The translations under genes were made by a program, and so were the position numbers. The notes beneath the pieces were generated by a model. It ran no database searches and was not told the DNA's origin. It saw only the letters and a program-made list of their open reading frames with translations. 64,000 nucleotides of DNA, taken from Lepraria neglecta. Its lineage: Eukaryota; Ascomycota; Lecanoromycetes; Lecanorales; Stereocaulaceae. The stretch covers positions 1,681,501 to 1,745,500 of the forward strand of contig CM065646.1 of the NCBI GenBank assembly GCA_033220425.1. Direction: 5' to 3'. Numbering within the stretch: the stretch's first letter is position 1; each line of letters begins with the position of its first letter. Below, piece after piece: positions 1 through 64,000 of the stretch.

Positions 1-654
1 TAGTCTCAGCAGCCCCCCATAAATCCTGCGCCCGAATATAGTGCAAAACCCAAGAGGCATCAATCTCTTAGTCAACTCGGTGGATCCATCAATCCCAAGC
101 AATCTCCAACCCAACCGGCGAAAAGTCCACCACTACCGTGAAATATGGGGCCCAGCATAGTAATCATCCAGAGCCAGCCTCATCCGAGTCTCAGCGCTGT
201 GACTCGTCGTCCTCAAACGGATCATACCCAAACGCTGCTTAGGCTGGTTTCAACGGCGCGTCCTATCCGCCACTTTCAGCGCAATGTCCTGTGTAGTCGA
301 CGCCAGGGCTCAGGTAGAGAACTTCACATAAAGTACCATTAAGATTAGTTCGACTAGCAAGAGATTTTCGGACTCGCTGAGGCTTCACTGCCCTCCGACG
401 GGTTTGGAGAGGGGGGAAGGGGATTTTCTTGAGGTTCGATGAGTAATGACTCCGGGACGTGGGATTGTGATGGAGATTGGATGTAATGAACGTTGACTAA
501 CGATGGCTTTCTTTTGGTGTACGAGTTTTGTGCTTTCTGGATTCTATTGGCGTCGTAGCGATCTCTGTCTAACTCTTACATTCGAGAAAATTTGTTGCGT
601 CCAGCCTCCCGCCCCATATATCTGTGCTTCCAGAACGAAATTCTCCAGGCGTTT
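1..654. other. no gene recognised
   Basis: Only short overlapping open frames without a recognisable protein signature. It lies downstream of the minus-strand C2H2 gene and may hold part of its 3' region. I see no RNA gene or repeat here. Confidence 0.4.
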
Positions 655-1308
655 TTACCTCTCCCTCCTCTTAACTTCCCTGGGGTTTTTCTTTGGAATC
701 AATTTGCCATGAACCTTACTCAAGTGCCTTTGCAACTTTGCAGCGATGTCGTACTCACCTACGTAGTCACACCCACGGATCGGGCAGTCGTAAAAGTCCG
801 GTTTGGGCCGTTGCTTTTTCTTATGCCTATCTGGACTGTTGTGACGACTAGATGAGTCGTGTTCGAGCATTCGAGTTGGGATAGATCTCCGATCGTCTTC
901 TCGCCCGTACCTTTCATGCTGGTCTCGGTCTTCCCGTTGATGCTGACGTCTGTCATCCACTTCCTCTCCGATTCGCTTTTTGTCTCTGCCCCTTGCGATA
1001 TTTATTCCGAACGGGAAGACAATGAGATATTTGGCGTGCACCTGGTGCAAATTGGGGTGAGGCCTGTCCTCGTAATTTCCGTCGTATCTGCCATCGGAAT
1101 AATCATAGGTGGCGTATCCATCTGCTTTGGCAACGTCATATCTCTTCTCATGGCTTTCATATCTCGATGGTCTAGCACGGGTAATTGAATGATTCTGAGG
1201 CGTTCTGTACGGGCGTGGGTGATCCGAGTCTGTGTACTCGTTGGAAGAATTTGAAGTTTCGTAGGCTCGTGAGCGAGATGGCGCTGGATGTCTATGAGAA
1301 GAGGGCAT
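655..1308 (-). CDS. C2H2 zinc-finger protein, low-complexity and charged
   Basis: 217-residue open frame with a true ATG. The first ~165 residues are rich in R, D, H, S and Y and look disordered. Near the C-terminus is one zinc-finger-like unit, C-x4-C-x12-H-x4-H (starting YDCPIRGCDYVG and ending HLSKVHG), followed by a basic tail (KRRER). A single finger flanked by basic and disordered sequence suggests a nuclear nucleic-acid-binding protein, but no specific orthologue is recognised. The hydrophobic stretch KYLIVFPFGINIA in the middle looks out of place and could be a retained 50-bp intron (GTGCAC...CGCAAG), although removing it would change frame. Function is inferred from the finger only. 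Confidence 0.55.
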   Translation of the reverse strand: MPSSHRHPAPSRSRAYETSNSSNEYTDSDHPRPYRTPQNHSITRARPSRYESHEKRYDVAKADGYATYDYSDGRYDGNYEDRPHPNLHQVHAKYLIVFPFGINIARGRDKKRIGEEVDDRRQHQREDRDQHERYGREDDRRSIPTRMLEHDSSSRHNSPDRHKKKQRPKPDFYDCPIRGCDYVGEYDIAAKLQRHLSKVHGKLIPKKNPREVKRRER

Positions 1309-2372
1309 TTCACAGCGAGGGGTCTATCTGCGGGGTTGTTCTTGTGGTGATTACGATAGCGACTTGCGAGCTGGGAGCAAAACAAAAGGGGATCATAGAC
1401 TCTTAACACAGACGCCGAGCCTGATCTCAAGGGTCCACTCGAGTGGTGGCATGTGTGCAAAACGAGGTTGTCGCTTCCTTCTGCCTATTTTCAAGTGAAA
1501 CGCTGCCGACCCCTGCATGGCTTCTCGGCGGGAGTGTAACCGCTCAGCCTGATTCCAAGTACCCGTTTAGATGGTGGTGCGGTGAGATCCAGACGATCAG
1601 CGAGGCGTTTCTGGGATTGAACAAGCCCTCTTACTTCAACTAACAGGACCGTGAGGGAAGAGAAGGCAGAAAACGCGGAATTCTCTATCCAATGGTTGAC
1701 TGCAAAATCTATAGACATATGGTAAGCCTTCTTTCTTGGGACCTGCAAGCCGTTGTTCGGTTGTCAAAACTTTGTTGTTTATCCTTCTGAGTCAAGTCGA
1801 TTTGGGGCAGTGAGAGCATCCAGGCCGTGGACTAGTATGGATTCAAAGGGCAAGACCACTACAGAGAGCATTTGAGGAAAGTACGTTGCAAAGTTCCCCA
1901 AAAAGGTCCGGCCAGGTCAGGAAGATCGTAACGTCTTTGGATCAGAACCTAGCTGGGGACGGGTATTGGTACTTTGACGAGGATAACGATGCCATGTGTC
2001 TTTTGTCTTTTAGATTTTGAGTCGACAGGACCTGTTCTTGATGGCCTCATGGCTGTATGGAAGGAGGGCGTAGGCAATATAAATAATTGCATACTCTAGA
2101 GCGTGTGAGCAGCCTGAGCGATAGCCCTAAGAGGTTGAGTGTTTAGGGTAGGTATCTAAGCTTGATTTAGCGGCAACGGGGCGGTCTCGGCGGCTACGTC
2201 ATCAAAGGGTCTTCCCCTCCAAAACAGCATTGCACAAACAATTCTATCTTGATCAGCATCCCAATTCTCAAATACCACTGCGTGAAACACCCAAGAGAGC
2301 CACGCTTATTGATTCTCAGCATCCTCATATTTCCGATACCTTTTGACCTCGCAAGCCCAGTCTTTAGCCAAA
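1309..2372. other. intergenic, no gene recognised
   Basis: Divergent spacer between the minus-strand C2H2 gene and the plus-strand small protein. It should hold both promoters. No convincing coding frame, RNA or repeat was seen. Confidence 0.4.
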
Positions 2373-2993
2373 ATGGATCCCCAAAAGCCATCTCAGCCAA
2401 ACCTCGACACAGCATACGAACATCCTTCCAATCCTGCACAGACTTCGTCCGAACAAACTGCGTCGCAGTCGACAGGCGCATCCCTCCAACGCTCAGATCC
2501 AACTTCAGAACGTCGCGAACCACATGATCAGATCAACGAAGGGGGTAACGATCAGAGCGAGGCAATGCCTAGTAGTCTGGGGTATGGAGCACAGGATGCT
2601 AGTGGCGATGCTGGCGAGAGTGTATGCATTTCCCCTCAATCTTTTCCCAATCCCTAGTCTAGAAGTATGTACTAATAACCCTGTTGTACGCAGATGGGCG
2701 GAGCGGTTTCCAACCAAGAAGGCGAACAAATGCGCGCAGCGGGCGATGGCGATATAGCAGCCGCACAAGACAAAAAGCACGGCTTCGGGGAGCAGAGTGA
2801 CTTAGCGTCAGATCTGGATCGGAAGAAGGCAGATCAGGCCAAGATCAAAGAGGATAGGAGCATGGGCGGAGGCAGTGGCAGTGTAGATGTCGAAGGAGCT
2901 GTTGGTGGTGGTGGTAAAGGATTCGTGAGTGGCGGAAACGAAGGGCCGGATTCGCAGGGTGGCAGCATTCAAAGCGGCCATGACCAGGTCTGA
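2373..2993 (+). CDS. small disordered Gly/Ser/Gln-rich protein, unknown function
   Basis: Two exons, 2373-2621 and 2694-2993, joined in phase 0 across a 72-bp intron (GTATGC...CGCAG) with a perfect TACTAATAA branch site. The protein is about 182 residues. The first half is rich in P, S, T, Q and E (start MDPQKPSQPNLD); the second is rich in D, K and G with runs such as GGGSGSVDVEGAVGGGGKG. It has no Cys, no signal peptide and no membrane segment, so it should be soluble and largely unstructured. ATG 2373 is used because the open frame upstream only reaches a TTG. The gene converges on the GH125 gene with only 47 bp between stop codons. I do not recognise a function. Confidence 0.6.
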
Positions 2994-3040
2994 TGGCGTT
3001 TGCGGAATTGTAAGCGGGCCTTGTTCTTTTTGATGAAGGT

Positions 3041-4847
3041 TCAGTCTTGGTAGCTTTCTTCGAGGAGATGAGGCATTTGCTTTTCGAGGTTGAGGATCAT
3101 CTGGCCGAACATGCCGTTGGCCCAACCGAACCTGTGAGGAAAGATTTTCAGTCTGCTGGTCTATGGCTGAAGACACCCAAAGACGGTTCGAAAGAAATCA
3201 CAACATACCATTGCCGAGACCAGTCTCTTGCGTTCCACGAGTTGACAGTTTCGTGTATGAGGCCTGCCAACTGTCAGCTTATTCCATCAGGGATCAAGAT
3301 GGGTGCCACGCGGCTTACCAAGGCCATCTGTAGTGTTCAGTATCTGCCTCAACTCATTCCTTATCTCCTCTCCACTCGCATCCTCACTTGTCAGAATCCG
3401 CACAATACCAGCCAATGGCCATCCCTTCGTAGGCCCATTGTGCGGTCCGCCAATGGCATTGTAGACTTCGCCGAAAGCCCAGTACGGATTCATCTCGCTC
3501 AGTGCGAACACCCTTGTATTCTGGTAGACCTTATCTTTTGAGCTCACGTATCCCATCATCGGTGCCGATAGCAAGCTGGGGAGGTTGGCGTCGTCCATGA
3601 GATTCTGACTGCCATAGCCATCCACTTCGAAAGCGAACATTGCGCCTAGAAGGGGATGTGAAATGATACTGTATTTCGTGATCCCAGCGCGGATCTCAGC
3701 AGCCATCTCTCGCATTCGTTCCGTCAATTGCCGGCTTTTAAGCGTATCTATGTCTTGCATGATGGTCGAGGCTGCCTCGACATAGCGTGCGAACATCATA
3801 TTGGAGGGGATCAGGTATTGGAAGATGGTTGCATCGTCTGAAGGGCGGAACGTCGAGCGGATCATGCCAGTCCAGGTGATAGGGTTTCCGAGACCGTTGT
3901 TCGATGTCGTCTCTGAGCTTGATTTGTTTGGCTTACCATTGTGTAGCCGCTAGGTGCAATGTGTCCGTCAGCCGTATACGTAGCCGTACGCATGGCTTCA
4001 ACAGCATCCAGAATCACTTCCACAGTGTCGACCCATGTGTACTTCTTGAATGGTCCAATATCTCCGGTTGCATTGTAATATTCAGACGAGATCTGTAAGA
4101 ATGATGCAAGCGAATCAAGCTCCCATTTGCAGTCAAATGTTTTCTTCTGATCATATCCAACTTGCCCGAACATATGGACTGTGTTCTGGTGATAGGCGCC
4201 ATTGTGAGGAAGGGGTAATTGCGACTCGGGTGGTGGTTGGAAGGCATGGCAGTAGGGAGTTATCTTGATGTAGCGGGAGTGTACGTTGATGACACCACGA
4301 AAGAGGGCTGCAAGGGACTTAGGATCGGAGGATGCTTGAAGAACAGGTAGGTAGGATAGGATCTGGTTGGCGGAATCACGTAGCCACATAGCATCTCTGC
4401 ACTAATATGAGCCCCGAACAGGAATGGATTGGGTGTGTCTGGTGCTTACATGTCGCCTGTGATCACAAAGGCTAGATCTTCGTCTGTGAATTTGTCCTGT
4501 TTTCCTTCTTCCCAAGCAAAACCCTTCTATCTGACAGCAGTATCCAAAGTGTTTGGAAAGGCATTCTCGAATAGCCGGAAGAGGTCGGGGTCCTTGATCG
4601 TAGGCTTGAGGCGCTCGATGGCATCCTCCACTTCGTGAGAATAGTATGTCCGGCATCCCAGGGATGGCCTCTGGAAGGGCAGTTGATGCCTGCCTGTGGA
4701 GAAGTCGACTTCGCCTTCATGGCGCTGCGTTGCGTAGTGGGCGTAAAGAGGACATCGCTGTGCAGGAAGAGGAACGGGAGCTGAATGAACGCCTAGGAGC
4801 GTGCCCCAAAGTAGGAGGCAGAGGGAAACAGAGAGACAGGGATACAT
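3041..4847 (-). pseudogene. GH125 exo-alpha-1,6-mannosidase (Mug157-like), reading frame disrupted
   Basis: The N-terminus is a signal peptide (MYPCLSVSLCLLLWGTLLG), then family motifs follow in order: CRTYYSHEVEDAI, GKQDKFTDEDLAFVITGD, I-DAMWLRDSANQ, a block ending in TGMIRSTFRPSDDATIF, IGGPHNGPTKGWPLAGIVRI, and the C-terminal FGWANGMFGQMILNLE. GH125 enzymes remove alpha-1,6-mannose from N-glycans or mannan, usually in the secretory pathway or outside the cell. Exons are 4847-4450, 4396 to ~3319 (with a frame change inside), 3263-3209 and 3131-3041; introns 4397-4449, 3264-3318 and 3132-3208 all have good sites. Two lesions show: an in-frame TAG at 4527-4529, exactly where the family has Trp (TGG to TAG), and a shift of frame around 3890-3945 where no intron of credible length fits. 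Total length (~515 residues) matches the family, so loss looks recent. A sequencing error cannot be excluded. Confidence 0.85.
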
Positions 4848-6018
4848 GATTATCGGGAATCTAGTAGGTTGATTGAGCTCATGGTAAGCTCCCTAGCTTA
4901 GCCCCCTGAGGAGAAGCCGCCAGCAAATATAGCCCCCTAAACATACAGCACGCATACGCTTAATTGTTCTACGTAGCCTTCTTTCCGGCCTCTCGAATCC
5001 ATTTCCGCCTCTCGCCATGGTCAAGCGGTGCGGTTTAGCACTTCCGGTCCTCATTGATGTCAAGAATCTCGCAGAATCCTTCCTTGGGAAGGCACGACCT
5101 TGTTTTACTTGCCACAGAGAATGCTGAAGGATAAGTAAATCGAGATCCCACCACACAATTTTGAGTAGGCTGCTACTTCCTGCCCAACAGTCCTTCATAC
5201 CTTTCCTCTACACAACGGGTGACTTGATACATTCAGTCTCCAATAGACAGTCTCTCATTTCCTTAATGCACCTTTGTTTAGACAGCGTTGGGCGAACAGA
5301 GTCTTCTCTGATATCACAATAGCATTGGTCAAGATCCATCTCGGACAGAACTGACTAATCAGGTGCATCTTGTGCCTCAAACTGCGTCAAATGGCCTCAC
5401 AATTAGTGGCCTAGTATTATCAACCTACTCATATCTGCGACGCTTCGAGTGGTTCGGAGAGAGGCTTAATTGCCTCTGAGTCGAACGTGACTCAAATAGC
5501 TGATGCTTGAGGACACAAAATATTAGTCATGACGCACTGGTCATATCAATTAGCCCAGCGTAGGTTTGCTTCGAAACGGTCACCGGGTAAGTCGTGCTAA
5601 GGTCGTCCAACATTGGAAACATTATCGATCCTTGTTTGTGTCCAGGAAGTATGAATGTAGTGACATACCTCCTCTTTCCCCTCTCAATGGTAATTAAAAT
5701 GCTGTGTTGGTAAAATCTTGAAGTTGGCTGCTCGACAAAATCAAAGCAAATGATGCTAGCCCTTGGAGGACTACAGGGAAGAAGTCTGGGTAGACTTGAC
5801 CCATCAATTAGAAGGAAATGCTCGATCAAAATTCCATGTGAGACTATGCAAACCACATGCTATTTTGAAAAGCATTCATATAAAAAAAATTCAATAATGG
5901 GGAATCCTTGGCGCAACATTGTATTTTCCCAGACTTTTCTCCTCCTACACCAAAAAAGCACCGACCAACCATTCCCTGTTTCCCGGAAGAAGTAAGACAA
6001 ACCAAATAACCTGGAGCA
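4848..6018. other. intergenic, no gene recognised
   Basis: AT-rich spacer upstream of the GH125 gene. Open frames on both strands are short and lack protein-like composition. No repeat or RNA was identified. Confidence 0.4.
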
Positions 6019-6446
6019 ATGGATCGCCTTCATTTGGCAATCGAGGTTCGACACGTCGAGCGACTGCCAGAATTTCCTCGGTTTAGAAATCTGCCTCCTG
6101 GACTGGTCATCGCTGTCATGGCTCAGGCAGATTCCAAGGATTTGCGGCGTCTGATCGCAACTGGGAATCATGTTAGAAGTCTATGAAACATTAGAAATCC
6201 ATCTTCACACAAATGCAGGCGGTTCAATTTCTTGAGTTCCACGGAGTATTTGGGGAGATACCTTTGTTTGAGGATCTAGGACAGGAGCGAGCCAACAGCA
6301 ATGCCGTCATGAAACCCACTCCGGAAACCAGTAAGGAAGGCTCGCAGACCCTGGTTCAAGCGCAGCGCAGTAAAAGAAATGAAGCAGGAAATCCCAGACG
6401 GACAGAATCCATAGCTCCAAAGCAGAGTACAAACAAGGCTCTCTAA
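6019..6446 (+). CDS. hypothetical protein with F-box-like N-terminus
   Basis: Tentative two-exon model: 6019-6171 and 6219-6446, joined in phase 0 by a 47-bp intron (GTTAGA...TGCAG), giving 126 residues. The N-terminal part has the spacing of an F-box-like helix set (LPPGLVIAVMAQADSKDLRR) and is followed by a charged, disordered tail rich in K, R, Q and T. The family is not recognised. The alternative is that this is chance open sequence or the remnant of a longer gene that continues at 6459. Confidence 0.3.
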
Positions 6447-6458
6447 CCTCTGCGTACC

Positions 6459-7190
6459 GTGAGAATTCTAAATACTGGAGCTATCATCCGGATCCCTGTT
6501 CGAAGGGGTTCTCGAACTCCAAGACAGGACCGCCACCTAAAGGAAGTCGCCTTCGATTATACGTTCAGGGTTGGCACCAGCCGAATGAAAGACTGGGGAC
6601 TCTATCAATGGCTGCAGCATGACGACGGCTGGAATTTCCTTGAATTCTTGACTTACCTGCAAGAATTTTTAGACCAGCATTTCCGAGAGCTGAATCCAAT
6701 TTGGACGGTGGATGTCGAGACAAGGGTCGCGATGGTTACACTTGATAGGATGCATTGGCGGAAGCTTTCTTATGCTGGGAGTGCCAACGACGGCCGAGAG
6801 TCGGAGATGCAAGACAGAGTGGGAGATGAAGTCGAGATCTTTCGATAGCAGTCTGCCAACGTTCAAGACCGAGTCCTCCGGATCCTACGCCTCCTTATGC
6901 AAGGAATTGAGGATCGCGATTACCTCGACTTGTACACCATAGTGCCTACTCTTGTAGCTATATATGCTGATTGGAGGAACGATGGAAAGCCACATATGCT
7001 CGACGATGAGAGGAGTCTTAAGACATTTTGGTCGATAATAACTGGCTATCTTTTCATGTGGTTTTTTTTTTTCGGAGTACCGGTGATGGTACGACAGACT
7101 GAGGTCAGAGGGTGTGATGATCGGGGTTTTGATAGAACAAGGGTCGAAACAGCGGCAAGCCAAGGGTTTTGGGAAGTCGTGCATCGGTAG
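6459..7190 (+). pseudogene. hypothetical ORF remnant, unknown function
   Basis: An open stretch (6459-6845) begins without an ATG. It has protein-like composition in MKDWGLYQWLQHDDGWNF and RELNPIWTVDVETRVAMVTL, then meets an in-frame TAG at 6846-6848. After that the same frame continues to 7190 with the sequence MQGIEDRDYLDLYTIVPTL. This could be a fungal hypothetical gene with a missed intron, or a degenerate copy. No domain is recognised. Confidence 0.25.
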
Positions 7191-8324
7191 CTTGTATACG
7201 ACGTTGAGGGTCTTGAGTACTCTTGCACGAAAACAGAGGAGGGTTTGCGACTTGCTGAAGGGATCGGTTATCCCATTTGGGACAGCGGCATGTAGAAGGG
7301 CTTGTTGGGGGCCCTGTAGAAGATATTCCTTCGCCAAGGTAGTCAGGGTCAGCATCAACAAATCAGCAAGTCAAAGACAGATGTGTTTACTTGCAGCGAA
7401 AGGACGGCTAACGAGAGGAAGCTAGCTTTGTTGACCCGAAATCCATTGGAGCAGCGATTTTCGAGCCCCGCAGGCGAAGCTATCCTCTCAACTCTGATGT
7501 TCTCATCAAGAGGTAACAGCATGCTCGACGGTAATTGGTAGTAAGACCGAGAGCTGGTGTTCGATTCAAGGGCGAAGATTCACTGCATCCTTTGTGCACA
7601 AATTGGCGGAGACTAATCCAAAAGCGGCTGTAAAGAGCTTGCTTCTCTTTCACATACACACGCGTTCGAATCAACCCACCTTCCTTGACAAACAATTCAT
7701 GTCAACTAGACCTTATCCTGCAAAAGGCTGGTAGACAATAGCAATTCTACTTTTCCGTTCAAAGCTACGCGAGCGCGACGCACTACACAGAACGAACCGA
7801 TCACCAACCGTCTTCGTGCCTTGCTTAGTTCGGAGTCAAAATCACCTCGAGGCGTTCCTTTCACACTTTCTATACCTCTTTCGCCTAACACTAAGGACTG
7901 TGCATTTTCGTTGCCACAGAGGCGCGTTACCTTGGTTCCCACGACATCACAAGTCCCTGTCTACAAATACTGTGCAGTCGCCGACTGGCACGAGTCATTG
8001 TGAGATTGCTTGTTGTCTAAGAGGACCCGGTTGCTGAATTCGTAAAAGAGCATCAAGTTAGAGCTCGTCCTCGACATTCAACGACTTCCGTACAAAGGCC
8101 ACAACACGAGGACCAAAACACCACAAGGTCAAGCCAGGCTCGTCGATGAACACGCGTCTGAACTCTCCTTCTTTATTCGGCTTCCTTCCTCTTCGTGGCA
8201 TTCAAATTACTTGAACGCGTCAGTACACCCTCTTTGAAGCGATAAGAGCGCTGTTCCAACAACATTCCAGCAAGCTGACGCCTCGAGAATAACAGTCAGA
8301 TTTGCAAGAGAACACCGATTCAGC
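7191..8324. other. intergenic, no gene recognised
   Basis: Nothing recognisable apart from short overlapping open frames. The last ~200 bp probably contain the promoter and 5' leader of the gene starting at 8325. Confidence 0.4.
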
Positions 8325-8985
8325 ATGGCAAATTACGATGGAGAGTCAGAGCGCTCAGATATAATCCCCCGACTTGACGAGACTCACCCTGGTGAAGGGG
8401 GATCGTGCCCAATTAAATGCTCTTACGATGACGAATGTCGCTGCAACTGCGAGCAGTGCATGTTCAGACATCAGGCCGATGGCGAAAGTAAGAGGTTTAA
8501 CACCGTTCTCAAGCATAGAACCTTCACCGATAATGGGAATGAATACTTTCAAGGTCCGCGCCGTCGACGCTTTCATGTTAGAAAAGATAGGAATTCTCTA
8601 CTTCCGCTATGTGCCGTTCAGCCTCTCATGGGAAACCTCAGTGTGTTCAAAATTTTGCCGAACAAGGCCAATTGCATGGTCGCAAATGCTATCGGAGGAC
8701 TCGATATCGACACCAGCATCAACTCTCTCGAATTACCTCGCAATCTAACAGACCGCAACGCTTTCACTTTGGCCCTGGGCCAACTCCCCTACACTAAAAT
8801 GAGGCCATGGAACACGGACAATACCCTTTGGACAGATCGTTGCCTGAACAACAGAGGCGAGTAGACTTGCCCTGATGAGAAATCTGACAATTCGAACAAT
8901 TACACCCGTATCCTGCCATGCCTCGAGCCGTTCTGTGAGCGAGATTACCGAAAAGCCGTCAGGAAAGCGAACAGACTACAGATCG

Positions 8986-9022
8986 CCCCCCCACCGCCCC
9001 CCCACCGCCCCCCCCTCCCCCC
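8986..9022. repeat. C-homopolymer tract, G-quadruplex potential on the minus strand
   Basis: Runs of 7, 7, 8 and 6 C separated by ACCG, ACCG and T, encoding poly-Pro in the host gene. The minus strand has four G-runs long enough for a very stable G-quadruplex. The reading frame of the flanking gene differs on the two sides, consistent with slippage or a miscalled homopolymer. Confidence 0.75.
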
Positions 9023-9176
9023 GGGGACCACATACAGACATTGGAAGCTCCTTACCGCAACAAGCGCCTCGTGCGCGAAGATCACATCCAAGACACAAAG
9101 CAATTCTTCGAATTTGAGACTCAAGAAGACATCGATAATTTGCACAAGTCGCACGTTGTCCGCTTTTACGCCAAAC

Positions 9177-9184
9177 ACGGGAAG
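9177..9184. repeat. 8-bp target site duplication, left copy
   Basis: ACGGGAAG immediately before the element; an identical copy lies at 10062-10069. An 8-bp duplication is the hallmark of hAT transposition. Confidence 0.85.
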
Positions 9185-9203
9185 CAAGGTTTTTAATGGT
9201 CCA
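9185..9203 (+). repeat. terminal inverted repeat, left
   Basis: CAAGGTTTTTAATGGTCCA; pairs with 10043-10061 with a single mismatch over 19 bp. Sub-terminal motifs GGTGCAGTTTG and AAACGGTTTAAACCA recur next to both ends. Confidence 0.85.
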
Positions 9204-10042
9204 AACGGTGCAGTTTGAAACGCAAACTGCACCAACTACTAGATTTCAGTGGTTGGTGGTGTAGTTTGAAAGTCAAACGGTTTAAACCATTAAACCAGTA
9301 GTGCACTAATAGTGTTAAATGGTCCAAGGGCCGGAACAGTGGAAAGGAGCCGCATCGCACCAAAATTGGGTGGCCCCAAGCTCAAATTCGCTGCGACTTT
9401 CCTCGGAAAGTTAAAGTCAAAAATGCGGTGTATTTGCTGACACCGCCGACGAGCTGTGCGACGACGGCACCACAAAATAACTATATAGAAACACCATAGG
9501 GGGTCCACAGACATCCTAAGCAACACCGGCATGCATCAGGCTTGTAGATAGACTAATCCTGTATAGCATGTCGTCGCCCTGAGCAAAGTTGCCAACACAG
9601 CCCTTTTGGACCCTATGAGATGGACCGAGCTCGACCTCAAAAGCTTCCAAATATGCGATTGCTACAGAGCTTATAGCTTGACTGGAAGGCTGGGAAGGGA
9701 TAGTAAGAGCTTCTGAAAGCGTTGATTCGGTGTCTAGGTGGTTGAAATAAGTCAAATTTTAAAAAATTTGAAGAAGTTGAAGAAATTTTTAGCGGAAGGC
9801 TTGCGGCTCTAGCGGGTAAACTTCGGAAGGAGGGCTAGGGCTACTAGCCGTTTTAGGCAGCCCGCTAACCCTTTTCAGAGCTATTGTTTACTCCTCCACC
9901 CCAATAGTGCAAACGGTTTAAACCACTCCACCATATAATTCAAACGGTTTAAACCACTAACTATATAAGTCAAACTGCACCAACTACTAAGCAAAAAAAT
10001 ACCAACTAGTTGGTGCAAACCGCCAAGCCCTTAAATAGTTGG

Positions 10043-10061
10043 TGCACCATTAAAAACCTTG
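10043..10061 (-). repeat. terminal inverted repeat, right
   Basis: Reverse complement reads CAAGGTTTTTAATGGTGCA, matching the left end with one mismatch. It is followed directly by the right target copy ACGGGAAG (10062-10069). Confidence 0.85.
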
Positions 10062-10378
10062 ACGGGAAGGAACTCATGCAGAAATACCCCGAAGGTCTCA
10101 ACACTTGCACATGCCACAATGTCAGTTTCACAAGATGGCAGTGTCGCAACTGCTTTGAGACAAAGATCATTAAGCTACAGGGACATTTCAGAAGACGCGT
10201 CAACGCGAAATGGCGCGGCCTTGCTGACAGAACGATCACTGACGATGACTTCTACTACACGGATTGGAAGGAGGTACGGAAGATGCTGCAGCGACTACAT
10301 CCATGTATTCAGACGTGTGGGAAGAAGCGACAGGCGGGGCTTTTCCTGGACCAGGCTCTGGATTGTCGCTGCTGCTGA

Positions 10379-11298
10379 GGCATGATCATCCAGCCTTCTC
10401 GTCATTCTAGGCGCACTGCCAATGGGCCAAGGAAGACCTATGGATGAGGAGGAGATTGTGGGTTCAAAAATGTTGCTCGACATATTACTCGTCTGGATCC
10501 TGTCTTTCTTTGCGCCCTTCACGCCATCGCTAATTACTCCAGGAGAACTTCGGCTATTGCGATTACACCAATGCGCCTGTAGCGAAGCCAGTACCACTAC
10601 AACCTCCTCAAATACCGCCGACTCGTCATTCATGCCCTTCGCACCTCCTCGACTAGCCCCGCAAAGCTGGTGTACCCGCGACCCGGACATCATCTTATCT
10701 AGCGTTCATCAACATGACGGCGACATACCACTCAAGTTCGTGAGGCCATGGAAAACGGATATGTTGCTTGAGCTCCTGAGCGGGAAAGATTCGGCCTGAA
10801 AAGGATGGTAGGCAGGTTGCGTCCAGACTTATTGCTCTAGCATTTACTTAATGCTCTAGCATCCTCAATCCTCAATGCTAATAGTCTGTTCTGTAGGATT
10901 CTTCATAGTGTGGGCAGGATTGAGACCGCGCCGGACGACGGAATGGATTATTTCAATGTCGTTCTCGAAGCGGGCAAGGATGCTGTGACGCCTAACCTAG
11001 TGGGACAGATATTGAGGAGACCGCAAATGGCCGCAGGTTTTGAACGGTGGTCAAAGAGTCATACGTAGAGTGAAATTTCGGAAAAGAAATCGTTCCCAGT
11101 CTTCCTCGGCGCAGACACTAAATCGCACCGCGAAGGAGGCATACTGTAAGTTTTATGGATAAGGGATCATGAGGAACATTTTATGCTCAGATCTGGTAGG
11201 GAGTGTGTCACTCGGCACTTCTATTCCATCTGAAAGTCTATAATAATAAGAGAACTTTAATCCACAAACCCAGCCGCAGAGAGCACTCGCAGCTGACA
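10379..11298. other. no gene recognised; possible remnant sequence
   Basis: Open frames at 10422-10799 (+) and 10295-10693 (-) overlap each other and neither looks clearly protein-like. The segment may hold decayed downstream sequence of the Cys-rich gene. It also contains the 3' end of the NRPS-like gene on the minus strand. Confidence 0.35.
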
Positions 11299-14172
11299 TC
11301 AAATCCCCCTACCCGCCAAAGCCGCCTTCAACTTCTTCTGAAACCCATGCACATGCTCCTTATCCATCATAGTATAATGCTCACCCTCCACATCATGAAA
11401 CCTGACCTCGCTCCTCGCAAACTCGCTCCAAGGCTCCAACCACTTCCCCCTCCATTCCCCCCTACTCTCAATCTCGAACCCACCCTTCCACGGCCCTGCA
11501 ACAAAAACATCCATACAACCCACCTTTCCACTTGGTTGAAAAGCCTTTCCGAGTGACTGCAATGCGAAAGCTGCCTCTGCCCAGCTCCCAAGTTTCTTCT
11601 TATCGAGACCCAACTCATGCATCCGCTCAGGTGGGGATAGTTGCATGACGTAATCGAGTACTAGGTCATGGGTATAGGACCGTAGCATCCCCGACACAGA
11701 GTCCGCATGTGCTTCCTTCATTAAGCCAATGAAGTAAGAAAGATGGAGTAACACTCCGATGAAATCGAGCTCGCGCATGCGATGTGCGATGTGAGGTGGC
11801 AAGTTGATGACGCCTAGGAAGGGAACGGTTTGGCCGTCGGCTTCGAAGATCTTGGCGAGCTCGAAAGCGAGGATGGAGCCGAATGAGTAGGCTGCTATTG
11901 CGTATGGTCCCTCTGGTTGTATTTGTTTGATGGCATTGTGGTAGATGTTGACGGCTTCTTCGATGCTGGAGAAGGGGGTCTCGCCAGCACTGAATCCACG
12001 GGCGCGGAGGGCGTAGACGGGGCGGTCGGAGAAGTATTTGGCTAGGTTGAGGAAGACGAGTACGTCGCCTGTGCCTGGGTGGATGAGCCAGAGAGGAGTT
12101 TTGGTGCCGTTTGTTTGGAGTGGGACGACTGGGCTGTAGGTTTGTGGCTGCTGGAGATTCTCAAGAGCGCGAGCCATGGTTTCGATAGTGGGATTGAGGA
12201 GAAGGAGGGACATGGGGATTGATAGACTGAATTCTGATTGTAGTTGGGTAGTGAATTTGACGAGGGCGATAGAGTCAAGACCGTAGGCGAAGAGATGGTC
12301 TGTGATGCCAATTGACTCTGCTGGGACATTGTGCTGCGAAATGAAGAGGTCGAAGAGGAGCTTCTCCGTATCGCATGTAGGAGGCTTTCGCTGAGAGAGT
12401 CGATAATTCCTGACCGATTCTGTGTTGGTCATTTGGAAATGAGCAAGTGCCCCAGTCTTGTAGGCTGTCTGGACTTTGACGCGGGAAATCTTGCCGAGTG
12501 ATGACTTTGGTAGGATTTCTTTGTCCACGGGAAAGACTTCATGGGGACGAACTCCGCAGACATTGACGCACACGTTTGCGATAGCATCATGGATGTTGGT
12601 TCTAGTGTCGGAGCCTTGTTCTTCGGTTTGGGGAAGGTACACAATGCAAGCGACTTCGGTGTTTGAACTTTCTGGTCGATAGGCAAAAGCTACCGTGTAT
12701 GAAGGCGTCACGCCAGGTATCGAAGCTTCTTCAATCGCAGTCTCGAGATCGATGGGAAGATAATTGATACCATTGATGATGATGGTCTCCTTGGCTCTAC
12801 CAGTGATGTTGAGCTGGCCGTCAGCGTCAATGAATGCGGTATCACCAGTCCTGAACCACCCATCTTCAGTAAAAGCTTCGTCGGTGGCCTTTTTGTTATT
12901 GTAGTACTCGGTGAAGACAGCAGGGCCGTGAAGTTGAAGCTCGCCTATTTCTCCATTCTTCAAGGGCTTATTGTCATTAAGAGAGTGGATCCGCATTTCG
13001 ATAGCGGGTGTACAGGTTCCATTTGCCACATATTCCAAACCCTTCCCCTTTTCGTATTCCGGGCAAATTTTGCTGTAAATCGCACCTGCGCCGATCTCGG
13101 TCATACCCACGCCCGGCCGAATGAAGTTGTCGCTAGTCCCATGGCCCTGCAAGATTTCAGTCAAAGAAACACACGGTTTCGTTCGAATTGCTTCGGCTCC
13201 GGTGATGAAAGCCTTAAAACAGCTCAGGTCAAGCTTGATAGACTGTTCTTGACCTAGAGCTCGCATTAAGGTCGATAAAAAGAAGCCAGGAGCAAAGGTA
13301 TACGACACACGATGCTCATGAATAAGGCGTAAGAAGAGAAGCGGGTCGACAAGGACGTCCGATGCGGCGACATGTACTTGTTCGGCTCCAAGCAGCATTG
13401 CATGAAGATGTATTTCAATGAGGTTAGCCACGTGATCCAGGCCGATCCAATTGAGGAAGATGTCCTTTTCTTTTGTCTCTAGCAGCGCAATTTTGCCATT
13501 GAGAACGTGAACGAGCTGTCCATGACGAAGACAGACCGCTTTAGCATTGCCCGAGCTTCCAGACGTAAGCATCAGGACTGCCAGATCCTCCGGTGCCTTG
13601 CTGTTGCCGGCTGGAGGATTTTTGAAAGTTTTAGATGCGGTATTTGACGTCGCTGAGCTCGTGAGGGTTGGGTGTTGAAGGCTGAGATTTAACACTCGAG
13701 ATGATGAAGTAGCTGAAGATGGTCCAGAAGACTCAACGCCATTAGGAATTTGTCCAAGGTATTCCACAGCGTGGATTTGCAGCGTGTCCTGGTCCAGAAA
13801 CTCAGGGATGAGAGCCTCAGTGGTGAGTACAATCGGATTTTCCAACAGCTCGCTGAGGTGAGATAGATGCTTCTTTCGTTGATTAACGTTGTTTGTGAAG
13901 GGTGGCGAGATGGCTGGAACATAACCTGCAGCAACAAAAGCCCAAAACCAACGGATGCTGTCCTCATGTTGATTGAAGTGCAGTAACACGATAGAGTCGG
14001 CTTTGATCCCTGGGATAGCTTCGATCTTGGAGGCATCGAGGGCGGCTCTCTCAAACAGCTCTCGATAGCCAATGTACTTCGGTGGTATCTTCGAGTTCAA
14101 GGGGTAGATCGTAATGCCAGTCTCGTAGGAGGCGCTTTTCTGGCAAATTTGATAAAGGTTATGAACCTCCAT
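11299..14172 (-). CDS. NRPS-like synthetase A-T-TE, arylpyruvate-dimerising type
   Basis: 957 residues in one uninterrupted exon, the usual size of TdiA/AtrA/MicA-type enzymes. The adenylation domain (about 1-570) has core motifs LMLTSGSSGNAKAV, GVGMTEIGAGAIYS, GWFRTGDTAFIDADGQ, GRAKETIIINGINYLP and LPKSSLGKISRVKV. The thiolation domain carries the phosphopantetheine Ser in FAYGLDSIALVKF. The thioesterase domain has the nucleophile motif AYSFGSILAF, the NLPPHIAHRM segment typical of this subfamily, and a C-terminal His in EGEHYTMMDKEH. The family activates aryl-pyruvic acids as AMP esters and dimerises two of them on the T and TE domains to quinones, furanones or dioxolanones (atromentin, polyporic acid, microperfuranone, phenguignardic acid); which product is made here cannot be read from sequence. 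There is no aminotransferase, oxidase or transporter beside it, so it is not in an obvious cluster. Confidence 0.92.
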   Translation of the reverse strand: MEVHNLYQICQKSASYETGITIYPLNSKIPPKYIGYRELFERAALDASKIEAIPGIKADSIVLLHFNQHEDSIRWFWAFVAAGYVPAISPPFTNNVNQRKKHLSHLSELLENPIVLTTEALIPEFLDQDTLQIHAVEYLGQIPNGVESSGPSSATSSSRVLNLSLQHPTLTSSATSNTASKTFKNPPAGNSKAPEDLAVLMLTSGSSGNAKAVCLRHGQLVHVLNGKIALLETKEKDIFLNWIGLDHVANLIEIHLHAMLLGAEQVHVAASDVLVDPLLFLRLIHEHRVSYTFAPGFFLSTLMRALGQEQSIKLDLSCFKAFITGAEAIRTKPCVSLTEILQGHGTSDNFIRPGVGMTEIGAGAIYSKICPEYEKGKGLEYVANGTCTPAIEMRIHSLNDNKPLKNGEIGELQLHGPAVFTEYYNNKKATDEAFTEDGWFRTGDTAFIDADGQLNITGRAKETIIINGINYLPIDLETAIEEASIPGVTPSYTVAFAYRPESSNTEVACIVYLPQTEEQGSDTRTNIHDAIANVCVNVCGVRPHEVFPVDKEILPKSSLGKISRVKVQTAYKTGALAHFQMTNTESVRNYRLSQRKPPTCDTEKLLFDLFISQHNVPAESIGITDHLFAYGLDSIALVKFTTQLQSEFSLSIPMSLLLLNPTIETMARALENLQQPQTYSPVVPLQTNGTKTPLWLIHPGTGDVLVFLNLAKYFSDRPVYALRARGFSAGETPFSSIEEAVNIYHNAIKQIQPEGPYAIAAYSFGSILAFELAKIFEADGQTVPFLGVINLPPHIAHRMRELDFIGVLLHLSYFIGLMKEAHADSVSGMLRSYTHDLVLDYVMQLSPPERMHELGLDKKKLGSWAEAAFALQSLGKAFQPSGKVGCMDVFVAGPWKGGFEIESRGEWRGKWLEPWSEFARSEVRFHDVEGEHYTMMDKEHVHGFQKKLKAALAGRGI

Positions 14173-15475
14173 GGCTCAATTATGACAATTCAGAAATATG
14201 TTGGTCGACTGGATACTGTGCTTTCTGCTTGACAGAAATGATGGCCTCTTATGATGCTTTTTGACTTAGCTATAACCAAGAAGGTAGTGCAGTTGGGTAG
14301 CCGACAAGTCGAGGAAGATTAGGGTGGCCTTGTGTCAAAGATTCCGTGAAGTGACAGCCGTTCAGCGAGTATTTGTGCAACAAGTAACCGCGAGTAAAGC
14401 TTTCACACAGATCACGGATGATATGGCGCTTTCCTACATATTCACAAGGAAGATTGCATTGGGAACTTAAAGTAGAAAATTTTCACTGTGTGACAAGGTT
14501 ATGCAAGCCGGATTATTGGAACAGAATGAAGTCAGGCTAAACCTCACCAGGAAACGCAATCCTTCCACGGTTGTCATACCCTGTCAAACTTGACAGTTTG
14601 ATTTTGCATCCATCATGGGGATTACGCATCGTGCACGAGGCCAGAGTCGGCTGTCTGCTGTAGCTCCAATATTTATCTTGTGCAAGAGCCCAAGATTGTT
14701 CATCGACAGGGCACTTGCCCGTCCCATTCAGTAACAAGCCGGTATGAAACCCAGAAGTTTGGGTGCGATGAACCCTGGCAATGGGCAAGTTTGAGACATT
14801 ATTGGAGCCACAACTAATAGGGTGCGTCGTCGTTACGACGGAGAAGCTCCCAGCTAGATTCCTAGTTCCCATACGAGATATCGATGACCACTCACATCTG
14901 CCTCGTTCAATCCGTTTTTTTATTCCCTAGATCTCTCCACGAAAAGAAAGTCCGTGCGACATTCGACGAGGAGAATACCATTGCCCTAACATCATTTGGT
15001 CCTCGACCTTGGGCGTTTAGAAGACCAGGATCGGAGTGCTTCGTACGTAAGAAGCGGCTGAGGGCATTTCCCCTATCATTCTGTCGTATAGGCACGGTAG
15101 GCCTGTGAGCGTGGAACGGCTACTCTGCTCAATCCCTTAGTATGTCCATCACTCACCAGTCGATGTCCGCGTTTGCTGTACCGTATCGTGGGGGAGGAAA
15201 GTCGAAATGCCCTTCCTCGCGTTCGAGCAATTTGCCACCTCAATGATTAGCGGAGCCTTACAAGGCTGAAGTCAAGCCACTACTGCCAAGATATTTTAAA
15301 CACCTTACCAAGCTTTAATCATGTCTGGACTATTGAAATGCAAAATCCATTTGCCTATTCCCTAAAACACAGGTGACTCGAAAATTCGAAAGCTGTTGCT
15401 ACTCTGCTACGTACAACGACCAAGAAGACGAGGTGCTGTCATCCTGTTCATTATCGAGCCTCCGAGGCGGAAAAA
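14173..15475. other. intergenic with one doubtful small ORF
   Basis: Holds the promoter of the NRPS-like gene. A 111-residue ATG-started frame at 14537-14872 (minus strand, start MGTRNLAGSF) has four Cys and five Trp/Tyr but no signal peptide and no recognisable family; I do not call it a gene. No repeat was identified. Confidence 0.35.
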
Positions 15476-15995
15476 ATGTTGGAAGCCCGACTTATACAGC
15501 TTTGCAAGTGCGTTGATGCTTTCGACGCCTCCTAGCAAACAGTAGGATTTGGGTTGCCCTGCAAAGCATCATGGTGCATACTAACAATCGTTTTCAGGGA
15601 GTGACTATATCCTTTGGCACATGTTGGGATCTCAAGTCGGCGGGATTCCCCTTTCCGAACCCATGCTTCCAACCCAAGGCATGATTCTGAATCTGGGCAC
15701 TCAACGACAAGCTTATCTATTGCACATTCTAGGCAGAGGCAGGGCTTGGGAAGGCTGGTGTACATGTTCCAATTCCATTATTTCAAAACTGCTACTAATC
15801 ATTTGAGTGTGTAGGAGACTACATGCGGCGGGACCATTGGAGAACGTACCATACCAAACGTGCAATGTCATTCTGGTTCGAGAGCGACATGACAATCCGC
15901 AACCACAAGACAGACAGGATAGAAGACCTGATAGGCAGTGGGACTTTCAGGACATTCTGCCGCCCAGCTACGCGACTTTGAAGAATGAAAGATGA
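15476..15995 (+). CDS. W-x9-I/EGW-LHA family small protein, copy A1 (PPSY subtype)
   Basis: Member of the tandem small-protein family. Exon 1 starts at ATG 15476 (MLEARLIQLCK), probably ending at 15507. Exon 2 (from 15598 or 15602 to 15757) carries ILWHMLGSQVGGIPLSEP, the family's W-x9-I motif, then RAWEGW. A 57-bp intron (15758-15814, branch CTACTAATC) splits the last Trp codon as TG|G. Exon 3 is RLHAAGPLENVPYQTCNVIL, then VRERHD and a C-terminal PPSY before the stop at 15993-15995. The first intron (GTGCGT...TTTTCAG, with TACTAAC) only keeps the frame if the slightly downstream AG at 15600-15601 is used, so this boundary is uncertain. No signal peptide or membrane segment is seen. Function unknown. 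Confidence 0.6.
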
Positions 15996-16294
15996 AGTGG
16001 TGCGGTAACCGCATTACGGTTTGTGTGACGGTTGGCCGGAATTGTGGGGCAAGGGATTAGCAAGCAAAAAGGCTCAAATATTCGCAAGATTTGAAATGTA
16101 AAATCCGCATACTCAAATTCATTGGTTAATTCTCAGTCTCTTGGGTGGTAGGCCTAGAATCTCACGGCTAGATTTGCCATTCATAGAATCTTCAGGCTTG
16201 CGAAATCAATCTGACCCACTGCATATACATGTTTCTATCATCCAGATCTGAATACGCGAGATCTTCTACTGTATTGTCTATAGCGTTGGAAAGA

Positions 16295-16810
16295 ATGGAT
16301 CAGAGGCTGATAGAACTCTGCAAATGCGATGCTAAATGCGGAAACCCTGGTGCAGGTGCGTCATCGCGACGCTCAGGCCAAGAAATTCCATGAGGCTTAA
16401 GAACGATCTTCAGGCCTCGGACGCTGCTGGACTACTGGCAACGAGTATGCATGGCACTTGACAAGCAGCGACAGAAACAGTATCCAGCTGTCAGAGCCGA
16501 GACCATACGATCCAGAGTCGATTTTGACTCTTCGAACCGCAGGGCAGCAAGCATTACTAAAGGTGCTTGCTAACGGCGGACCCTGGGAGGGGTGGTAAGT
16601 GGACTTCAAGTCTTGAATTGTGGGTAATTTCTGATATGGTGAATGCACAGGAAGCTGCATGCAGTTGGCCCGCTTGCGACTAATTATCAGGCTTGCAGTA
16701 TAGTCCTCGTTCGCATGCCGGCGGATTCACCACTACGAAATGCTCTTGAAGAATCGGACTCAGATGGTGAAGGACCTCCGAGCTATACTGATGTTCAGAA
16801 TGGGAGATAG
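16295..16810 (+). CDS. W-x9-I/EGW-LHA family small protein, copy A2 (PPSY subtype)
   Basis: The cleanest member of the A subgroup: exons 16295-16355, 16414-16594 and 16651-16810, 133 residues, all splice sites canonical. The N-terminus MDQRLIELCKCDAKCGNPGA has three Cys; then YAWHLTSSDRNSIQLSEP gives W-x9-I, LLKVLANGGPWEGW ends exon 2, and the intron splits the Trp codon TG|G. Exon 3 reads KLHAVGPLATNYQACSIVLV and ends with EGPPSYTDVQNGR. PPSY fits the PPxY motif bound by WW domains, for example of Rsp5-type ubiquitin ligases (family knowledge; binding here is inference). It lies 299 bp downstream of A1 in the same orientation, and both use a GTGCGT donor for intron 1. Function unknown. Confidence 0.7.
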
Positions 16811-16986
16811 TTAAGGCGACTTCCTGGCTGGATACAAGGAGCTTAACCTGGTCAGAGGAATAAATTTGTAACACATTTGGACGACGGCTAGTACTTTAAT
16901 GGTTGAGACAACCCAGTGGATGTTGGTTATCAATGAAATTCGATTAAGTTCTCTACCAACCTTCGTCTGGCCCCGGAAGGCCTCCT

Positions 16987-17413
16987 TCATTCTGCATGTC
17001 CAACTTCCACATAGCTTGGGGGCGGCGGACTCACTGACCTCGAACCTTCAACCAGATTTCTTAAGTTCTCATCGTTATCCTTTCGAACAAGTACTATCTT
17101 GCAAGTCTCCCACGTATGATTGTCAACAGCGTCTCCCACAGCATGCAAGCACCCGATCAAGAGCGATGTCAGAGACATTTATATTGATGGTTTCCCAGCT
17201 CCACTTACCACTCTTCCCAAGGCCCACCCGTTGCCAGAATCTTCTGTAAGAACACCACTGTTTGTGTTCCCATTTTCTGAATGGAATGCGCAGTGTAAGG
17301 TCCTGGCTCAGATAGTGGAATGCTATGGGTGGAGCTGCATGTAACGTGCCAGGTAAGATTGGCGCCAGCAGACCAGCAGTGCGCAGTTCCTTTAGACGTT
17401 GGTCAGAGCACAT
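16987..17413 (-). pseudogene. W-x9-I/EGW-LHA family, copy A3, inverted and degenerate
   Basis: Opposite strand to A1 and A2 but the same layout. DQRLKELR matches the A2 start, LTWHVTCSSTHSIPLSEPGP gives W-x9-I, KILATGGPWEEW matches the exon end with GTAAGT donor, and the last exon reads CLHAVGDAVDNHTWETCKIV, LVRKD and a C-terminal PPPPSY. Two defects: the N-terminal segment and the W-x9-I segment are in different frames with no intron between, and no AG acceptor is present just before the LHA exon (the site reads TCGG). The start at 17413 is nominal. Inverted orientation next to A2 suggests duplication with inversion. Confidence 0.6.
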
Positions 17414-17913
17414 TCTGTATTCAGTTTTGAATCATTGAACTTGCCGACGTACCTGCAGTTGGGTTTCCACACCTCCCACGACACTTACAACGCTCTACTA
17501 GTCTTGCTTCAATTTTTGGCTGTCTTCAACACCGAAGGAGGTTGTGGTGTCTGTAGCGGGAGACAGTATTTCATATACACGATTTGGCTCGGTGAAAGGT
17601 AGATATGAAAGCAAATTACCTTGAACATGGAGTCACTGATCGAGAATTGGCGGCTTTAGCGTTGGTAATGTGGGCATAAGAAGATGTTTCTTGGTAGGAG
17701 CGACTTTTTGCAGCCCAGTGGTGGCGCAATTGGCACCGCCCTACTCTATAGTTGGGCTTTCGTCGTTGCCAGATGCGAGGTTTTGAGCGCCTTTTGCAAA
17801 AGATTGAACGTCCACCTTACAATCTCATCCCGACGGCACACGTGACCTTCTCAGTCCATCTTATTTTGCCCGTGAAATAGAAACCTAACACCACAAACCC
17901 TCAATCCACCACC
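17414..17913. other. intergenic between divergent family copies
   Basis: Divergent spacer between A3 (minus) and B1 (plus). No independent gene recognised; the last ~60 bp are C/A-rich, as in many ascomycete 5' leaders. Confidence 0.4.
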
Positions 17914-18274
17914 ATGGAAGCCCGACCCCTCCACGCCCGCTACTTGCACAATAAAAAACGCGTCCGAGAATGGAAATTAATACACCCCGAAAGGCGCGGT
18001 ATCCGAGTCGCAGAAGCGCAACTTTCAAATGGAAATAATTGTAACCTCTGGAACATCGACCCCGAAGCCATGGCCTTAATCGATATTGCTGGTGATGGTG
18101 AACCTTGGGAAGGCTGGTTTGTCTCTACCGCTCACTCTCATAGATTCCAGAGTCAATCATGGTCTTGCAAGGCGATTACATGCTATAGGCAATTTGAGGA
18201 AAACCAAGGACGCCGATCCGATGTACCTCTTCGACTTTGTGCTCGTTCGTGATATTACTCCAACGTTTGAGTGA
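17914..18274 (+). CDS. W-x9-I/EGW-LHA family small protein, copy B1
   Basis: Two exons, 17914-18116 and 18172-18274, 101 residues, intron 55 bp. Start MEARPLHARYLHNKKRV; then REWKLIHPERRGIRVAEA gives W-x9-I; exon 1 ends IAGDGEPWEGW with the Trp codon split TG|G. Exon 2 is RLHAIGNLRKTKDADPMYLF followed by DFVLVRD and ITPTFE. It shares with the A group the W-x9-I spacing, the EGW end, intron position and phase, the LHA start and the VLVR block, but lacks the PPSY tail and the Cys-rich N-terminus. No signal peptide; predicted small soluble protein. Function unknown. Intact frame and good splice sites make it one of the likely active copies. Confidence 0.72.
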
Positions 18275-18877
18275 GAGCTCAGGAGGTTCTGGTGTTTCGG
18301 AAGGGAAAGAACTGCCTAATTATGAGGAGCGTTTGGAACGTTGATGGTAGCCATTACTCGGTCTGGTAGAAGATGAAAACCGCTTGGCATTCACATACCT
18401 GTGGGTAGTAAAATAAACTAGAATGCACCGCTTTGACAGGCTAGTATGCTGAGGAGGCAGTTTCACTGGCTAAGACTCCAAGACCTATCAGCAGCTTGAA
18501 CTAAAATGTGCTATTTGCAAATAAATCGGAGCTAGAAACATAAGATTATGGCGAACTGAAGTTCCGAATTGATTAAGACTGAGTTGCAATTCCAGATTTT
18601 TCTGTCATCGAGACAGCGCCTTCCGCGAATCCAAGTTTCTACCAGTTTTTTTAGAACGTTTTATTGGCTGACCAAACTTGCTCGGCACTGCGCAAGTACT
18701 AGCAGTCATTGGCTACAACCCATTGCAATCTAAACTTGCTAAAATCGCCACGACTAAAGAGAGCCAGTAATATATCTAAAAGGGAACTCAAAACCGAGCA
18801 ACAGATTCGAGATCTCAACACACAAAATTTTCACCATCGACTGCCCCTACACACCTCCACGCCTCCACACTCTCGGC
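18275..18877. other. intergenic between family copies B1 and B2
   Basis: AT-rich spacer with no recognisable coding sequence or repeat; it should carry the B2 promoter. Confidence 0.4.
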
Positions 18878-19216
18878 ATGACACGCCATCATTCCCAAGC
18901 TCGTAAGATTACCGCCGAAGGCGTCCAAGAATGGCAGTACGATTCCCATGAAGAATCCGGCATATCAGTGGGAGAGGCTACTGTTCTAGCCGATCATCCC
19001 ATCGATATGGAGTCGGAGATCAGGTGTTACTGCGATAGCTTTGGTGATGCTGTTACCCCTCGAGGCTGGTTCGTCAAGGCCCCATCCAGTTGTTTTTTTT
19101 GATATGCTGATAAGTAGTATTCAAGGCGATTGCATGCGATAAGTCCGTTGGTTAGGGCGGAGGGCGAACATGAGATGTATCATTTCAGTTTCGCGGTTTT
19201 GTATGACAATTTTTGA
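18878..19216 (+). CDS. W-x9-I/EGW-LHA family small protein, copy B2
   Basis: Two exons, 18878-19068 and 19126-19216, 93 residues, 57-bp intron with TGCTGATAA branch site. Exon 1 carries VQEWQYDSHEESGISVGEA (W-x9-I) but the end motif has diverged to TPRGW, still with the Trp codon split TG|G. Exon 2 is RLHAISPLVRAEGEHEMYHF then SFAVLYDNF. The N-terminus MTRHHSQARKITAEG is unlike the MEAR start of its neighbours. The frame is open throughout. Function unknown; the divergence suggests relaxed or altered selection. Confidence 0.65.
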
Positions 19217-19461
19217 CTAGGAGTTGAAGCTGCTAGGGCCAGCAAGCCTTCCAGATGGGAAATGGCTCTAGGTCGCGGCTAGGTAGAAAATCAAATTCCT
19301 TAAATTTCACATGGGTTTGCTATGAATTTGACATGTTCCTTATAAAAGTGAGTAAATCTTCCTTCCTTTCATCATCTTCAAAAACTGCATCTCACTTCCG
19401 CAAAAGAGCCTAATTCTTCCACATCAGCACCTCTTCAACTCTCAAGCACACCGAAAGGAAG

Positions 19462-19836
19462 ATGATGGAAGCCCGACTCGTCCACTGCCAAAACTTTCCC
19501 ACTATCGACGACAAAGCTCGAGAATGGCGCATTGCCAGCCCGCTGAGCTTCGGCATCCGTATAAGCGATCAATATTTTCTTCAACAAGGATATCCACTCC
19601 AATATCTTCACGTTTCTGCTCAAGATCGCGGGTGAAGGCGGGAAGGCTGGTAAGAATTTGTTGCTAATCTCCAAGCTTTTGAATGTATTTTGCTGACAAC
19701 TTTCTTCAGGACTTTACATGCAGTCAGCAATTTGAAGGAAACAAACAATATCGTTGATCCGACACAGTGCTTTGAGGTCTTGTTTGTGTGGGAGGTATTA
19801 GCTTGGACAAGGAGTCCGAAATGTTCGAGGAGATAG
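19462..19836 (+). pseudogene. W-x9-I/EGW-LHA family, copy B3, frameshifted
   Basis: Starts MMEARLVHCQNFPTIDDK and continues AREWRIASPLSFGIRISD (W-x9-I). After that the homologous text (FLLKIAGEGG) lies in another frame, and the EGW end is back in the first frame. The stretch GGCGGGAAGGCTGG lacks the bases expected for the Pro-Trp of PWEGW. The GTAAGA donor, the TGCTGAC branch and the exon TLHAVSNLKETNNIVDPTQC (19710-19836) are well preserved, and the Trp codon would again be split TG|G. This is a recently broken copy. Confidence 0.6.
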
Positions 19837-20021
19837 AAGGCGAAGAGGTGCTTTAAATATGAGGATTTCCCGGCTGTGACAGAGGGGAGTGTTCCAGTTA
19901 ATCGTGGTAGATAGTATGAGATTGAACATGGTATACAGGCCTACCAAGGCTGCTATTCCCCCGGAATCCTCTATCAGGATTCCGCATATGCAATTGCGCC
20001 GTAGCTCATAATTTCATATTG

Positions 20022-20423
20022 ATGGAAGCTCGACTAGTCCATCTCCGAAAGGCCCCTGCGATTGACAGAACGTGCGGATCGTCAACTATCGAAGCTTCGG
20101 CATTCGCGTCAACGAATCCTGTGTCTTAGATGCTTGCAAGCTCTTCTTCAACCTGACTATCAACCCAGACATCACAAGTTTCTTGACCACTATAGCTGGA
20201 GAAGGCGGACCATAGGAAGGCTGGTGAGTTCACGAAGGGTTCTGATCTAATATCGAGCTCGCTAAAAACTCCTTCTAGGACTTTGTACGCTATCAGTCTA
20301 TTGAGGCACACGCCAGACATCGTGGACCTCGTTCACTTCTTCGAGATCGTGTTCGCGCGGGATGTTGGAGCACCGGTAGGGCTTCCGGTCGAGTTCAATT
20401 CTGACCAAGACACTCGATGGTGA
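20022..20423 (+). pseudogene. W-x9-I/EGW-LHA family, copy B4, stop at the conserved Trp
   Basis: Starts MEARLVHLRKAPAID, loses frame, then continues as RIVNYRSFGIRVNESC and ITSFLTTIAGEGGP. The next codon is TAG where the other copies have TGG (PWEGW), followed by GAA GGC TG and a normal GTGAGT donor. Exon 2 (20279-20423) reads TLYAISLLRHTPDIVDLVHF and EIVFARDVG. Its DNA is close to that of B3, so B3 and B4 probably come from one local duplication. Confidence 0.6.
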
Positions 20424-20670
20424 GGATTTTCCGGCGGTGAGGGAGGGGAGTGTTGGTGTCAGTCGAGTCATGTAGTTCTGGTCGTCAAGAAGAGAGATTT
20501 TACCTTGGACAATTTCCCAAGGGTCTGCGTCGTTAGCGTTCATGAATAGATGGTAAGATCTTCATTCAGACAACATCTCAATAACATGCAGCACAACGAG
20601 TCACTTGTCCTGTGGTCTACAAATTCCCAGAGTATCAAATGACCGCGAAACGTGCCAAATGAAACCACGG

Positions 20671-22554
20671 CTAGAGAGCCGACCCTGTCCTAATACTATC
20701 GCGACTGTCAAGAGCCCCATCTGATGTTCCATATGGCTCATCGACCCCTGTGGCAGCCTCATCTTTACCCCAGTACCCTAGCACCTTCTCGAGCCATTTT
20801 TGCATATCTGGCATTTGAGAAGCATCGGTGTTCATTGCATATCGCATGAGAATCCTGGTTGCGCAAGAGCATATCAGGACATCGCGGAGCCAACTATTAA
20901 TCGGGTCTTTCTTCCGACTGGGATTCTGATCTCGCGGCTGTGCGTATGTGTCGAGAAGCAGTGGAGAGGCATACGCTTGCACAGAGAAGACGTATGGACT
21001 AAGTATTCGGAGGCTGCATCTGTCGACGGTTTCATTGGGTTGGAAAGCAGCTGATGGTCGAAGTTCCTCCGCCGGGGGCTGTTGCGTTGTGGTTCTCCTG
21101 GAGCTCCGGACCTTTACTGCTCGACTTCAAGTATTGCCAAAAGTACGCAAAACAGCCAAAATCATGGCCGTTCACAATCGAGTCTTCCTCCAGACAAGCC
21201 ACGGTCACTTCTCCTTGCCAAGGGAACTGCAAGTTCCTTCTTCCTTCCGCCAATAAATTCTTCGTGCACCAATCAGCATGCAATCTGCCTAAATCCTTGA
21301 ACATTGCCTGTGAGCTTGCTTGGTAGATAAGTCCGGATTCGGCAGCTTCATCCGCCTCTGCGAGGATTTGAAGATCGCTTTCCATACCACTCTGAAAGCG
21401 ACCTGTATGGCGCGGCAGTTGAATTAAAGGGTCGTCTGAAACATTCATCGAGTGATGCTCCGCTAAATGTGCCCTGAATTGGGGTTCCGAGTGGTAAGGC
21501 AGAAACAAATTGCAACCTCCAAAATTGTGCTGCTCTACTAGGTGCTTCCTTGCACCATACCAGCCTTCATCACAACAGTCAAAACTCTTTTCTGCAAAAT
21601 CGCCAAGTTAACGTATCAGCAACGTCTTCAAAAGCTTCTTCAATGCCCAAAGCAGCATCACAACACCATTCGAATTCCGTGTCCGAGTTGGCATTGTCAT
21701 CTCCACTCCCCGCTCCTGCGAGCATTGTAAGCCCGACCTGATGGCGCAAATTCGGCCTCTTCGCAGTATTTGGATCCGGTTTTGCTAATGTTCCGGAACC
21801 TGCAGACACCAACTCTAGTATGCGTGACACATCTGAAGCAATACTTGAGATGCTAGGACTACTACATTGTGTCGACACCTTCCATCAATCCAACTGATTG
21901 GACACAGAAGACTGTTGGCTAGAGACATTTTCTAAAACGTTGCCATAAGGGAATGTTCTAGCGTCGAAAGACTGCATGAGTCGGTCATTGAAAGACTGTT
22001 GAGCAGTGGCAAAATCATCAAGCTTTTCGGCAAGGACTACGCCCTGCTTATGGCTACTGATGTCAAGCCACCTGGGAGATCTATCAGCACATGGTCTTCC
22101 TCATTCCGACGAGATAAGCGGACCTGCCAAATAAGTCCAAATTCAACGAGAGTTTTTGCTTATGACCAGTGACTTTTCGGTGAAACTCGCTCATGGCGCC
22201 TACGTCACTGGCAATGCGGATTCTCTTGAAGAAAGGGTTCACAGATCCGGATGAGTTGGGATTCATTTTCGTGGCTTCTTTTGCCCATCCATGGATATCA
22301 TGCCAGCAGTTCTCAGCTAGTAACGCAAGTGTGCCGAGATCATTGACTGTATCGACGGACGTGTCTTCCGGGGTTTCTCTGATAAAATTTTGAATCGCTA
22401 TCGGGTCATGTTCAAGAAAATTCGAGCTCTTCAAGGTCTCCGGAGCAGCGGAGATCCCACGGATAAGCTTCTTGAGTTTCAAGGTACCACTGATGGACTG
22501 CCCAACGAGGCCGACTATCCCAGCAACACCAGAGACCCCAGCCACCACCTCCAT
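20671..22554 (-). pseudogene. Helo-like N-terminal domain protein with Cys/His segment, decayed
   Basis: The N-terminus MEVVAGVSGVAGIVGLVGQS is the signature of the fungal Helo-like N-terminal domain (PF17111), often found at the front of NLR-type or incompatibility proteins; a helical continuation follows to about 22130. Downstream pieces include TWRFC and HLVEQHNFGGC, spaced like a C2H2 zinc-binding unit, then FLPYHSEPQFRAHLAEHHSM, and a C-terminal part ending RDSIRTGSAL. The ~1.9-kb region has one good short intron near 22090-22140 and about three breaks of the reading frame, so it is treated as a fossil. Such proteins are thought to act in self/non-self recognition and cell-death signalling. 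I am confident of the N-terminal domain and less so of the architecture after it. Confidence 0.6.
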
Positions 22555-23408
22555 TACGCAACCAAGGTGGCGCTCAGAGTAATAGGGTTTAATTACTATG
22601 CAGCTGGCATTTCGAATTCCTTGTAACCTAACTTTTTGTTCTCTTTGGCCCTTTTTTGTGAAATGGAGGCGGAAGGAGTGATCAAGACTCGGCCTGAATA
22701 GCATCCCTATCCATCAAAGGAAGTGTTGTGTGTGATATCGCAGTTAGCAACTCGCTCCTTCTGGTAGTGGTGCTCTGCCATCTGACAACTACGTAATTTA
22801 TAAAGAGGCAAAGAGGTTCAGTCACTCCGCCCCCGCCAAGCGCACCAATGATATTATTCTGTACTATCCTTGAACGCCGACTTAGGTGGAAAGATTTTCA
22901 CTCTATCCAGGGAGCGTTCAGAATACTAGACCTTGCTGTATATAATCTAGGTATTGGCACGCATCTACTAGCAACACTGTTTATTTTATGTAGCCATTGA
23001 CATGTATCACGAACATGTGAGGAAGGTTCGCCAAATTCTCGGACCATGATGGGCTCGAGACCTACCTTAAGTATCAAAATTCTTCAGGGTTGATGAATTG
23101 ATGGCCGGGAAAACCGAACGGGATTCTTCTGAATACATGGATTATTCCGTAGCTGGAACCATAATTGTTGACACTGAGACATAGCTCACGCCTCTGTTCG
23201 AGTGTAAGACATTTCACTGCGCCTCAGCGTCGGGTGCTGATGTCGCCAACGATATTTGCCGACATAAGGCGGCGCATGCGAGTTTTCATATCAATCGTGC
23301 TGGGGTCCAGACTCTTTCCTGAACGCTAGAAATGTGTGTAAAGAGTAACATGAAGAAGGCGATAGCCAAATTAAGAGTATCAATTGCAATTTCAGCTAAA
23401 GCCTGAGC
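22555..23408. other. intergenic, no gene recognised
   Basis: Divergent spacer between the Helo-like fossil and the secreted-protein gene. A 50-residue upstream extension in frame with the Helo-like start (to 22704) lacks domain character and is probably leader sequence. Confidence 0.4.
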
Positions 23409-24065
23409 ATGCAGCCTGCTTCAATTTCACCGATGACATTTTGGATGACTTCAAGCCTCCTCCTCTGGTTTTGGACTTCAGTATATGCGATGCCTCCCAC
23501 CATCCTTTCGAACGCCCGAACCACTGTATCCAACACATCTCAGCTCAGCGCAGCTGGAAGTGCAACCTGTGTTTCCAACCCTAAATGGCTACCTCCACCC
23601 CACCAAGCGTGGACACCCCAATACGACTGCATCCACGCAGTCAGCGAATTCCGCCGCGAAGCCTGGTTCAGCGACTTGTCCAACACCATCGAAGTCTTCG
23701 ACGCCAGGAGCCGTCCAAGTACAGCACCGATCTATCATCTAGATACACCAGCAAAGTGGTCCTCAATACGTGGAAGCACTTGCACGCTGACTGTTGCGAT
23801 GCTAAATCATTTTGATGCTTGGGATATTCCAGGAATCGCGGGGAGTGGAGCAGGAGTCGATGTTTCAGATATGGTGCTTAATAGCGAGCTGTTCGAGGCT
23901 GTCCAAGGTTTGTTTAGGGATTGTGCTCTGACTCGGCGAGCTGGATGGGCGTATGCAGGGGAGACAAACAGTATTGGGGTTTTCTTGTGGGCGACTGGCT
24001 CTCAGATTGACCAGGAGACTAGAAATGTCAGATTTGTATCATCAAATGTTACTTCGACCTCTTGA
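23409..24065 (+). CDS. putative secreted protein, effector-like
   Basis: 218 residues in one exon. A hydrophobic N-terminus (MTFWMTSSLLLWFWTSVYA, residues about 9-27) looks like a signal peptide with cleavage near residue 27. The mature part has Cys in ATCVSNP, YDCIHAV, STCTLTV and DCALTRR. The blocks GSTCTLTVAML and SIGVFLWATGSQID resemble a widespread group of small secreted ascomycete proteins with a GTCT...GVF(F/L)WATGS pattern and no assigned function. It stands alone in a gene-poor accessory region next to decayed genes, a usual place for effector candidates. An extracellular role is inferred from the signal peptide only. Confidence 0.6.
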   Translation: MQPASISPMTFWMTSSLLLWFWTSVYAMPPTILSNARTTVSNTSQLSAAGSATCVSNPKWLPPPHQAWTPQYDCIHAVSEFRREAWFSDLSNTIEVFDARSRPSTAPIYHLDTPAKWSSIRGSTCTLTVAMLNHFDAWDIPGIAGSGAGVDVSDMVLNSELFEAVQGLFRDCALTRRAGWAYAGETNSIGVFLWATGSQIDQETRNVRFVSSNVTSTS

Positions 24066-24763
24066 ACGGATGGCTAAAGCATAACGATGTTTTCCTCAGT
24101 GAGACCTGTTAGACGACGCTTTTAGGAAACTGCAGCTAGCCATTTCTTTGTTGGAGTACTTCATATAAAAGGCCCATGAAGCCAGTTTAGCCAGTCATCC
24201 TTTTTAGCCTGCCGTCATATTACCTTACAACAAACACCACGTCTCCACTTTCTCTTCTATATATGCAAATGATTCGTCTCAATACTTGTGCTATAGTTGA
24301 GGAAGGTCACCGTGAAGGTACATAGGCCGAGTATTGCTTTCTAGGCAATGAAATGTACTCGTACCTCCACACAGGAGAGTATTGAAAACTTACGACTGAA
24401 TAGCTGTGGGTATGTGTTACATGGAAAAACGAAGAAGGTTGACACGCAGACAACATTTCTAACAACACTCACGCAGCTGGTGTGAGACTTCGTCCTATAA
24501 TAACTCTTCCTCCCCACAACTTTCTAGCACTTCCAACTCTTCCCGAGTTCTTCATCATCTCTTTGAGTTGAGTCCCATCCATTTCGACAAACTCAATTAT
24601 CCTCCCGTTCCAGTAGCAGAATCTGCTTTAGTGCAGTCAGCACCATGTCTACCAGCGAGCACTGGACATCCATTATCAACACAGGCCCTTGTCGTCTCTC
24701 GGTATACACCACCTTTCGCATCCAACGACTGATAGCAACCCTTTCAGAGTGCATCTCTTGAAC
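24066..24763. other. intergenic, no gene recognised
   Basis: Spacer with short random open frames. The last 250 bp are pyrimidine-rich and probably form the leader of the next gene. Confidence 0.4.
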
Positions 24764-26122
24764 ATGCCTAGACGTATCATTTGCTCCCGATGCGAACATT
24801 TCAAAACCTCGTGTCCACGCAAGCATCTAGGAATCTGCAAAAACTGTTGGATCGAGTCCGCAGAGCGCAGCAAGGACCCTCGTTGGATCGTGTCCATCCA
24901 GCGAGGAAAAAACCGACGTGAGGAGGAACAACGTGAAAAGAAGCAACAGATAGCGTTAGAGAAGCGATGTTCTTGCCTTGCCGAGACCACCATACCCCTT
25001 TTCCGCTTTCCCTTGGAGATCTGAAACATGATCTATGAGGCTGTGTTTCAGAATCCGACAGGTTTAGTTGCACCAGATCCGACACGCACACGTCGTCAGC
25101 ATGGTCGAGAACTGACCGATCGGACCATAAACGCCGGTCTAGCACTTTTGAAAACGTGCCAACAGGTCCGTGAGGAAGCTACTGCTGTCTTGTACGGCAG
25201 CACCATCTTTTACTTCGACGATACTCAACATGAGAAGGAAAGATTCCAGATCGAAGTCTCAGATCATTGTCACTATTGCCAGAGAGAGACATGGGATCGC
25301 AGCTCGGGCGGGGGCGTCCTGTTCCGTCATATCTGCTGGGATGCTCGTAACGGCAAGCATCACATCGACATTCCCCAATGCGACTTCGTAACAATGCATG
25401 ACTGGCTATCAACCATCGGAGAGCGAAATCGACTAAAACTCAAACACCTCCAACTTTGTTTCTATGGTTCTCAATTCGCTGAGGTTATTGGCGAAAACCA
25501 TCCAGGAGGTCAAGAGGGCAGACCGTCGCCCGTCGGCGGTGACCTACTCGAAAAGGCATTGAAGCTGCCAGCGAGCGGGCACAATCTGGACACCATTAAG
25601 ATATCTTTGGAAATGTCCATCGAGGACTTCTCAGTTTATCAGACGTCACCATGGCTTCAAGTTCTCTCGGAAGCCTTCATGCAGCTCTTTGCAATCGGGT
25701 CCGAAGACCGCCTGAAGAAAACCTTCTCAGGCGTCCAGGGTATCAGAAAACCGGACTGCGCTGAGCTCGAAAAATTGTACGTCTTTGGAGAGTCGAATGG
25801 AGAGAACGTTGATATGGTGGAGGATGCGCATAGCAGTCTCGGTCAAGTCAAGTAGCTGATGGAATCTGGATATGCAACACGCCAGAAACTTGGAGTCCCT
25901 TATCCTTGGTCTGTAGACGTCTACATCGACCAAGAAGAGCATTCGATGCGGGAACCTCGCAATATAGGCGAATGGTTGGTGAATGCGCCGCCCTCAGCTA
26001 AGGAGATACTGGAATTATTCAGGCGCGGTTCCCAAGCTTCTGCATTACTTTGCACTCTTTTTCCGCGTCGTCTTTGGTCAATCAAAGCGGTAGTCTCGAT
26101 CTCGGCCATATTTCAAGCCTGA
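24764..26122 (+). pseudogene. 2EXR/F-box-like fungal protein with two premature stops
   Basis: One continuous frame from MPRRIICSRCEHFKTSCPRK through a basic, Cys-containing N-terminus (CSRC, CPRKHLGICKNC) to the typical FRFPLEI-x-NMIYEAV start of the fungal 2EXR/F-box-like fold. It continues with LALLKTCQQVREEATAVLY, KLKHLQLCFYG and VDVYIDQEE. Two in-frame stops interrupt it: TGA at 25022-25024, where the family has Arg (CGA to TGA), and TAG at 25853-25855, after which the protein-like frame goes on to 26122. Both fit C-to-T changes. Full length would be about 452 residues. Such proteins are common multigene-family members of unknown role. An intron over the first stop is not credible because the motif is contiguous. 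Confidence 0.6.
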
Positions 26123-26811
26123 TTATCGCCCGACAGCGATCTCAGCTCGAGCCATTCTTTTCCCTGCTCTAGATTGCGGGGCCAGCGGTAGTTGCATTTT
26201 CGGTTTATGGATGAAGTGGATGGCACTGTCTTAAAGAAGCGAGAATTCGTTGATATCGACTTTGTCGTTATCTCGACAGTCAAATATCGAATCGATAGAT
26301 GACGGTTGATTCGTTCAACTACCTGCCAAAGCTGCGATCATTCTCGTTTCTTGTGATGTAGATAAATCACGTTCTTTTTACAGCGCCTGAGTACTGGCCC
26401 CTCAGTGGCTTTTGCGAAGGAACCTCGACCTAACTGGCCAGTAGAGTCACTCATTTACTGGGAAATGCGTCGATGTCCATGAGAATAAGTGCTAGGCCTT
26501 TCATAGTCTTGGAGGACAAATCGGTATGTGTGAGCGCATAGGAAAGATTTCCATCTATTAAATGCCGCTTCCAAAGCCCTGAGATTGAATTGGATCTAGG
26601 TCATATTCGATTCCGCACTCAACCCGAGCAAGGTCGAGTATGTGCCTGGTATGTGAAGACGAAAGTATCACAATAGCTCCGTAAATGAGACTGGGATTCA
26701 GACTCGAATGCCACAAGCATTGGGATACGTCAAAGACGCGAGCTCTTTGTGTTGACAGGAGCGATATTTAGTATCAGGTGGCTATCAAACAGCACTTCGT
26801 TCACTGAATAA
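26123..26811. other. no gene recognised
   Basis: Spacer between the 2EXR/F-box-like copy and the 3' end of the NLR fossil. No coding signal seen. Confidence 0.4.
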
Positions 26812-29800
26812 CTATCTCGATAAGCGAAGGGCTTTTCTCATCATGTCTCGAAGCCAAGGAAGACCCGTATGGATGCGAGGTTCGTCCAGATGAGTTATGC
26901 ATCCTCCATTCCGTAGTAGCAGCTCCGCTTTTTTCGAACTTGGGCGAGGATCACTTTCAGCAGTCGTATGATGGAATCCTGAAGCTCCAAAGGCAATGTC
27001 CAAAGGCGTCCGCCCGTGTTCATCTAGGGTGTTGACATCCGCATCATATTTGAGAAGCAGCTTGATAAGGGCAGTCGGTGCAAGGTGCAGTGGCTTGCAC
27101 GCATAGCCTCTTCCTGTCGTGATTTCCGAGTCAGGGTTCTGTCCGTACTCCAGGAAGACTTCCACTAGCTTGAGTAAGCTAGACGAAATGCTAGAACTTT
27201 CTTCCCCACCGATGCCAGGCCAGCACTAGTGGAAGAGCAATTGGAAAGGTGTGCTGCCCTGGAAAATATTGTTGTGTCCTATGCCATAGGTTATCAGGAG
27301 GCTGGCCATTTGTGTAAGGTCATGGGGCCTTTCGAAGAATTGCACTCCATGATCGTAGTTTGAAGTTATTGATGCTTCGGTAAGGGTGGCCTTAGCGACG
27401 CAATGAGGTAAGGACTTTCCACTCCCTCGCACTAGCCGAAGGTCTGCCTGTAGCTTCTCTGCTATGTAGAGGCGAAGGTTCGCTACTACGGCGAATGTGA
27501 GGACTGAATCGATTGGATAGTATGTGCCGTAGTGTTTGTGGAGGTGCTTGATGGAAGTGAACTTCATGACCTGGTCGTCAATTCTATCTAGGAACGCTTG
27601 TTGACTCGAGCCAGTAGAGACCTCAGCAAGATCGGCGTTCGTCTTGAGGTCTCGCCAAAAGATGTGAGGTTCTTGATCTTTTGAAGAGAGATACGTGAAT
27701 CTCGATGAGGCTAGCATCGCTGTTATGAACCTACTGAGAAACGTATGTCCGTTTTCTGTACTGATTGCTGGCGTTGCGGAAGCCATTTGGACAGGGATTC
27801 CGGCCTGCTTACAAAGTTTTGTACAATCTCGGGCACAAATTGCACGGTAGGATTCTCTGACCCGTCGACAACGTCACTCAAGCCTCGGCAAAGGCCCATC
27901 AATTCGCGTCCGACCATTTGTAGCTCACTTGATGTGGGCAACTCTAATGGGATCTGGACCACGCAGTCTTCAATTGTGTCAAATGAAGCATAAGCAAGCG
28001 CCGCAATAAAATCAGAAAGGCCCAACCAAGTCTTCGAGCGCCGGACAATTTCCAGCATGTTGAAAACCCTCTCACCGTGAATTGCATCAACGTCCCCAAA
28101 GATGGCATCGTACATATTGGATATATCCTGAGGTGTAGTATAAATTCTCGTCTTAAGTTCTCCAAAGTTACCCCCGTTCGATTCACCGCACATCACAGAC
28201 TGAACAACCAGCTGGGCCCACAAGAAGCTCCCTTGTGCTCTGTCTACGATTTCTCGTGCCAAGATCCCGGCTCCCGGATACGAATCCCTGCGATGGTCCA
28301 ACTCCAGACGCTCATTGACAGAATCCTTAATATCTTGCTGGGGTTGATCTTGAATTCTGAACCAGGCGCTGATATCAAGCATCTGATCTAGCGACAACGA
28401 TGGGCGGCTAGAAAAGCAGACTTGTACTTGTGTAGCGGCGGTGGCCGGCACTCCGAGTATTGAACGAAGAAATTCCACGATGACTTCTACTGAGCCCTCG
28501 TACTCATCCAGAGCATCAATGAAGAGACATATATGGACTAGATTCCTGCTCTGCTCAAGTATCACTTCGAATACGAGTTCCAGGCTAGCAAGAGACCAGA
28601 CATTTCGTTGGAGCCAGATCTGGTTCAGATAGATTGGCAGGACGCTCCCTTGAAGCTATGGGCTTTGTTTGAGAATTTGACAGAGGACACTACCGAGCAG
28701 GCCTTCAAAAGATCTCTGTAGAGGCGTACCACTGTTCCAAAACTAGAAATCGGCAACGATGTTCGTGCGAGAGGGTTGCCGCAGTTTCAATAGCTCCAAT
28801 GTTTTAGTATTACGGTATATGAACTTCGTCAACGTCGACTTGCCGGATCCTGGTATGCCATTGATCCAATAGATTCCATGGCTCTGCGACAACCAGGATG
28901 CAAAACCAAGGTGCTCTCCCTCTCTCTCAAATCCAGTGAACACTTCTTCCGTACGGCTTAGCAACGGTCTCGTGCCGATATCTCATATCAAGACTCTCCA
29001 CAATTTTCTTTCCTATGAGACACTGTTAGCAGTTGTAGCCAATATCGAATGGAAAGCTTACTGATGTCCGCATGATTGATTTCTTCCTCTTCAAAGGGTT
29101 CTTCCGCAACGCTCACGTCAAGATCCTTACACACCGGGTCCTCGACAGCGGTATCCATAATCTCTGTGGGGCCATTCCTCAAGTCTAGTACCTCGTCCTT
29201 GGATGAAATCATGTTAATCTCATCGCTCAGCGCTATATCGTGGGCTTGATCCACATGCTGGATAGGAGGCTGAGCGGTAATTTCCTCATCCAAATTATGA
29301 ATTTCTGAGTGCCGAGCGTAACCAATGGTTCCCCAGTCAAAATCTCGCTGATGTCATCAAGGTGAGACACGATCTTGGCATAAGTTGAGTCATCCTCTGC
29401 GCATTTCACCATGTTCGAATGATCCTCGTTCACCGGGATAACGTAACGGGATTGAGGCCCGATTGAGACTGCTATCGCGGACGATTTGTCTCCTAAAATT
29501 TCAAAGGGACCAGTACGCGTCCACTGCCCCGCCGGAGAAAGCTAGGTGGACATAAGTATTCAGGTCTGCATAGAATTTCGAAAGACTCGCCTCTGTAGTA
29601 CGTGATCGCATTGACTCGTATGCGGACACAATGCGTATATATTTCAGGAACGCAATATTACTGAACTGCTAGTCTAATTCAGAAAGAAATGGTGATTCCG
29701 GAGATATTCTGGCGATCAATGACTCTTTGGTTGTCCATGCACCATTGACCGCAGATGGGACGTGTGCATTCCCTTGTTCGGAACACCAAGAAGTATGGCC

Positions 29801-30494
29801 CCTTTCACAAAGCCCAACATGGATTGTTCGATTTGGTCACCATTGGCTAAGAGTATCAAAGCCTTTTTCAACACGATACCTCCCAAACTATGAGCCAGAA
29901 AGATTAAGGATTTTGTAGAAGGAGAGCCTATGCCAACGCTCCTCAATGCATCTACAAGAGAAATTGCGATATCGTCCACAGTCTGGATGGATTCGCTTGC
30001 CACCAGCTGCGTGTTATATCCGTAAATGACGCTTCGAGCTTGTGGCATGTCTTTTGGTAGTTGATCCCGAAGCCACATGAAGTCATCATCTCCTCGATGT
30101 TTCCAAGAACCAAAAGGGTAGCTGCCTAGAGCAGAGATAGCGATGCAGCTGGAACGCGTTTATAATTCAGCTCACAACATCCCGGCGTACAGCACGAAAC
30201 TTACTCCAGAGTATGAATATTCCTTTCCGGATCATTGAGGGTCGTGAATTCCAGCAAATGCACATCCACAATGACATTGCGCTCATAACCCATATCACGT
30301 GTGGGTAACACCCATTCATCTTTCTCGTTGTCGAATGCAGCCGGTAAGTTCTGACACATCACAGTGGCAGTCTTTGTCGTGGGCCTCTCGCGAGTGCTCA
30401 GGCTCGATGCTAATGAGCAGATTTTGATGTTACCAGAAGGGTCTAGACCTTGTCCAATGCTCGACAAGAAATGGACCGTCTGGAGACGGTCCAC
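26812..30494 (-). pseudogene. NLR/STAND protein fossil: alpha/beta-hydrolase, NACHT, ankyrin
   Basis: Reading down the minus strand from MDRLQTVHFL at 30494: an alpha/beta-hydrolase (SesB/lipase-like) domain with the conserved entry ALGSYPFGSWKHRGDD, MWLRDQLPKDMPQARSVIYG and the nucleophile motif LIFLAHSLGGIVLKKAL; the linker TGPFEILGDKSSAIAVSIG; a NACHT NTPase with Walker A INGIPGSGKSTLTKFIY and Walker B CLFIDALDEYEGS; a helical region; and at least one ankyrin repeat (LLLKYDADVNTLDEHGRTPL). Fungal NLRs of this layout act in non-self recognition and programmed cell death. The first intron (near 30120-30210) is well formed. The whole ~3.7-kb gene carries roughly six or more breaks and is treated as a fossil; the domain order remains easy to read, so decay is not very old. 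Confidence 0.8.
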
Positions 30495-31347
30495 ATAGGG
30501 GGGAAGCTTACCATAGAAACCAGTATCATAATTGATGCTAATCTTACGATGATAGTGGAGTTGGCCATGAAGTCAGATCGAAAAATAGGCGCGATAGTAC
30601 TTCGCGTCAAGACGGAATCAGACACGCCTTCCTTCAAACCGTCCCTTCTCTCTCCATCATTTTCATCACCAAAAGTACAAGACTTATGGAAGATTGTTAG
30701 CATCCCTTTGTGCTCTAAATCCCATTGCTATCAGAGATATCATTCCGGTTTTTCGCAGAGACTATTGTTTCATTCTTTTGCTGCGATTAGCATAACCGTT
30801 GCATCGTCTTTCCATTGTACCCACTGAATCAGCAATCTTCTTACTTGAGAACCAACCAACATACCAGAGAGGTTTTGAATCAGTCACACTTTCCAAGAAT
30901 CCTATCGCAGCGACATTTCAGATCGGGAGCTTGAGGAAGATGCCAACGACGAGGACTCTGATACTGAAAGTGTAGAGACGGTGGTTTCAAGGAGCTGAAT
31001 GGACCTGGAGACGCTTTGGCTGGTTCTAGGAAATTACATTCCTTTGAAGATTTTCCCGCAAAACCTGACGTTCTCTAAGTATCCCCGTCAGAAAAATGCG
31101 TAGGGGATCATAAGCTTCGTTATACATTTATACGTTGTTGCTGCAAAACCTCTGCTAGGAGGTTAACGAGGGATCATCGCAGCAAGTCACGAAGATACAA
31201 CATTGTCACTACCATGCTCATTGACGGATCGAAGTATTTTTCTGATCGTGAATCTCCATTCCATCTACTAATCTCATACAAAAACATTCAGCACGCAAGT
31301 CGATCCACTACCAAATTGACACCAGCTTTTAGCCAATCCTTCCCACC
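30495..31347. other. intergenic, possible short acidic ORF
   Basis: Upstream region of the NLR fossil. A plus-strand frame near 30893-30999 encodes an acidic tail (ELEEDANDEDSDTESVE) but no upstream exon was found, so it is not called. The rest is featureless. Confidence 0.3.
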
Positions 31348-31977
31348 TCACTTCTCGGCAACTTCAAAGAGAACATCAAACGCCTTGGCTTTCTCACGCA
31401 CAAACACCACATTCATGTAAGGGGTGTTGACCTGCTCAACCCCATTTTCCTTGTCCTCGTCCTCGTCCTCACACTCCTCTTCCTCTATGACGTCCCGAAC
31501 ATACCGCACCTCACTAACAGCATGCAAAGTCCTGCAGGAATCAGATCAGCCTAAGCCCAACCAGCCACCACTCTCAAGAGACACTTACCAACCCTCCCAT
31601 ACACCTCCCTTCCCAGCGACATCCATCAAGAACTCCGTCACATCATGCGGCAGCCCAAACACATTCTCGTTCATCTTCTGAACCTTCGCTTGCGAGATGG
31701 CGATGCCGCCCCGCTCAGGTTTGACCGTCTGCCATGTTCGAGTCTTGTTTCTCTTGGGGCTGTCGCTGTCACTGTTTGGGGAACTGTCACAGCTAGAGGG
31801 GCTGCCGCTGCTTGGAGATTTGCGGACTTGAATCAGGCGGGCTTCTGTTTCTGGTATTTGGATTTGGGGCAGAGTGGGAGTAGGACGTGCGGGCTTGGAA
31901 TGGGGAAGGAATGGTTTTTGGGTTGGGACGATTGGGGTGGAGGCTGAGGTCAGCAGGCTGGGGCGGAAGCCGTGCAT
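31348..31977 (-). CDS. W-x9-I/EGW-LHA family protein, remote copy B5 with N-terminal extension
   Basis: Two exons, 31977-31589 and 31531-31348, 190 residues, 57-bp intron. Residues 1-44 are an added Pro/Ser/Thr-rich extension. ETEARLIQVRKS then corresponds to the MEARLI start of the array copies, followed by a Ser/Asp linker. RTWQTVKPERGGIAISQA gives W-x9-I, VAGKGGVWEGW ends exon 1, and the Trp codon is split TG|G exactly as in the array. Exon 2 is TLHAVSEVRYVRDVIEEEE, an acidic insert (DEDEDKE), then YMNVVFVREKAKAFDVLF. It sits 11 kb from the array beyond three decayed genes. The frame and both splice sites are intact. Function unknown; the longer form may represent the ancestral or least-reduced member. 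Confidence 0.7.
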
Positions 31978-33128
31978 CTTGGATGGAGATGGATGAATAG
32001 ATATTGATCGTCAGGGTTTGGAAGGGAGTAATTGTGTCTTTTGCTCTTTGCTTTTTGGGGCGATTGAGGGTAGGGGGTGAATATATGCCCTTTTGCTCTC
32101 CGCTTTCGGTGTTACCAATGGATGGGTGGCAACGGAAATAAGGGTCGTAATCACAAATTTTTGAGAAATTTTGTGGAAGCGAGGGGTTCTTGCCGCCATA
32201 TGCCCCTGCTGATCGCTACTCATGGACGGTGATGGAAATCATGTCCCTCACGCGATATCTATGAGATGTGGGGTTTTCGTGCGTAACTGTGGATGAATCT
32301 TGATGTGAAGGAGCCATGTGGTAATGACATCGCGTCTTAAAGTGAGGCAATTCGCCTCCAGGCCCAAGAGAATGCCATGAAGGTTTCAACAATTTGCAAA
32401 AGGCGGTCAAAAAGCTAGGTAGGTGATCAAAAGTCTCGAAATATGATCAACATGGCGTGCAATACCTCGGAGGTATATAAATCGTCGTAGAAGACAGCAT
32501 GTGTTTGCCCCTACTCCTTCACTAAGATGGCTTTCCTCGGTTCTCCATTGCAGATGCTTGCCAGCAAGCATAGCGCGGAATTTTGTAATGTTGAAGTCGA
32601 TTCGTCTAGGTAATGCTACGAGTGGTGGCTACTACGTTCTCTGCGCACTATTGTTCACATCAGGTGTAAGCCTGAACTTCAAGTGTAGAAGAGGGTCTCG
32701 GAACCAATCGAAGCAAGAACAGCCGATTATGAACGCGAGCCCAGCTACTTTTATCATACATCTCGCTCAACCATGTATATAAATGAGCGGAAGAATGGGC
32801 GTGGTACGATAACTTCTGCTGCTATCATGGATATCTCGAGCCCAATACACCCAGTATCTTGGAATCGTGAAGCTTGGTATGCACCATTCTCGAACCAATT
32901 GAAGCGGGAATGGCAAATTATCTGTGTGCGGCAAGCTGATGCTATCGTACATTTAATTCAGCTATCTCAAAAAATGGCATAAAGGAGCGGAGGATCGAGC
33001 GGAATGCGGCAAGTGCGCTGTTCGAATGCATAGGATTTTGTGTTGGAGTCGGCTCTAAGAACGAGACCAAAGCATGATTACCAACTGCAACACCCACAAA
33101 AACCAGCTATTGATTCAAAAAAAGCCCC
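31978..33128. other. intergenic, no gene recognised
   Basis: Contains the B5 promoter and the 3' flank of the repeat-containing Zn-binding gene. Short open frames only (for example 32773-32982), none protein-like. Confidence 0.4.
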
Positions 33129-35867
33129 TCAAACCGCCCCATCGGCACCCACTGTTGCCATCGTCTGCCCCGCCACCGTCTGCCCTGACTCAGTTTTTCC
33201 AGCTTCTGCTTTCTTCCTCTTTGCCTCATCAATGATCCTCACAGACCTCGCATCCCTCGTTCCATCCGGCCTCAAAAGATAGCCCTCAGCATCTCGAGGT
33301 CCCTGCGTAGGGCGATGGATTCTTTTTTCCTTGTTCTGCGACAAGTATCGCATCGAGCGTCCATCGATCTTGCCGTTTGTTTTGAACAGAAGCCCTTTTT
33401 CGTTTCTGAGCAAGCCGCTAGATGATGGCGATTGTCTAGCGTTGGCTGCTTCGATTGAAGTGGCAGGTGCCGGGCTGGAGAGAGAACCGGGGCTAGTCTC
33501 GCCGAAAGCGGTGGTCTTGCGACGTTTGGAACGATTGGGTTCGGTATCAGTCTCAGCACCGGTGCCCGGTGTGCCTTGCCAGCCAGGCGGCGTGGGGAGA
33601 CGGGTGGGTACGCTTGTGCGGCGGTGGCGGCGTTTGTTGGAGTTGGAAACCATCTGCGCTTGGGGAGCTGGCATTTGAGGCGGAGGCGGATACTGAGGTT
33701 GAGGCTGGACAGCGTCGACTTGTTCGCCGTCCGACACGGGGAGCCCTTCGGAAGGGTACCTAGGAACTGTAGAGGCTTCTTGGATGCCGGGCGTCAGTAT
33801 TGGATGATTCGTGGGTTGCGTAGCATGTGCTGTGAAAGCCGGCCTAGGAAGACTTTCCGCATATCCATTGGTGCTACTTTGTGGCGTGTCAGACAATCTT
33901 GGGTCTAGGGGAGTATACGGTGGGCGAGGAGGTGGCAAGTCAGCCGTATTGCTCGCTGGCATGGGATAGGTCTCGCCGTTGGCATTACCGCGAGTTGTGT
34001 CCGTGTGCGTTTGATGGTTCGAAGGCCGGGAGTCCTCGTAAGGCTCATAATTTCCATTCATGTCATCATAGTCATTAGAGAGTTGATGCTCATTTCGTAA
34101 CGGATGTCCGCCTGAGGGCATTTCAGAAAAAGTTCTTGAGGGATTCTTTGGAAAAGGGTCTCGACTGTTCAAAAAGCTTTCTCTGAAAAGTTCTGTGTGA
34201 TTGCGTGGCGTTGGCTGAGACGAGGCTTTCACGGCTGGCATGGGAGTCGAGAACCGCGTAGGGTCCTGCGTGTGCTCTGCAGCTGTAAGGGACGTTCGTT
34301 TTCTTAGCCTATCTTCCTCCAGGCGCTTCAGGCGCTGCTGTATCATCTTGATATCGAACTTCAAACCCTCAACCTCACTCAACCCCTTGCTGAACTTCGA
34401 GACGTTTTCAGTCAAAATGTCGATTTCCTCAGCAAAATTTTGTGGTTGTGCGAAAGTGCCCAGTTGTCTGGTTTCAACATTGCTGATGGAATCTTTGATG
34501 AAGTCCATATCTCCCCGTAAGTTAGAGACTGTTTCAACGATCCGATCGATGTCTTTACGCTGACTTTCAAGTTCTGGTACTGGGTCAAAAGGTGGTCCTT
34601 GTTGTAAATTAGAGACTGTCTCAAGGATCCGGTCGATTTCCTTCCGCTGACTCTCAAGTTCTGGTTTTGGATCAAAAGGCCGCCCAATGTCTCCACGCAG
34701 ATTCGACACAGTCTCGAGTATCCGATCGATATCCTTTCGCTGACTCTCGAGCTCTGGTTTTGGGTCAAAAGGCCGCCCAATGTCTCCACGCAGATTCGAC
34801 ACAGTCTCGAATATCCGATCGATATCCTTTCGCTGACTCTCGAGCTCTGGTTTTGGGTCAAAAGGCCGCCCAATATCTCCACGCAGATTCGACACAGTCT
34901 CGAGTATCCGATCGATATCCTTTCGCTGACTCTCGAGCTCTGGTTTTGGATCAAAAGGCCGCCCAATGTCTTCACGCAGATTCGACACAGTCTCGGATAT
35001 CCGATTGATATCCTTTCGCTGACTCTCAAGTTCTGGTTTTGGATCAAAAGGCCGCCCAATGTCTCCACGCAGATTCGACACAGTCTCGAGTATCCGATCG
35101 ATATCCTTTCGCTGACTCTCGAGCTCTGGTTTTGGGTCAAAAGCAGGCTCGATCATCTCAACCTCTTCAGAGTCACTGCTCACATTGAGTGGGCCCTTGG
35201 ACCTTCTAGAAGAAGCCCGCCGAGATTCGTTCACTAGTCTGGCACTTGCAGGAGTGGGAGTAGCTGCGGGAGCCGACCGTGGTTCAATGGACGACCTAAA
35301 AGCACTTGCAGTCATTGGAGAAGCGGCTGGTGCAGGTCGTTGTCTTTGCTTGATGCCAGCCTCGACGGCAACCGAGGTGGCGATGGATTTCAAAGTCATC
35401 TTAGTCAGCTTGAGGAAGCTGCGGTTGCTGTAGCGGAGCATTAGCATTATGAACTGAATCACGCGCGACTTGCCATAGAGTATGCACATAATATGTGTAA
35501 AAAGAGTTGACTGGGCTCGTTCGATCACTCGCAAAGGCGAGTTGGGGGGCTGGCACAAAGTAGCCCCGGCAAGGAGGTAAGTCACTTACACCGTATCCTT
35601 CTTCTCTTTTGGCCCATCAACACATTTCACTCCCATTCCCGTTTTACATTTGGCACACCTCAACGGCTGCACAGAACATCCCTCCAACTCCGAGTCCTTC
35701 GAACCTGGTCGCTTCGGCTCCACAAGCTCTAGTCCCGGATGCGAAAAGTACGCGACGTTGACATAAGTCGAGTACGAACTAGAGACTTCGATCCATTCGT
35801 TCGATGATATGCAACATACACTGCTGCAGATCTTGCAGTTGCAGCTTATAATTTCTGAGGTCGCCAT
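33129..35867 (-). CDS. Zn-binding Mis18/yippee-like protein with 31-residue coiled repeats
   Basis: Exons 35867-35590 and 35427-33129, joined as GT|C across a 162-bp intron, about 858 residues from ATG 35867. An open frame extends upstream (ERVAPKRPRRKRVKT) and a likely CAG acceptor lies near 36010, so an extra 5' exon is possible. The N-terminal ~125 residues have paired CxxC motifs (C11/C14 and C71/C74, CAKCKTGMGVKC) around EWIEV, HPGLELVEPKRPGS and SELEGCSVQPL, then FLKLTKMTLKS. This layout resembles the Mis18/yippee zinc fold used at centromeres (inference). Next come seven near-identical 31-residue units (about 188-402), predicted helical, then a Pro/Ser-rich middle and a C-terminus with two related blocks, GLLFKTNGKIDGRSMRYL and GYLLRPDGTRDARSVRII. 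It is probably nuclear. Confidence 0.7.
34500..35144 (-). repeat. tandem coding repeat, seven units of 93 bp
   Basis: Each unit encodes PFDPKPELESQRK-D/E-I-D-R-I-x-E-T-V-S-N-L followed by RGDIGR. The first six have P-K-P-E, the last P-V-P-E; unit six is two codons short (QQGP). DNA identity between the middle units is almost complete (differences such as ATA/TTC at the x position), so copy number has changed recently and probably varies between strains. Confidence 0.9.
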
Positions 35868-37028
35868 TGTCTTGACGCGCTTTCTTCGAGGGCGCTTTGG
35901 CGCCACGCGCTCGATAGGAGAGAAACTCTCTAGATTATACTCTGTCTCTTGTGTATCAACAAAAGTTTTGAGTTGTTCGACAATCCGCAACTTATGGTTA
36001 AACAGGGATTCCTGCGATGAGAAGGGAAAGTAGAGTAGCCCTCGTGATAAAGTAGAATGATGGAGTAGCCCCAACGGCTAAATTGAAGGGTCGGCAATAC
36101 CTTACCTTACCGGGTAGTTTTTGCGTCTAGCCTAGTCAGCTATAGTTTGATGTTATGCCTACCGGCCTTGATTTCTGGGGCACAAGATAGGTAAATAATC
36201 GTTTGACATGTGGGTCGCCTTTTTGCGAGACTAGCTTCTGCGGCACAGCAAGCCAAAAAGGTGTACCAGATCCGAGACCCCTGCGATGTGGTTCAAGCTG
36301 AAACAAATGGATATGGCGTCGTAGAGAGGTAGAACTCAGTGTCTAAATACCCGACCAATTCTCGGCGCTGCACAGAAGTCCAAACCCACGAGTTTTACGA
36401 GCTAAAGCACATTGATATGGACAAGCGTGTCATACGGCAGTCCTGCCAGGTAGTATTATGAAGACCATCAACTGCGGCGGTGATGACAATACGCAAGGCC
36501 GGGAGTCGCTCATGTTAGGATCGCTGTGAAAGTAGGCTCGCGGGTGACAAAAAGACCTGCAATGGAACTCTTTGCAAGCCAGGTTTTTGTGAATGGAGAC
36601 TTCGCCAGTCAAAGTACTGGGGCGTTTCACCGACAGCCTGAGCTGGTTACATGCTATTCGTGAATGGCAAGGAGCTAGAAACATAAGTTGCAATGTAAAA
36701 TGTAGTTGAAAACATTTCGAAGTTGCGGCGCGAGTCCAGGTTTTCCTGTCATTCCATGAGATAGGATATAATGGCAGAGCTAGTAGAGACGCTCTTTATG
36801 AGACTGGCACTCGTGAGAAACAGGGCTTACCCAGCGAAGGTGGACACAAGACGTGACTGGTCATGTTTGTGGACTGCGCCTTGCTTGATACCTTAACTAC
36901 GACGAGACGGGAGAGTGTCGAGAACAATTGGAAAGTAGGATGATAATACTCTTTAGGTAGCCCGCTTTGGCGTTTGTTCGGCTCCACTTGAATCAACCAC
37001 TGCCCCACTTCTCAATACCCATAGCACA
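35868..37028. other. divergent intergenic region
   Basis: Between the minus-strand Zn-binding gene and plus-strand palC. It may hold a short 5' exon of the former (possible donors GGTAAGG near 36110). No other gene, repeat or RNA recognised. Confidence 0.4.
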
Positions 37029-38516
37029 ATGCCTTTTGCATTCACACTACCTACCACCGCGAGCTTATCATTCTCCGCATATTCAAGCAGCACAACTCAC
37101 CCTTCTCTACCTTTGACAGCCACAACCTACCGCGGTGTTCTCCGCAATGTACTGAAGAAACACAAACGTCTGCCTCCCAAGGCCAGAGCTTCCAATCTTA
37201 GTACAGTGCTATCAGCACTCAATGACTATGTCCCATATCTATTAACACTAGATACTGCGTTGAATGGCAAGACGATTAATGGAGAAGAGGTGGAACTGGT
37301 GCTCAGGAAGGAGATGGAGGTGGAATGGCGGACTACGTTGACAGCTACGATTCCAAGACGAGAGGCACCTCGCATCAAGGGCAAAGGATTAGACTACGAG
37401 ATCTCATTCGCCCTACATACCCTAGCATGTGTCTACACGCTCCAAGCACGAGCCCAACTCCTAACCCTCTACGCCGCCACTACACCCACCACGGAGCAAA
37501 GAGTCTCAATCATACAAACAGCAACCAAGCACCTCTTCCAAGCCCACTCCCTGCACACCTACCTATCCTCCCGCACCGCTGAAACAGACGCCTCCTCCGC
37601 CATCATCGAGACCCTCTCCCAAACCCAAGCCGGCCTCGCAGCGCTCGCCCTCGCAGAAGCTACACTCCTTTTTGTTCTAAAAGATGACCCATATCCCGCC
37701 GTCGTCGCGCAGGAACGGAATAAGAATGACAAAGATTGGATGATCAAGCCGCCCGAAATACCTAAAGTGCGAGCGCATCTATTCGCACGGGCATGTCTTG
37801 GAGCTGCTGAACATGCTGGAAAGGCTGAGGCGATGTTGAGCGCGTCCGGTCGGATTGATGAGGCGCTGATCAAGTATGTAAATGATTTGAAGAGGACATC
37901 GAGGGCGAAGGCGTGTAGATTCTTTGGCATTGATGCTGAGCTGGGTGAGGAGACGGGAACGGGGATTGCATGGTTGGTCGGGGGAAGGAAGCAATTAGGG
38001 TTTGTGAGTGCGGGGGAGGAGGGGTCGAAAATGAAAGGACTGGCGAAGTTTAAGAAGGAATGGACGGAGCGGAGGGAGGATAAGAAGATTGAGAGGGGTG
38101 GGGAGTGGGGGAGTGATGCCGGGCGATTGGAGGAGCTGAGGGTTATTGAGATGTTGGAGGGGAAGTGGAATAAGATGAATGACACGGTATTCACTGCTCA
38201 CAGTCACTGGTGTAGGAGACCTTGGCTAATATATTGGCAGACTAATACCCAATTAATTCCCCCTTCGGACTCGCTTGTAGCTAATATGCCTTCTGGTAGG
38301 GAGGTCTATCCGACGAAGCCGTATGTACCACCGAAGCTTGATGACGATACATTGGCGCGCATGCGAGCTCCTCCAGACGCTGCAAAGGCGGAGACGATGG
38401 CGGGTGATGATGATAGCAGTAGCAATGACGAGAATGGCAAAGGGCAGAGCAGCCTTCCAGGAGCTTTTCCGGGGTCATTTGCGGCTGCCTCTTTACATGA
38501 TAATTCATATTATTAG
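37029..38516 (+). CDS. palC: pH-response regulator PalC (BRO1-like)
   Basis: Exons 37029-38186 and 38241-38516; the 54-bp intron (GTATTC...TTGGCAG) is a multiple of three and has no stop, so unspliced sequence also reads open. The spliced protein has 477 residues, the usual length. Diagnostic blocks: MPFAFTLPTTASLSFSAYSS, LTATTYRGVLRNVLKKHKRL, LSALNDYVPYLLTLD, LDYEISFALHTLACVY, DDPYPAVVAQERNKNDKDWM, PKVRAHLFARACLGAAEHA, SRAKACRFFGIDAELGE and the C-terminal MPSGREVYPTKPYVPPKLDD ending SYY. PalC is a BRO1-domain adaptor of the ambient alkaline pH pathway. It links the PalH/PalF receptor complex at the plasma membrane to ESCRT-III, leading to PacC processing. All blocks are intact and in order. 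Confidence 0.95.
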   Translation: MPFAFTLPTTASLSFSAYSSSTTHPSLPLTATTYRGVLRNVLKKHKRLPPKARASNLSTVLSALNDYVPYLLTLDTALNGKTINGEEVELVLRKEMEVEWRTTLTATIPRREAPRIKGKGLDYEISFALHTLACVYTLQARAQLLTLYAATTPTTEQRVSIIQTATKHLFQAHSLHTYLSSRTAETDASSAIIETLSQTQAGLAALALAEATLLFVLKDDPYPAVVAQERNKNDKDWMIKPPEIPKVRAHLFARACLGAAEHAGKAEAMLSASGRIDEALIKYVNDLKRTSRAKACRFFGIDAELGEETGTGIAWLVGGRKQLGFVSAGEEGSKMKGLAKFKKEWTERREDKKIERGGEWGSDAGRLEELRVIEMLEGKWNKMNDTVFTAHSHWCRRPWLIYWQTNTQLIPPSDSLVANMPSGREVYPTKPYVPPKLDDDTLARMRAPPDAAKAETMAGDDDSSSNDENGKGQSSLPGAFPGSFAAASLHDNSYY

Positions 38517-38726
38517 CCCATGTGTGCTCAGGGCCAAGTTCAAGTCTTGCAGTAATCTTTTGGTATCCGAGGGCCCGGACACTGTTACAAATGTCATCGT
38601 AAAAGCCACGAACCCCTTCCGTAACCCTTTATTAACGCCAATATATATGCACAATCATCGTCCTCTGGGTCCGGAGCCCAAATTGATCCTTCGAGCCTTG
38701 GGCACAGCTCTTCCAGTTGACCACCA

Positions 38727-39133
38727 TCACTCCTTGGGGACATAATTCTGCTGTTCAAACAGATATCCTCGGACCTTCGCATCCTTCAGCGCCTCAAAGT
38801 ATCGGTCTGCCAAACTTCACATCAGCACACATTCACATTCTCTCCCTAAACTTCCATTGGACCCTCTCCGGTATTCCTCTCCCCCATCCTTCGCAGGAAG
38901 AACCTACCTCTCAACGCCCCACACTTCTCCAAATGATTTACCCCCTCCCTATAATAACACTTCCCCAGCTCCTCCCGTACCAGCCTAGCCATCATGCTCT
39001 TAATCCATTGCTCGCGTATGATAGCATCCTGAGCTGCTTTCAGCCGCGGTGTATCTGCGTAGTCAACGCCGTCGAAGGTTGGTGGGACTTTGGGCTTCTT
39101 GGCGAGGAAGAGGGCGGATTCAGGGGTTGGCAT
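38727..39133 (-). CDS. NADH:ubiquinone oxidoreductase 12 kDa subunit (NUO-12, NDUFB10 type)
   Basis: Exons 39133-38908 and 38806-38727, 101-bp intron, 101 residues. The protein starts MPTPESALFLAKKPKVPPTF, continues IREQWIKSMMARLVREELG and CYYREGVNHLEKCG, and ends RYFEALKDAKVRGYLFEQQN then YVPKE. This is the small membrane-arm accessory subunit of mitochondrial complex I; the CY...C pattern belongs to its conserved Cys set. The ATG at 39133 is chosen because the longer frame starts with TTG and the MPTPES start is the one used by relatives. The 3' end faces palC tail to tail with 210 bp between stop codons, and the 5' end is divergent from PEX5. Confidence 0.9.
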
Positions 39134-39451
39134 TGTGGATTTGGGCGATAGAGAGGGCAATGGTAAGTTAGGGTCCAGGTTTCGCGGTCGAAGAGGCTGG
39201 TCCTCGCGAATTGAGTTCTAGAGGAGAGCTTTGAGGTCTTGGAGCGCAGTTGATTGAGGGACATGGCGTGGATGTATCAACTTTGGCGTAGATTTAGCAA
39301 TGACGCTGTGTGGATGCTGCTCCATCATTTCACGAAAGTGCCTTATAACACTTTCCTCTCAAGTTGCTGTTCACTTTCATACACCTTTTGGATCGCTCCT
39401 TCCTTCATCTCTCGATTTCGCTCACGTCATCCTTCCACACCAACACTCACA
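39134..39451. promoter_or_regulatory. shared divergent promoter region, NUO-12 / PEX5
   Basis: 318 bp separate the two start codons, so both promoters and 5' leaders must lie here. The segment next to PEX5 is C/T-rich with CACCAACACTCACA just before the ATG, a typical ascomycete leader. No specific factor site is identified. Confidence 0.5.
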
Positions 39452-41511
39452 ATGTCGTTTCTTGGTGGCGCAGAATGCTCGACAGCAGGGAACCCTCTGA
39501 GCCAGTTCACGAAGCACGTACAAGATGACAAGTCATTACAACGAGATAGATTAGTCGGATCAGGTCCAGCAGGTCTGCAGGAGAGTTTCAGAAGTCAGCA
39601 GAATGGATCGGGCCAGGATGAAGTGGGTTATCTCTCAAACACCACCGCGAACTTTTGGCCATGAGCGTTAAGAGTAGTAGACCAGAAGCTTACGAAATGT
39701 CTCAGATGATGCAAAACTTCATACGACAAAATAACCAACTACCCCAAGACGTACCACAGCCTTTCTCAATGGAGCAGCTAAGAAGAGACTTGGATGGCTA
39801 CCGAACCAACGCACCGCGGATACACTCACCAGGCTGGGCAGCGGAGTTCGATCCAGCAGAACAGGCACGCATGGAGGCTGCGTTTCAGGCCCCGGAAGCA
39901 GGAGGTTTTGTCCCTGCAAGATTCACACCAGCAGAGTTTCAGCGCTTCCAGCAGATGGAGAGGACGAGTACAGGAAGGGTGGGTAGCCCAACGCCACAGA
40001 CGCCGCTGGCAATGAACGGCTACCGGAGGCCTATGGGGATGGGATACGGGATGAATATGGGAATGACAGGTTCCTACATGGGCCTGGGTCAGCGCCCAGG
40101 AGACCCCTCTATACAAAACTTTCAGAGTGAGAATGTTGGAAAAGGCAAAGGCCGAATGACAGAGCTAGATGACAAAAACTGGGAAGAGCAATTCGCACAG
40201 ATGGATGCTGCAGAGCAGCGCGACCTAGATGCGGAAGCAAATGCGGCAATGGAACGAGAGCTCAATGACATGGATAGGTCAGTCCTCTCCGAAACCAATG
40301 TGATGGGCGATTTCGAGAGTATTTGGCGAGGAATCGAAGCTGAGACCGAAGCCGCCAGATCGATGATTGACGACGAACAATTTGGCCTGCATTTGGGCGA
40401 TGGAGTCCCTTTACGAGACATTGACACCTGGGATAATTTCGACAGCCACTTCCATGATAGCTATCGAGATCCGCAATTAGGAAACTACCTATTCGAAGAA
40501 GACAATCCATTCACCAGCACATCGAAAGACCCATTTAACGAAGGCATGAAGATTATAGAAGAAGGTGGCAACCTTTCTCTCGCCGCCCTCGCATTCGAGG
40601 CCGCCGTCCAAAAAGATCCACAACATGTGCAAGCCTGGTGCCAGCTCGGCAGTGCACAAGCCCAGAACGAAAAAGAATCACCCGCCATCCGTGCCCTGGA
40701 ACAAGCTCTGAAACTCGATCCCTCAAATCTCTCCGCCCTTATGGGCCTCGCCATCTCCTACACAAACGAAGACTACGACTCCACCGCGTACCGGACACTA
40801 GAGCGATGGCTAGCTACCAAATACCCACAAATCATTTCTCCCGACGACTCAAGTCCCGAAAGCGATCTCGGCTTCACAGATCGCCACATCCTCCACGAAA
40901 AAGTCACCAACCTCTTCATCCGCGCAGCACAACTCTCTCCAGATGGCGAGCATATGGATCCAGATGTCCAAGTCGGGCTCGGTGCGCTATTCTACGGCGC
41001 AGAGAAGTACGACAAAGCAGTCGACTGTTTCGAAGCAGCCCTCGCATCCACAGAATCTGGAACAACAAACGAACCCCACCAAGCACATCTCCTCTGGAAC
41101 CGTCTCGGCGCTACCCTCGCCAATAGCGGCCGAAGCGAAGAAGCAGTCGCAGCCTACGAAAAAGCTCTCACCCTCAACCCGAACTTCGTCCGCGCACGCT
41201 ACAACCTCGGTGTCTCATGCATCAACATCGGCGTCTACCCACAAGCAGCACAGCATCTCCTCGGTGCACTAAGCATGCATCGGGTAGTCGAGCGCGAAGG
41301 CATGCAGAGAGTTAAGGAGGTGATGGGCGATGACCCAGCTAACAGCGGCATCGATGATGGTGACGTCGAGCGTATGGTTGGTATGAACCAGAGTACCAAT
41401 CTACTGGAGACGCTGAGGCGGGTGTTTGGGAGTATGGGTCGGAGGGATTTGAGTGAGAAGGTGGTGTTTGGGATGGATATTGAACAATTTAGGGGGGAGT
41501 TTGATTTCTGA
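39452..41511 (+). CDS. PEX5: peroxisomal PTS1 import receptor PEX5
   Basis: Exons 39452-39622 and 39673-41511, joined in phase 0 by a 50-bp intron. The N-terminus MSFLGGAECSTAGNPLSQFT has the conserved Cys (residue 9) that is mono-ubiquitinated for receptor recycling. The N-terminal half has WxxxF-type Pex14/Pex13-binding motifs (WAAEF, WEEQF) and a Met/Gly-rich stretch. The C-terminal half is the TPR cargo-binding domain, with units such as AWCQLGSAQAQNEKESPAI, ALKLDPSNLSALMGLAISYT and LWNRLGATLANSGRSEEAV, then ALTLNPNFVRARYNLGVSCI. It binds C-terminal SKL-type signals in the cytosol and carries matrix enzymes to the peroxisome. About 669 residues, normal for filamentous fungi, with no sign of damage. 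Confidence 0.97.
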
Positions 41512-42267
41512 GAGATAATATCATAATGAACGGAAGGTTTCTATGGATGATGAATGAAGAGTTGCCATGTACCCTACGCCACAGAGCTGGCATTGGACAG
41601 GGTGCCGCAAAACATGGACATGTGCGAACTGAAAAATAGGAACCAACATGCAGCTTGCGGTCAATCTTCTATGCCTAATATTTTTGATTTAATAAAAGCA
41701 TCAGTCGCCGTGCCCGCTTGGCGTTCAAGGTGAAGTAATCTGTAACAGAGTCCAATGAGTAGAACATCTATGAGGGTTATAGCAAAACTCAAAAATTAAA
41801 AAATCAAAACGTGGTTTGTTGTCTGAACTCAGTTGGATGCCCTTTATAAGGGCCACGATGGTCTTCCCTTGAGGTCATCGTTCTAAAAGGTACTGCGAAA
41901 GGAAGATTGTGTAAAATCCCTGAGGGTTGAGAGGAGTTTTGCTTTAGGGATTCCTCCCCGAGAGACCGGGCAGCTCCTAAGGAATTTTGGACTGATTCGT
42001 CCGAAACAATGGCCCTAGTGCCTGATATAGCAGAATTCTTCAGCCAGCTACTGGACGGTGTGGAACCGAGTCATTCTCTTCCTTGATATCTATCTTTCGA
42101 TGCAGTAGTAAATAAAGATGGCTGGGGGCTCGTTTTGACACCACCACTTAATCAAGTCCCCCTACTATTTCGGCTCCCTTCATGCCCATCCACGCAGTTC
42201 TTTGTTCGCTTTCATCCTTCATCCAACACTCAGAATATATTGGCGACTGAAATTGACACTCGCTACC
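41512..42267. other. intergenic, no gene recognised
   Basis: 3' flank of PEX5 and promoter of the Hint gene. AT-rich runs near 41790-41820; no coding or RNA signal seen. Confidence 0.4.
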
Positions 42268-42992
42268 ATGGCTAGCGGAACGCTCAAACCAGGAACCCAA
42301 GTTTTAACCGACTATGGTCCCAAAACGATTGAGGACATTCGTGAAGGCGATGCGCTGATCACGAAAGCCGGCAACCCTCCGCAAATGGGCGACTGCTCAG
42401 ACGAAATTGTGAAGGAAGCTTGTGGCGAAGGTACCATACTTTTCGGCTTCAATGATGAAGAGCCTTTCTTCACAGCAAATCACGTCTTCTATACCACCAC
42501 GGGCTTGAGAGCTATCGATCCAATAGGCGCGAAACGGGAGAATCCTTGGCTGGAGGTTGGCAAGTAGGTGTTGTACAAATCACCTGTGGAGTTATCGGCT
42601 CACGTAGGGTAGGCTGCAGGCTGGACATAACTTGCTGCGAACTTCAGATGGTCGGAATTATGAGACGGTGCAGATCGCCAGTTTCCTCCCCGCTCGAGCT
42701 GAGTCTGAATTGGTTCATGGAATTCATCTCAGATCTGGTTTGAGGTCTTATCATGCCAATGGATACCTTGTTGTAAGTGTAGACCGTATTCGAATCTGGG
42801 TAGGAGTTGCTGATCGTTGTTACATAGCATTTGAATTACCCAGAGATCACTGTGAAGTCCATCGCAAGAGTGCTGAAGGGAGTGCCGAATACGCAGCGAC
42901 AGGACATGCTCTCTCATATAAAGGAGCTTCAACCAGTGCTTCAGCGGCTCGGGGCTCAGAACTTCATGGAAGGCTTAGCCAGAGAGCTGTAG
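42268..42992 (+). CDS. stand-alone Hint (Vint-like) domain protein
   Basis: Three exons, 42268-42563, 42613-42772 and 42828-42992, 206 residues; introns of 49 and 55 bp with good GT-AG ends. The protein is almost entirely one Hint domain: GTQVLTDYGPKTIEDIREGD, ILFGFNDEEPFFTANHVFYT (block with TxxH), RENPWLEVGKL, ELVHGIHLRSGLRSYHANGY, LNYPEITVKSIARVLKGVP and GAQNFMEGLAREL at the end. Hint domains perform protein self-cleavage or splicing in inteins, Hedgehog and Vint proteins. Here the domain starts almost at the initiator Met (MASGTLKPGTQV), so there is little or no N-terminal partner, and the residue where the catalytic Cys usually precedes x-x-GT is not Cys. The ATG at 42268 is used because the longer frame begins with TTG. 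Self-cleaving activity is doubtful. Confidence 0.75.
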
Positions 42993-44509
42993 CAGCGGTC
43001 AAGCCGCAACGAGCGTCAGCGGTGGTAGATTGAGAATAAGCCAAGGTACCCTTTTATTAGTTGCGACTTTGAGTAGCGGTTGTGATTACGATGCTCTATA
43101 TCAGGGAGTGGGGGCTAAGTCTTTGAAATCGTCAAACTTTCGCAGGTTCGGTCTCCCTGGTCGTGTATGCTGCTGGAGGTGGCTTCAATATACGGAACAA
43201 TTTGAGTGTTTCATAACCCAAGGTGCGTTGTGTGCCGTTTGTTGGAGTGTAGTACCGGCTTGGATTTCTTCCAGCCTCGAATCGTTGGACAAATGCAAAG
43301 AGAAAGTTGACAGGCCATGCAGTAGGTGTTCGCGTTTTGTAGAATGATGCCCGATTTAAAGGAACTGTAATGGTTTAGGGTTGATGCAATGCAATTGTGA
43401 CTCAACTTACTTGGCGTGTGAAGTTTGAGCAAGATGTGATCCACAAAACAGCTACCCTTGGTCGACTGCTTTTGGGCTGCGCATGAAGAGAGAAGGCATT
43501 TTCTCGGAGTAGTGTCATCGTGTTAGACTTGGTATAGAGCCGCCGGGCCTTATCAGATCCCCGCCTGGGTTTACACCCTCCAAGTGCTAAGCACATTGAA
43601 CTCCTAAGCCCCTACTGTTTGAGCTGAGCAACAATGTTGCGGCAAGACGTTTGCGTGAGATTTCCAAAAGCGCTACATATTGGCTCAACGTCTTTGAAAG
43701 CTTGTGAGAATGCTATTGTCTTCCTCGCGGCAGGTGGCCTAACACCGGACAGGGCGCCAGAGCTTACACGAGAAGACTCCGCTGTTGGGAAAAATCTTGC
43801 TTGTCCTCGTATTCTCGCTCTGACCTATTAATCTCCTGATCTTTGCCCTTGCCTAGTCTATTGCCAGCCGTCTAAACGAACTGTCCAATCCCATGAAAGT
43901 AAGTGTCCTGCGCTTGGATGGTCCGGACGATACCCATCTTGCATGGACAATGTAGAGGGAGTTTCCTACCAATGAAGGACTTAATCAATTGGTCCGATGA
44001 ACCCCGCGCTCTGGGCCATAATACAGTTCGTGTTTTATATAAAGCGGAGGCTTAGCGCATGTCAAATACGAGAGAGTCTGCGAATCTATCTTGACATAGC
44101 TTACTCGTGGTAAAACATCCCCTGCAAAATTCGATTGATGTATTTTATCGTATCGGCAGGTAGCATTCATGATTCATCGCTGAGACCATCTCGGCAGCTC
44201 CACAAGCCAGTTGGAGTCTATGTGATGAATGCCGACATTCCATTCTCACGCTTGTTCTCGTACTCCAGTGAAAATGAGCAACCTGTCAACTCGATTTCCT
44301 CCGAAACGGGCAAGTTTTTCCAACATAGTTGCGCTCTTGCTCAATAATAAGCATCTTCGTTCCTACGACACCTCGCTTCATCACTGGCATATATCTCACA
44401 TCCTTGCTGGCCGTACCGCTCTGAAATACAACCCCTCTCAACCCTTGAACGAGAAAATACTGAGGCCAGACCACTTGACCCACGGTTGTCAATGTAAACA
44501 TATTTAAGA
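42993..44509. other. intergenic, no gene recognised
   Basis: A 1.5-kb gene-poor stretch. Open frames (for example 43030-43347, 43634-43831) are short and not protein-like. The end may include the N-terminal coding of the HET-like gene. Confidence 0.35.
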
Positions 44510-45469
44510 TCGGTGACAGCAGCGCTGTTATTTTAGCAACAGTACAAGGCGGCTTGATACCTCTTGTGACGGTCGAGCGAATTGACGACAACCGAGGCCG
44601 CTTGCATGTCACCCAGTCAAACATCTCGAACAGATACAGACAGACCACCTATGTAGCTATCAGCCACGTGCGCCAAGAAGGCTTTGTAAACGGAGGTGAT
44701 ATCTCACTTCCGTACCGCCGCATGCTTTGGATTCAAAAACTGGTCAACAAACTGTACCCGGCCGTTCATGGGCCTACACCTTTCTGCTAAGTCATGTTTT
44801 CTGAGCTGCTGTTATCTCCCCTTCCATGCCCTCGTTTGAGCCGGAAAATATTTGTGGCTCATGAGACATGTCTTTCGACTCAAAGATCATCTCAGAAGGG
44901 AAATGCTGATTTCGAATTCGTTCAGGATCGACAAACTTTGCTTGCCATATGAGAACATGGCAAGGCAACTGGCTCTCTTGAATGCTCCAAGGATCATGAA
45001 GAAGGTTGACAAAGTCTTGGTGCTGGACCCCACCCTCTACCTCGTCAATATAGCGGACTTAACGGAACGCCTGGCACGGATACAGTATTCGACCTGGATT
45101 AGCAGATTCTGGATTGCAAGAGAAGGCGCCTCGGCAAACAATCTAATATTCCTGTTTCAAAGCAGGCACATCGAACTTCGCAGCCTCGTCGAGGATTGGG
45201 ACGGTAGAGACAATCGCATCGTTCAAGACGGCAAAGTAGCGGAAACTCTCGCCGCAGCACTCGCACGTTTCGATACAGACATGCAAAGATTTCGAATACT
45301 CAAACACCGGAAAGTGCCAGTCCAACACTACGATGAGTACGAGCTCAATTTCTTCTTGCAGCTTGGTTATCTCCAATTTTCGCAATTCGATTGGCTTAAG
45401 AACGAGGTTGAAGCTGCTTACTCCAGCATCCTAGTCCAACTTGCGCTAGAAGCTTACGCGGAGGATTGA
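44510..45469 (+). pseudogene. HET-domain protein remnant (heterokaryon incompatibility-like)
   Basis: The first piece ends with the HET-type block RQTTYVAISHVRQEGF. After a gap comes FRIDKLCLPYENMARQLALL, corresponding to the second HET motif (F-W-I-D-x-L-C-x-P in active families), followed by IMKKVDKVLVLDPTLYLVN, IQYSTWISRFWIAREGASAN and NLIFLFQ, and a helical C-terminus ending LALEAYAED. HET proteins trigger cell death after fusion of unlike strains. The pieces are in order, but no clean start and no clear normal junction between them can be shown, so I treat the gene as broken (one or two interruptions). An unusual intron structure is the alternative. Confidence 0.55.
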
Positions 45470-46001
45470 CTTCAATGACAAAGGGGGAGGAGAGGTTACC
45501 GGAGCACACGCTTTAGCATTGTCCCACGCATGAACGTTTAACAGGCCATGTCGTTGACCTTTAGAGTACTTATAACGTCAATCAAGGAAATGGATAGGCT
45601 ATCAGAAATATGTCATAAGTTATAGCACTCCTAATTCTTTTAACCGACTGAATGCAATAGACAGATGGCAAATTTGTTGCTATGTGGAGCAGTCGCTTCT
45701 ACTTAGCGCCGCATTGAAGGTATTCTCGACCATCTCAGCTAATTGGATGCCTAACGGTTGCTGCAAAATCTCAAATGATCAGGTACTTTGATCAAAACTC
45801 AGCGGCAAGCTGCAGGCATTAATCCCGGGATGGGATTCTCTCACCGAGACATTACATGTATATACTAAAACTTCAGTAAACTTCAGTAGGCTTCTCTTTA
45901 CAGTAATGCATGGACGAGTTCTCTGAACAAAGCGATTAGAAAATCTTTTCCTTTACTTTACTAATGTCGTCGGGGATGTGCAAGATCAGGCTCTATGGAA
46001 T
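45470..46001. other. intergenic, no gene recognised
   Basis: Lies directly downstream of the stop of the adenylation-domain gene; it holds no thiolation or reductase coding sequence, which supports the short form of that protein. Confidence 0.45.
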
Positions 46002-47854
46002 CTAAACTTTGATTCCTGAACGGTCAACGCGTACCCCATTACTCTCACCATCGACACACCCAACCGAAGGCTGAACCACTGTATAAAGCGCCTCCAATTC
46101 TTCCGCATAAAGCAGTGAAGCCGGCCTCCGCTGCACAGTCCCCTTCCCAGCCCTCGGCAGAGGCTTCTCCGGTCTCGTGAAAACGACATGAGACCTCTCA
46201 ATGCGCGCGTTCTTCGAGCAAGATTCATTTGCCTTCCAGATGACAGGCCACAAGCGCTCGATACTCTTCACACGCTCAGCGTCCGAAAGATTCTTCGGTG
46301 TCTCGAGTTCAATGAGCAGTGCAGCCTGAGGTTTTTGGCTGCCAAAGACCAACGCTGCTTTGACATCCGGATGGCCGTTGACAAGATGCTCGAACGGAAG
46401 CGGATTGAACGTCGTCCCATCAATGAAATTGATTTGATCGTCTGCGCGGCTGCGATAGGTCCAGCTTCCAGGGTTGACCGGGTCGGGTGAGAAGAGGTCG
46501 CCTGTTGACCATTCCTGTAGATGGGGAAAAGTTTTGAAGATTGGTTGTTCCTCTTCGGGGATTGGGTTGCGGACGATGAATGCCTCATAGTCGTTGTCTG
46601 CTACATGTCGGAATTCAAAGCCGGACTTTGGGTGGAACTGATGACGCTTCCAGTCTGTTACTGTCCAAGCGCCGTCGGGACGAATCATGGGGTTAATGCC
46701 GCTCTCCGTGGACCCGTACATGCTGGTGAGTCTTCCACGTCTTGCTAGGTTGTCACCCGTAATCTGAGAAATATCCCCACCGGCGTAGCATAGTGTGTTG
46801 ATCTTTTTGTACACAAGGTCTAGCATGGCAGGATCCGAAGCCACCTGCTCAGCAACAATGGGAGAGACAACCGCAACGTCTGCGCTGGTGTGTTTCAGGA
46901 CATCTATGAATGTTTGTGCACTTAGAGCAGCATCTGGCACAGGGTAAATGACGGTTGTCTGATTGGCAATCGCTACAAGGTGGCCAAACATATGTCCGGC
47001 CTGCCAAGTTGTCAGTTCACGACTGGGTAATGTCAGGACACACTGGTGATTGATATCTGACTTACATGAAACACAGGCATCACGCTAAGTAAGCGAACGC
47101 CCTGCCATAACCTATCCATGCTCTCGTATCCTGGGGGCGGCTCCAAATGATTTTGCTGAGTGAAGCTTGCCGCATAATCGTGCGTCCAGACGATGGGTTT
47201 TGGGTGGCTTGTGGTGCCAGATGTATGGAGAACAATAAGGGGCTCATGACGTGCTGTTTCAAATGTTTTGTCGAAAGAATAGTGCGGATGCTCCCCCGCG
47301 AGTACGTCGTCTGTGTTTGGAACATCGAGTGTGGCGAGGCTATGACCCGCTAGAAACGCTGAAACTATGGGCGGACTCGCTGTTGGCATGAGTATAGTCT
47401 TGCATTTCAGCTCAGTCAAGAGATATTCTAGTCCTGGTATGCTATACTTTGGAGAAGGAAAGACCATCTGCACATGGTTGGTCAGCAAAACCTCGTATGA
47501 TGTTTGAGTTGTTGCTGAGTTGGAGCGAACCTTGTAGCCTGCTTTCACCGCTCCAAGAAGCAATATGATATAACGCACGTCCCAAGGGCCAAAATATGCC
47601 AATGTCTCTAAGTCTTTGCTCGGTCCAAGAGATCGATGTAGCCACCAGGCGACGCCATTGATGGCATTTGCGAGGCTGCGGTAGGTGATTTTACGGAAGC
47701 CAAGTTCGTAGTTGGTGGTTGACCTTGGTATCTCGGCCCAAACAGCCGAAGGTCTTGCTTTAGCCATGCCATCAACGATGTGATTGAGCAATTGCTTTCT
47801 GCGAAGCAGTGGCTCGGGAGCACCAGGGCCCTCGGAAAATTGGAGTGACGCCAT
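46002..47854 (-). CDS. NRPS-like adenylating protein, A domain only
   Basis: Exons 47854-47531, 47467-47066 and 47000-46002, introns of 63 and 65 bp, 574 residues. The first intron is a multiple of three without a stop. It reads as the adenylation domain of fungal NRPS-like/reductase enzymes: ELGFRKITYRSLANAINGVA, YFGPWDVRYIILLLGAVKAG, LIVLHTSGTTSHPKPIVWTH (A3), LLSVMPVFH, TSMYGSTESG (A5), EWSTGDLFSPDP with WTYRSRADDQINFIDGTTFN (A7/A8), and PLPRAGKGTVQRRPASLLY (A10). Relatives continue with a carrier and a reductase or transferase domain; here the frame stops soon after A10 and neither domain follows in the next 500 bp. It could adenylate a carboxylic acid and pass it to a separate carrier, or be a truncated but still open relic. 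Confidence 0.82.
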
Positions 47855-48739
47855 TGTGATTAGGGGAGAAAAAAGATGCTCGTGCTGAAGAGTTCAAAAG
47901 AAGTAGGGAGAGTCGTTACCTTAGCTCTTTATCTACAGAAGAATATAGAAAGTAACTTTAAGATCTCATGGCTTTGTCAGATAATGCTGTCAGCTGAGGG
48001 ACGCGGTCAGCTATGCAAGGAGCCAACGAGCTATTGTAGATTAAAATACTACTCAATCAGCAGCAATGGTGTATAATCTTTCGCTGGGCACTGTCCTGAG
48101 TAGGCATTTCTCTAGTAAAGAGATGGTGATGCTGTCATGCTACCCTTCGAAAGTTGAAGTTGTGTGAGCTAGACAATTCAATGGGTGCCGTTGCAGCAGC
48201 TCTCGTATATTAATTTGGATTGCTTCAGCTGACGAGTAGACTACAGCGGGTTCCCAGAGTCCTGACCCAGCCAGTGCAGCCACATTGAGCAGCATCTGTA
48301 TTTGGTAGCCTCCGAGAAGAACTCTTCCATTTAACATCCGTCAGGCTGATTGAGCATGACCCCAAGGTACTCATAATCTAGCGTGAGAGTCCTCGGCGTA
48401 TAACTTCTCCGAGCCTGTCAAGGTGCTGACGTCGTACACGTAGGCCGGAAGAAGGCATCGCCACAATGGGCGCCTTTTGGCCCGAGCATCCTTACTTTGG
48501 TTGTGACCCAGGAGGGTCCTGTACAAAGGGGTAAAGGGTTTTCGTCTTGGGAAAGTTTCGGGGGAGGCTTCGGAGACAACCCGCCAAGCCACGAACTCGG
48601 TAGGCGCCGTAGATCCCGCCTAGGCCCAGAACGCCCCCAAAGTCACAAATATTGAAATTCTAACGGCTTGGAAAACTCACCACGTGCACTCGACTTTACC
48701 TGACCCATTGAGTAAAAGCCGGTCTGTGATCGAGACGCG
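47855..48739. other. divergent intergenic region
   Basis: Holds promoters for the adenylation-domain gene (minus) and the Tpa1-like gene (plus). Minus-strand frames at 48140-48592 are not protein-like. Confidence 0.4.
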
Positions 48740-50831
48740 ATGAAGCGCCAGGCTGAGCGTGATGACAATGTCGAAGCTTCGAGGAAAGCCAAGCGTCAAG
48801 CTGTTAGCCATGAGGATCGATTTCGGGATGGGCTCTTTGACCAATCTGTGATAAAGGACTACGAGAAGGCCTATGCTGCTTCTAAGCCGTGAGCAATTCT
48901 TTGACCGACAACACGATTGGGGATCTAGGCTGAAAGTTTGCAGATACCGCCACGGCATAATTGCAAATCTCATCTCTCCTACTCTCCTCCGTGATGTGCG
49001 ATCCGAAATCCAAAACCTCTCCTTCACCCCGAAAGAAACCGACATATACAAAATCCATCAATCCGGAGACCTCGCAAATCTTGACGGGCTGGATGACTCC
49101 TCTTTGAAGCTCCTGCCATCACTACTCAAACTCCGTGATGCTATGTACTCCTCAGTCTTCCGGGAGTATCTTTCTACAGTCACAAGCTCGGGCCCACTTT
49201 CAGGGAGGAAGACGGACATGGCAATCAACGTTTACACACCGGGCTGCCATTTGCTATGTCACGATGATGTCATTGGCAGTAGGAGAGTGAGCTATATCCT
49301 TTACTTGACAGACCCAGACAATCCATGGAAGCAAGAGTGGGGTGGGGCCTTACGGTTATACCCTACGCAGACGCATGAAGAGAAGGACGGTCAATCGACG
49401 AAGGTGCCAAGTCCGGATCACAGTGTGTCAATACCACCTGCATTCAACCAATTGAGCTTCTTTGCGGTTCAGCCAGGCGAAAGCTTCCATGACGTGGAGG
49501 AGGTGTATGAGAAGACCGTTAATGAGGACGAAGAGAAGGAAGATGGCAGAGTTAGGATGGCAATTAGTGGATGGTATCATATCCCACAAGAAGGAGAAGA
49601 CGGATTCGTGGATGGATTGGAAGCCCAACTTGCCGCAAAAAGCAGCCTCATGCAATTGCAAGGCAATGGAGACAAGTATGATTTGCCGCAGGCCAACTTC
49701 CAAGTCTTTGCGCCAGTGAATCTTGCTGATAATGGCCTGCCAACGCCCTCCTCGCAAGAGGACCTCTCCCTCTCAGAAGAAGACCTTACTTTCCTTCTGA
49801 AATATATCGCTCCCACATATCTGACACCAGACATACTCGAATCAGTGTCCAGTATATTTGCCGAGGAGTGCTCTCTTTGTCTCGATACCTTCTTGTCTCG
49901 CGAATTTGTCGACTCAGTGCGCGAATGCATCGAATCTCAGGAACCGCAAACATTACCGGCCAAGTCAGCGGACATCGAGAAGACCACGTCCTGGACAGTC
50001 GCTCGACCACCTCATAAACAACGCTTCCTGTTCCAGCAGGCTAGGCTTCCAGAGCATGAGTCAAGCCCGCTCCAGGATCTTGTACATGATCTTTTCTCGT
50101 CTACCGCATTCCAGAAATGGCTCTCACTTGCTACTGGCCATCAAATAACTTCACACAATTCACTTCTTCGACGTTTTCGACGAGGGCAAGACTACACACT
50201 TGCAACAGGATACGAAGAAGACAGCCCTCGAATTGAGCTGTGTCTGGGTATCACGCCGACATTAGGCTGGGGCGATGAGCAGGTTGCAGAGCCTGGTGAA
50301 GCGACTAATGAAGACAATCCCACTAGGAAGGAAGATGACACTCAGGAAGACAAGCCTACGACCGAAGATCCTGGTGTAGGGGGCTATTTAGCCTACATGG
50401 CTGGCGACGATGACGAAGAAGCTGGAGAAGGTGAGGCTGGTAGCGACCACGGCATCGAAGTTCCACTCGACATGAGCACCGGAGCACGGTCTACAAAGGC
50501 CACTAACCCAAAGAAAGCAAAGCAGGATCCAGCAATCTACCAAGCTAGTGGCGATGACGAGGATGACGGTGTCTTGTTTAGCATGCCTGCGGGGTGGAAT
50601 CGTCTGGGTCTCGTTCTACGGGACAAGGGCACAATGCGATTCGTCAAATATGTGAGTCTGATGGCCAAAGGTGACCGATGGGATATAGTTGGAGAATTTG
50701 GCATTGTGGATGACGAAGATGAGAGTGGAGATGATGAGCCTGACCACAGCCCTCCTGCCAGAGAGGAGGATGACGATGATGACGATAATGACAACGACAA
50801 TGACGACGATAATGATGACTCCAGCGATTGA
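48740..50831 (+). CDS. prolyl hydroxylase of the Tpa1/Ofd1/OGFOD1 family
   Basis: Exons 48740-48888 and 48944-50831, 55-bp intron, 678 residues. The basic N-terminus MKRQAERDDNVEASRKAKRQ looks like a nuclear localisation signal. The 2-oxoglutarate/Fe(II) dioxygenase fold has the iron ligands in HLLCHDDVIGSRRVSYILYL (H-x-D) and ESFHDVEEVYEK (distal His) and the 2-OG-binding Arg in GRVRMAISGWYHIP. A second, degenerate double-stranded beta-helix follows (FRRGQDYTLATGYEED, GWNRLGLVLRDKGTMRFVKY), as in yeast Tpa1. The family hydroxylates a proline of ribosomal protein uS12/Rps23 and affects translation termination; in fission yeast Ofd1 also controls Sre1 stability. The C-terminus is a very acidic D/N run encoded by a GAY/AAY repeat. 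Intact. Confidence 0.92.
50764..50828 (+). repeat. trinucleotide repeat coding for an acidic tail
   Basis: GAY and AAY codons repeated about 20 times encode an Asp/Asn run at the end of the Tpa1-like protein; likely to vary in length. Confidence 0.8.
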
Positions 50832-51640
50832 ATGACATGATGTTTTCTGCATATAACGAAATGACGATCGTGTCAAACGGGTATCGAAGTGATCTTCTCT
50901 AGGTGCAAAGTCGCAAATGCAAATGCTAGCTACAATATCATGCGTCTCAGATTTCACAGAATTTCCTCAATACAGATCACGGAAATTGGGAGACAACCCG
51001 AAGTCGACGTATTGGGCCAGGGGCATGCTTTGAGCAGCAGATTTTCCTTGGGCTTGTTTTATACGCACTGACATTCCACCTGCCATTCCAGAGCTCGAAA
51101 TCTGTCGTGCTGATTATCAAGTGGGAAAGCTGGTCACTATCGATGATGTTAAGCGGACAATGACAGAATCTGTTGGTCCGGGAAGCTCGAAGGGCGTGAG
51201 CATCTTACTCTCACTCAAGCAGGAAATTCACCAAGCTTCACTTCATATGGGAGGGAGGAAACCCATCTACTCGCTGGCTAGCCGCAATATGCGAGCGGCA
51301 AATTGAGGCACTGTTGATTTTTCATCCATCTCAACAGAACGATGCTATGGATGCTAAGCCTTCACTCAGACATAACCATGCATACACCACGCCCATCAAT
51401 GCACCTCTTCTCAACACACCCCGTACTTTAACGCCCCTCATACAGCAGAATCCCCCTTCATCAATTTAGCTCATTTTTGACAATCCTTTCCCATCCATAC
51501 TCTTCACAGTCGGTCCATACAAGTAGCGTGCCGTCAGCCAGAATTCAACCGCAATCCTTTGACATCAGAAGTGCCTCCCATCATTCAAAGCAGCAACAAA
51601 CTCGTCTACCAACCTCCTCTTCCACCAATCACAGCCCCAA
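50832..51640. other. intergenic, no gene recognised
   Basis: 3' flank of the Tpa1-like gene and C/T-rich promoter of the F-box gene. Short open frames only. Confidence 0.4.
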
Positions 51641-52636
51641 ATGGCCTCCCTCGAGTCTCTCTCTCACGGTGATGACCCGCTCAAGCCCTCCATCTGGGCG
51701 GACTTGCCCCGCGACATTATCTACAACATCATCGACCAATCCGAATTGCTGACTCTGATCAGCTGGTCCAACACGGGTCTAGAATTCTCGCCATATACAC
51801 GCGCCAAGCTATGGAAGGAGCATCGCATTAATCACTCAAGTGACCAGACCATCGCGGAGTCTGTCGTATCGTTACTATCATCGCCAGGAGCACTTCAGAA
51901 GATGCGTGCCTTACCAATTGGGCAATTGGTGCATCGAGAAGCTGAGGGATTTGCGCAACTTGTTGCCGGCCTTAATCTGGCGACACTCCAGTTGTTTTGC
52001 GGTGGAACGCAATTCGATGCAACTACTAGAGGAAATAACACCTCGCCTCTGGTCCCATTCCTTCAGGCTTTGGAGAGCAACACTCGCACAGCTAATGGTC
52101 AACGGACTCGGGGATTACCTAGGACCTTAATAGCCCTATGGTTGAGGGATGTACGGCGCGCCAACATTCCATACCTGCATCAGCTTATTGCCAAGGCAAT
52201 CGTGCCATTTAAAGCCTTAGTCAGCTTCCGAATTACTTTCTGCCTCTCGGAAGCTGCCCACGAAAAGCTTGAGCAGCTGGAACTTCCTCACATTCACGAA
52301 AGCACAGCACATGAGATTATTGGAGTTAGATCTTGGTCCGCGTTGAGTTGCAATAAGCCTAAGAAGATGTTCTGCCGCTACTTCGGTCGGTCTGGAGGAG
52401 GCGATTATCGCGTACAGGTGCGCTCAAGGCATCAGGATGGTGATTGGTTTGAGTTGACAAACCTGGCTAAGATTATGGACGATGTCATTGCTAATCGACC
52501 CCGTGGCACGATGACATGGAGGAAAATGGAATTCATCCGAAGATCCAACATTCCTGATGATGCAATTGTCATCTACCCTTGCCAGGAAGCCTGTCACGAA
52601 GGTCATCCTCAGCACGAGCCCGTGACTGTTCGATGA
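51641..52636 (+). CDS. F-box protein, short paralog F1
   Basis: 331 residues, one exon. The F-box near the N-terminus reads SIWADLPRDIIYNIIDQSEL with LISWSNTGLEFSPYTRAKLW. The remainder matches the C-terminal half of paralogs F2 and F3 (REAEGFAQLVAGLNLATLQL, RRANIPYLHQLIAKAIVPF, LAKIMDDVIANRPRG, WRKMEFIRRSNIPDDA). The central block seen in F2 and F3 (around PLLLTSLPALIHFGYNGPLP) is missing, so the gene is an internally shortened version. F-box proteins recruit substrates to SCF ubiquitin ligases; the substrate is unknown. This is the only open copy of the three. Confidence 0.7.
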   Translation: MASLESLSHGDDPLKPSIWADLPRDIIYNIIDQSELLTLISWSNTGLEFSPYTRAKLWKEHRINHSSDQTIAESVVSLLSSPGALQKMRALPIGQLVHREAEGFAQLVAGLNLATLQLFCGGTQFDATTRGNNTSPLVPFLQALESNTRTANGQRTRGLPRTLIALWLRDVRRANIPYLHQLIAKAIVPFKALVSFRITFCLSEAAHEKLEQLELPHIHESTAHEIIGVRSWSALSCNKPKKMFCRYFGRSGGGDYRVQVRSRHQDGDWFELTNLAKIMDDVIANRPRGTMTWRKMEFIRRSNIPDDAIVIYPCQEACHEGHPQHEPVTVR

Positions 52637-53312
52637 GAGCGTACGTCGGAGCAGGGATGGAATGGTTTGGAGGCATTCACGGGCATATGGCGAATACGAG
52701 TTGGATGATCCGGACGAATTGGAAATTCCACGGAGGATGAAAAGGGCTTCCTTTGGCAGGATTTCGCTCTCTAGTTTACCAGCCGAACAGCCTTAACAAG
52801 TGTACGTTTAAGTGAGCTATCATACTACAACCATCGATGTTACTCAACTCCACAATTCTTTGCACTGTTTCTGAACAATGGGTAGAGCTAACACTAGACC
52901 ATGGATTTTGGCGACAGCAGTATGAATAAATGCTGTATCCGATGCTCGTAAGTCGATTGGGAGAAGTTGAATAGTCATTCAATTTTCAAGATTCGAAAGC
53001 GAGATATGGTCCTAGCCTTTGCCGGGTATTCGTATTTCCAAGCTCGACAAAGCACGGCTAGTAACAGGCTTCTGGAATCGTATAGAAAACAATCAAGCAA
53101 CGGATTGCAACAAAATTATGTTGTGTTGAATGGTGAGGAACCATGTCACATGATATGCGATAGACATTCCTTTCACATCCGTTTCACCCTACTTCCTTCG
53201 GCCATCCGCCCCATTTCCTCTCAACACCTATGAAGAAGACAACTTGCAACCTTCAAGTGCTTGAGTTCCCAACACCTAAACATCAGCCATCTCAGAAATT
53301 CCCATCACGAAT
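52637..53312. other. intergenic between F-box paralogs
   Basis: No gene recognised; contains the promoter of paralog F2. Confidence 0.4.
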
Positions 53313-54637
53313 ATGGTAGAGCTTAATGCCGCGATATGGTCAAAACTACCCCATGACCTCATTCTCAGCATCATCGAACAGTGAGACAAAGTGATTCAAG
53401 TCAACTGGTCACGCACTAGCCGCAAGCTCCACCCGTTCGCAAGCAGTAGAATATGGGGCCAGCTTCGCGTTACAGGATCTCATTTCGACGCTTACACTCA
53501 TTTCGAGAACTCGGTCTTTCCCACGATCAAAAGGAATCAAATCCTGCACTTTCTCATCAAAGAGGCTTACCGACCCGATCCAACCCTTGTATTTAAGATC
53601 TGGCGGAGCCTAGCTGCACCACCACACGCCCCAAATTCGAGAATGTCAAAAAGTGTTGCAAGGGTTTCGCAACTGGCGGGGCCATTGCCTGGCGCTCTTG
53701 TGAAATTCCTTGATATCAACAACCACTTCGAAAGAAGCCAGAAAAATGCTCTGGAACTCGTCCTGCCTTTACTGCTTACATCGTTACCAGCACTGATTCA
53801 CTTCGGCTACAACGGGCCTCTACCAGCAAAAGTCTTTGCCAAGATCCTGCAGGTTAAAAGCATTGCGGATTAGGGCCAGCGACGAACACTCTAACCCAAT
53901 TACTGGAACTGTCCCATCTGGTCCTCCATGGCCACGATGTCATCTAGATTTCCGAGGACTTGCAGCTTTGACCAATTTGCGCTTACTCGAAATCGGGCAT
54001 TTCCGGGCAGATGAAGCTGAGGGACTTGCCGATGTGATTCCAGCGTTGGAATTGACCGGTTTCAGACTTCTTTGCTCTGGGGAGATCTACGGTGGTTTAT
54101 TTCAAACTTGGATGGGCAACTGGGGACCAAAATCGCCGCTGGTGTCGTTCTTTGAAGAAAGCTCTTGGGAATCAAAAGGCCGGCGGGCTTGGATCGACAT
54201 TGACTAGGCTGGCTATTTTCGATATGATTCATGTAAATATCACATTCCTGTACCAGCTTGTTGCAAGTGCGATATCCCGCTGTGAAGCGCTGGATGAGAT
54301 GAAAATCATGACTGTGGCAAATGGAGATACAGACGATCTACTCGACCGCATGGGCCTAGTCGCCATTAAAAAAGCCATTGGGTTGCGGAGCCTACAGCAG
54401 TTCGCCAGCGATGAGGAGCTACAGATCATTCGTCAGTACCGAGGTCCATTAGGGCAAGTGCGCTGGGTAGAGCCGTTTCCCCAACGTATTCGGAATGTTG
54501 CCAAGACTCTTGACGAAATGATCATGAACGGAAAGATGGCTGGGAGGTGTTTGATCTTCCTGAGGAAGCCCGACCTGCCTACAGGTGTCGCAGCCACATA
54601 TCCGTATGCCTCATTGTTGCAAAGTGATACGACATAG
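53313..54637 (+). pseudogene. F-box paralog F2, degenerate
   Basis: Starts MVELNAAIWSKLPHDLILSI and meets an in-frame TGA at 53382-53384, where F1 and F3 have Ser after IIxQ. The same frame continues (VNWSRTSRKLHPFASSRIW, ELVLPLLLTSLPALIHFGY) to about 53850, where the homologous text LKALRIRASDEHSN is in the next frame. A further change of frame lies between RRAWIDID (54200) and LAIFDMIHVNITFLYQLVAS. The last part ends RNVAKTLDEMIMNGKM and FLRKPDLP. Full length would be ~440 residues. Three lesions with otherwise clear homology to F1 and F3. Confidence 0.7.
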
Positions 54638-54928
54638 TACATTCACAGGGAAGCTTTGACGCTTGCAGGCGAGACTTGGAAGATGAGGACGTATCACGAG
54701 AAGTGCAGCCGTCGAGTATTTTGGAGATTGAATGCGACACTGATTGGGGCATTAGAGGCTACCGCGGGCATGCGAAGTCCTGCGAAGACTACATAGCGAA
54801 GTCCGGACCAATGAATGACATGGCAAATCAATCACATTCTGCTCATAGTAGCTGCAGGCGCGTACGGGGAAATGCAATTGCAGTCAGGATTGTATCGATG
54901 GAGATGTGTTGATGAGAGACGCAGACGT

Positions 54929-56523
54929 TTATGTCCTCAAACTTGATCCGATTCCTCTCATTCCGTTGATGTTTCGCTCCAACTCCAACGCCCACATCGC
55001 CCCCGCAAGCTCCAAATCCTCATGATCGTATCTTTCCCAGCCAGTCCAGCTACTCCTATTGATAATAACCATACCCTGTGGAAAATCCTCTAGCACACCA
55101 TCCCTTTTCCAGACCCTCATTCTTCTATAACAATTCCTCCGTGCCCCCGGATCCTCGACAGCCAAAATCCAGAATTTCCGCAATATTTCCAACGTCTTCG
55201 TGATCAAAGTCAGGCAGAGGGGAAGTCAAACGAGTAACTCCGGCATCGACTTCACAAGTGCTTGCACTCTGGTATTGGTAACTGATCTTAACTTTCTCGT
55301 TGCTAGAGAACTGATTCCAGGATTGAACGGTCATCCTGATGTCGTCTTGCGGTAGTTCGAGATTCATGTGGATCTTCTGGGCATCGAGGTCGACTAGCAG
55401 TCTTAACTCCACATATCGTAGGTTTCCATGAGAGGGTATTGCTTTCGCGATAAGCTGATGTAAGGAGGGGAATACTCTGAGGTAATGGTCTCTGAGGACC
55501 AAGTCTTTCAGAGTGGGGGAAAAGCCTGTAGCTCGCTCGTATTCTGCTGCGGGAGCTCTCGTTAGAGCTTCAAGAAATAAAACCAGCGGCGATGTTGCAA
55601 GCTGCTCTACTGTTTAGGTCACTGGGCTCAGTGTTCGCGCTCCCACTTTGCATATCTAGCCATGGCATGAGATCTCCAATCTTGTCAACTCTAAGATTGC
55701 AACGGATTGTGCAAGCCTTTCGGCCTCCTTGGGGAGCAAGTGTCTTATTTGCAGCGAGCGTGGCTTTGTGGGGGTTGCGGGCAAAGAGAAGTTTAATGCG
55801 TCTACCTCGAAAGGCTCACGAAGACTCTCCAAGTTTGGGAATGAGATTTGCTCTGCTCCAACCCTGAGTTCCAAAGATCTCAGGTGCTCGACCTGGAGGA
55901 TAGGCACAAACAAATTAGGATGCAATGGCCTATCGTAGGATAGTAAAATGAGATTCTGCAGACAATCACGGAGAAGCGGTGGCAGAACGTATTGGGAATC
56001 AGGACCCCAGAATTCCATCTTTTCGTCCCGGGTTTCAATCCCAAGGCGTCTCACATGAGAAACTGGTAAAGCCTGCTCCATCTCAGTAAGGCCGAAACGG
56101 TAAAGGCATGGCAGCGGATTTAGGTCGTGGCGGCCATAGAACGGTCGGTGATTGGGTCGATAGGCATTGTTTATGAGGAAATGGATGAGAAGGCCTCTGC
56201 GGCTGGTAGTGTTTCAGCAATGCGAAGTCCTTGAATGCCGTGATGAGTCTTCGGCAGATGCGCAATCGATGCCAGAGCTGAGCGGATGCGAACTGGCAGA
56301 ATTTGTAGCTCGTACATGATCAGCTGATTTTTGTTCGATTGTCAGACTGCCGGATGATTTCGACGAGGATGTCTTGGGGGAGATTCGACCAGATCGTGGG
56401 ATTGAGGTACTTCACATCTGAGATTTTGAACTCTGGGAGAGCTGGTTGCGGCTTGATTTTGGAGTCAGTGGTGGGCAGTTTGAGGAAAAGTAAATGTGAG
56501 CTGCGGTCCATGGCCCATATCAT
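54929..56523 (-). pseudogene. F-box paralog F3, inverted and degenerate
   Basis: Opposite strand to F1 and F2. Pieces in order: IWSNLPQDILVEIIRQSDN (F-box); VSHVRRLGIETRDEKM; PLLRDCLQNLILLSYDRPLH with VPILQVEHLRSLELRVG, matching F2; AERLAQSVAILELTRLEISC; FPSLHQLIAKAIPSHGNLRY; and YRRMRVWKRDGVLEDFPQG, matching F1. The pieces lie in several frames with stops between, and the F-box frame is preceded by 40 residues lacking in F1. Together with F2 it shows a duplicated, inverted and decaying locus. Confidence 0.6.
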
Positions 56524-59488
56524 GTGACCCACGAGAGTTGATACTTGCGCTTACTGGAGTTGGGAGTCAAAACAAGAGCTCCGGCTTCGTTAGTGTTTTC
56601 AATATCCACGGCTTCTTTCCGGCGAGATAGTCGAGATAATTTTTGCTGTCATGGCGCACATGTATACCCATTCACGGGTCTCTGTTTTAATACTTTGCTG
56701 CTCGAAAGGCGCTGGTGGTAATCAGCACACTGTTATACTTGAGCAACTTCTATGATGTTTTTGCCGAGCTTGGAAGACTTTGACATCTTCGGGAGTACGG
56801 TCCTATGCTCCAATGCATAAAGTAGCTTTCGTGAAATCATTCCACGGCATAAGTAGAGCGAAGCTGAGAGCAATCCGTGCTCTTTGGCGGTTGTGAGGAA
56901 ATTAGCCGTTCCAAGTCCTAGATACGGCCCAAGTTTGCCACTGACTTGAGCAACGAATTCGGCACTTCGTTGCAATGTTGACCACAAAGCTCTTGGTTTC
57001 GCGTCATCCCGAGCAGCGAGCTCGTTGGTTTTCCGAGCTCGTATCTTTTGACTTCCTGGGCGAGCGGAACAGAATCAATCTACGATGCTCGGCAGCCATA
57101 CTAAGAGAACCCGAATGGGTAAAGCGCAACGCAACAGGCGGTCCTATGGCAATCTAAATATGCTTTCCACACACTCATCACGATAAGAAGGCATCGCAAT
57201 TTTGCCTATGGCTTCACCATTTTCGTCCTTCGGAGGCAATCGTCGGGCTATGAGAGGGGCTTATCTTCCTCGGGCTGTAGTCACAAGAAAATCAGGCGGG
57301 CGGCTGAACAAAGCCAATACGAGGCAGCAGGCAACATGATCTTGTCCCAGTATCTTAGATCCAGTTCAAAGACACATCCAGATCCCGGAGACCACGGATA
57401 TTTTTCCATGGGTCATTGACGCTATGACCACAAGTCGGTCTTTAGGAGAGACATCCGAGATAGCTAAAGAGCCGCTAGCCGCTATTACTAGGCAGAAGTG
57501 ATTATTTTACATATCAAGTAATCACCCCACGACGGCCTTCTTCATTAAGGAGGATCAACCCGCAGTGACGTCTATCGAAAGGATCACCGCCAACCACGAT
57601 TGAGACCTAGTAGTACACAGGGATTCATCCCGCGGCCCGCTCCCCTAGCGATCTGCCGTTGCGCAAATCACGGCGTCAAGATCTACGAAACGTGAGGATC
57701 GAATCGCTCGTCGAGTTACAAGGAAGATTAACCGATCAGATCATGCGGAGTGTCATGCGAGACCGTTGCAATCGTGGGGTCGTTATGCACGAGTCAAATG
57801 AGACAGGATAGGAGATACTTTGCTAGGAGTGGCGGGTCGCATGACGGAAATTTCCCGCCAGTTGTTGGTGCACTGGCGTAGGCGGAGAGCCAGTAATTTA
57901 GGCGAACGAAGAGAAAAAGAGACCGCCATGAACCCACAGAGTTGGTACCTTGACAGCCATACAAACGCTCCAAACATCTCGACGTCGGTTCGGACGGAGT
58001 AACAGAAAAGAAGGCGGAGTTGAGCCTTTCACGTCTGGGGGCATCCCTGCAGCCCCCGCTACCAGCGCCTTGAAAAGCGGAGACCTTCGGCGCACAATTG
58101 ACTTGTTCTCTACAACACTCAAATACTCACTAACTGGACCTGCAGAATGACAGAATGCAGGGTCTTCGAGTGGATGAAATTCTCTCCTCAGGTTGCACCA
58201 CTCGGATTGGATATCGCACTTCTTCGTTGTCATTGGGTGGTTGGGTGGAGACACAGCCTTCCAAAACTGCCTCATCACCGGAAAGGATGAAGAAGCCTAA
58301 GGTACGAAAACTTGGCAGGGGGGCCACGTTTTTGGAGTGCCACGAGGGAACAGAACAATCAGAAGCTCGTATCGATGCAGTCTTCAGCGCTATGCTGAGC
58401 TTAGCGGGTTCTAGAATTTCTATGGCTTCTGGCTCAAGGAGGCAGGAACCCTCAAGCTTTCATACCCGCTTCCGTGCAACACCGCATTTCTCGGTGCCCA
58501 GAACTTGATAGATAAACCCGTTGGAAGAATTGTAGTAGTCAAAGATCAAAAAGTATAGGATGGCATAGAGAAGATTGTAATGAGTAGAAGCATTTTAACT
58601 TGATAATGATTGCGCTGATCCTTACTCCATCGACAAGTGCTGTCTGCACGCCAGATGCAAGGAGGAACTAAGATTTGAACGGGGTTCCTGCTCCGACCAC
58701 ACTCCTTCTGCTCACCCACCGAAACAACCTTGCGACCGTTTACTATCTCACATCAACTCTCAACACTCTCCTTTATCTTCCCTCTTGAGCTGTCCACTTC
58801 AATAATCGAATTCTACTTTTCCCTTTTGCCCGACAGCTTCCTGCTTCTGGACAATGCCCTTGTGAAGCGGGTAAAACCAACAGGTCTCAGGAGTTCGGTT
58901 CCGGGTATCGACTTATGAGGGGCCACCGGCTTTATACTCGAAGCAAGGATCGAATGAACAAGAGCCTGGGACCATCAAGTGAAAGGGCCAGCATTTGCTG
59001 GGTGCAGCAGTGTGCACATACCACAACTAGCTTTGCTGTCACTAGGCCGATCACCACCACAACATGATGACCTGGGGTCATTGAGTGACGCAGGACACGC
59101 AAAACTCCAAGTCATCGATCCCTTCAGGACTCGGATCGAAACCTACCAACATTCCTCACACACCACTTTTTGCTATAGTCGCAAACCTACACTTCCGAAG
59201 CTCAGCCGGCAGCTGCAATCCTTTCTTCCTCAATTCCACCGCTTGAAGCTTGAAGCTTGAGTGCCTCATACCTCTATAATTCTTCCATTCCATCAAACGA
59301 CATCGCTGCGTGCGCTCGCGTGTCCAGTATTCCAGAGTCAAACGAGCCTTCCACTTCTGATTGAACGCCACGAACTCTTTTACCCGGTGTATCCTACAGT
59401 TTTCGGTTTAGGTTGGAAAGTACGCATGCCACACCCCGCAATTACACACATCCGCTGACAGTCGGCACCAGAGCCTTACCACCTCAAG
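56524..59488. other. 3-kb region without a recognised gene
   Basis: A 117-residue ATG-started frame at 58155-58508 (+) has no family signature. The last ~800 bp are C/T-rich with several short upstream ATGs and could be a long leader of the bHLH gene. No repeat, RNA or mobile element identified. Confidence 0.4.
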
Positions 59489-61247
59489 ATGTCGACCCAA
59501 TCCTCCACCCGGATCTGGGAGGATAACTCTCCTTCACCAGCCAATCCCTCGAAGCTCGCTCAGCTACCCTCTATTGCTACACTGACAAATGAGATACCGC
59601 ATGGAGGCAACAACAGTCCTACATCTGCTGGATACCCAACCAATCGCTCTTCAGACACGTGGAACACTCCACCCCAGAGTACCCGTAAGTCACAATTTAC
59701 CAATTCCTCTCTCGCAAGCATGCTCGTTTTCTACAGTCTGTCGGATGGCCATGTGTACCGGTTTCCACCTTGCCTCGGTGCGTCTACCCTGACATACCGC
59801 TGACACTATCTCACAGGCTCGTCGGCATATTCATCTGGCCCCAATGGCTACAACTATTCTTCTTCGATCAGCTCTCCTCACCGTGCCTCAAATTCTAGCC
59901 AGCTTGGAGCCACTTCACACCCCGCCGAATACCACACCGCCTCAGGCTCTGGCGCACAAGCTTCACCTGGGTTCGCTCCTCCGCACAGTTTAGGCCTTCC
60001 AATAATCAACCAGCAATACCAAGATCCCTCCCAATTCCGAAGCAGCCAAGACTTTCCTCCACAAGAATCTCGCCGAAGCAGTCTCGGTAGCCAGGTCAAC
60101 ACAGGCTTTACAAATCTACATATCAATGGTGTGGGCTCTCCCTACAACAGCCATAGCGGCAACCCTTCACAATCCTCCATCGCTGCCAGTCTTCAGCGTG
60201 AGCGTGGCATACCTTCCGGCAGTGCCATCCGTAACTCAGGGACATCATCGATACATCATCAGCAACCCATGTCGCCGCTGAGTCCGTACCCGGGCGAGTC
60301 AAAGCAGGCATACTCCTCCCGAACGGCTCCCATCATTAGTGCCAATCCTATGAAGGAAGTCTACAATGCCGAAAAACCTACTGCTGGTCAACCCTACGCC
60401 TTTCCCGATCCTGATATGTCCAACCGGTCAAGCGACAGTGCAGAGCCCAATGGCTCTCACATGCTGTCTCGGCGCAATAGCGATCACACATCTATCACCA
60501 GCAGCATCATTACTAATGATTCAAAGCTGCCTCCCGGACAGCACCGATTAGACGAAGGTGAGGAATTATTGCTATACTCGCACTACACGGCTGTACTAAT
60601 TGGGGTCTTCTAGATCTTATGCCGGGCACCCATCATCATTCGCTTCAGCACAAGCAAGTCAGCTCGTTAGCTAGCGAAGCGGACTCACCAGAGGCGAACT
60701 CGCCATATAGCCGCACGCCGGCGCTTCGAAACAGCCACAAGATCGCGGAGCGCAAGCGACGAACAGAGATGAAACAGCTATTCGATGCCCTACGGGCGCA
60801 GATCCCTGCTAGCCATGGGAGCAAGTCAAGCAAATGGGAGATCCTGTCTAAAGGTATGTTGGCTTACACTAATTTAGGAAGTCTCAACTCGGATCACTGA
60901 CTGACCATGGCTCAGCGTCCGACCACATTAGGAACCTTGAAGGAAGCGTCAAGGTCGGCCGGGATGCCCAACTTCAGCTACAACAATCAGCCCACGAATT
61001 AGAAGCAGTACGGCGGGAGAACGAGTCCCTTCGCAACGAGAATCATCACCTATACCAAGAGATGCAGCACTATCGAGAGCAAGCTCGACCAAACACGGCC
61101 ACTGCGATGCACCCACAAGCCTCCGGTTATGCTCCACCTCTAGCGCCTTCGATGGGGGATTCTTCTCGTTCGCTTCCTCCGCTCACCAATGGCATACCTG
61201 CAGCGAATAGCATGCAAGGCATTCAATACTCGGATGAGCGTCGCTGA
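59489..61247 (+). CDS. bHLH transcription factor
   Basis: Four exons, 59489-59684, 59817-60557, 60614-60853 and 60916-61247; introns of 132, 56 and 62 bp; 502 residues. The first ~300 residues are Ser/Pro/Gln/Asn-rich and probably an activation region (start MSTQSSTRIWEDNSPSPANP). The bHLH begins ALRNSHKIAERKRRTEMKQL with the His-Glu-Arg triad (H-x3-E-x3-R) for E-box contact, continues LFDALRAQIPASHGSKSSKW and EILSKASDHIRNLE, and is followed by a Leu/Gln/Glu heptad-like helix suitable for dimerisation. The C-terminus is disordered. It should bind CANNTG sites as a dimer in the nucleus; target genes are unknown. Confidence 0.88.
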
Positions 61248-62311
61248 AGCGTCATTTCTGCTGCTTTGCTACTAGATCATCCTTCAATTCAGTGGCACAG
61301 GACCGGCTACGGATCTCATTCCCGGACACCTACTGGAGATCACGGATATCTCGGATCTCGAGCATCTTCTCTCATCACGTTAACCCCGACTTATATTCTC
61401 TTAGCTTATTTCAAAAAGTGCTTTTACAGGTGTTGGGGCTCGAAATCTCTCTCATTTGAAGGTCCTGCATGGACCATCGCGTCTGGGTAAGGGAAACCTA
61501 CGGCGGATAATGTCTATTAATTCGGCGTTGCTACGGTACATCTCGCTGCAACAACGGAATACCCCTCGGTTACGACGATGTCGATTTTTACAATATGTGT
61601 GATTTCCTTCAACTGTGCTACTAGCATCTTACTACGATTATCTTTCTCCGGTCACAAACAACAGGCGTACTCAGGGCAACGAACTCGCGGCATGCTTGTG
61701 CAACGCCCGGTGGACTACGGCCTTCGACGTTCCGAGCTTGTGATACCATTTCTTCGTTCGGCACCGGCTGTACGAATTGCATTGCAAGATCCCTCTTTCT
61801 TCCACGGTCCGCCACATGACGGCAATTTCGACGAACTTTTGCCACGACATCAAACGGCTCTCTAGACCAGGCCTTGCAGCCATCGCTTCGCATTCATTGA
61901 GGTTATTCGTGTATGTAGATGGTATTGGGACTATAGAATTGCATAAAAGCTTCACAGTCACTTATTTCACCGGTTTAGCTATGTTTTGTGTTCTTACCTT
62001 ATGCTACTCTGCTGACAAAGTGCTGCGACGCTCGGCTGCTTTCTCTCAACACAAGGAATGACCTCTCACTACATGAGCCGTTTCACCTTCCTATTTGGGA
62101 ACATGCGACGTCATTGGTGCCGTTAGCAAAATGCCAATTCGAAAGGGCTCTGCTCACTGTTCACAGGCACAAATCGTTAGCAAACCCCCACAACGAACTG
62201 GTTGACGACAACCCAAGGTACTAGCCATTGCCCCTACTACAGACAGCTACGAAGTCTCTGAATTTGCAAGCCGCTCTATTCCGTCTTCCTTCCCATCCCA
62301 ACACCGCAACC
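61248..62311. other. intergenic, no gene recognised
   Basis: 3' flank of the bHLH gene and promoter of the threonine aldolase gene. Overlapping open frames on both strands look random. Confidence 0.4.
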
Positions 62312-63682
62312 ATGAGAGAGCTCAAAGATCCCCACGCTGACACCAACGGCATCAATGGCCACACTTCTAACGGTCATACCACCGTTTCTACCTCCACTTC
62401 CTCCACTCCAAACGCCTGGTCCGTCCCCGGCACCGCAGCCTTCGACTTCCGCAGTACACACCCCCCGCCTCCCCCTCCGTCTACACGCTCACCATCGACA
62501 CTCTATACCCTTCTCCTGCTCCTCAATTGACAGACCACAGGCGACACCGTGACCTCCCCTACATCCTCCATGCTCGCCGCCACCCAACACTGCACCCTGC
62601 TAGACGACGTCTTCCAAGAAGACTCCACCACCCTCTCCCTCGAATCCTATATCGCAGTCCTAACGGGCAAAGAAGCCTCGCTTTTCGTGATATCAGGGAC
62701 GATGGGGAACCAGTTGAGTGCAAGGACGCATCTTGGAGGACCGCCGCATAGCGTGGTTGCTGATGCGAGGAGTCATGTTTTGGGGTGGTGAGTCGGCCCA
62801 TTAGGATTGCCTTCTTTAGACATCGGCTGATGATAGGACGAGAAAATTAGGGAGGCAGGCGGTATTGCTGCGATATCAGGGACGATGCCTGTAGCCATAA
62901 GTCCAGCCAACGGCCAACACATCACACTCAACGATGTAAAGAAGCACGCTATCCTATCAGACGACCACCACTTCGCCCCTACGCGCCTGATATGCCTGGA
63001 AAATACCCTCGGCGGCACCGTGATACCTTTGAAAAATTGCCAGGAAATTGCACAATGGGCACGCGCTCAATCACCTCCAATAGCGATGCACCTAGACGGT
63101 GCCCGCCTCTGGGAAGCAGTCGCCGCGGGCGCTGGCTCTTTACACGACTACTGCGCCTGCTTCGACAGCGTGACTATGTGCTTCTCCAAAGGCCTCGGTG
63201 CACCTATTGGATCAATCATCTGCTCAAGAGCGCCATTCGTCAATAAAGCGAGACATCTGAGGAAAATGATGGGCGGGGGACTGAGACAAGCGGGCGTCAT
63301 TACTGCCGCTGCACGCGTTAGCGTCGAAGAAACCTTCCTTGGTGGCCAGCTCGTAGCCACGCATACCCGAGCACGAGAAGTAGCGAGCATGTGGGAAAGT
63401 AAAGGGGGGAGGTTGGCGCAGCCGACGGAGACGAATATGGTTTGGTTGGATCTTGAGGACGTTAATTGCTCGACGGAGAAGTTGGTTGTAGCGGGAGTTA
63501 AAGAGGGCCTTAAGTTGCTGGGAGGCAGAATTGTCGTTCATTATCAAGTGTGTGATGAGGCTGTGGAAAAGCTGGGGAGGGTAATGGATGCGATTCTGCC
63601 TACTCAAGGGAGGAAGGTAGGGGAGGTGAGCGATGGGGTGAAGGAGAAGGCGAGGGAGGTTGGGGAGGTGGAGATGGAGTGA
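62312..63682 (+). CDS. L-threonine aldolase (GLY1 type), PLP-dependent
   Basis: Exons 62312-62453, 62541-62787 and 62851-63682; introns of 87 and 63 bp; 406 residues. A Thr/Ser/Asn-rich leader of about 45 residues precedes the conserved FDFRSDTVTSPTSSM. Then come VISGTMGNQLSARTHL, EAGGIAAISGTMPVAI, LICLENTLGGTVIPL, MHLDGARLWEAVAAGAGSL (Asp contacting the PLP ring nitrogen) and MCFSKGLGAPIGSIICSRA with the Lys that forms the Schiff base; LRKMMGGGLRQAGVI follows. It splits L-threonine or allo-threonine into glycine and acetaldehyde in the cytosol, a source of glycine. The C-terminal extension is rich in E, K and V. ATG 62312 is chosen since the longer frame starts with TTG. Intact. Confidence 0.95.
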
Positions 63683-64000
63683 CACTGGGCTGTAGTCCTT
63701 AGATGTGACTTTGGGGTGGGTTTACGAGCTTCATGTGGCAAGCTGTTAGGGATTTAGACCGCCATGATGACAATTAAGGAGGATCTAGCCCACAGGTTCG
63801 ATGAATATCCTCATGCCAGTAGTGTTTTCAAGAGGGAGGCGATGTGGGTGATTCCATAGTACTTAACTATTTGTGTGGATATCCCTTTAAAACGTCTCAA
63901 ATCGAAAGGGCTAGATCCCCAGAATTTCTGCCAATGGGGGTCTATGGGTTTTATTCGATTTCATTCTGATTTGGGCTAAATACAATTTCGCATGCATTTT
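63683..64000. other. window end, no gene recognised
   Basis: 3' flank of the threonine aldolase gene, AT-rich, no coding signal. Confidence 0.4.

Follow-up and report, generated by a model that had tools for sequence, protein, structure and literature searches.

Tandem array of short genes in the window

The window, the 64-kb stretch of Lepraria neglecta DNA analyzed here, contains an array of seven related loci between positions 15476 and ~20472 (Table 1). The earlier note had counted seven copies within about 5 kb, four of them open (A1, A2, B1, and B2) and three broken (here A3, B4, and B5), and both counts are borne out. Each of the four open spliced models has GT-AG introns, one of which interrupts the Trp codon in phase 2 (TG|G). 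The usual N terminus of the family is M-E-[AG]-R-L; with regard to a signal peptide of the kind carried by secreted fungal effectors, starts such as MEARLIHAHK are, by eye, charged and not hydrophobic. This start, a C-terminal PPSY, an eighth copy (C), and a second array on contig C3 are features beyond those recorded in the earlier note.

TABLE 1 Family copies and a neighboring gene in the 64-kb window
Feature	Position	Strand	Description
A1	15476..15995	+	Open three-exon model, 122 aa; exons 15476-15507, 15602-15757, 15815-15995
A2	16295..16810	+	Open three-exon model, 133 aa; exons 16295-16355, 16414-16594, 16651-16810
A3	16990..17513	-	Broken; W-x9-I, EEW, and GTAAGT donor retained; acceptor AG gone; CLHA exon ends PPPPSY
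B1	17914..18274	+	Open two-exon model, 101 aa; exons 17914-18116, 18172-18274
B2	18878..19216	+	Open two-exon model, 93 aa; exons 18878-19068, 19126-19216; junction RGW|RLHA
B4	19462..19915	+	Broken; sequence blocks split between two frames, with in-frame stops; TLHA exon and its intron still present
B5	20022..20472	+	Broken; Trp lost, frame changes; intron and TLYA exon retained
NLR-like gene	26804..30572	-	Degenerate; by eye, segments resembling a hydrolase, a NACHT P-loop, and ankyrin; NPHP3_N 2.3e-5
C	31348..31977	-	Eighth copy, open two-exon model, 190 aa; Pro/Ser-rich N-terminal extension

The TG|G intron of A1 spans positions 15758-15814, and the protein ends in ILPPSYATLKNER; this model requires the acceptor AGGGAG for an extra first intron. 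A2 has a GTAAGT donor at its TG|G intron and ends in GPPSYTDVQNGR. The frame of B1 stops earlier than that of its relative P0001 (one of the foreign proteins described below), with LPNY downstream in a different frame; P0001 has LASY. B2 is the most diverged array copy. Three features had been ascribed to all seven copies, which is too broad. The W-x9-I spacing is kept in six copies and lost in B5. The sequence before the intron reads EEW in A3; B4 has REGW, but preceded by an in-frame stop, and in B5 a stop replaces the Trp of WEGW. The TG|G intron is present in the four open models and kept in B4 and B5, and A3 is the exception. RIP was rejected as the cause of the broken copies, with TpA/ApT values of 0.59-0.75 in the seven array copies versus 0.65 in the whole window.

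Copy C, with its TG|G intron at positions 31532-31588 (GTAAGT...CTGCAG), is identical to P0020 at 109 of 123 positions and to P0018 at 41 of 46, far above any other window copy. The degenerate NLR-like gene lies 0.8 kb from C; no membership in the family was demonstrated for it. When ORF listings were inspected by eye, no NLR-like ORF was noticed in the ~20 kb flanking the C3 array in each direction, and this view of C3 does not support an NLR neighborhood as a family trait.

Second array and intron signature

Contig C3 carries a second array of about eight copies, more diverged than those of the window. By eye, 4 of these ~8 copies are broken, and open models with GT-AG introns were built for D1, Dg, and Dh. 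The W-to-[IVL] spacings of the three open models are 8, 10, and 12, so that the exact spacing after the Trp is not a family feature. Comparison of D1 with the B-type profile (alignment A9) gave an hhalign probability of 97.3 and an E value of 2.6e-11 (a single comparison) over 75 columns, and the remaining D copies were weaker than D1 in their homology to the window array. This similarity argues for homology between the two arrays.

A composite pattern (W-x9-[IV], [GDE]W, GT at TG|G, and AG|G-NNN-L-[HY]-A) occurred five times in the window and in none of 60 Markov windows. It is tuned to the window copies, because it had no matches in the second array (L042) or in 11 other loci. Three intron patterns scanned across the whole genome (42 Mb) gave 4, 5, and 5 matches, and reversed-pattern controls gave 0 each time. 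The union of these scans was nine places, all of them family copies. The earlier proposal that the TG|G intron links the copies is supported. Since the patterns were written from window copies, only the two matches on C3 are independent finds. The family is strongly marked by an intron that interrupts a Trp codon as TG|G, with [x]L[HY]A following; the intron and the [x]L[HY]A exon are present in A1, A2, B1, B2, C, D1, and Dh, and Dg has the intron but LEE where LHA is expected. The intron is not universal, since 15 of 26 related foreign proteins read through without it (10 contain an intron trace, and 1 stops short). Two weak genome matches (C5:3045186, E value of 0.17; C4:4553571, E value of 2.6) were without the family anatomy by eye; a further weak match was at C4:3248158 (E value of 1.59).

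Relatives in other lichen fungi

The 26 foreign proteins, many of which are fragments, were obtained by database searches. Two are named relatives, both hypothetical proteins of Parmeliaceae lichen fungi: IMSHALPRED_006804 of Imshaugia aleurites (P0003; A type with PPSY) and Q9175_001727 of Cornicularia normoerica (P0014; B type with EDFPVV). Each has the family core and the GW|[RT]L[HY]A junction and belongs to the same family; the sources give no family name or function. To judge from these sequences, the family extends past the window array and past the L. neglecta genome and occurs in at least two lichen-forming fungi. A1 is identical to P0012 at 58 of 114 positions, and A2 is identical to P0006 at 47 of 52 positions across the last exon; among the relatives of A2, P0006 extends to PPSY and P0007 is frameshifted. 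A1 and A2 cluster with three foreign A types at 100/98, and subfamily A predates the split from at least one named Parmeliaceae fungus.

Among 18 members searched, any given Pfam or NCBIfam family matched at most one, and none of Pfam, NCBIfam, and PDB yielded a consistent relative, in keeping with the earlier failure to recognize a named family. The earlier note had also considered that the copies might be fragments of a known large domain. Nothing of this kind was seen in Pfam or NCBIfam, and the foreign proteins that read through the junction from an N-terminal start (P0002, P0003, and P0008-P0016) stand alone at 103-153 aa, which makes this explanation extremely unlikely. Origins outside the fungi were rejected with B-type queries only: no relative was confirmed in viral_contigs or genome_contigs for alignment A9 (viral or bacterial origin) or in plasmids for P0008 (plasmid origin).

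Tail motifs and predicted structure

PPSY was found in 7 of the 9 known A-type last exons (A1, A2, A3, P0003, P0006, P0012, and P0013), preceded by a linker that varies in length and sequence. The two A-like last exons without it are those of the frameshifted P0007 and of P0023, which has an A-like core and the tail YPPLEEG. The more general [L/P]PxY is present in 4 of the 26 foreign proteins (many of them fragments) and was not found in C, the three open D models, or the foreign B types. Among 11 distinct B-type last exons, [DE]FP[VI][VL] is present in 6 (P0002, P0008, P0009, P0010, P0014, and P0017) and missing from 5 (P0011, P0015, P0016, P0021, and P0024). EDFPAV persists in both broken B copies, beyond a stop in B4 and in a different frame in B5.

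For the B type, AlphaFold predicted a small alpha+beta core followed by a disordered tail, with residues 1-100 in blocks of pLDDT 67-90 and residues 111-138 nearly all below 50. The A-type model was poor (mean pLDDT, 48.5). As modeled, the core would consist of an N-terminal MEARL strand, a W strand, an I strand, a helix, an LHA/LYA strand after GW, and a VLVR/VFVR strand, with the intron falling right where the LHA strand begins; a short disordered tail would follow. The B-type core has 41 invariant columns across seven foreign sequences, and a structural search with it against solved folds returned no significant match. Literature searches among open-licence PMC papers brought up no article recognizable as describing the family. 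Read plainly, these data point to a genuine and apparently undescribed family of short proteins without a detected fold relative, and to a clean case in which homology is easier to follow by intron position than by overall sequence.

Possible functions of the family

Because the A branch usually ends in a predicted ubiquitin-ligase-docking tag, the family may consist of small adaptors. According to excerpts from PMC3439951, [L/P]PxY is the usual WW-domain ligand of Nedd4-family ligases and is mostly borne by adaptors. We propose, tentatively and with low confidence, that the proteins are cytosolic adaptors with a variable core and a docking tail, linked to a ubiquitin ligase through PPSY in type A. 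The core, strongly different between paralogues, would probably bind the partner, and the type A PPSY is a predicted ligand for the WW domains of a Nedd4/Rsp5-type ligase. The [DE]FP[VI][VL] of most full-length B-type tails would be a putative subfamily-specific docking motif. Several observations count against the adaptor reading: PPxY is short and its WW binding is a prediction, and PPSY is missing from P0007 and P0023; [L/P]PxY occurs in just 4 of the 26 foreign proteins and is missing from C and the open D models, and the LPNY of B1 is out of frame; the FP motif is missing in 5 of 11 cases; the A-type model is poor, and the fold searches gave no significant match.

Arrestin-related trafficking adaptors are several hundred amino acids long, whereas the family proteins are ~100 to 150 aa. 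The latter also differ in having no arrestin domain match: Pfam arrestin gave none at E values up to 10 in five proteins and none in 18 members. The likeness to Rsp5/Nedd4 PY-motif adaptors, of which the arrestin-related ones are an example, lies in the [L/P]PxY of type A next to a separate folded domain (PMC3439951, in excerpt); in contrast, the motif is missing from types C and D and from the foreign B types, and binding is predicted only in type A.

The proteins could instead have a housekeeping or developmental role specific to the lichen-fungus lineage, the turnover of the arrays being ordinary neutral birth and death. We regard this as possible, though doubtful: the B-type core is well conserved among foreign proteins and the same subfamilies recur, but broken copies make up a high share and intactness differs between close relatives. 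The earlier note had read the mix of open and broken copies as the picture of genes in conflict or recognition. Rather unlikely, in our assessment, is a role in self/non-self or anti-parasite recognition, in which variable cores would recognize, or be recognized by, foreign elements or NLR-type receptors, no ubiquitin link would exist, and conflict would drive the turnover. Strongly diverged paralogues, the occurrence at two loci of tandem arrays with both open and broken members, and the degenerate NLR-like gene beside C would fit such a role; the conservation of C with P0020 and the surroundings of the C3 array, where no NLR-like ORF was noticed by eye, speak against it. Fungal clusters with a small-protein gene near an NLR gene have been described (PMC12881547, in excerpt). 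The likeness to NLR cell-death clusters such as nwd2/het-S is confined to C, whereas the NLR-like gene here is degenerate and no such neighborhood was noticed around the C3 array. The family's small proteins gave no match to a cell-death or amyloid domain. It is unlikely that the family is simply decaying, with little function left in the L. neglecta genome. Broken copies account for 3 of 8 in the window and 4 of ~8 on C3 (the latter by eye), but the frames of A1, A2, B1, B2, C, D1, Dg, and Dh are still open, and their introns are GT-AG.

Were the adaptor reading true, lichen fungi would have an unstudied repertoire of small adaptors for ubiquitin ligases, with possible relevance to individuality or symbiosis, and natural variants would be available as a test set. 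A broader version, which we consider quite improbable, is an adaptor system with a new fold restricted to lichen fungi, in which arrays would yield variable cores and fixed tail motifs would wire them to constant machinery (PPSY to a ubiquitin ligase, FP[VI][VL] to a different partner), giving a modular and fast-evolving recognition-and-degradation repertoire. Under the adaptor reading, tandem duplication would produce new versions, many of which would then decay; in each of the two arrays, open copies have broken ones as neighbors.

Two arrays of an apparently undescribed small-protein family

The small-protein family is real and lies in two arrays, one of them in the window (C1:1681501-1745500 of the 42.0-Mb, 11-contig genome). 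Six copies were placed on the plus strand by six-frame reading, and a whole-genome protein search with copy A2 as the query found A3 on the other strand, bearing out the seven copies in about 5 kb that an earlier note had described. An eighth copy, C, lies beyond the interval of that note. The claim of four open and three broken array copies (the latter A3, B4, and B5) matched our spliced models. All open models have GT-AG introns; in A1, the first intron must end at AGGGAG, a less common acceptor. In all five (A1, A2, B1, B2, and C), a phase 2 intron divides the last Trp codon ahead of the LHA exon (TG|G), the split that the note had reported for the array copies, and the exon after it begins [RKT]LHA. 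The W-x9-I motif, attributed there to every copy, was present in six of the seven array copies and in C and was missing from one array copy.

Features in the window and of the second array
Feature	Position	Strand	Description
Six family copies	15476 to about 20470	plus	A1, A2, B1, B2, B4, B5
A1		plus	122 aa, open
A2		plus	133 aa, open
A3	16990-17513	minus	broken
B1		plus	101 aa, open
B2		plus	93 aa, open
C	31348-31977	minus	190 aa, open
NRPS-like ORF	11299-14175	minus	single ORF, 958 residues; AMP-binding, phosphopantetheine, thioesterase domains
NLR-like gene	26804-30572	minus	degenerate; NPHP3_N 2.3e-5, other segments by eye
Long ORF	33129-35585	minus
CLHA repeats	34688-35071	plus	opposite long ORF
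Two ORFs	46002-47893	minus	different frames
Second array	C3:4630348-4636329 (L042 about 2349-8330)	minus	about eight copies in about 6 kb, by eye

Three genome-wide DNA patterns (Trp codon, intron, and L[HY]A) matched 4, 5, and 5 places, and their reversed controls matched 0 each. The combined matches fell on nine places, seven in the window (A1, A2, B1, B2, B4, B5, and C) and two on contig C3 (the copies Dd and Dh). Because the patterns were derived from window copies, the informative results are the lack of stray matches and the two C3 matches. A protein-plus-intron composite motif occurred 5 times in the window versus 0 times in 60 Markov windows; it was found 0 times in L042, the locus fetched for the C3 array, and 0 times in 11 further fetched loci.

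The C3 array was also reached by a protein search of the genome with the foreign relative P0008, which matched C3:4633107-4633286 (E value, 0.005). This segment reads MEGRLLRLERGVDHEWRV...GTWTDW|RLHAIG, with the same Trp codon split. The array is more diverged than that in the window, and its copies are all on one strand. Open models were obtained for D1, Dg, and Dh, with spacings from W to the I position of 8, 10, and 12, unlike the 9 of the window; Db, Dc, Dd, and Df appear broken. D1 matched a profile that itself included D1 (iE, 3.7e-16) and a profile built solely from foreign B types (probability, 97.3; E value, 2.6e-11). Profile matches of other copies were weak (Dd, 0.0064; Da, 0.011; Dc, 0.056; Dg, 1.3), and Db and Df were identified by reading alone. 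Eight protein queries of the genome, whose counts are lower bounds, gave no third family locus below an E value of 0.1.

Related proteins

Database searches gave 26 distinct related proteins (P0001 to P0026), with E values of at most 1e-3 in 22 of the 25 rows of the last search. Members with organism names are so far from lichen fungi only; two relatives carry such names, and both species, Imshaugia aleurites and Cornicularia normoerica, belong to the Parmeliaceae. Across 31% of its length, B1 shares 97% identity with P0001; B1 stops where the P0001 frame goes on. In a 19-row tree with good support on only 3 of 16 inner branches, A1 and A2 clustered with three foreign A types (support, 100/98), and A1 is closer to P0012 (58/114 identities) than to A2 (49/113). 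Subfamily A thus predates at least one species split. Copy C probably does likewise, judging from its likeness to P0020 (109/123 identical), a relative without an organism name.

A trace of the TG|G intron was seen in 10 of the 26 proteins: P0005, P0018, P0019, P0020, and P0025 terminate exactly at GW; P0023 and P0026 read W-Y-V, as expected from a GTAYGT donor; and P0001, P0006, and P0007 start within the intron or read through its sequence. Fifteen show no break at the junction, and P0022 stops short of it. P0019, 100% identical to P0003 ahead of the junction, ends at GW, where the annotated P0003 goes on. The B types P0004, P0008, and P0016 are continuous across the site on long contigs (longest, 142 to 303 kb), which suggests that some lineages have B-type genes without this intron. 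The A types P0012 and P0013 are continuous on contigs no longer than 1,228 bases; these are probably transcript contigs and would indirectly support splicing.

Tails, predicted structure, and putative function

Seven A-type last exons have a variable stretch after VLVR and then a terminal PPSY. Among relatives of A2, P0006 reaches PPSY; this motif is absent from two A-like last exons, those of P0007 (frameshifted) and P0023 (with the tail YPPLEEG). The B-type tail motif [DE]FP[VI][VL] was found in 6 of 11 distinct last exons (P0004, a repeat of P0002, omitted) and was missing from those of P0011, P0015, P0016, P0021, and P0024, some of which are short or end early. EDFPAV persists in the broken B4 and B5, past a stop or in another frame. 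We infer a function from these sequences: since PPSY matches [L/P]PxY, the WW-domain ligand of Nedd4-family ligases, borne mostly on an adaptor according to a passage in PMC3439951, A-type proteins may act as adaptors with the tail as a putative WW-domain ligand.

AlphaFold, run on P0008 with 16 sequences, gave a best model with a mean pLDDT of 72.6 (the other four, 63.0 to 43.4), with blocks of 67 to 90 for residues 1 to 100 and values almost all below 50 for residues 111 to 138. Strands were predicted at residues 2-12, 19-23, 31-33, 72-76, and 91-98, and a helix at 52-62; W21 lies in the second strand and I31 in the third, and the LYA strand directly follows G70-W71. No significant structural match was found for the modelled core. 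The A-type model failed.

Genomic neighborhood

The NLR-like gene combines a hydrolase-like segment with AHSLGG, a P-loop-like GIPGSGKST, and an ankyrin-like end, broken up by stops and frame changes. No RIP signature was found in the family copies. Conflict, which the earlier note had proposed from the birth and death of copies, is a possible, candidate reading of the arrays. Elsewhere in the window, CLHA, unrelated to the family, recurs at 93-base multiples, suggesting a 93-base repeat, and the two ORFs at 46002-47893 together resemble a single AMP-binding enzyme gene that may contain an intron.
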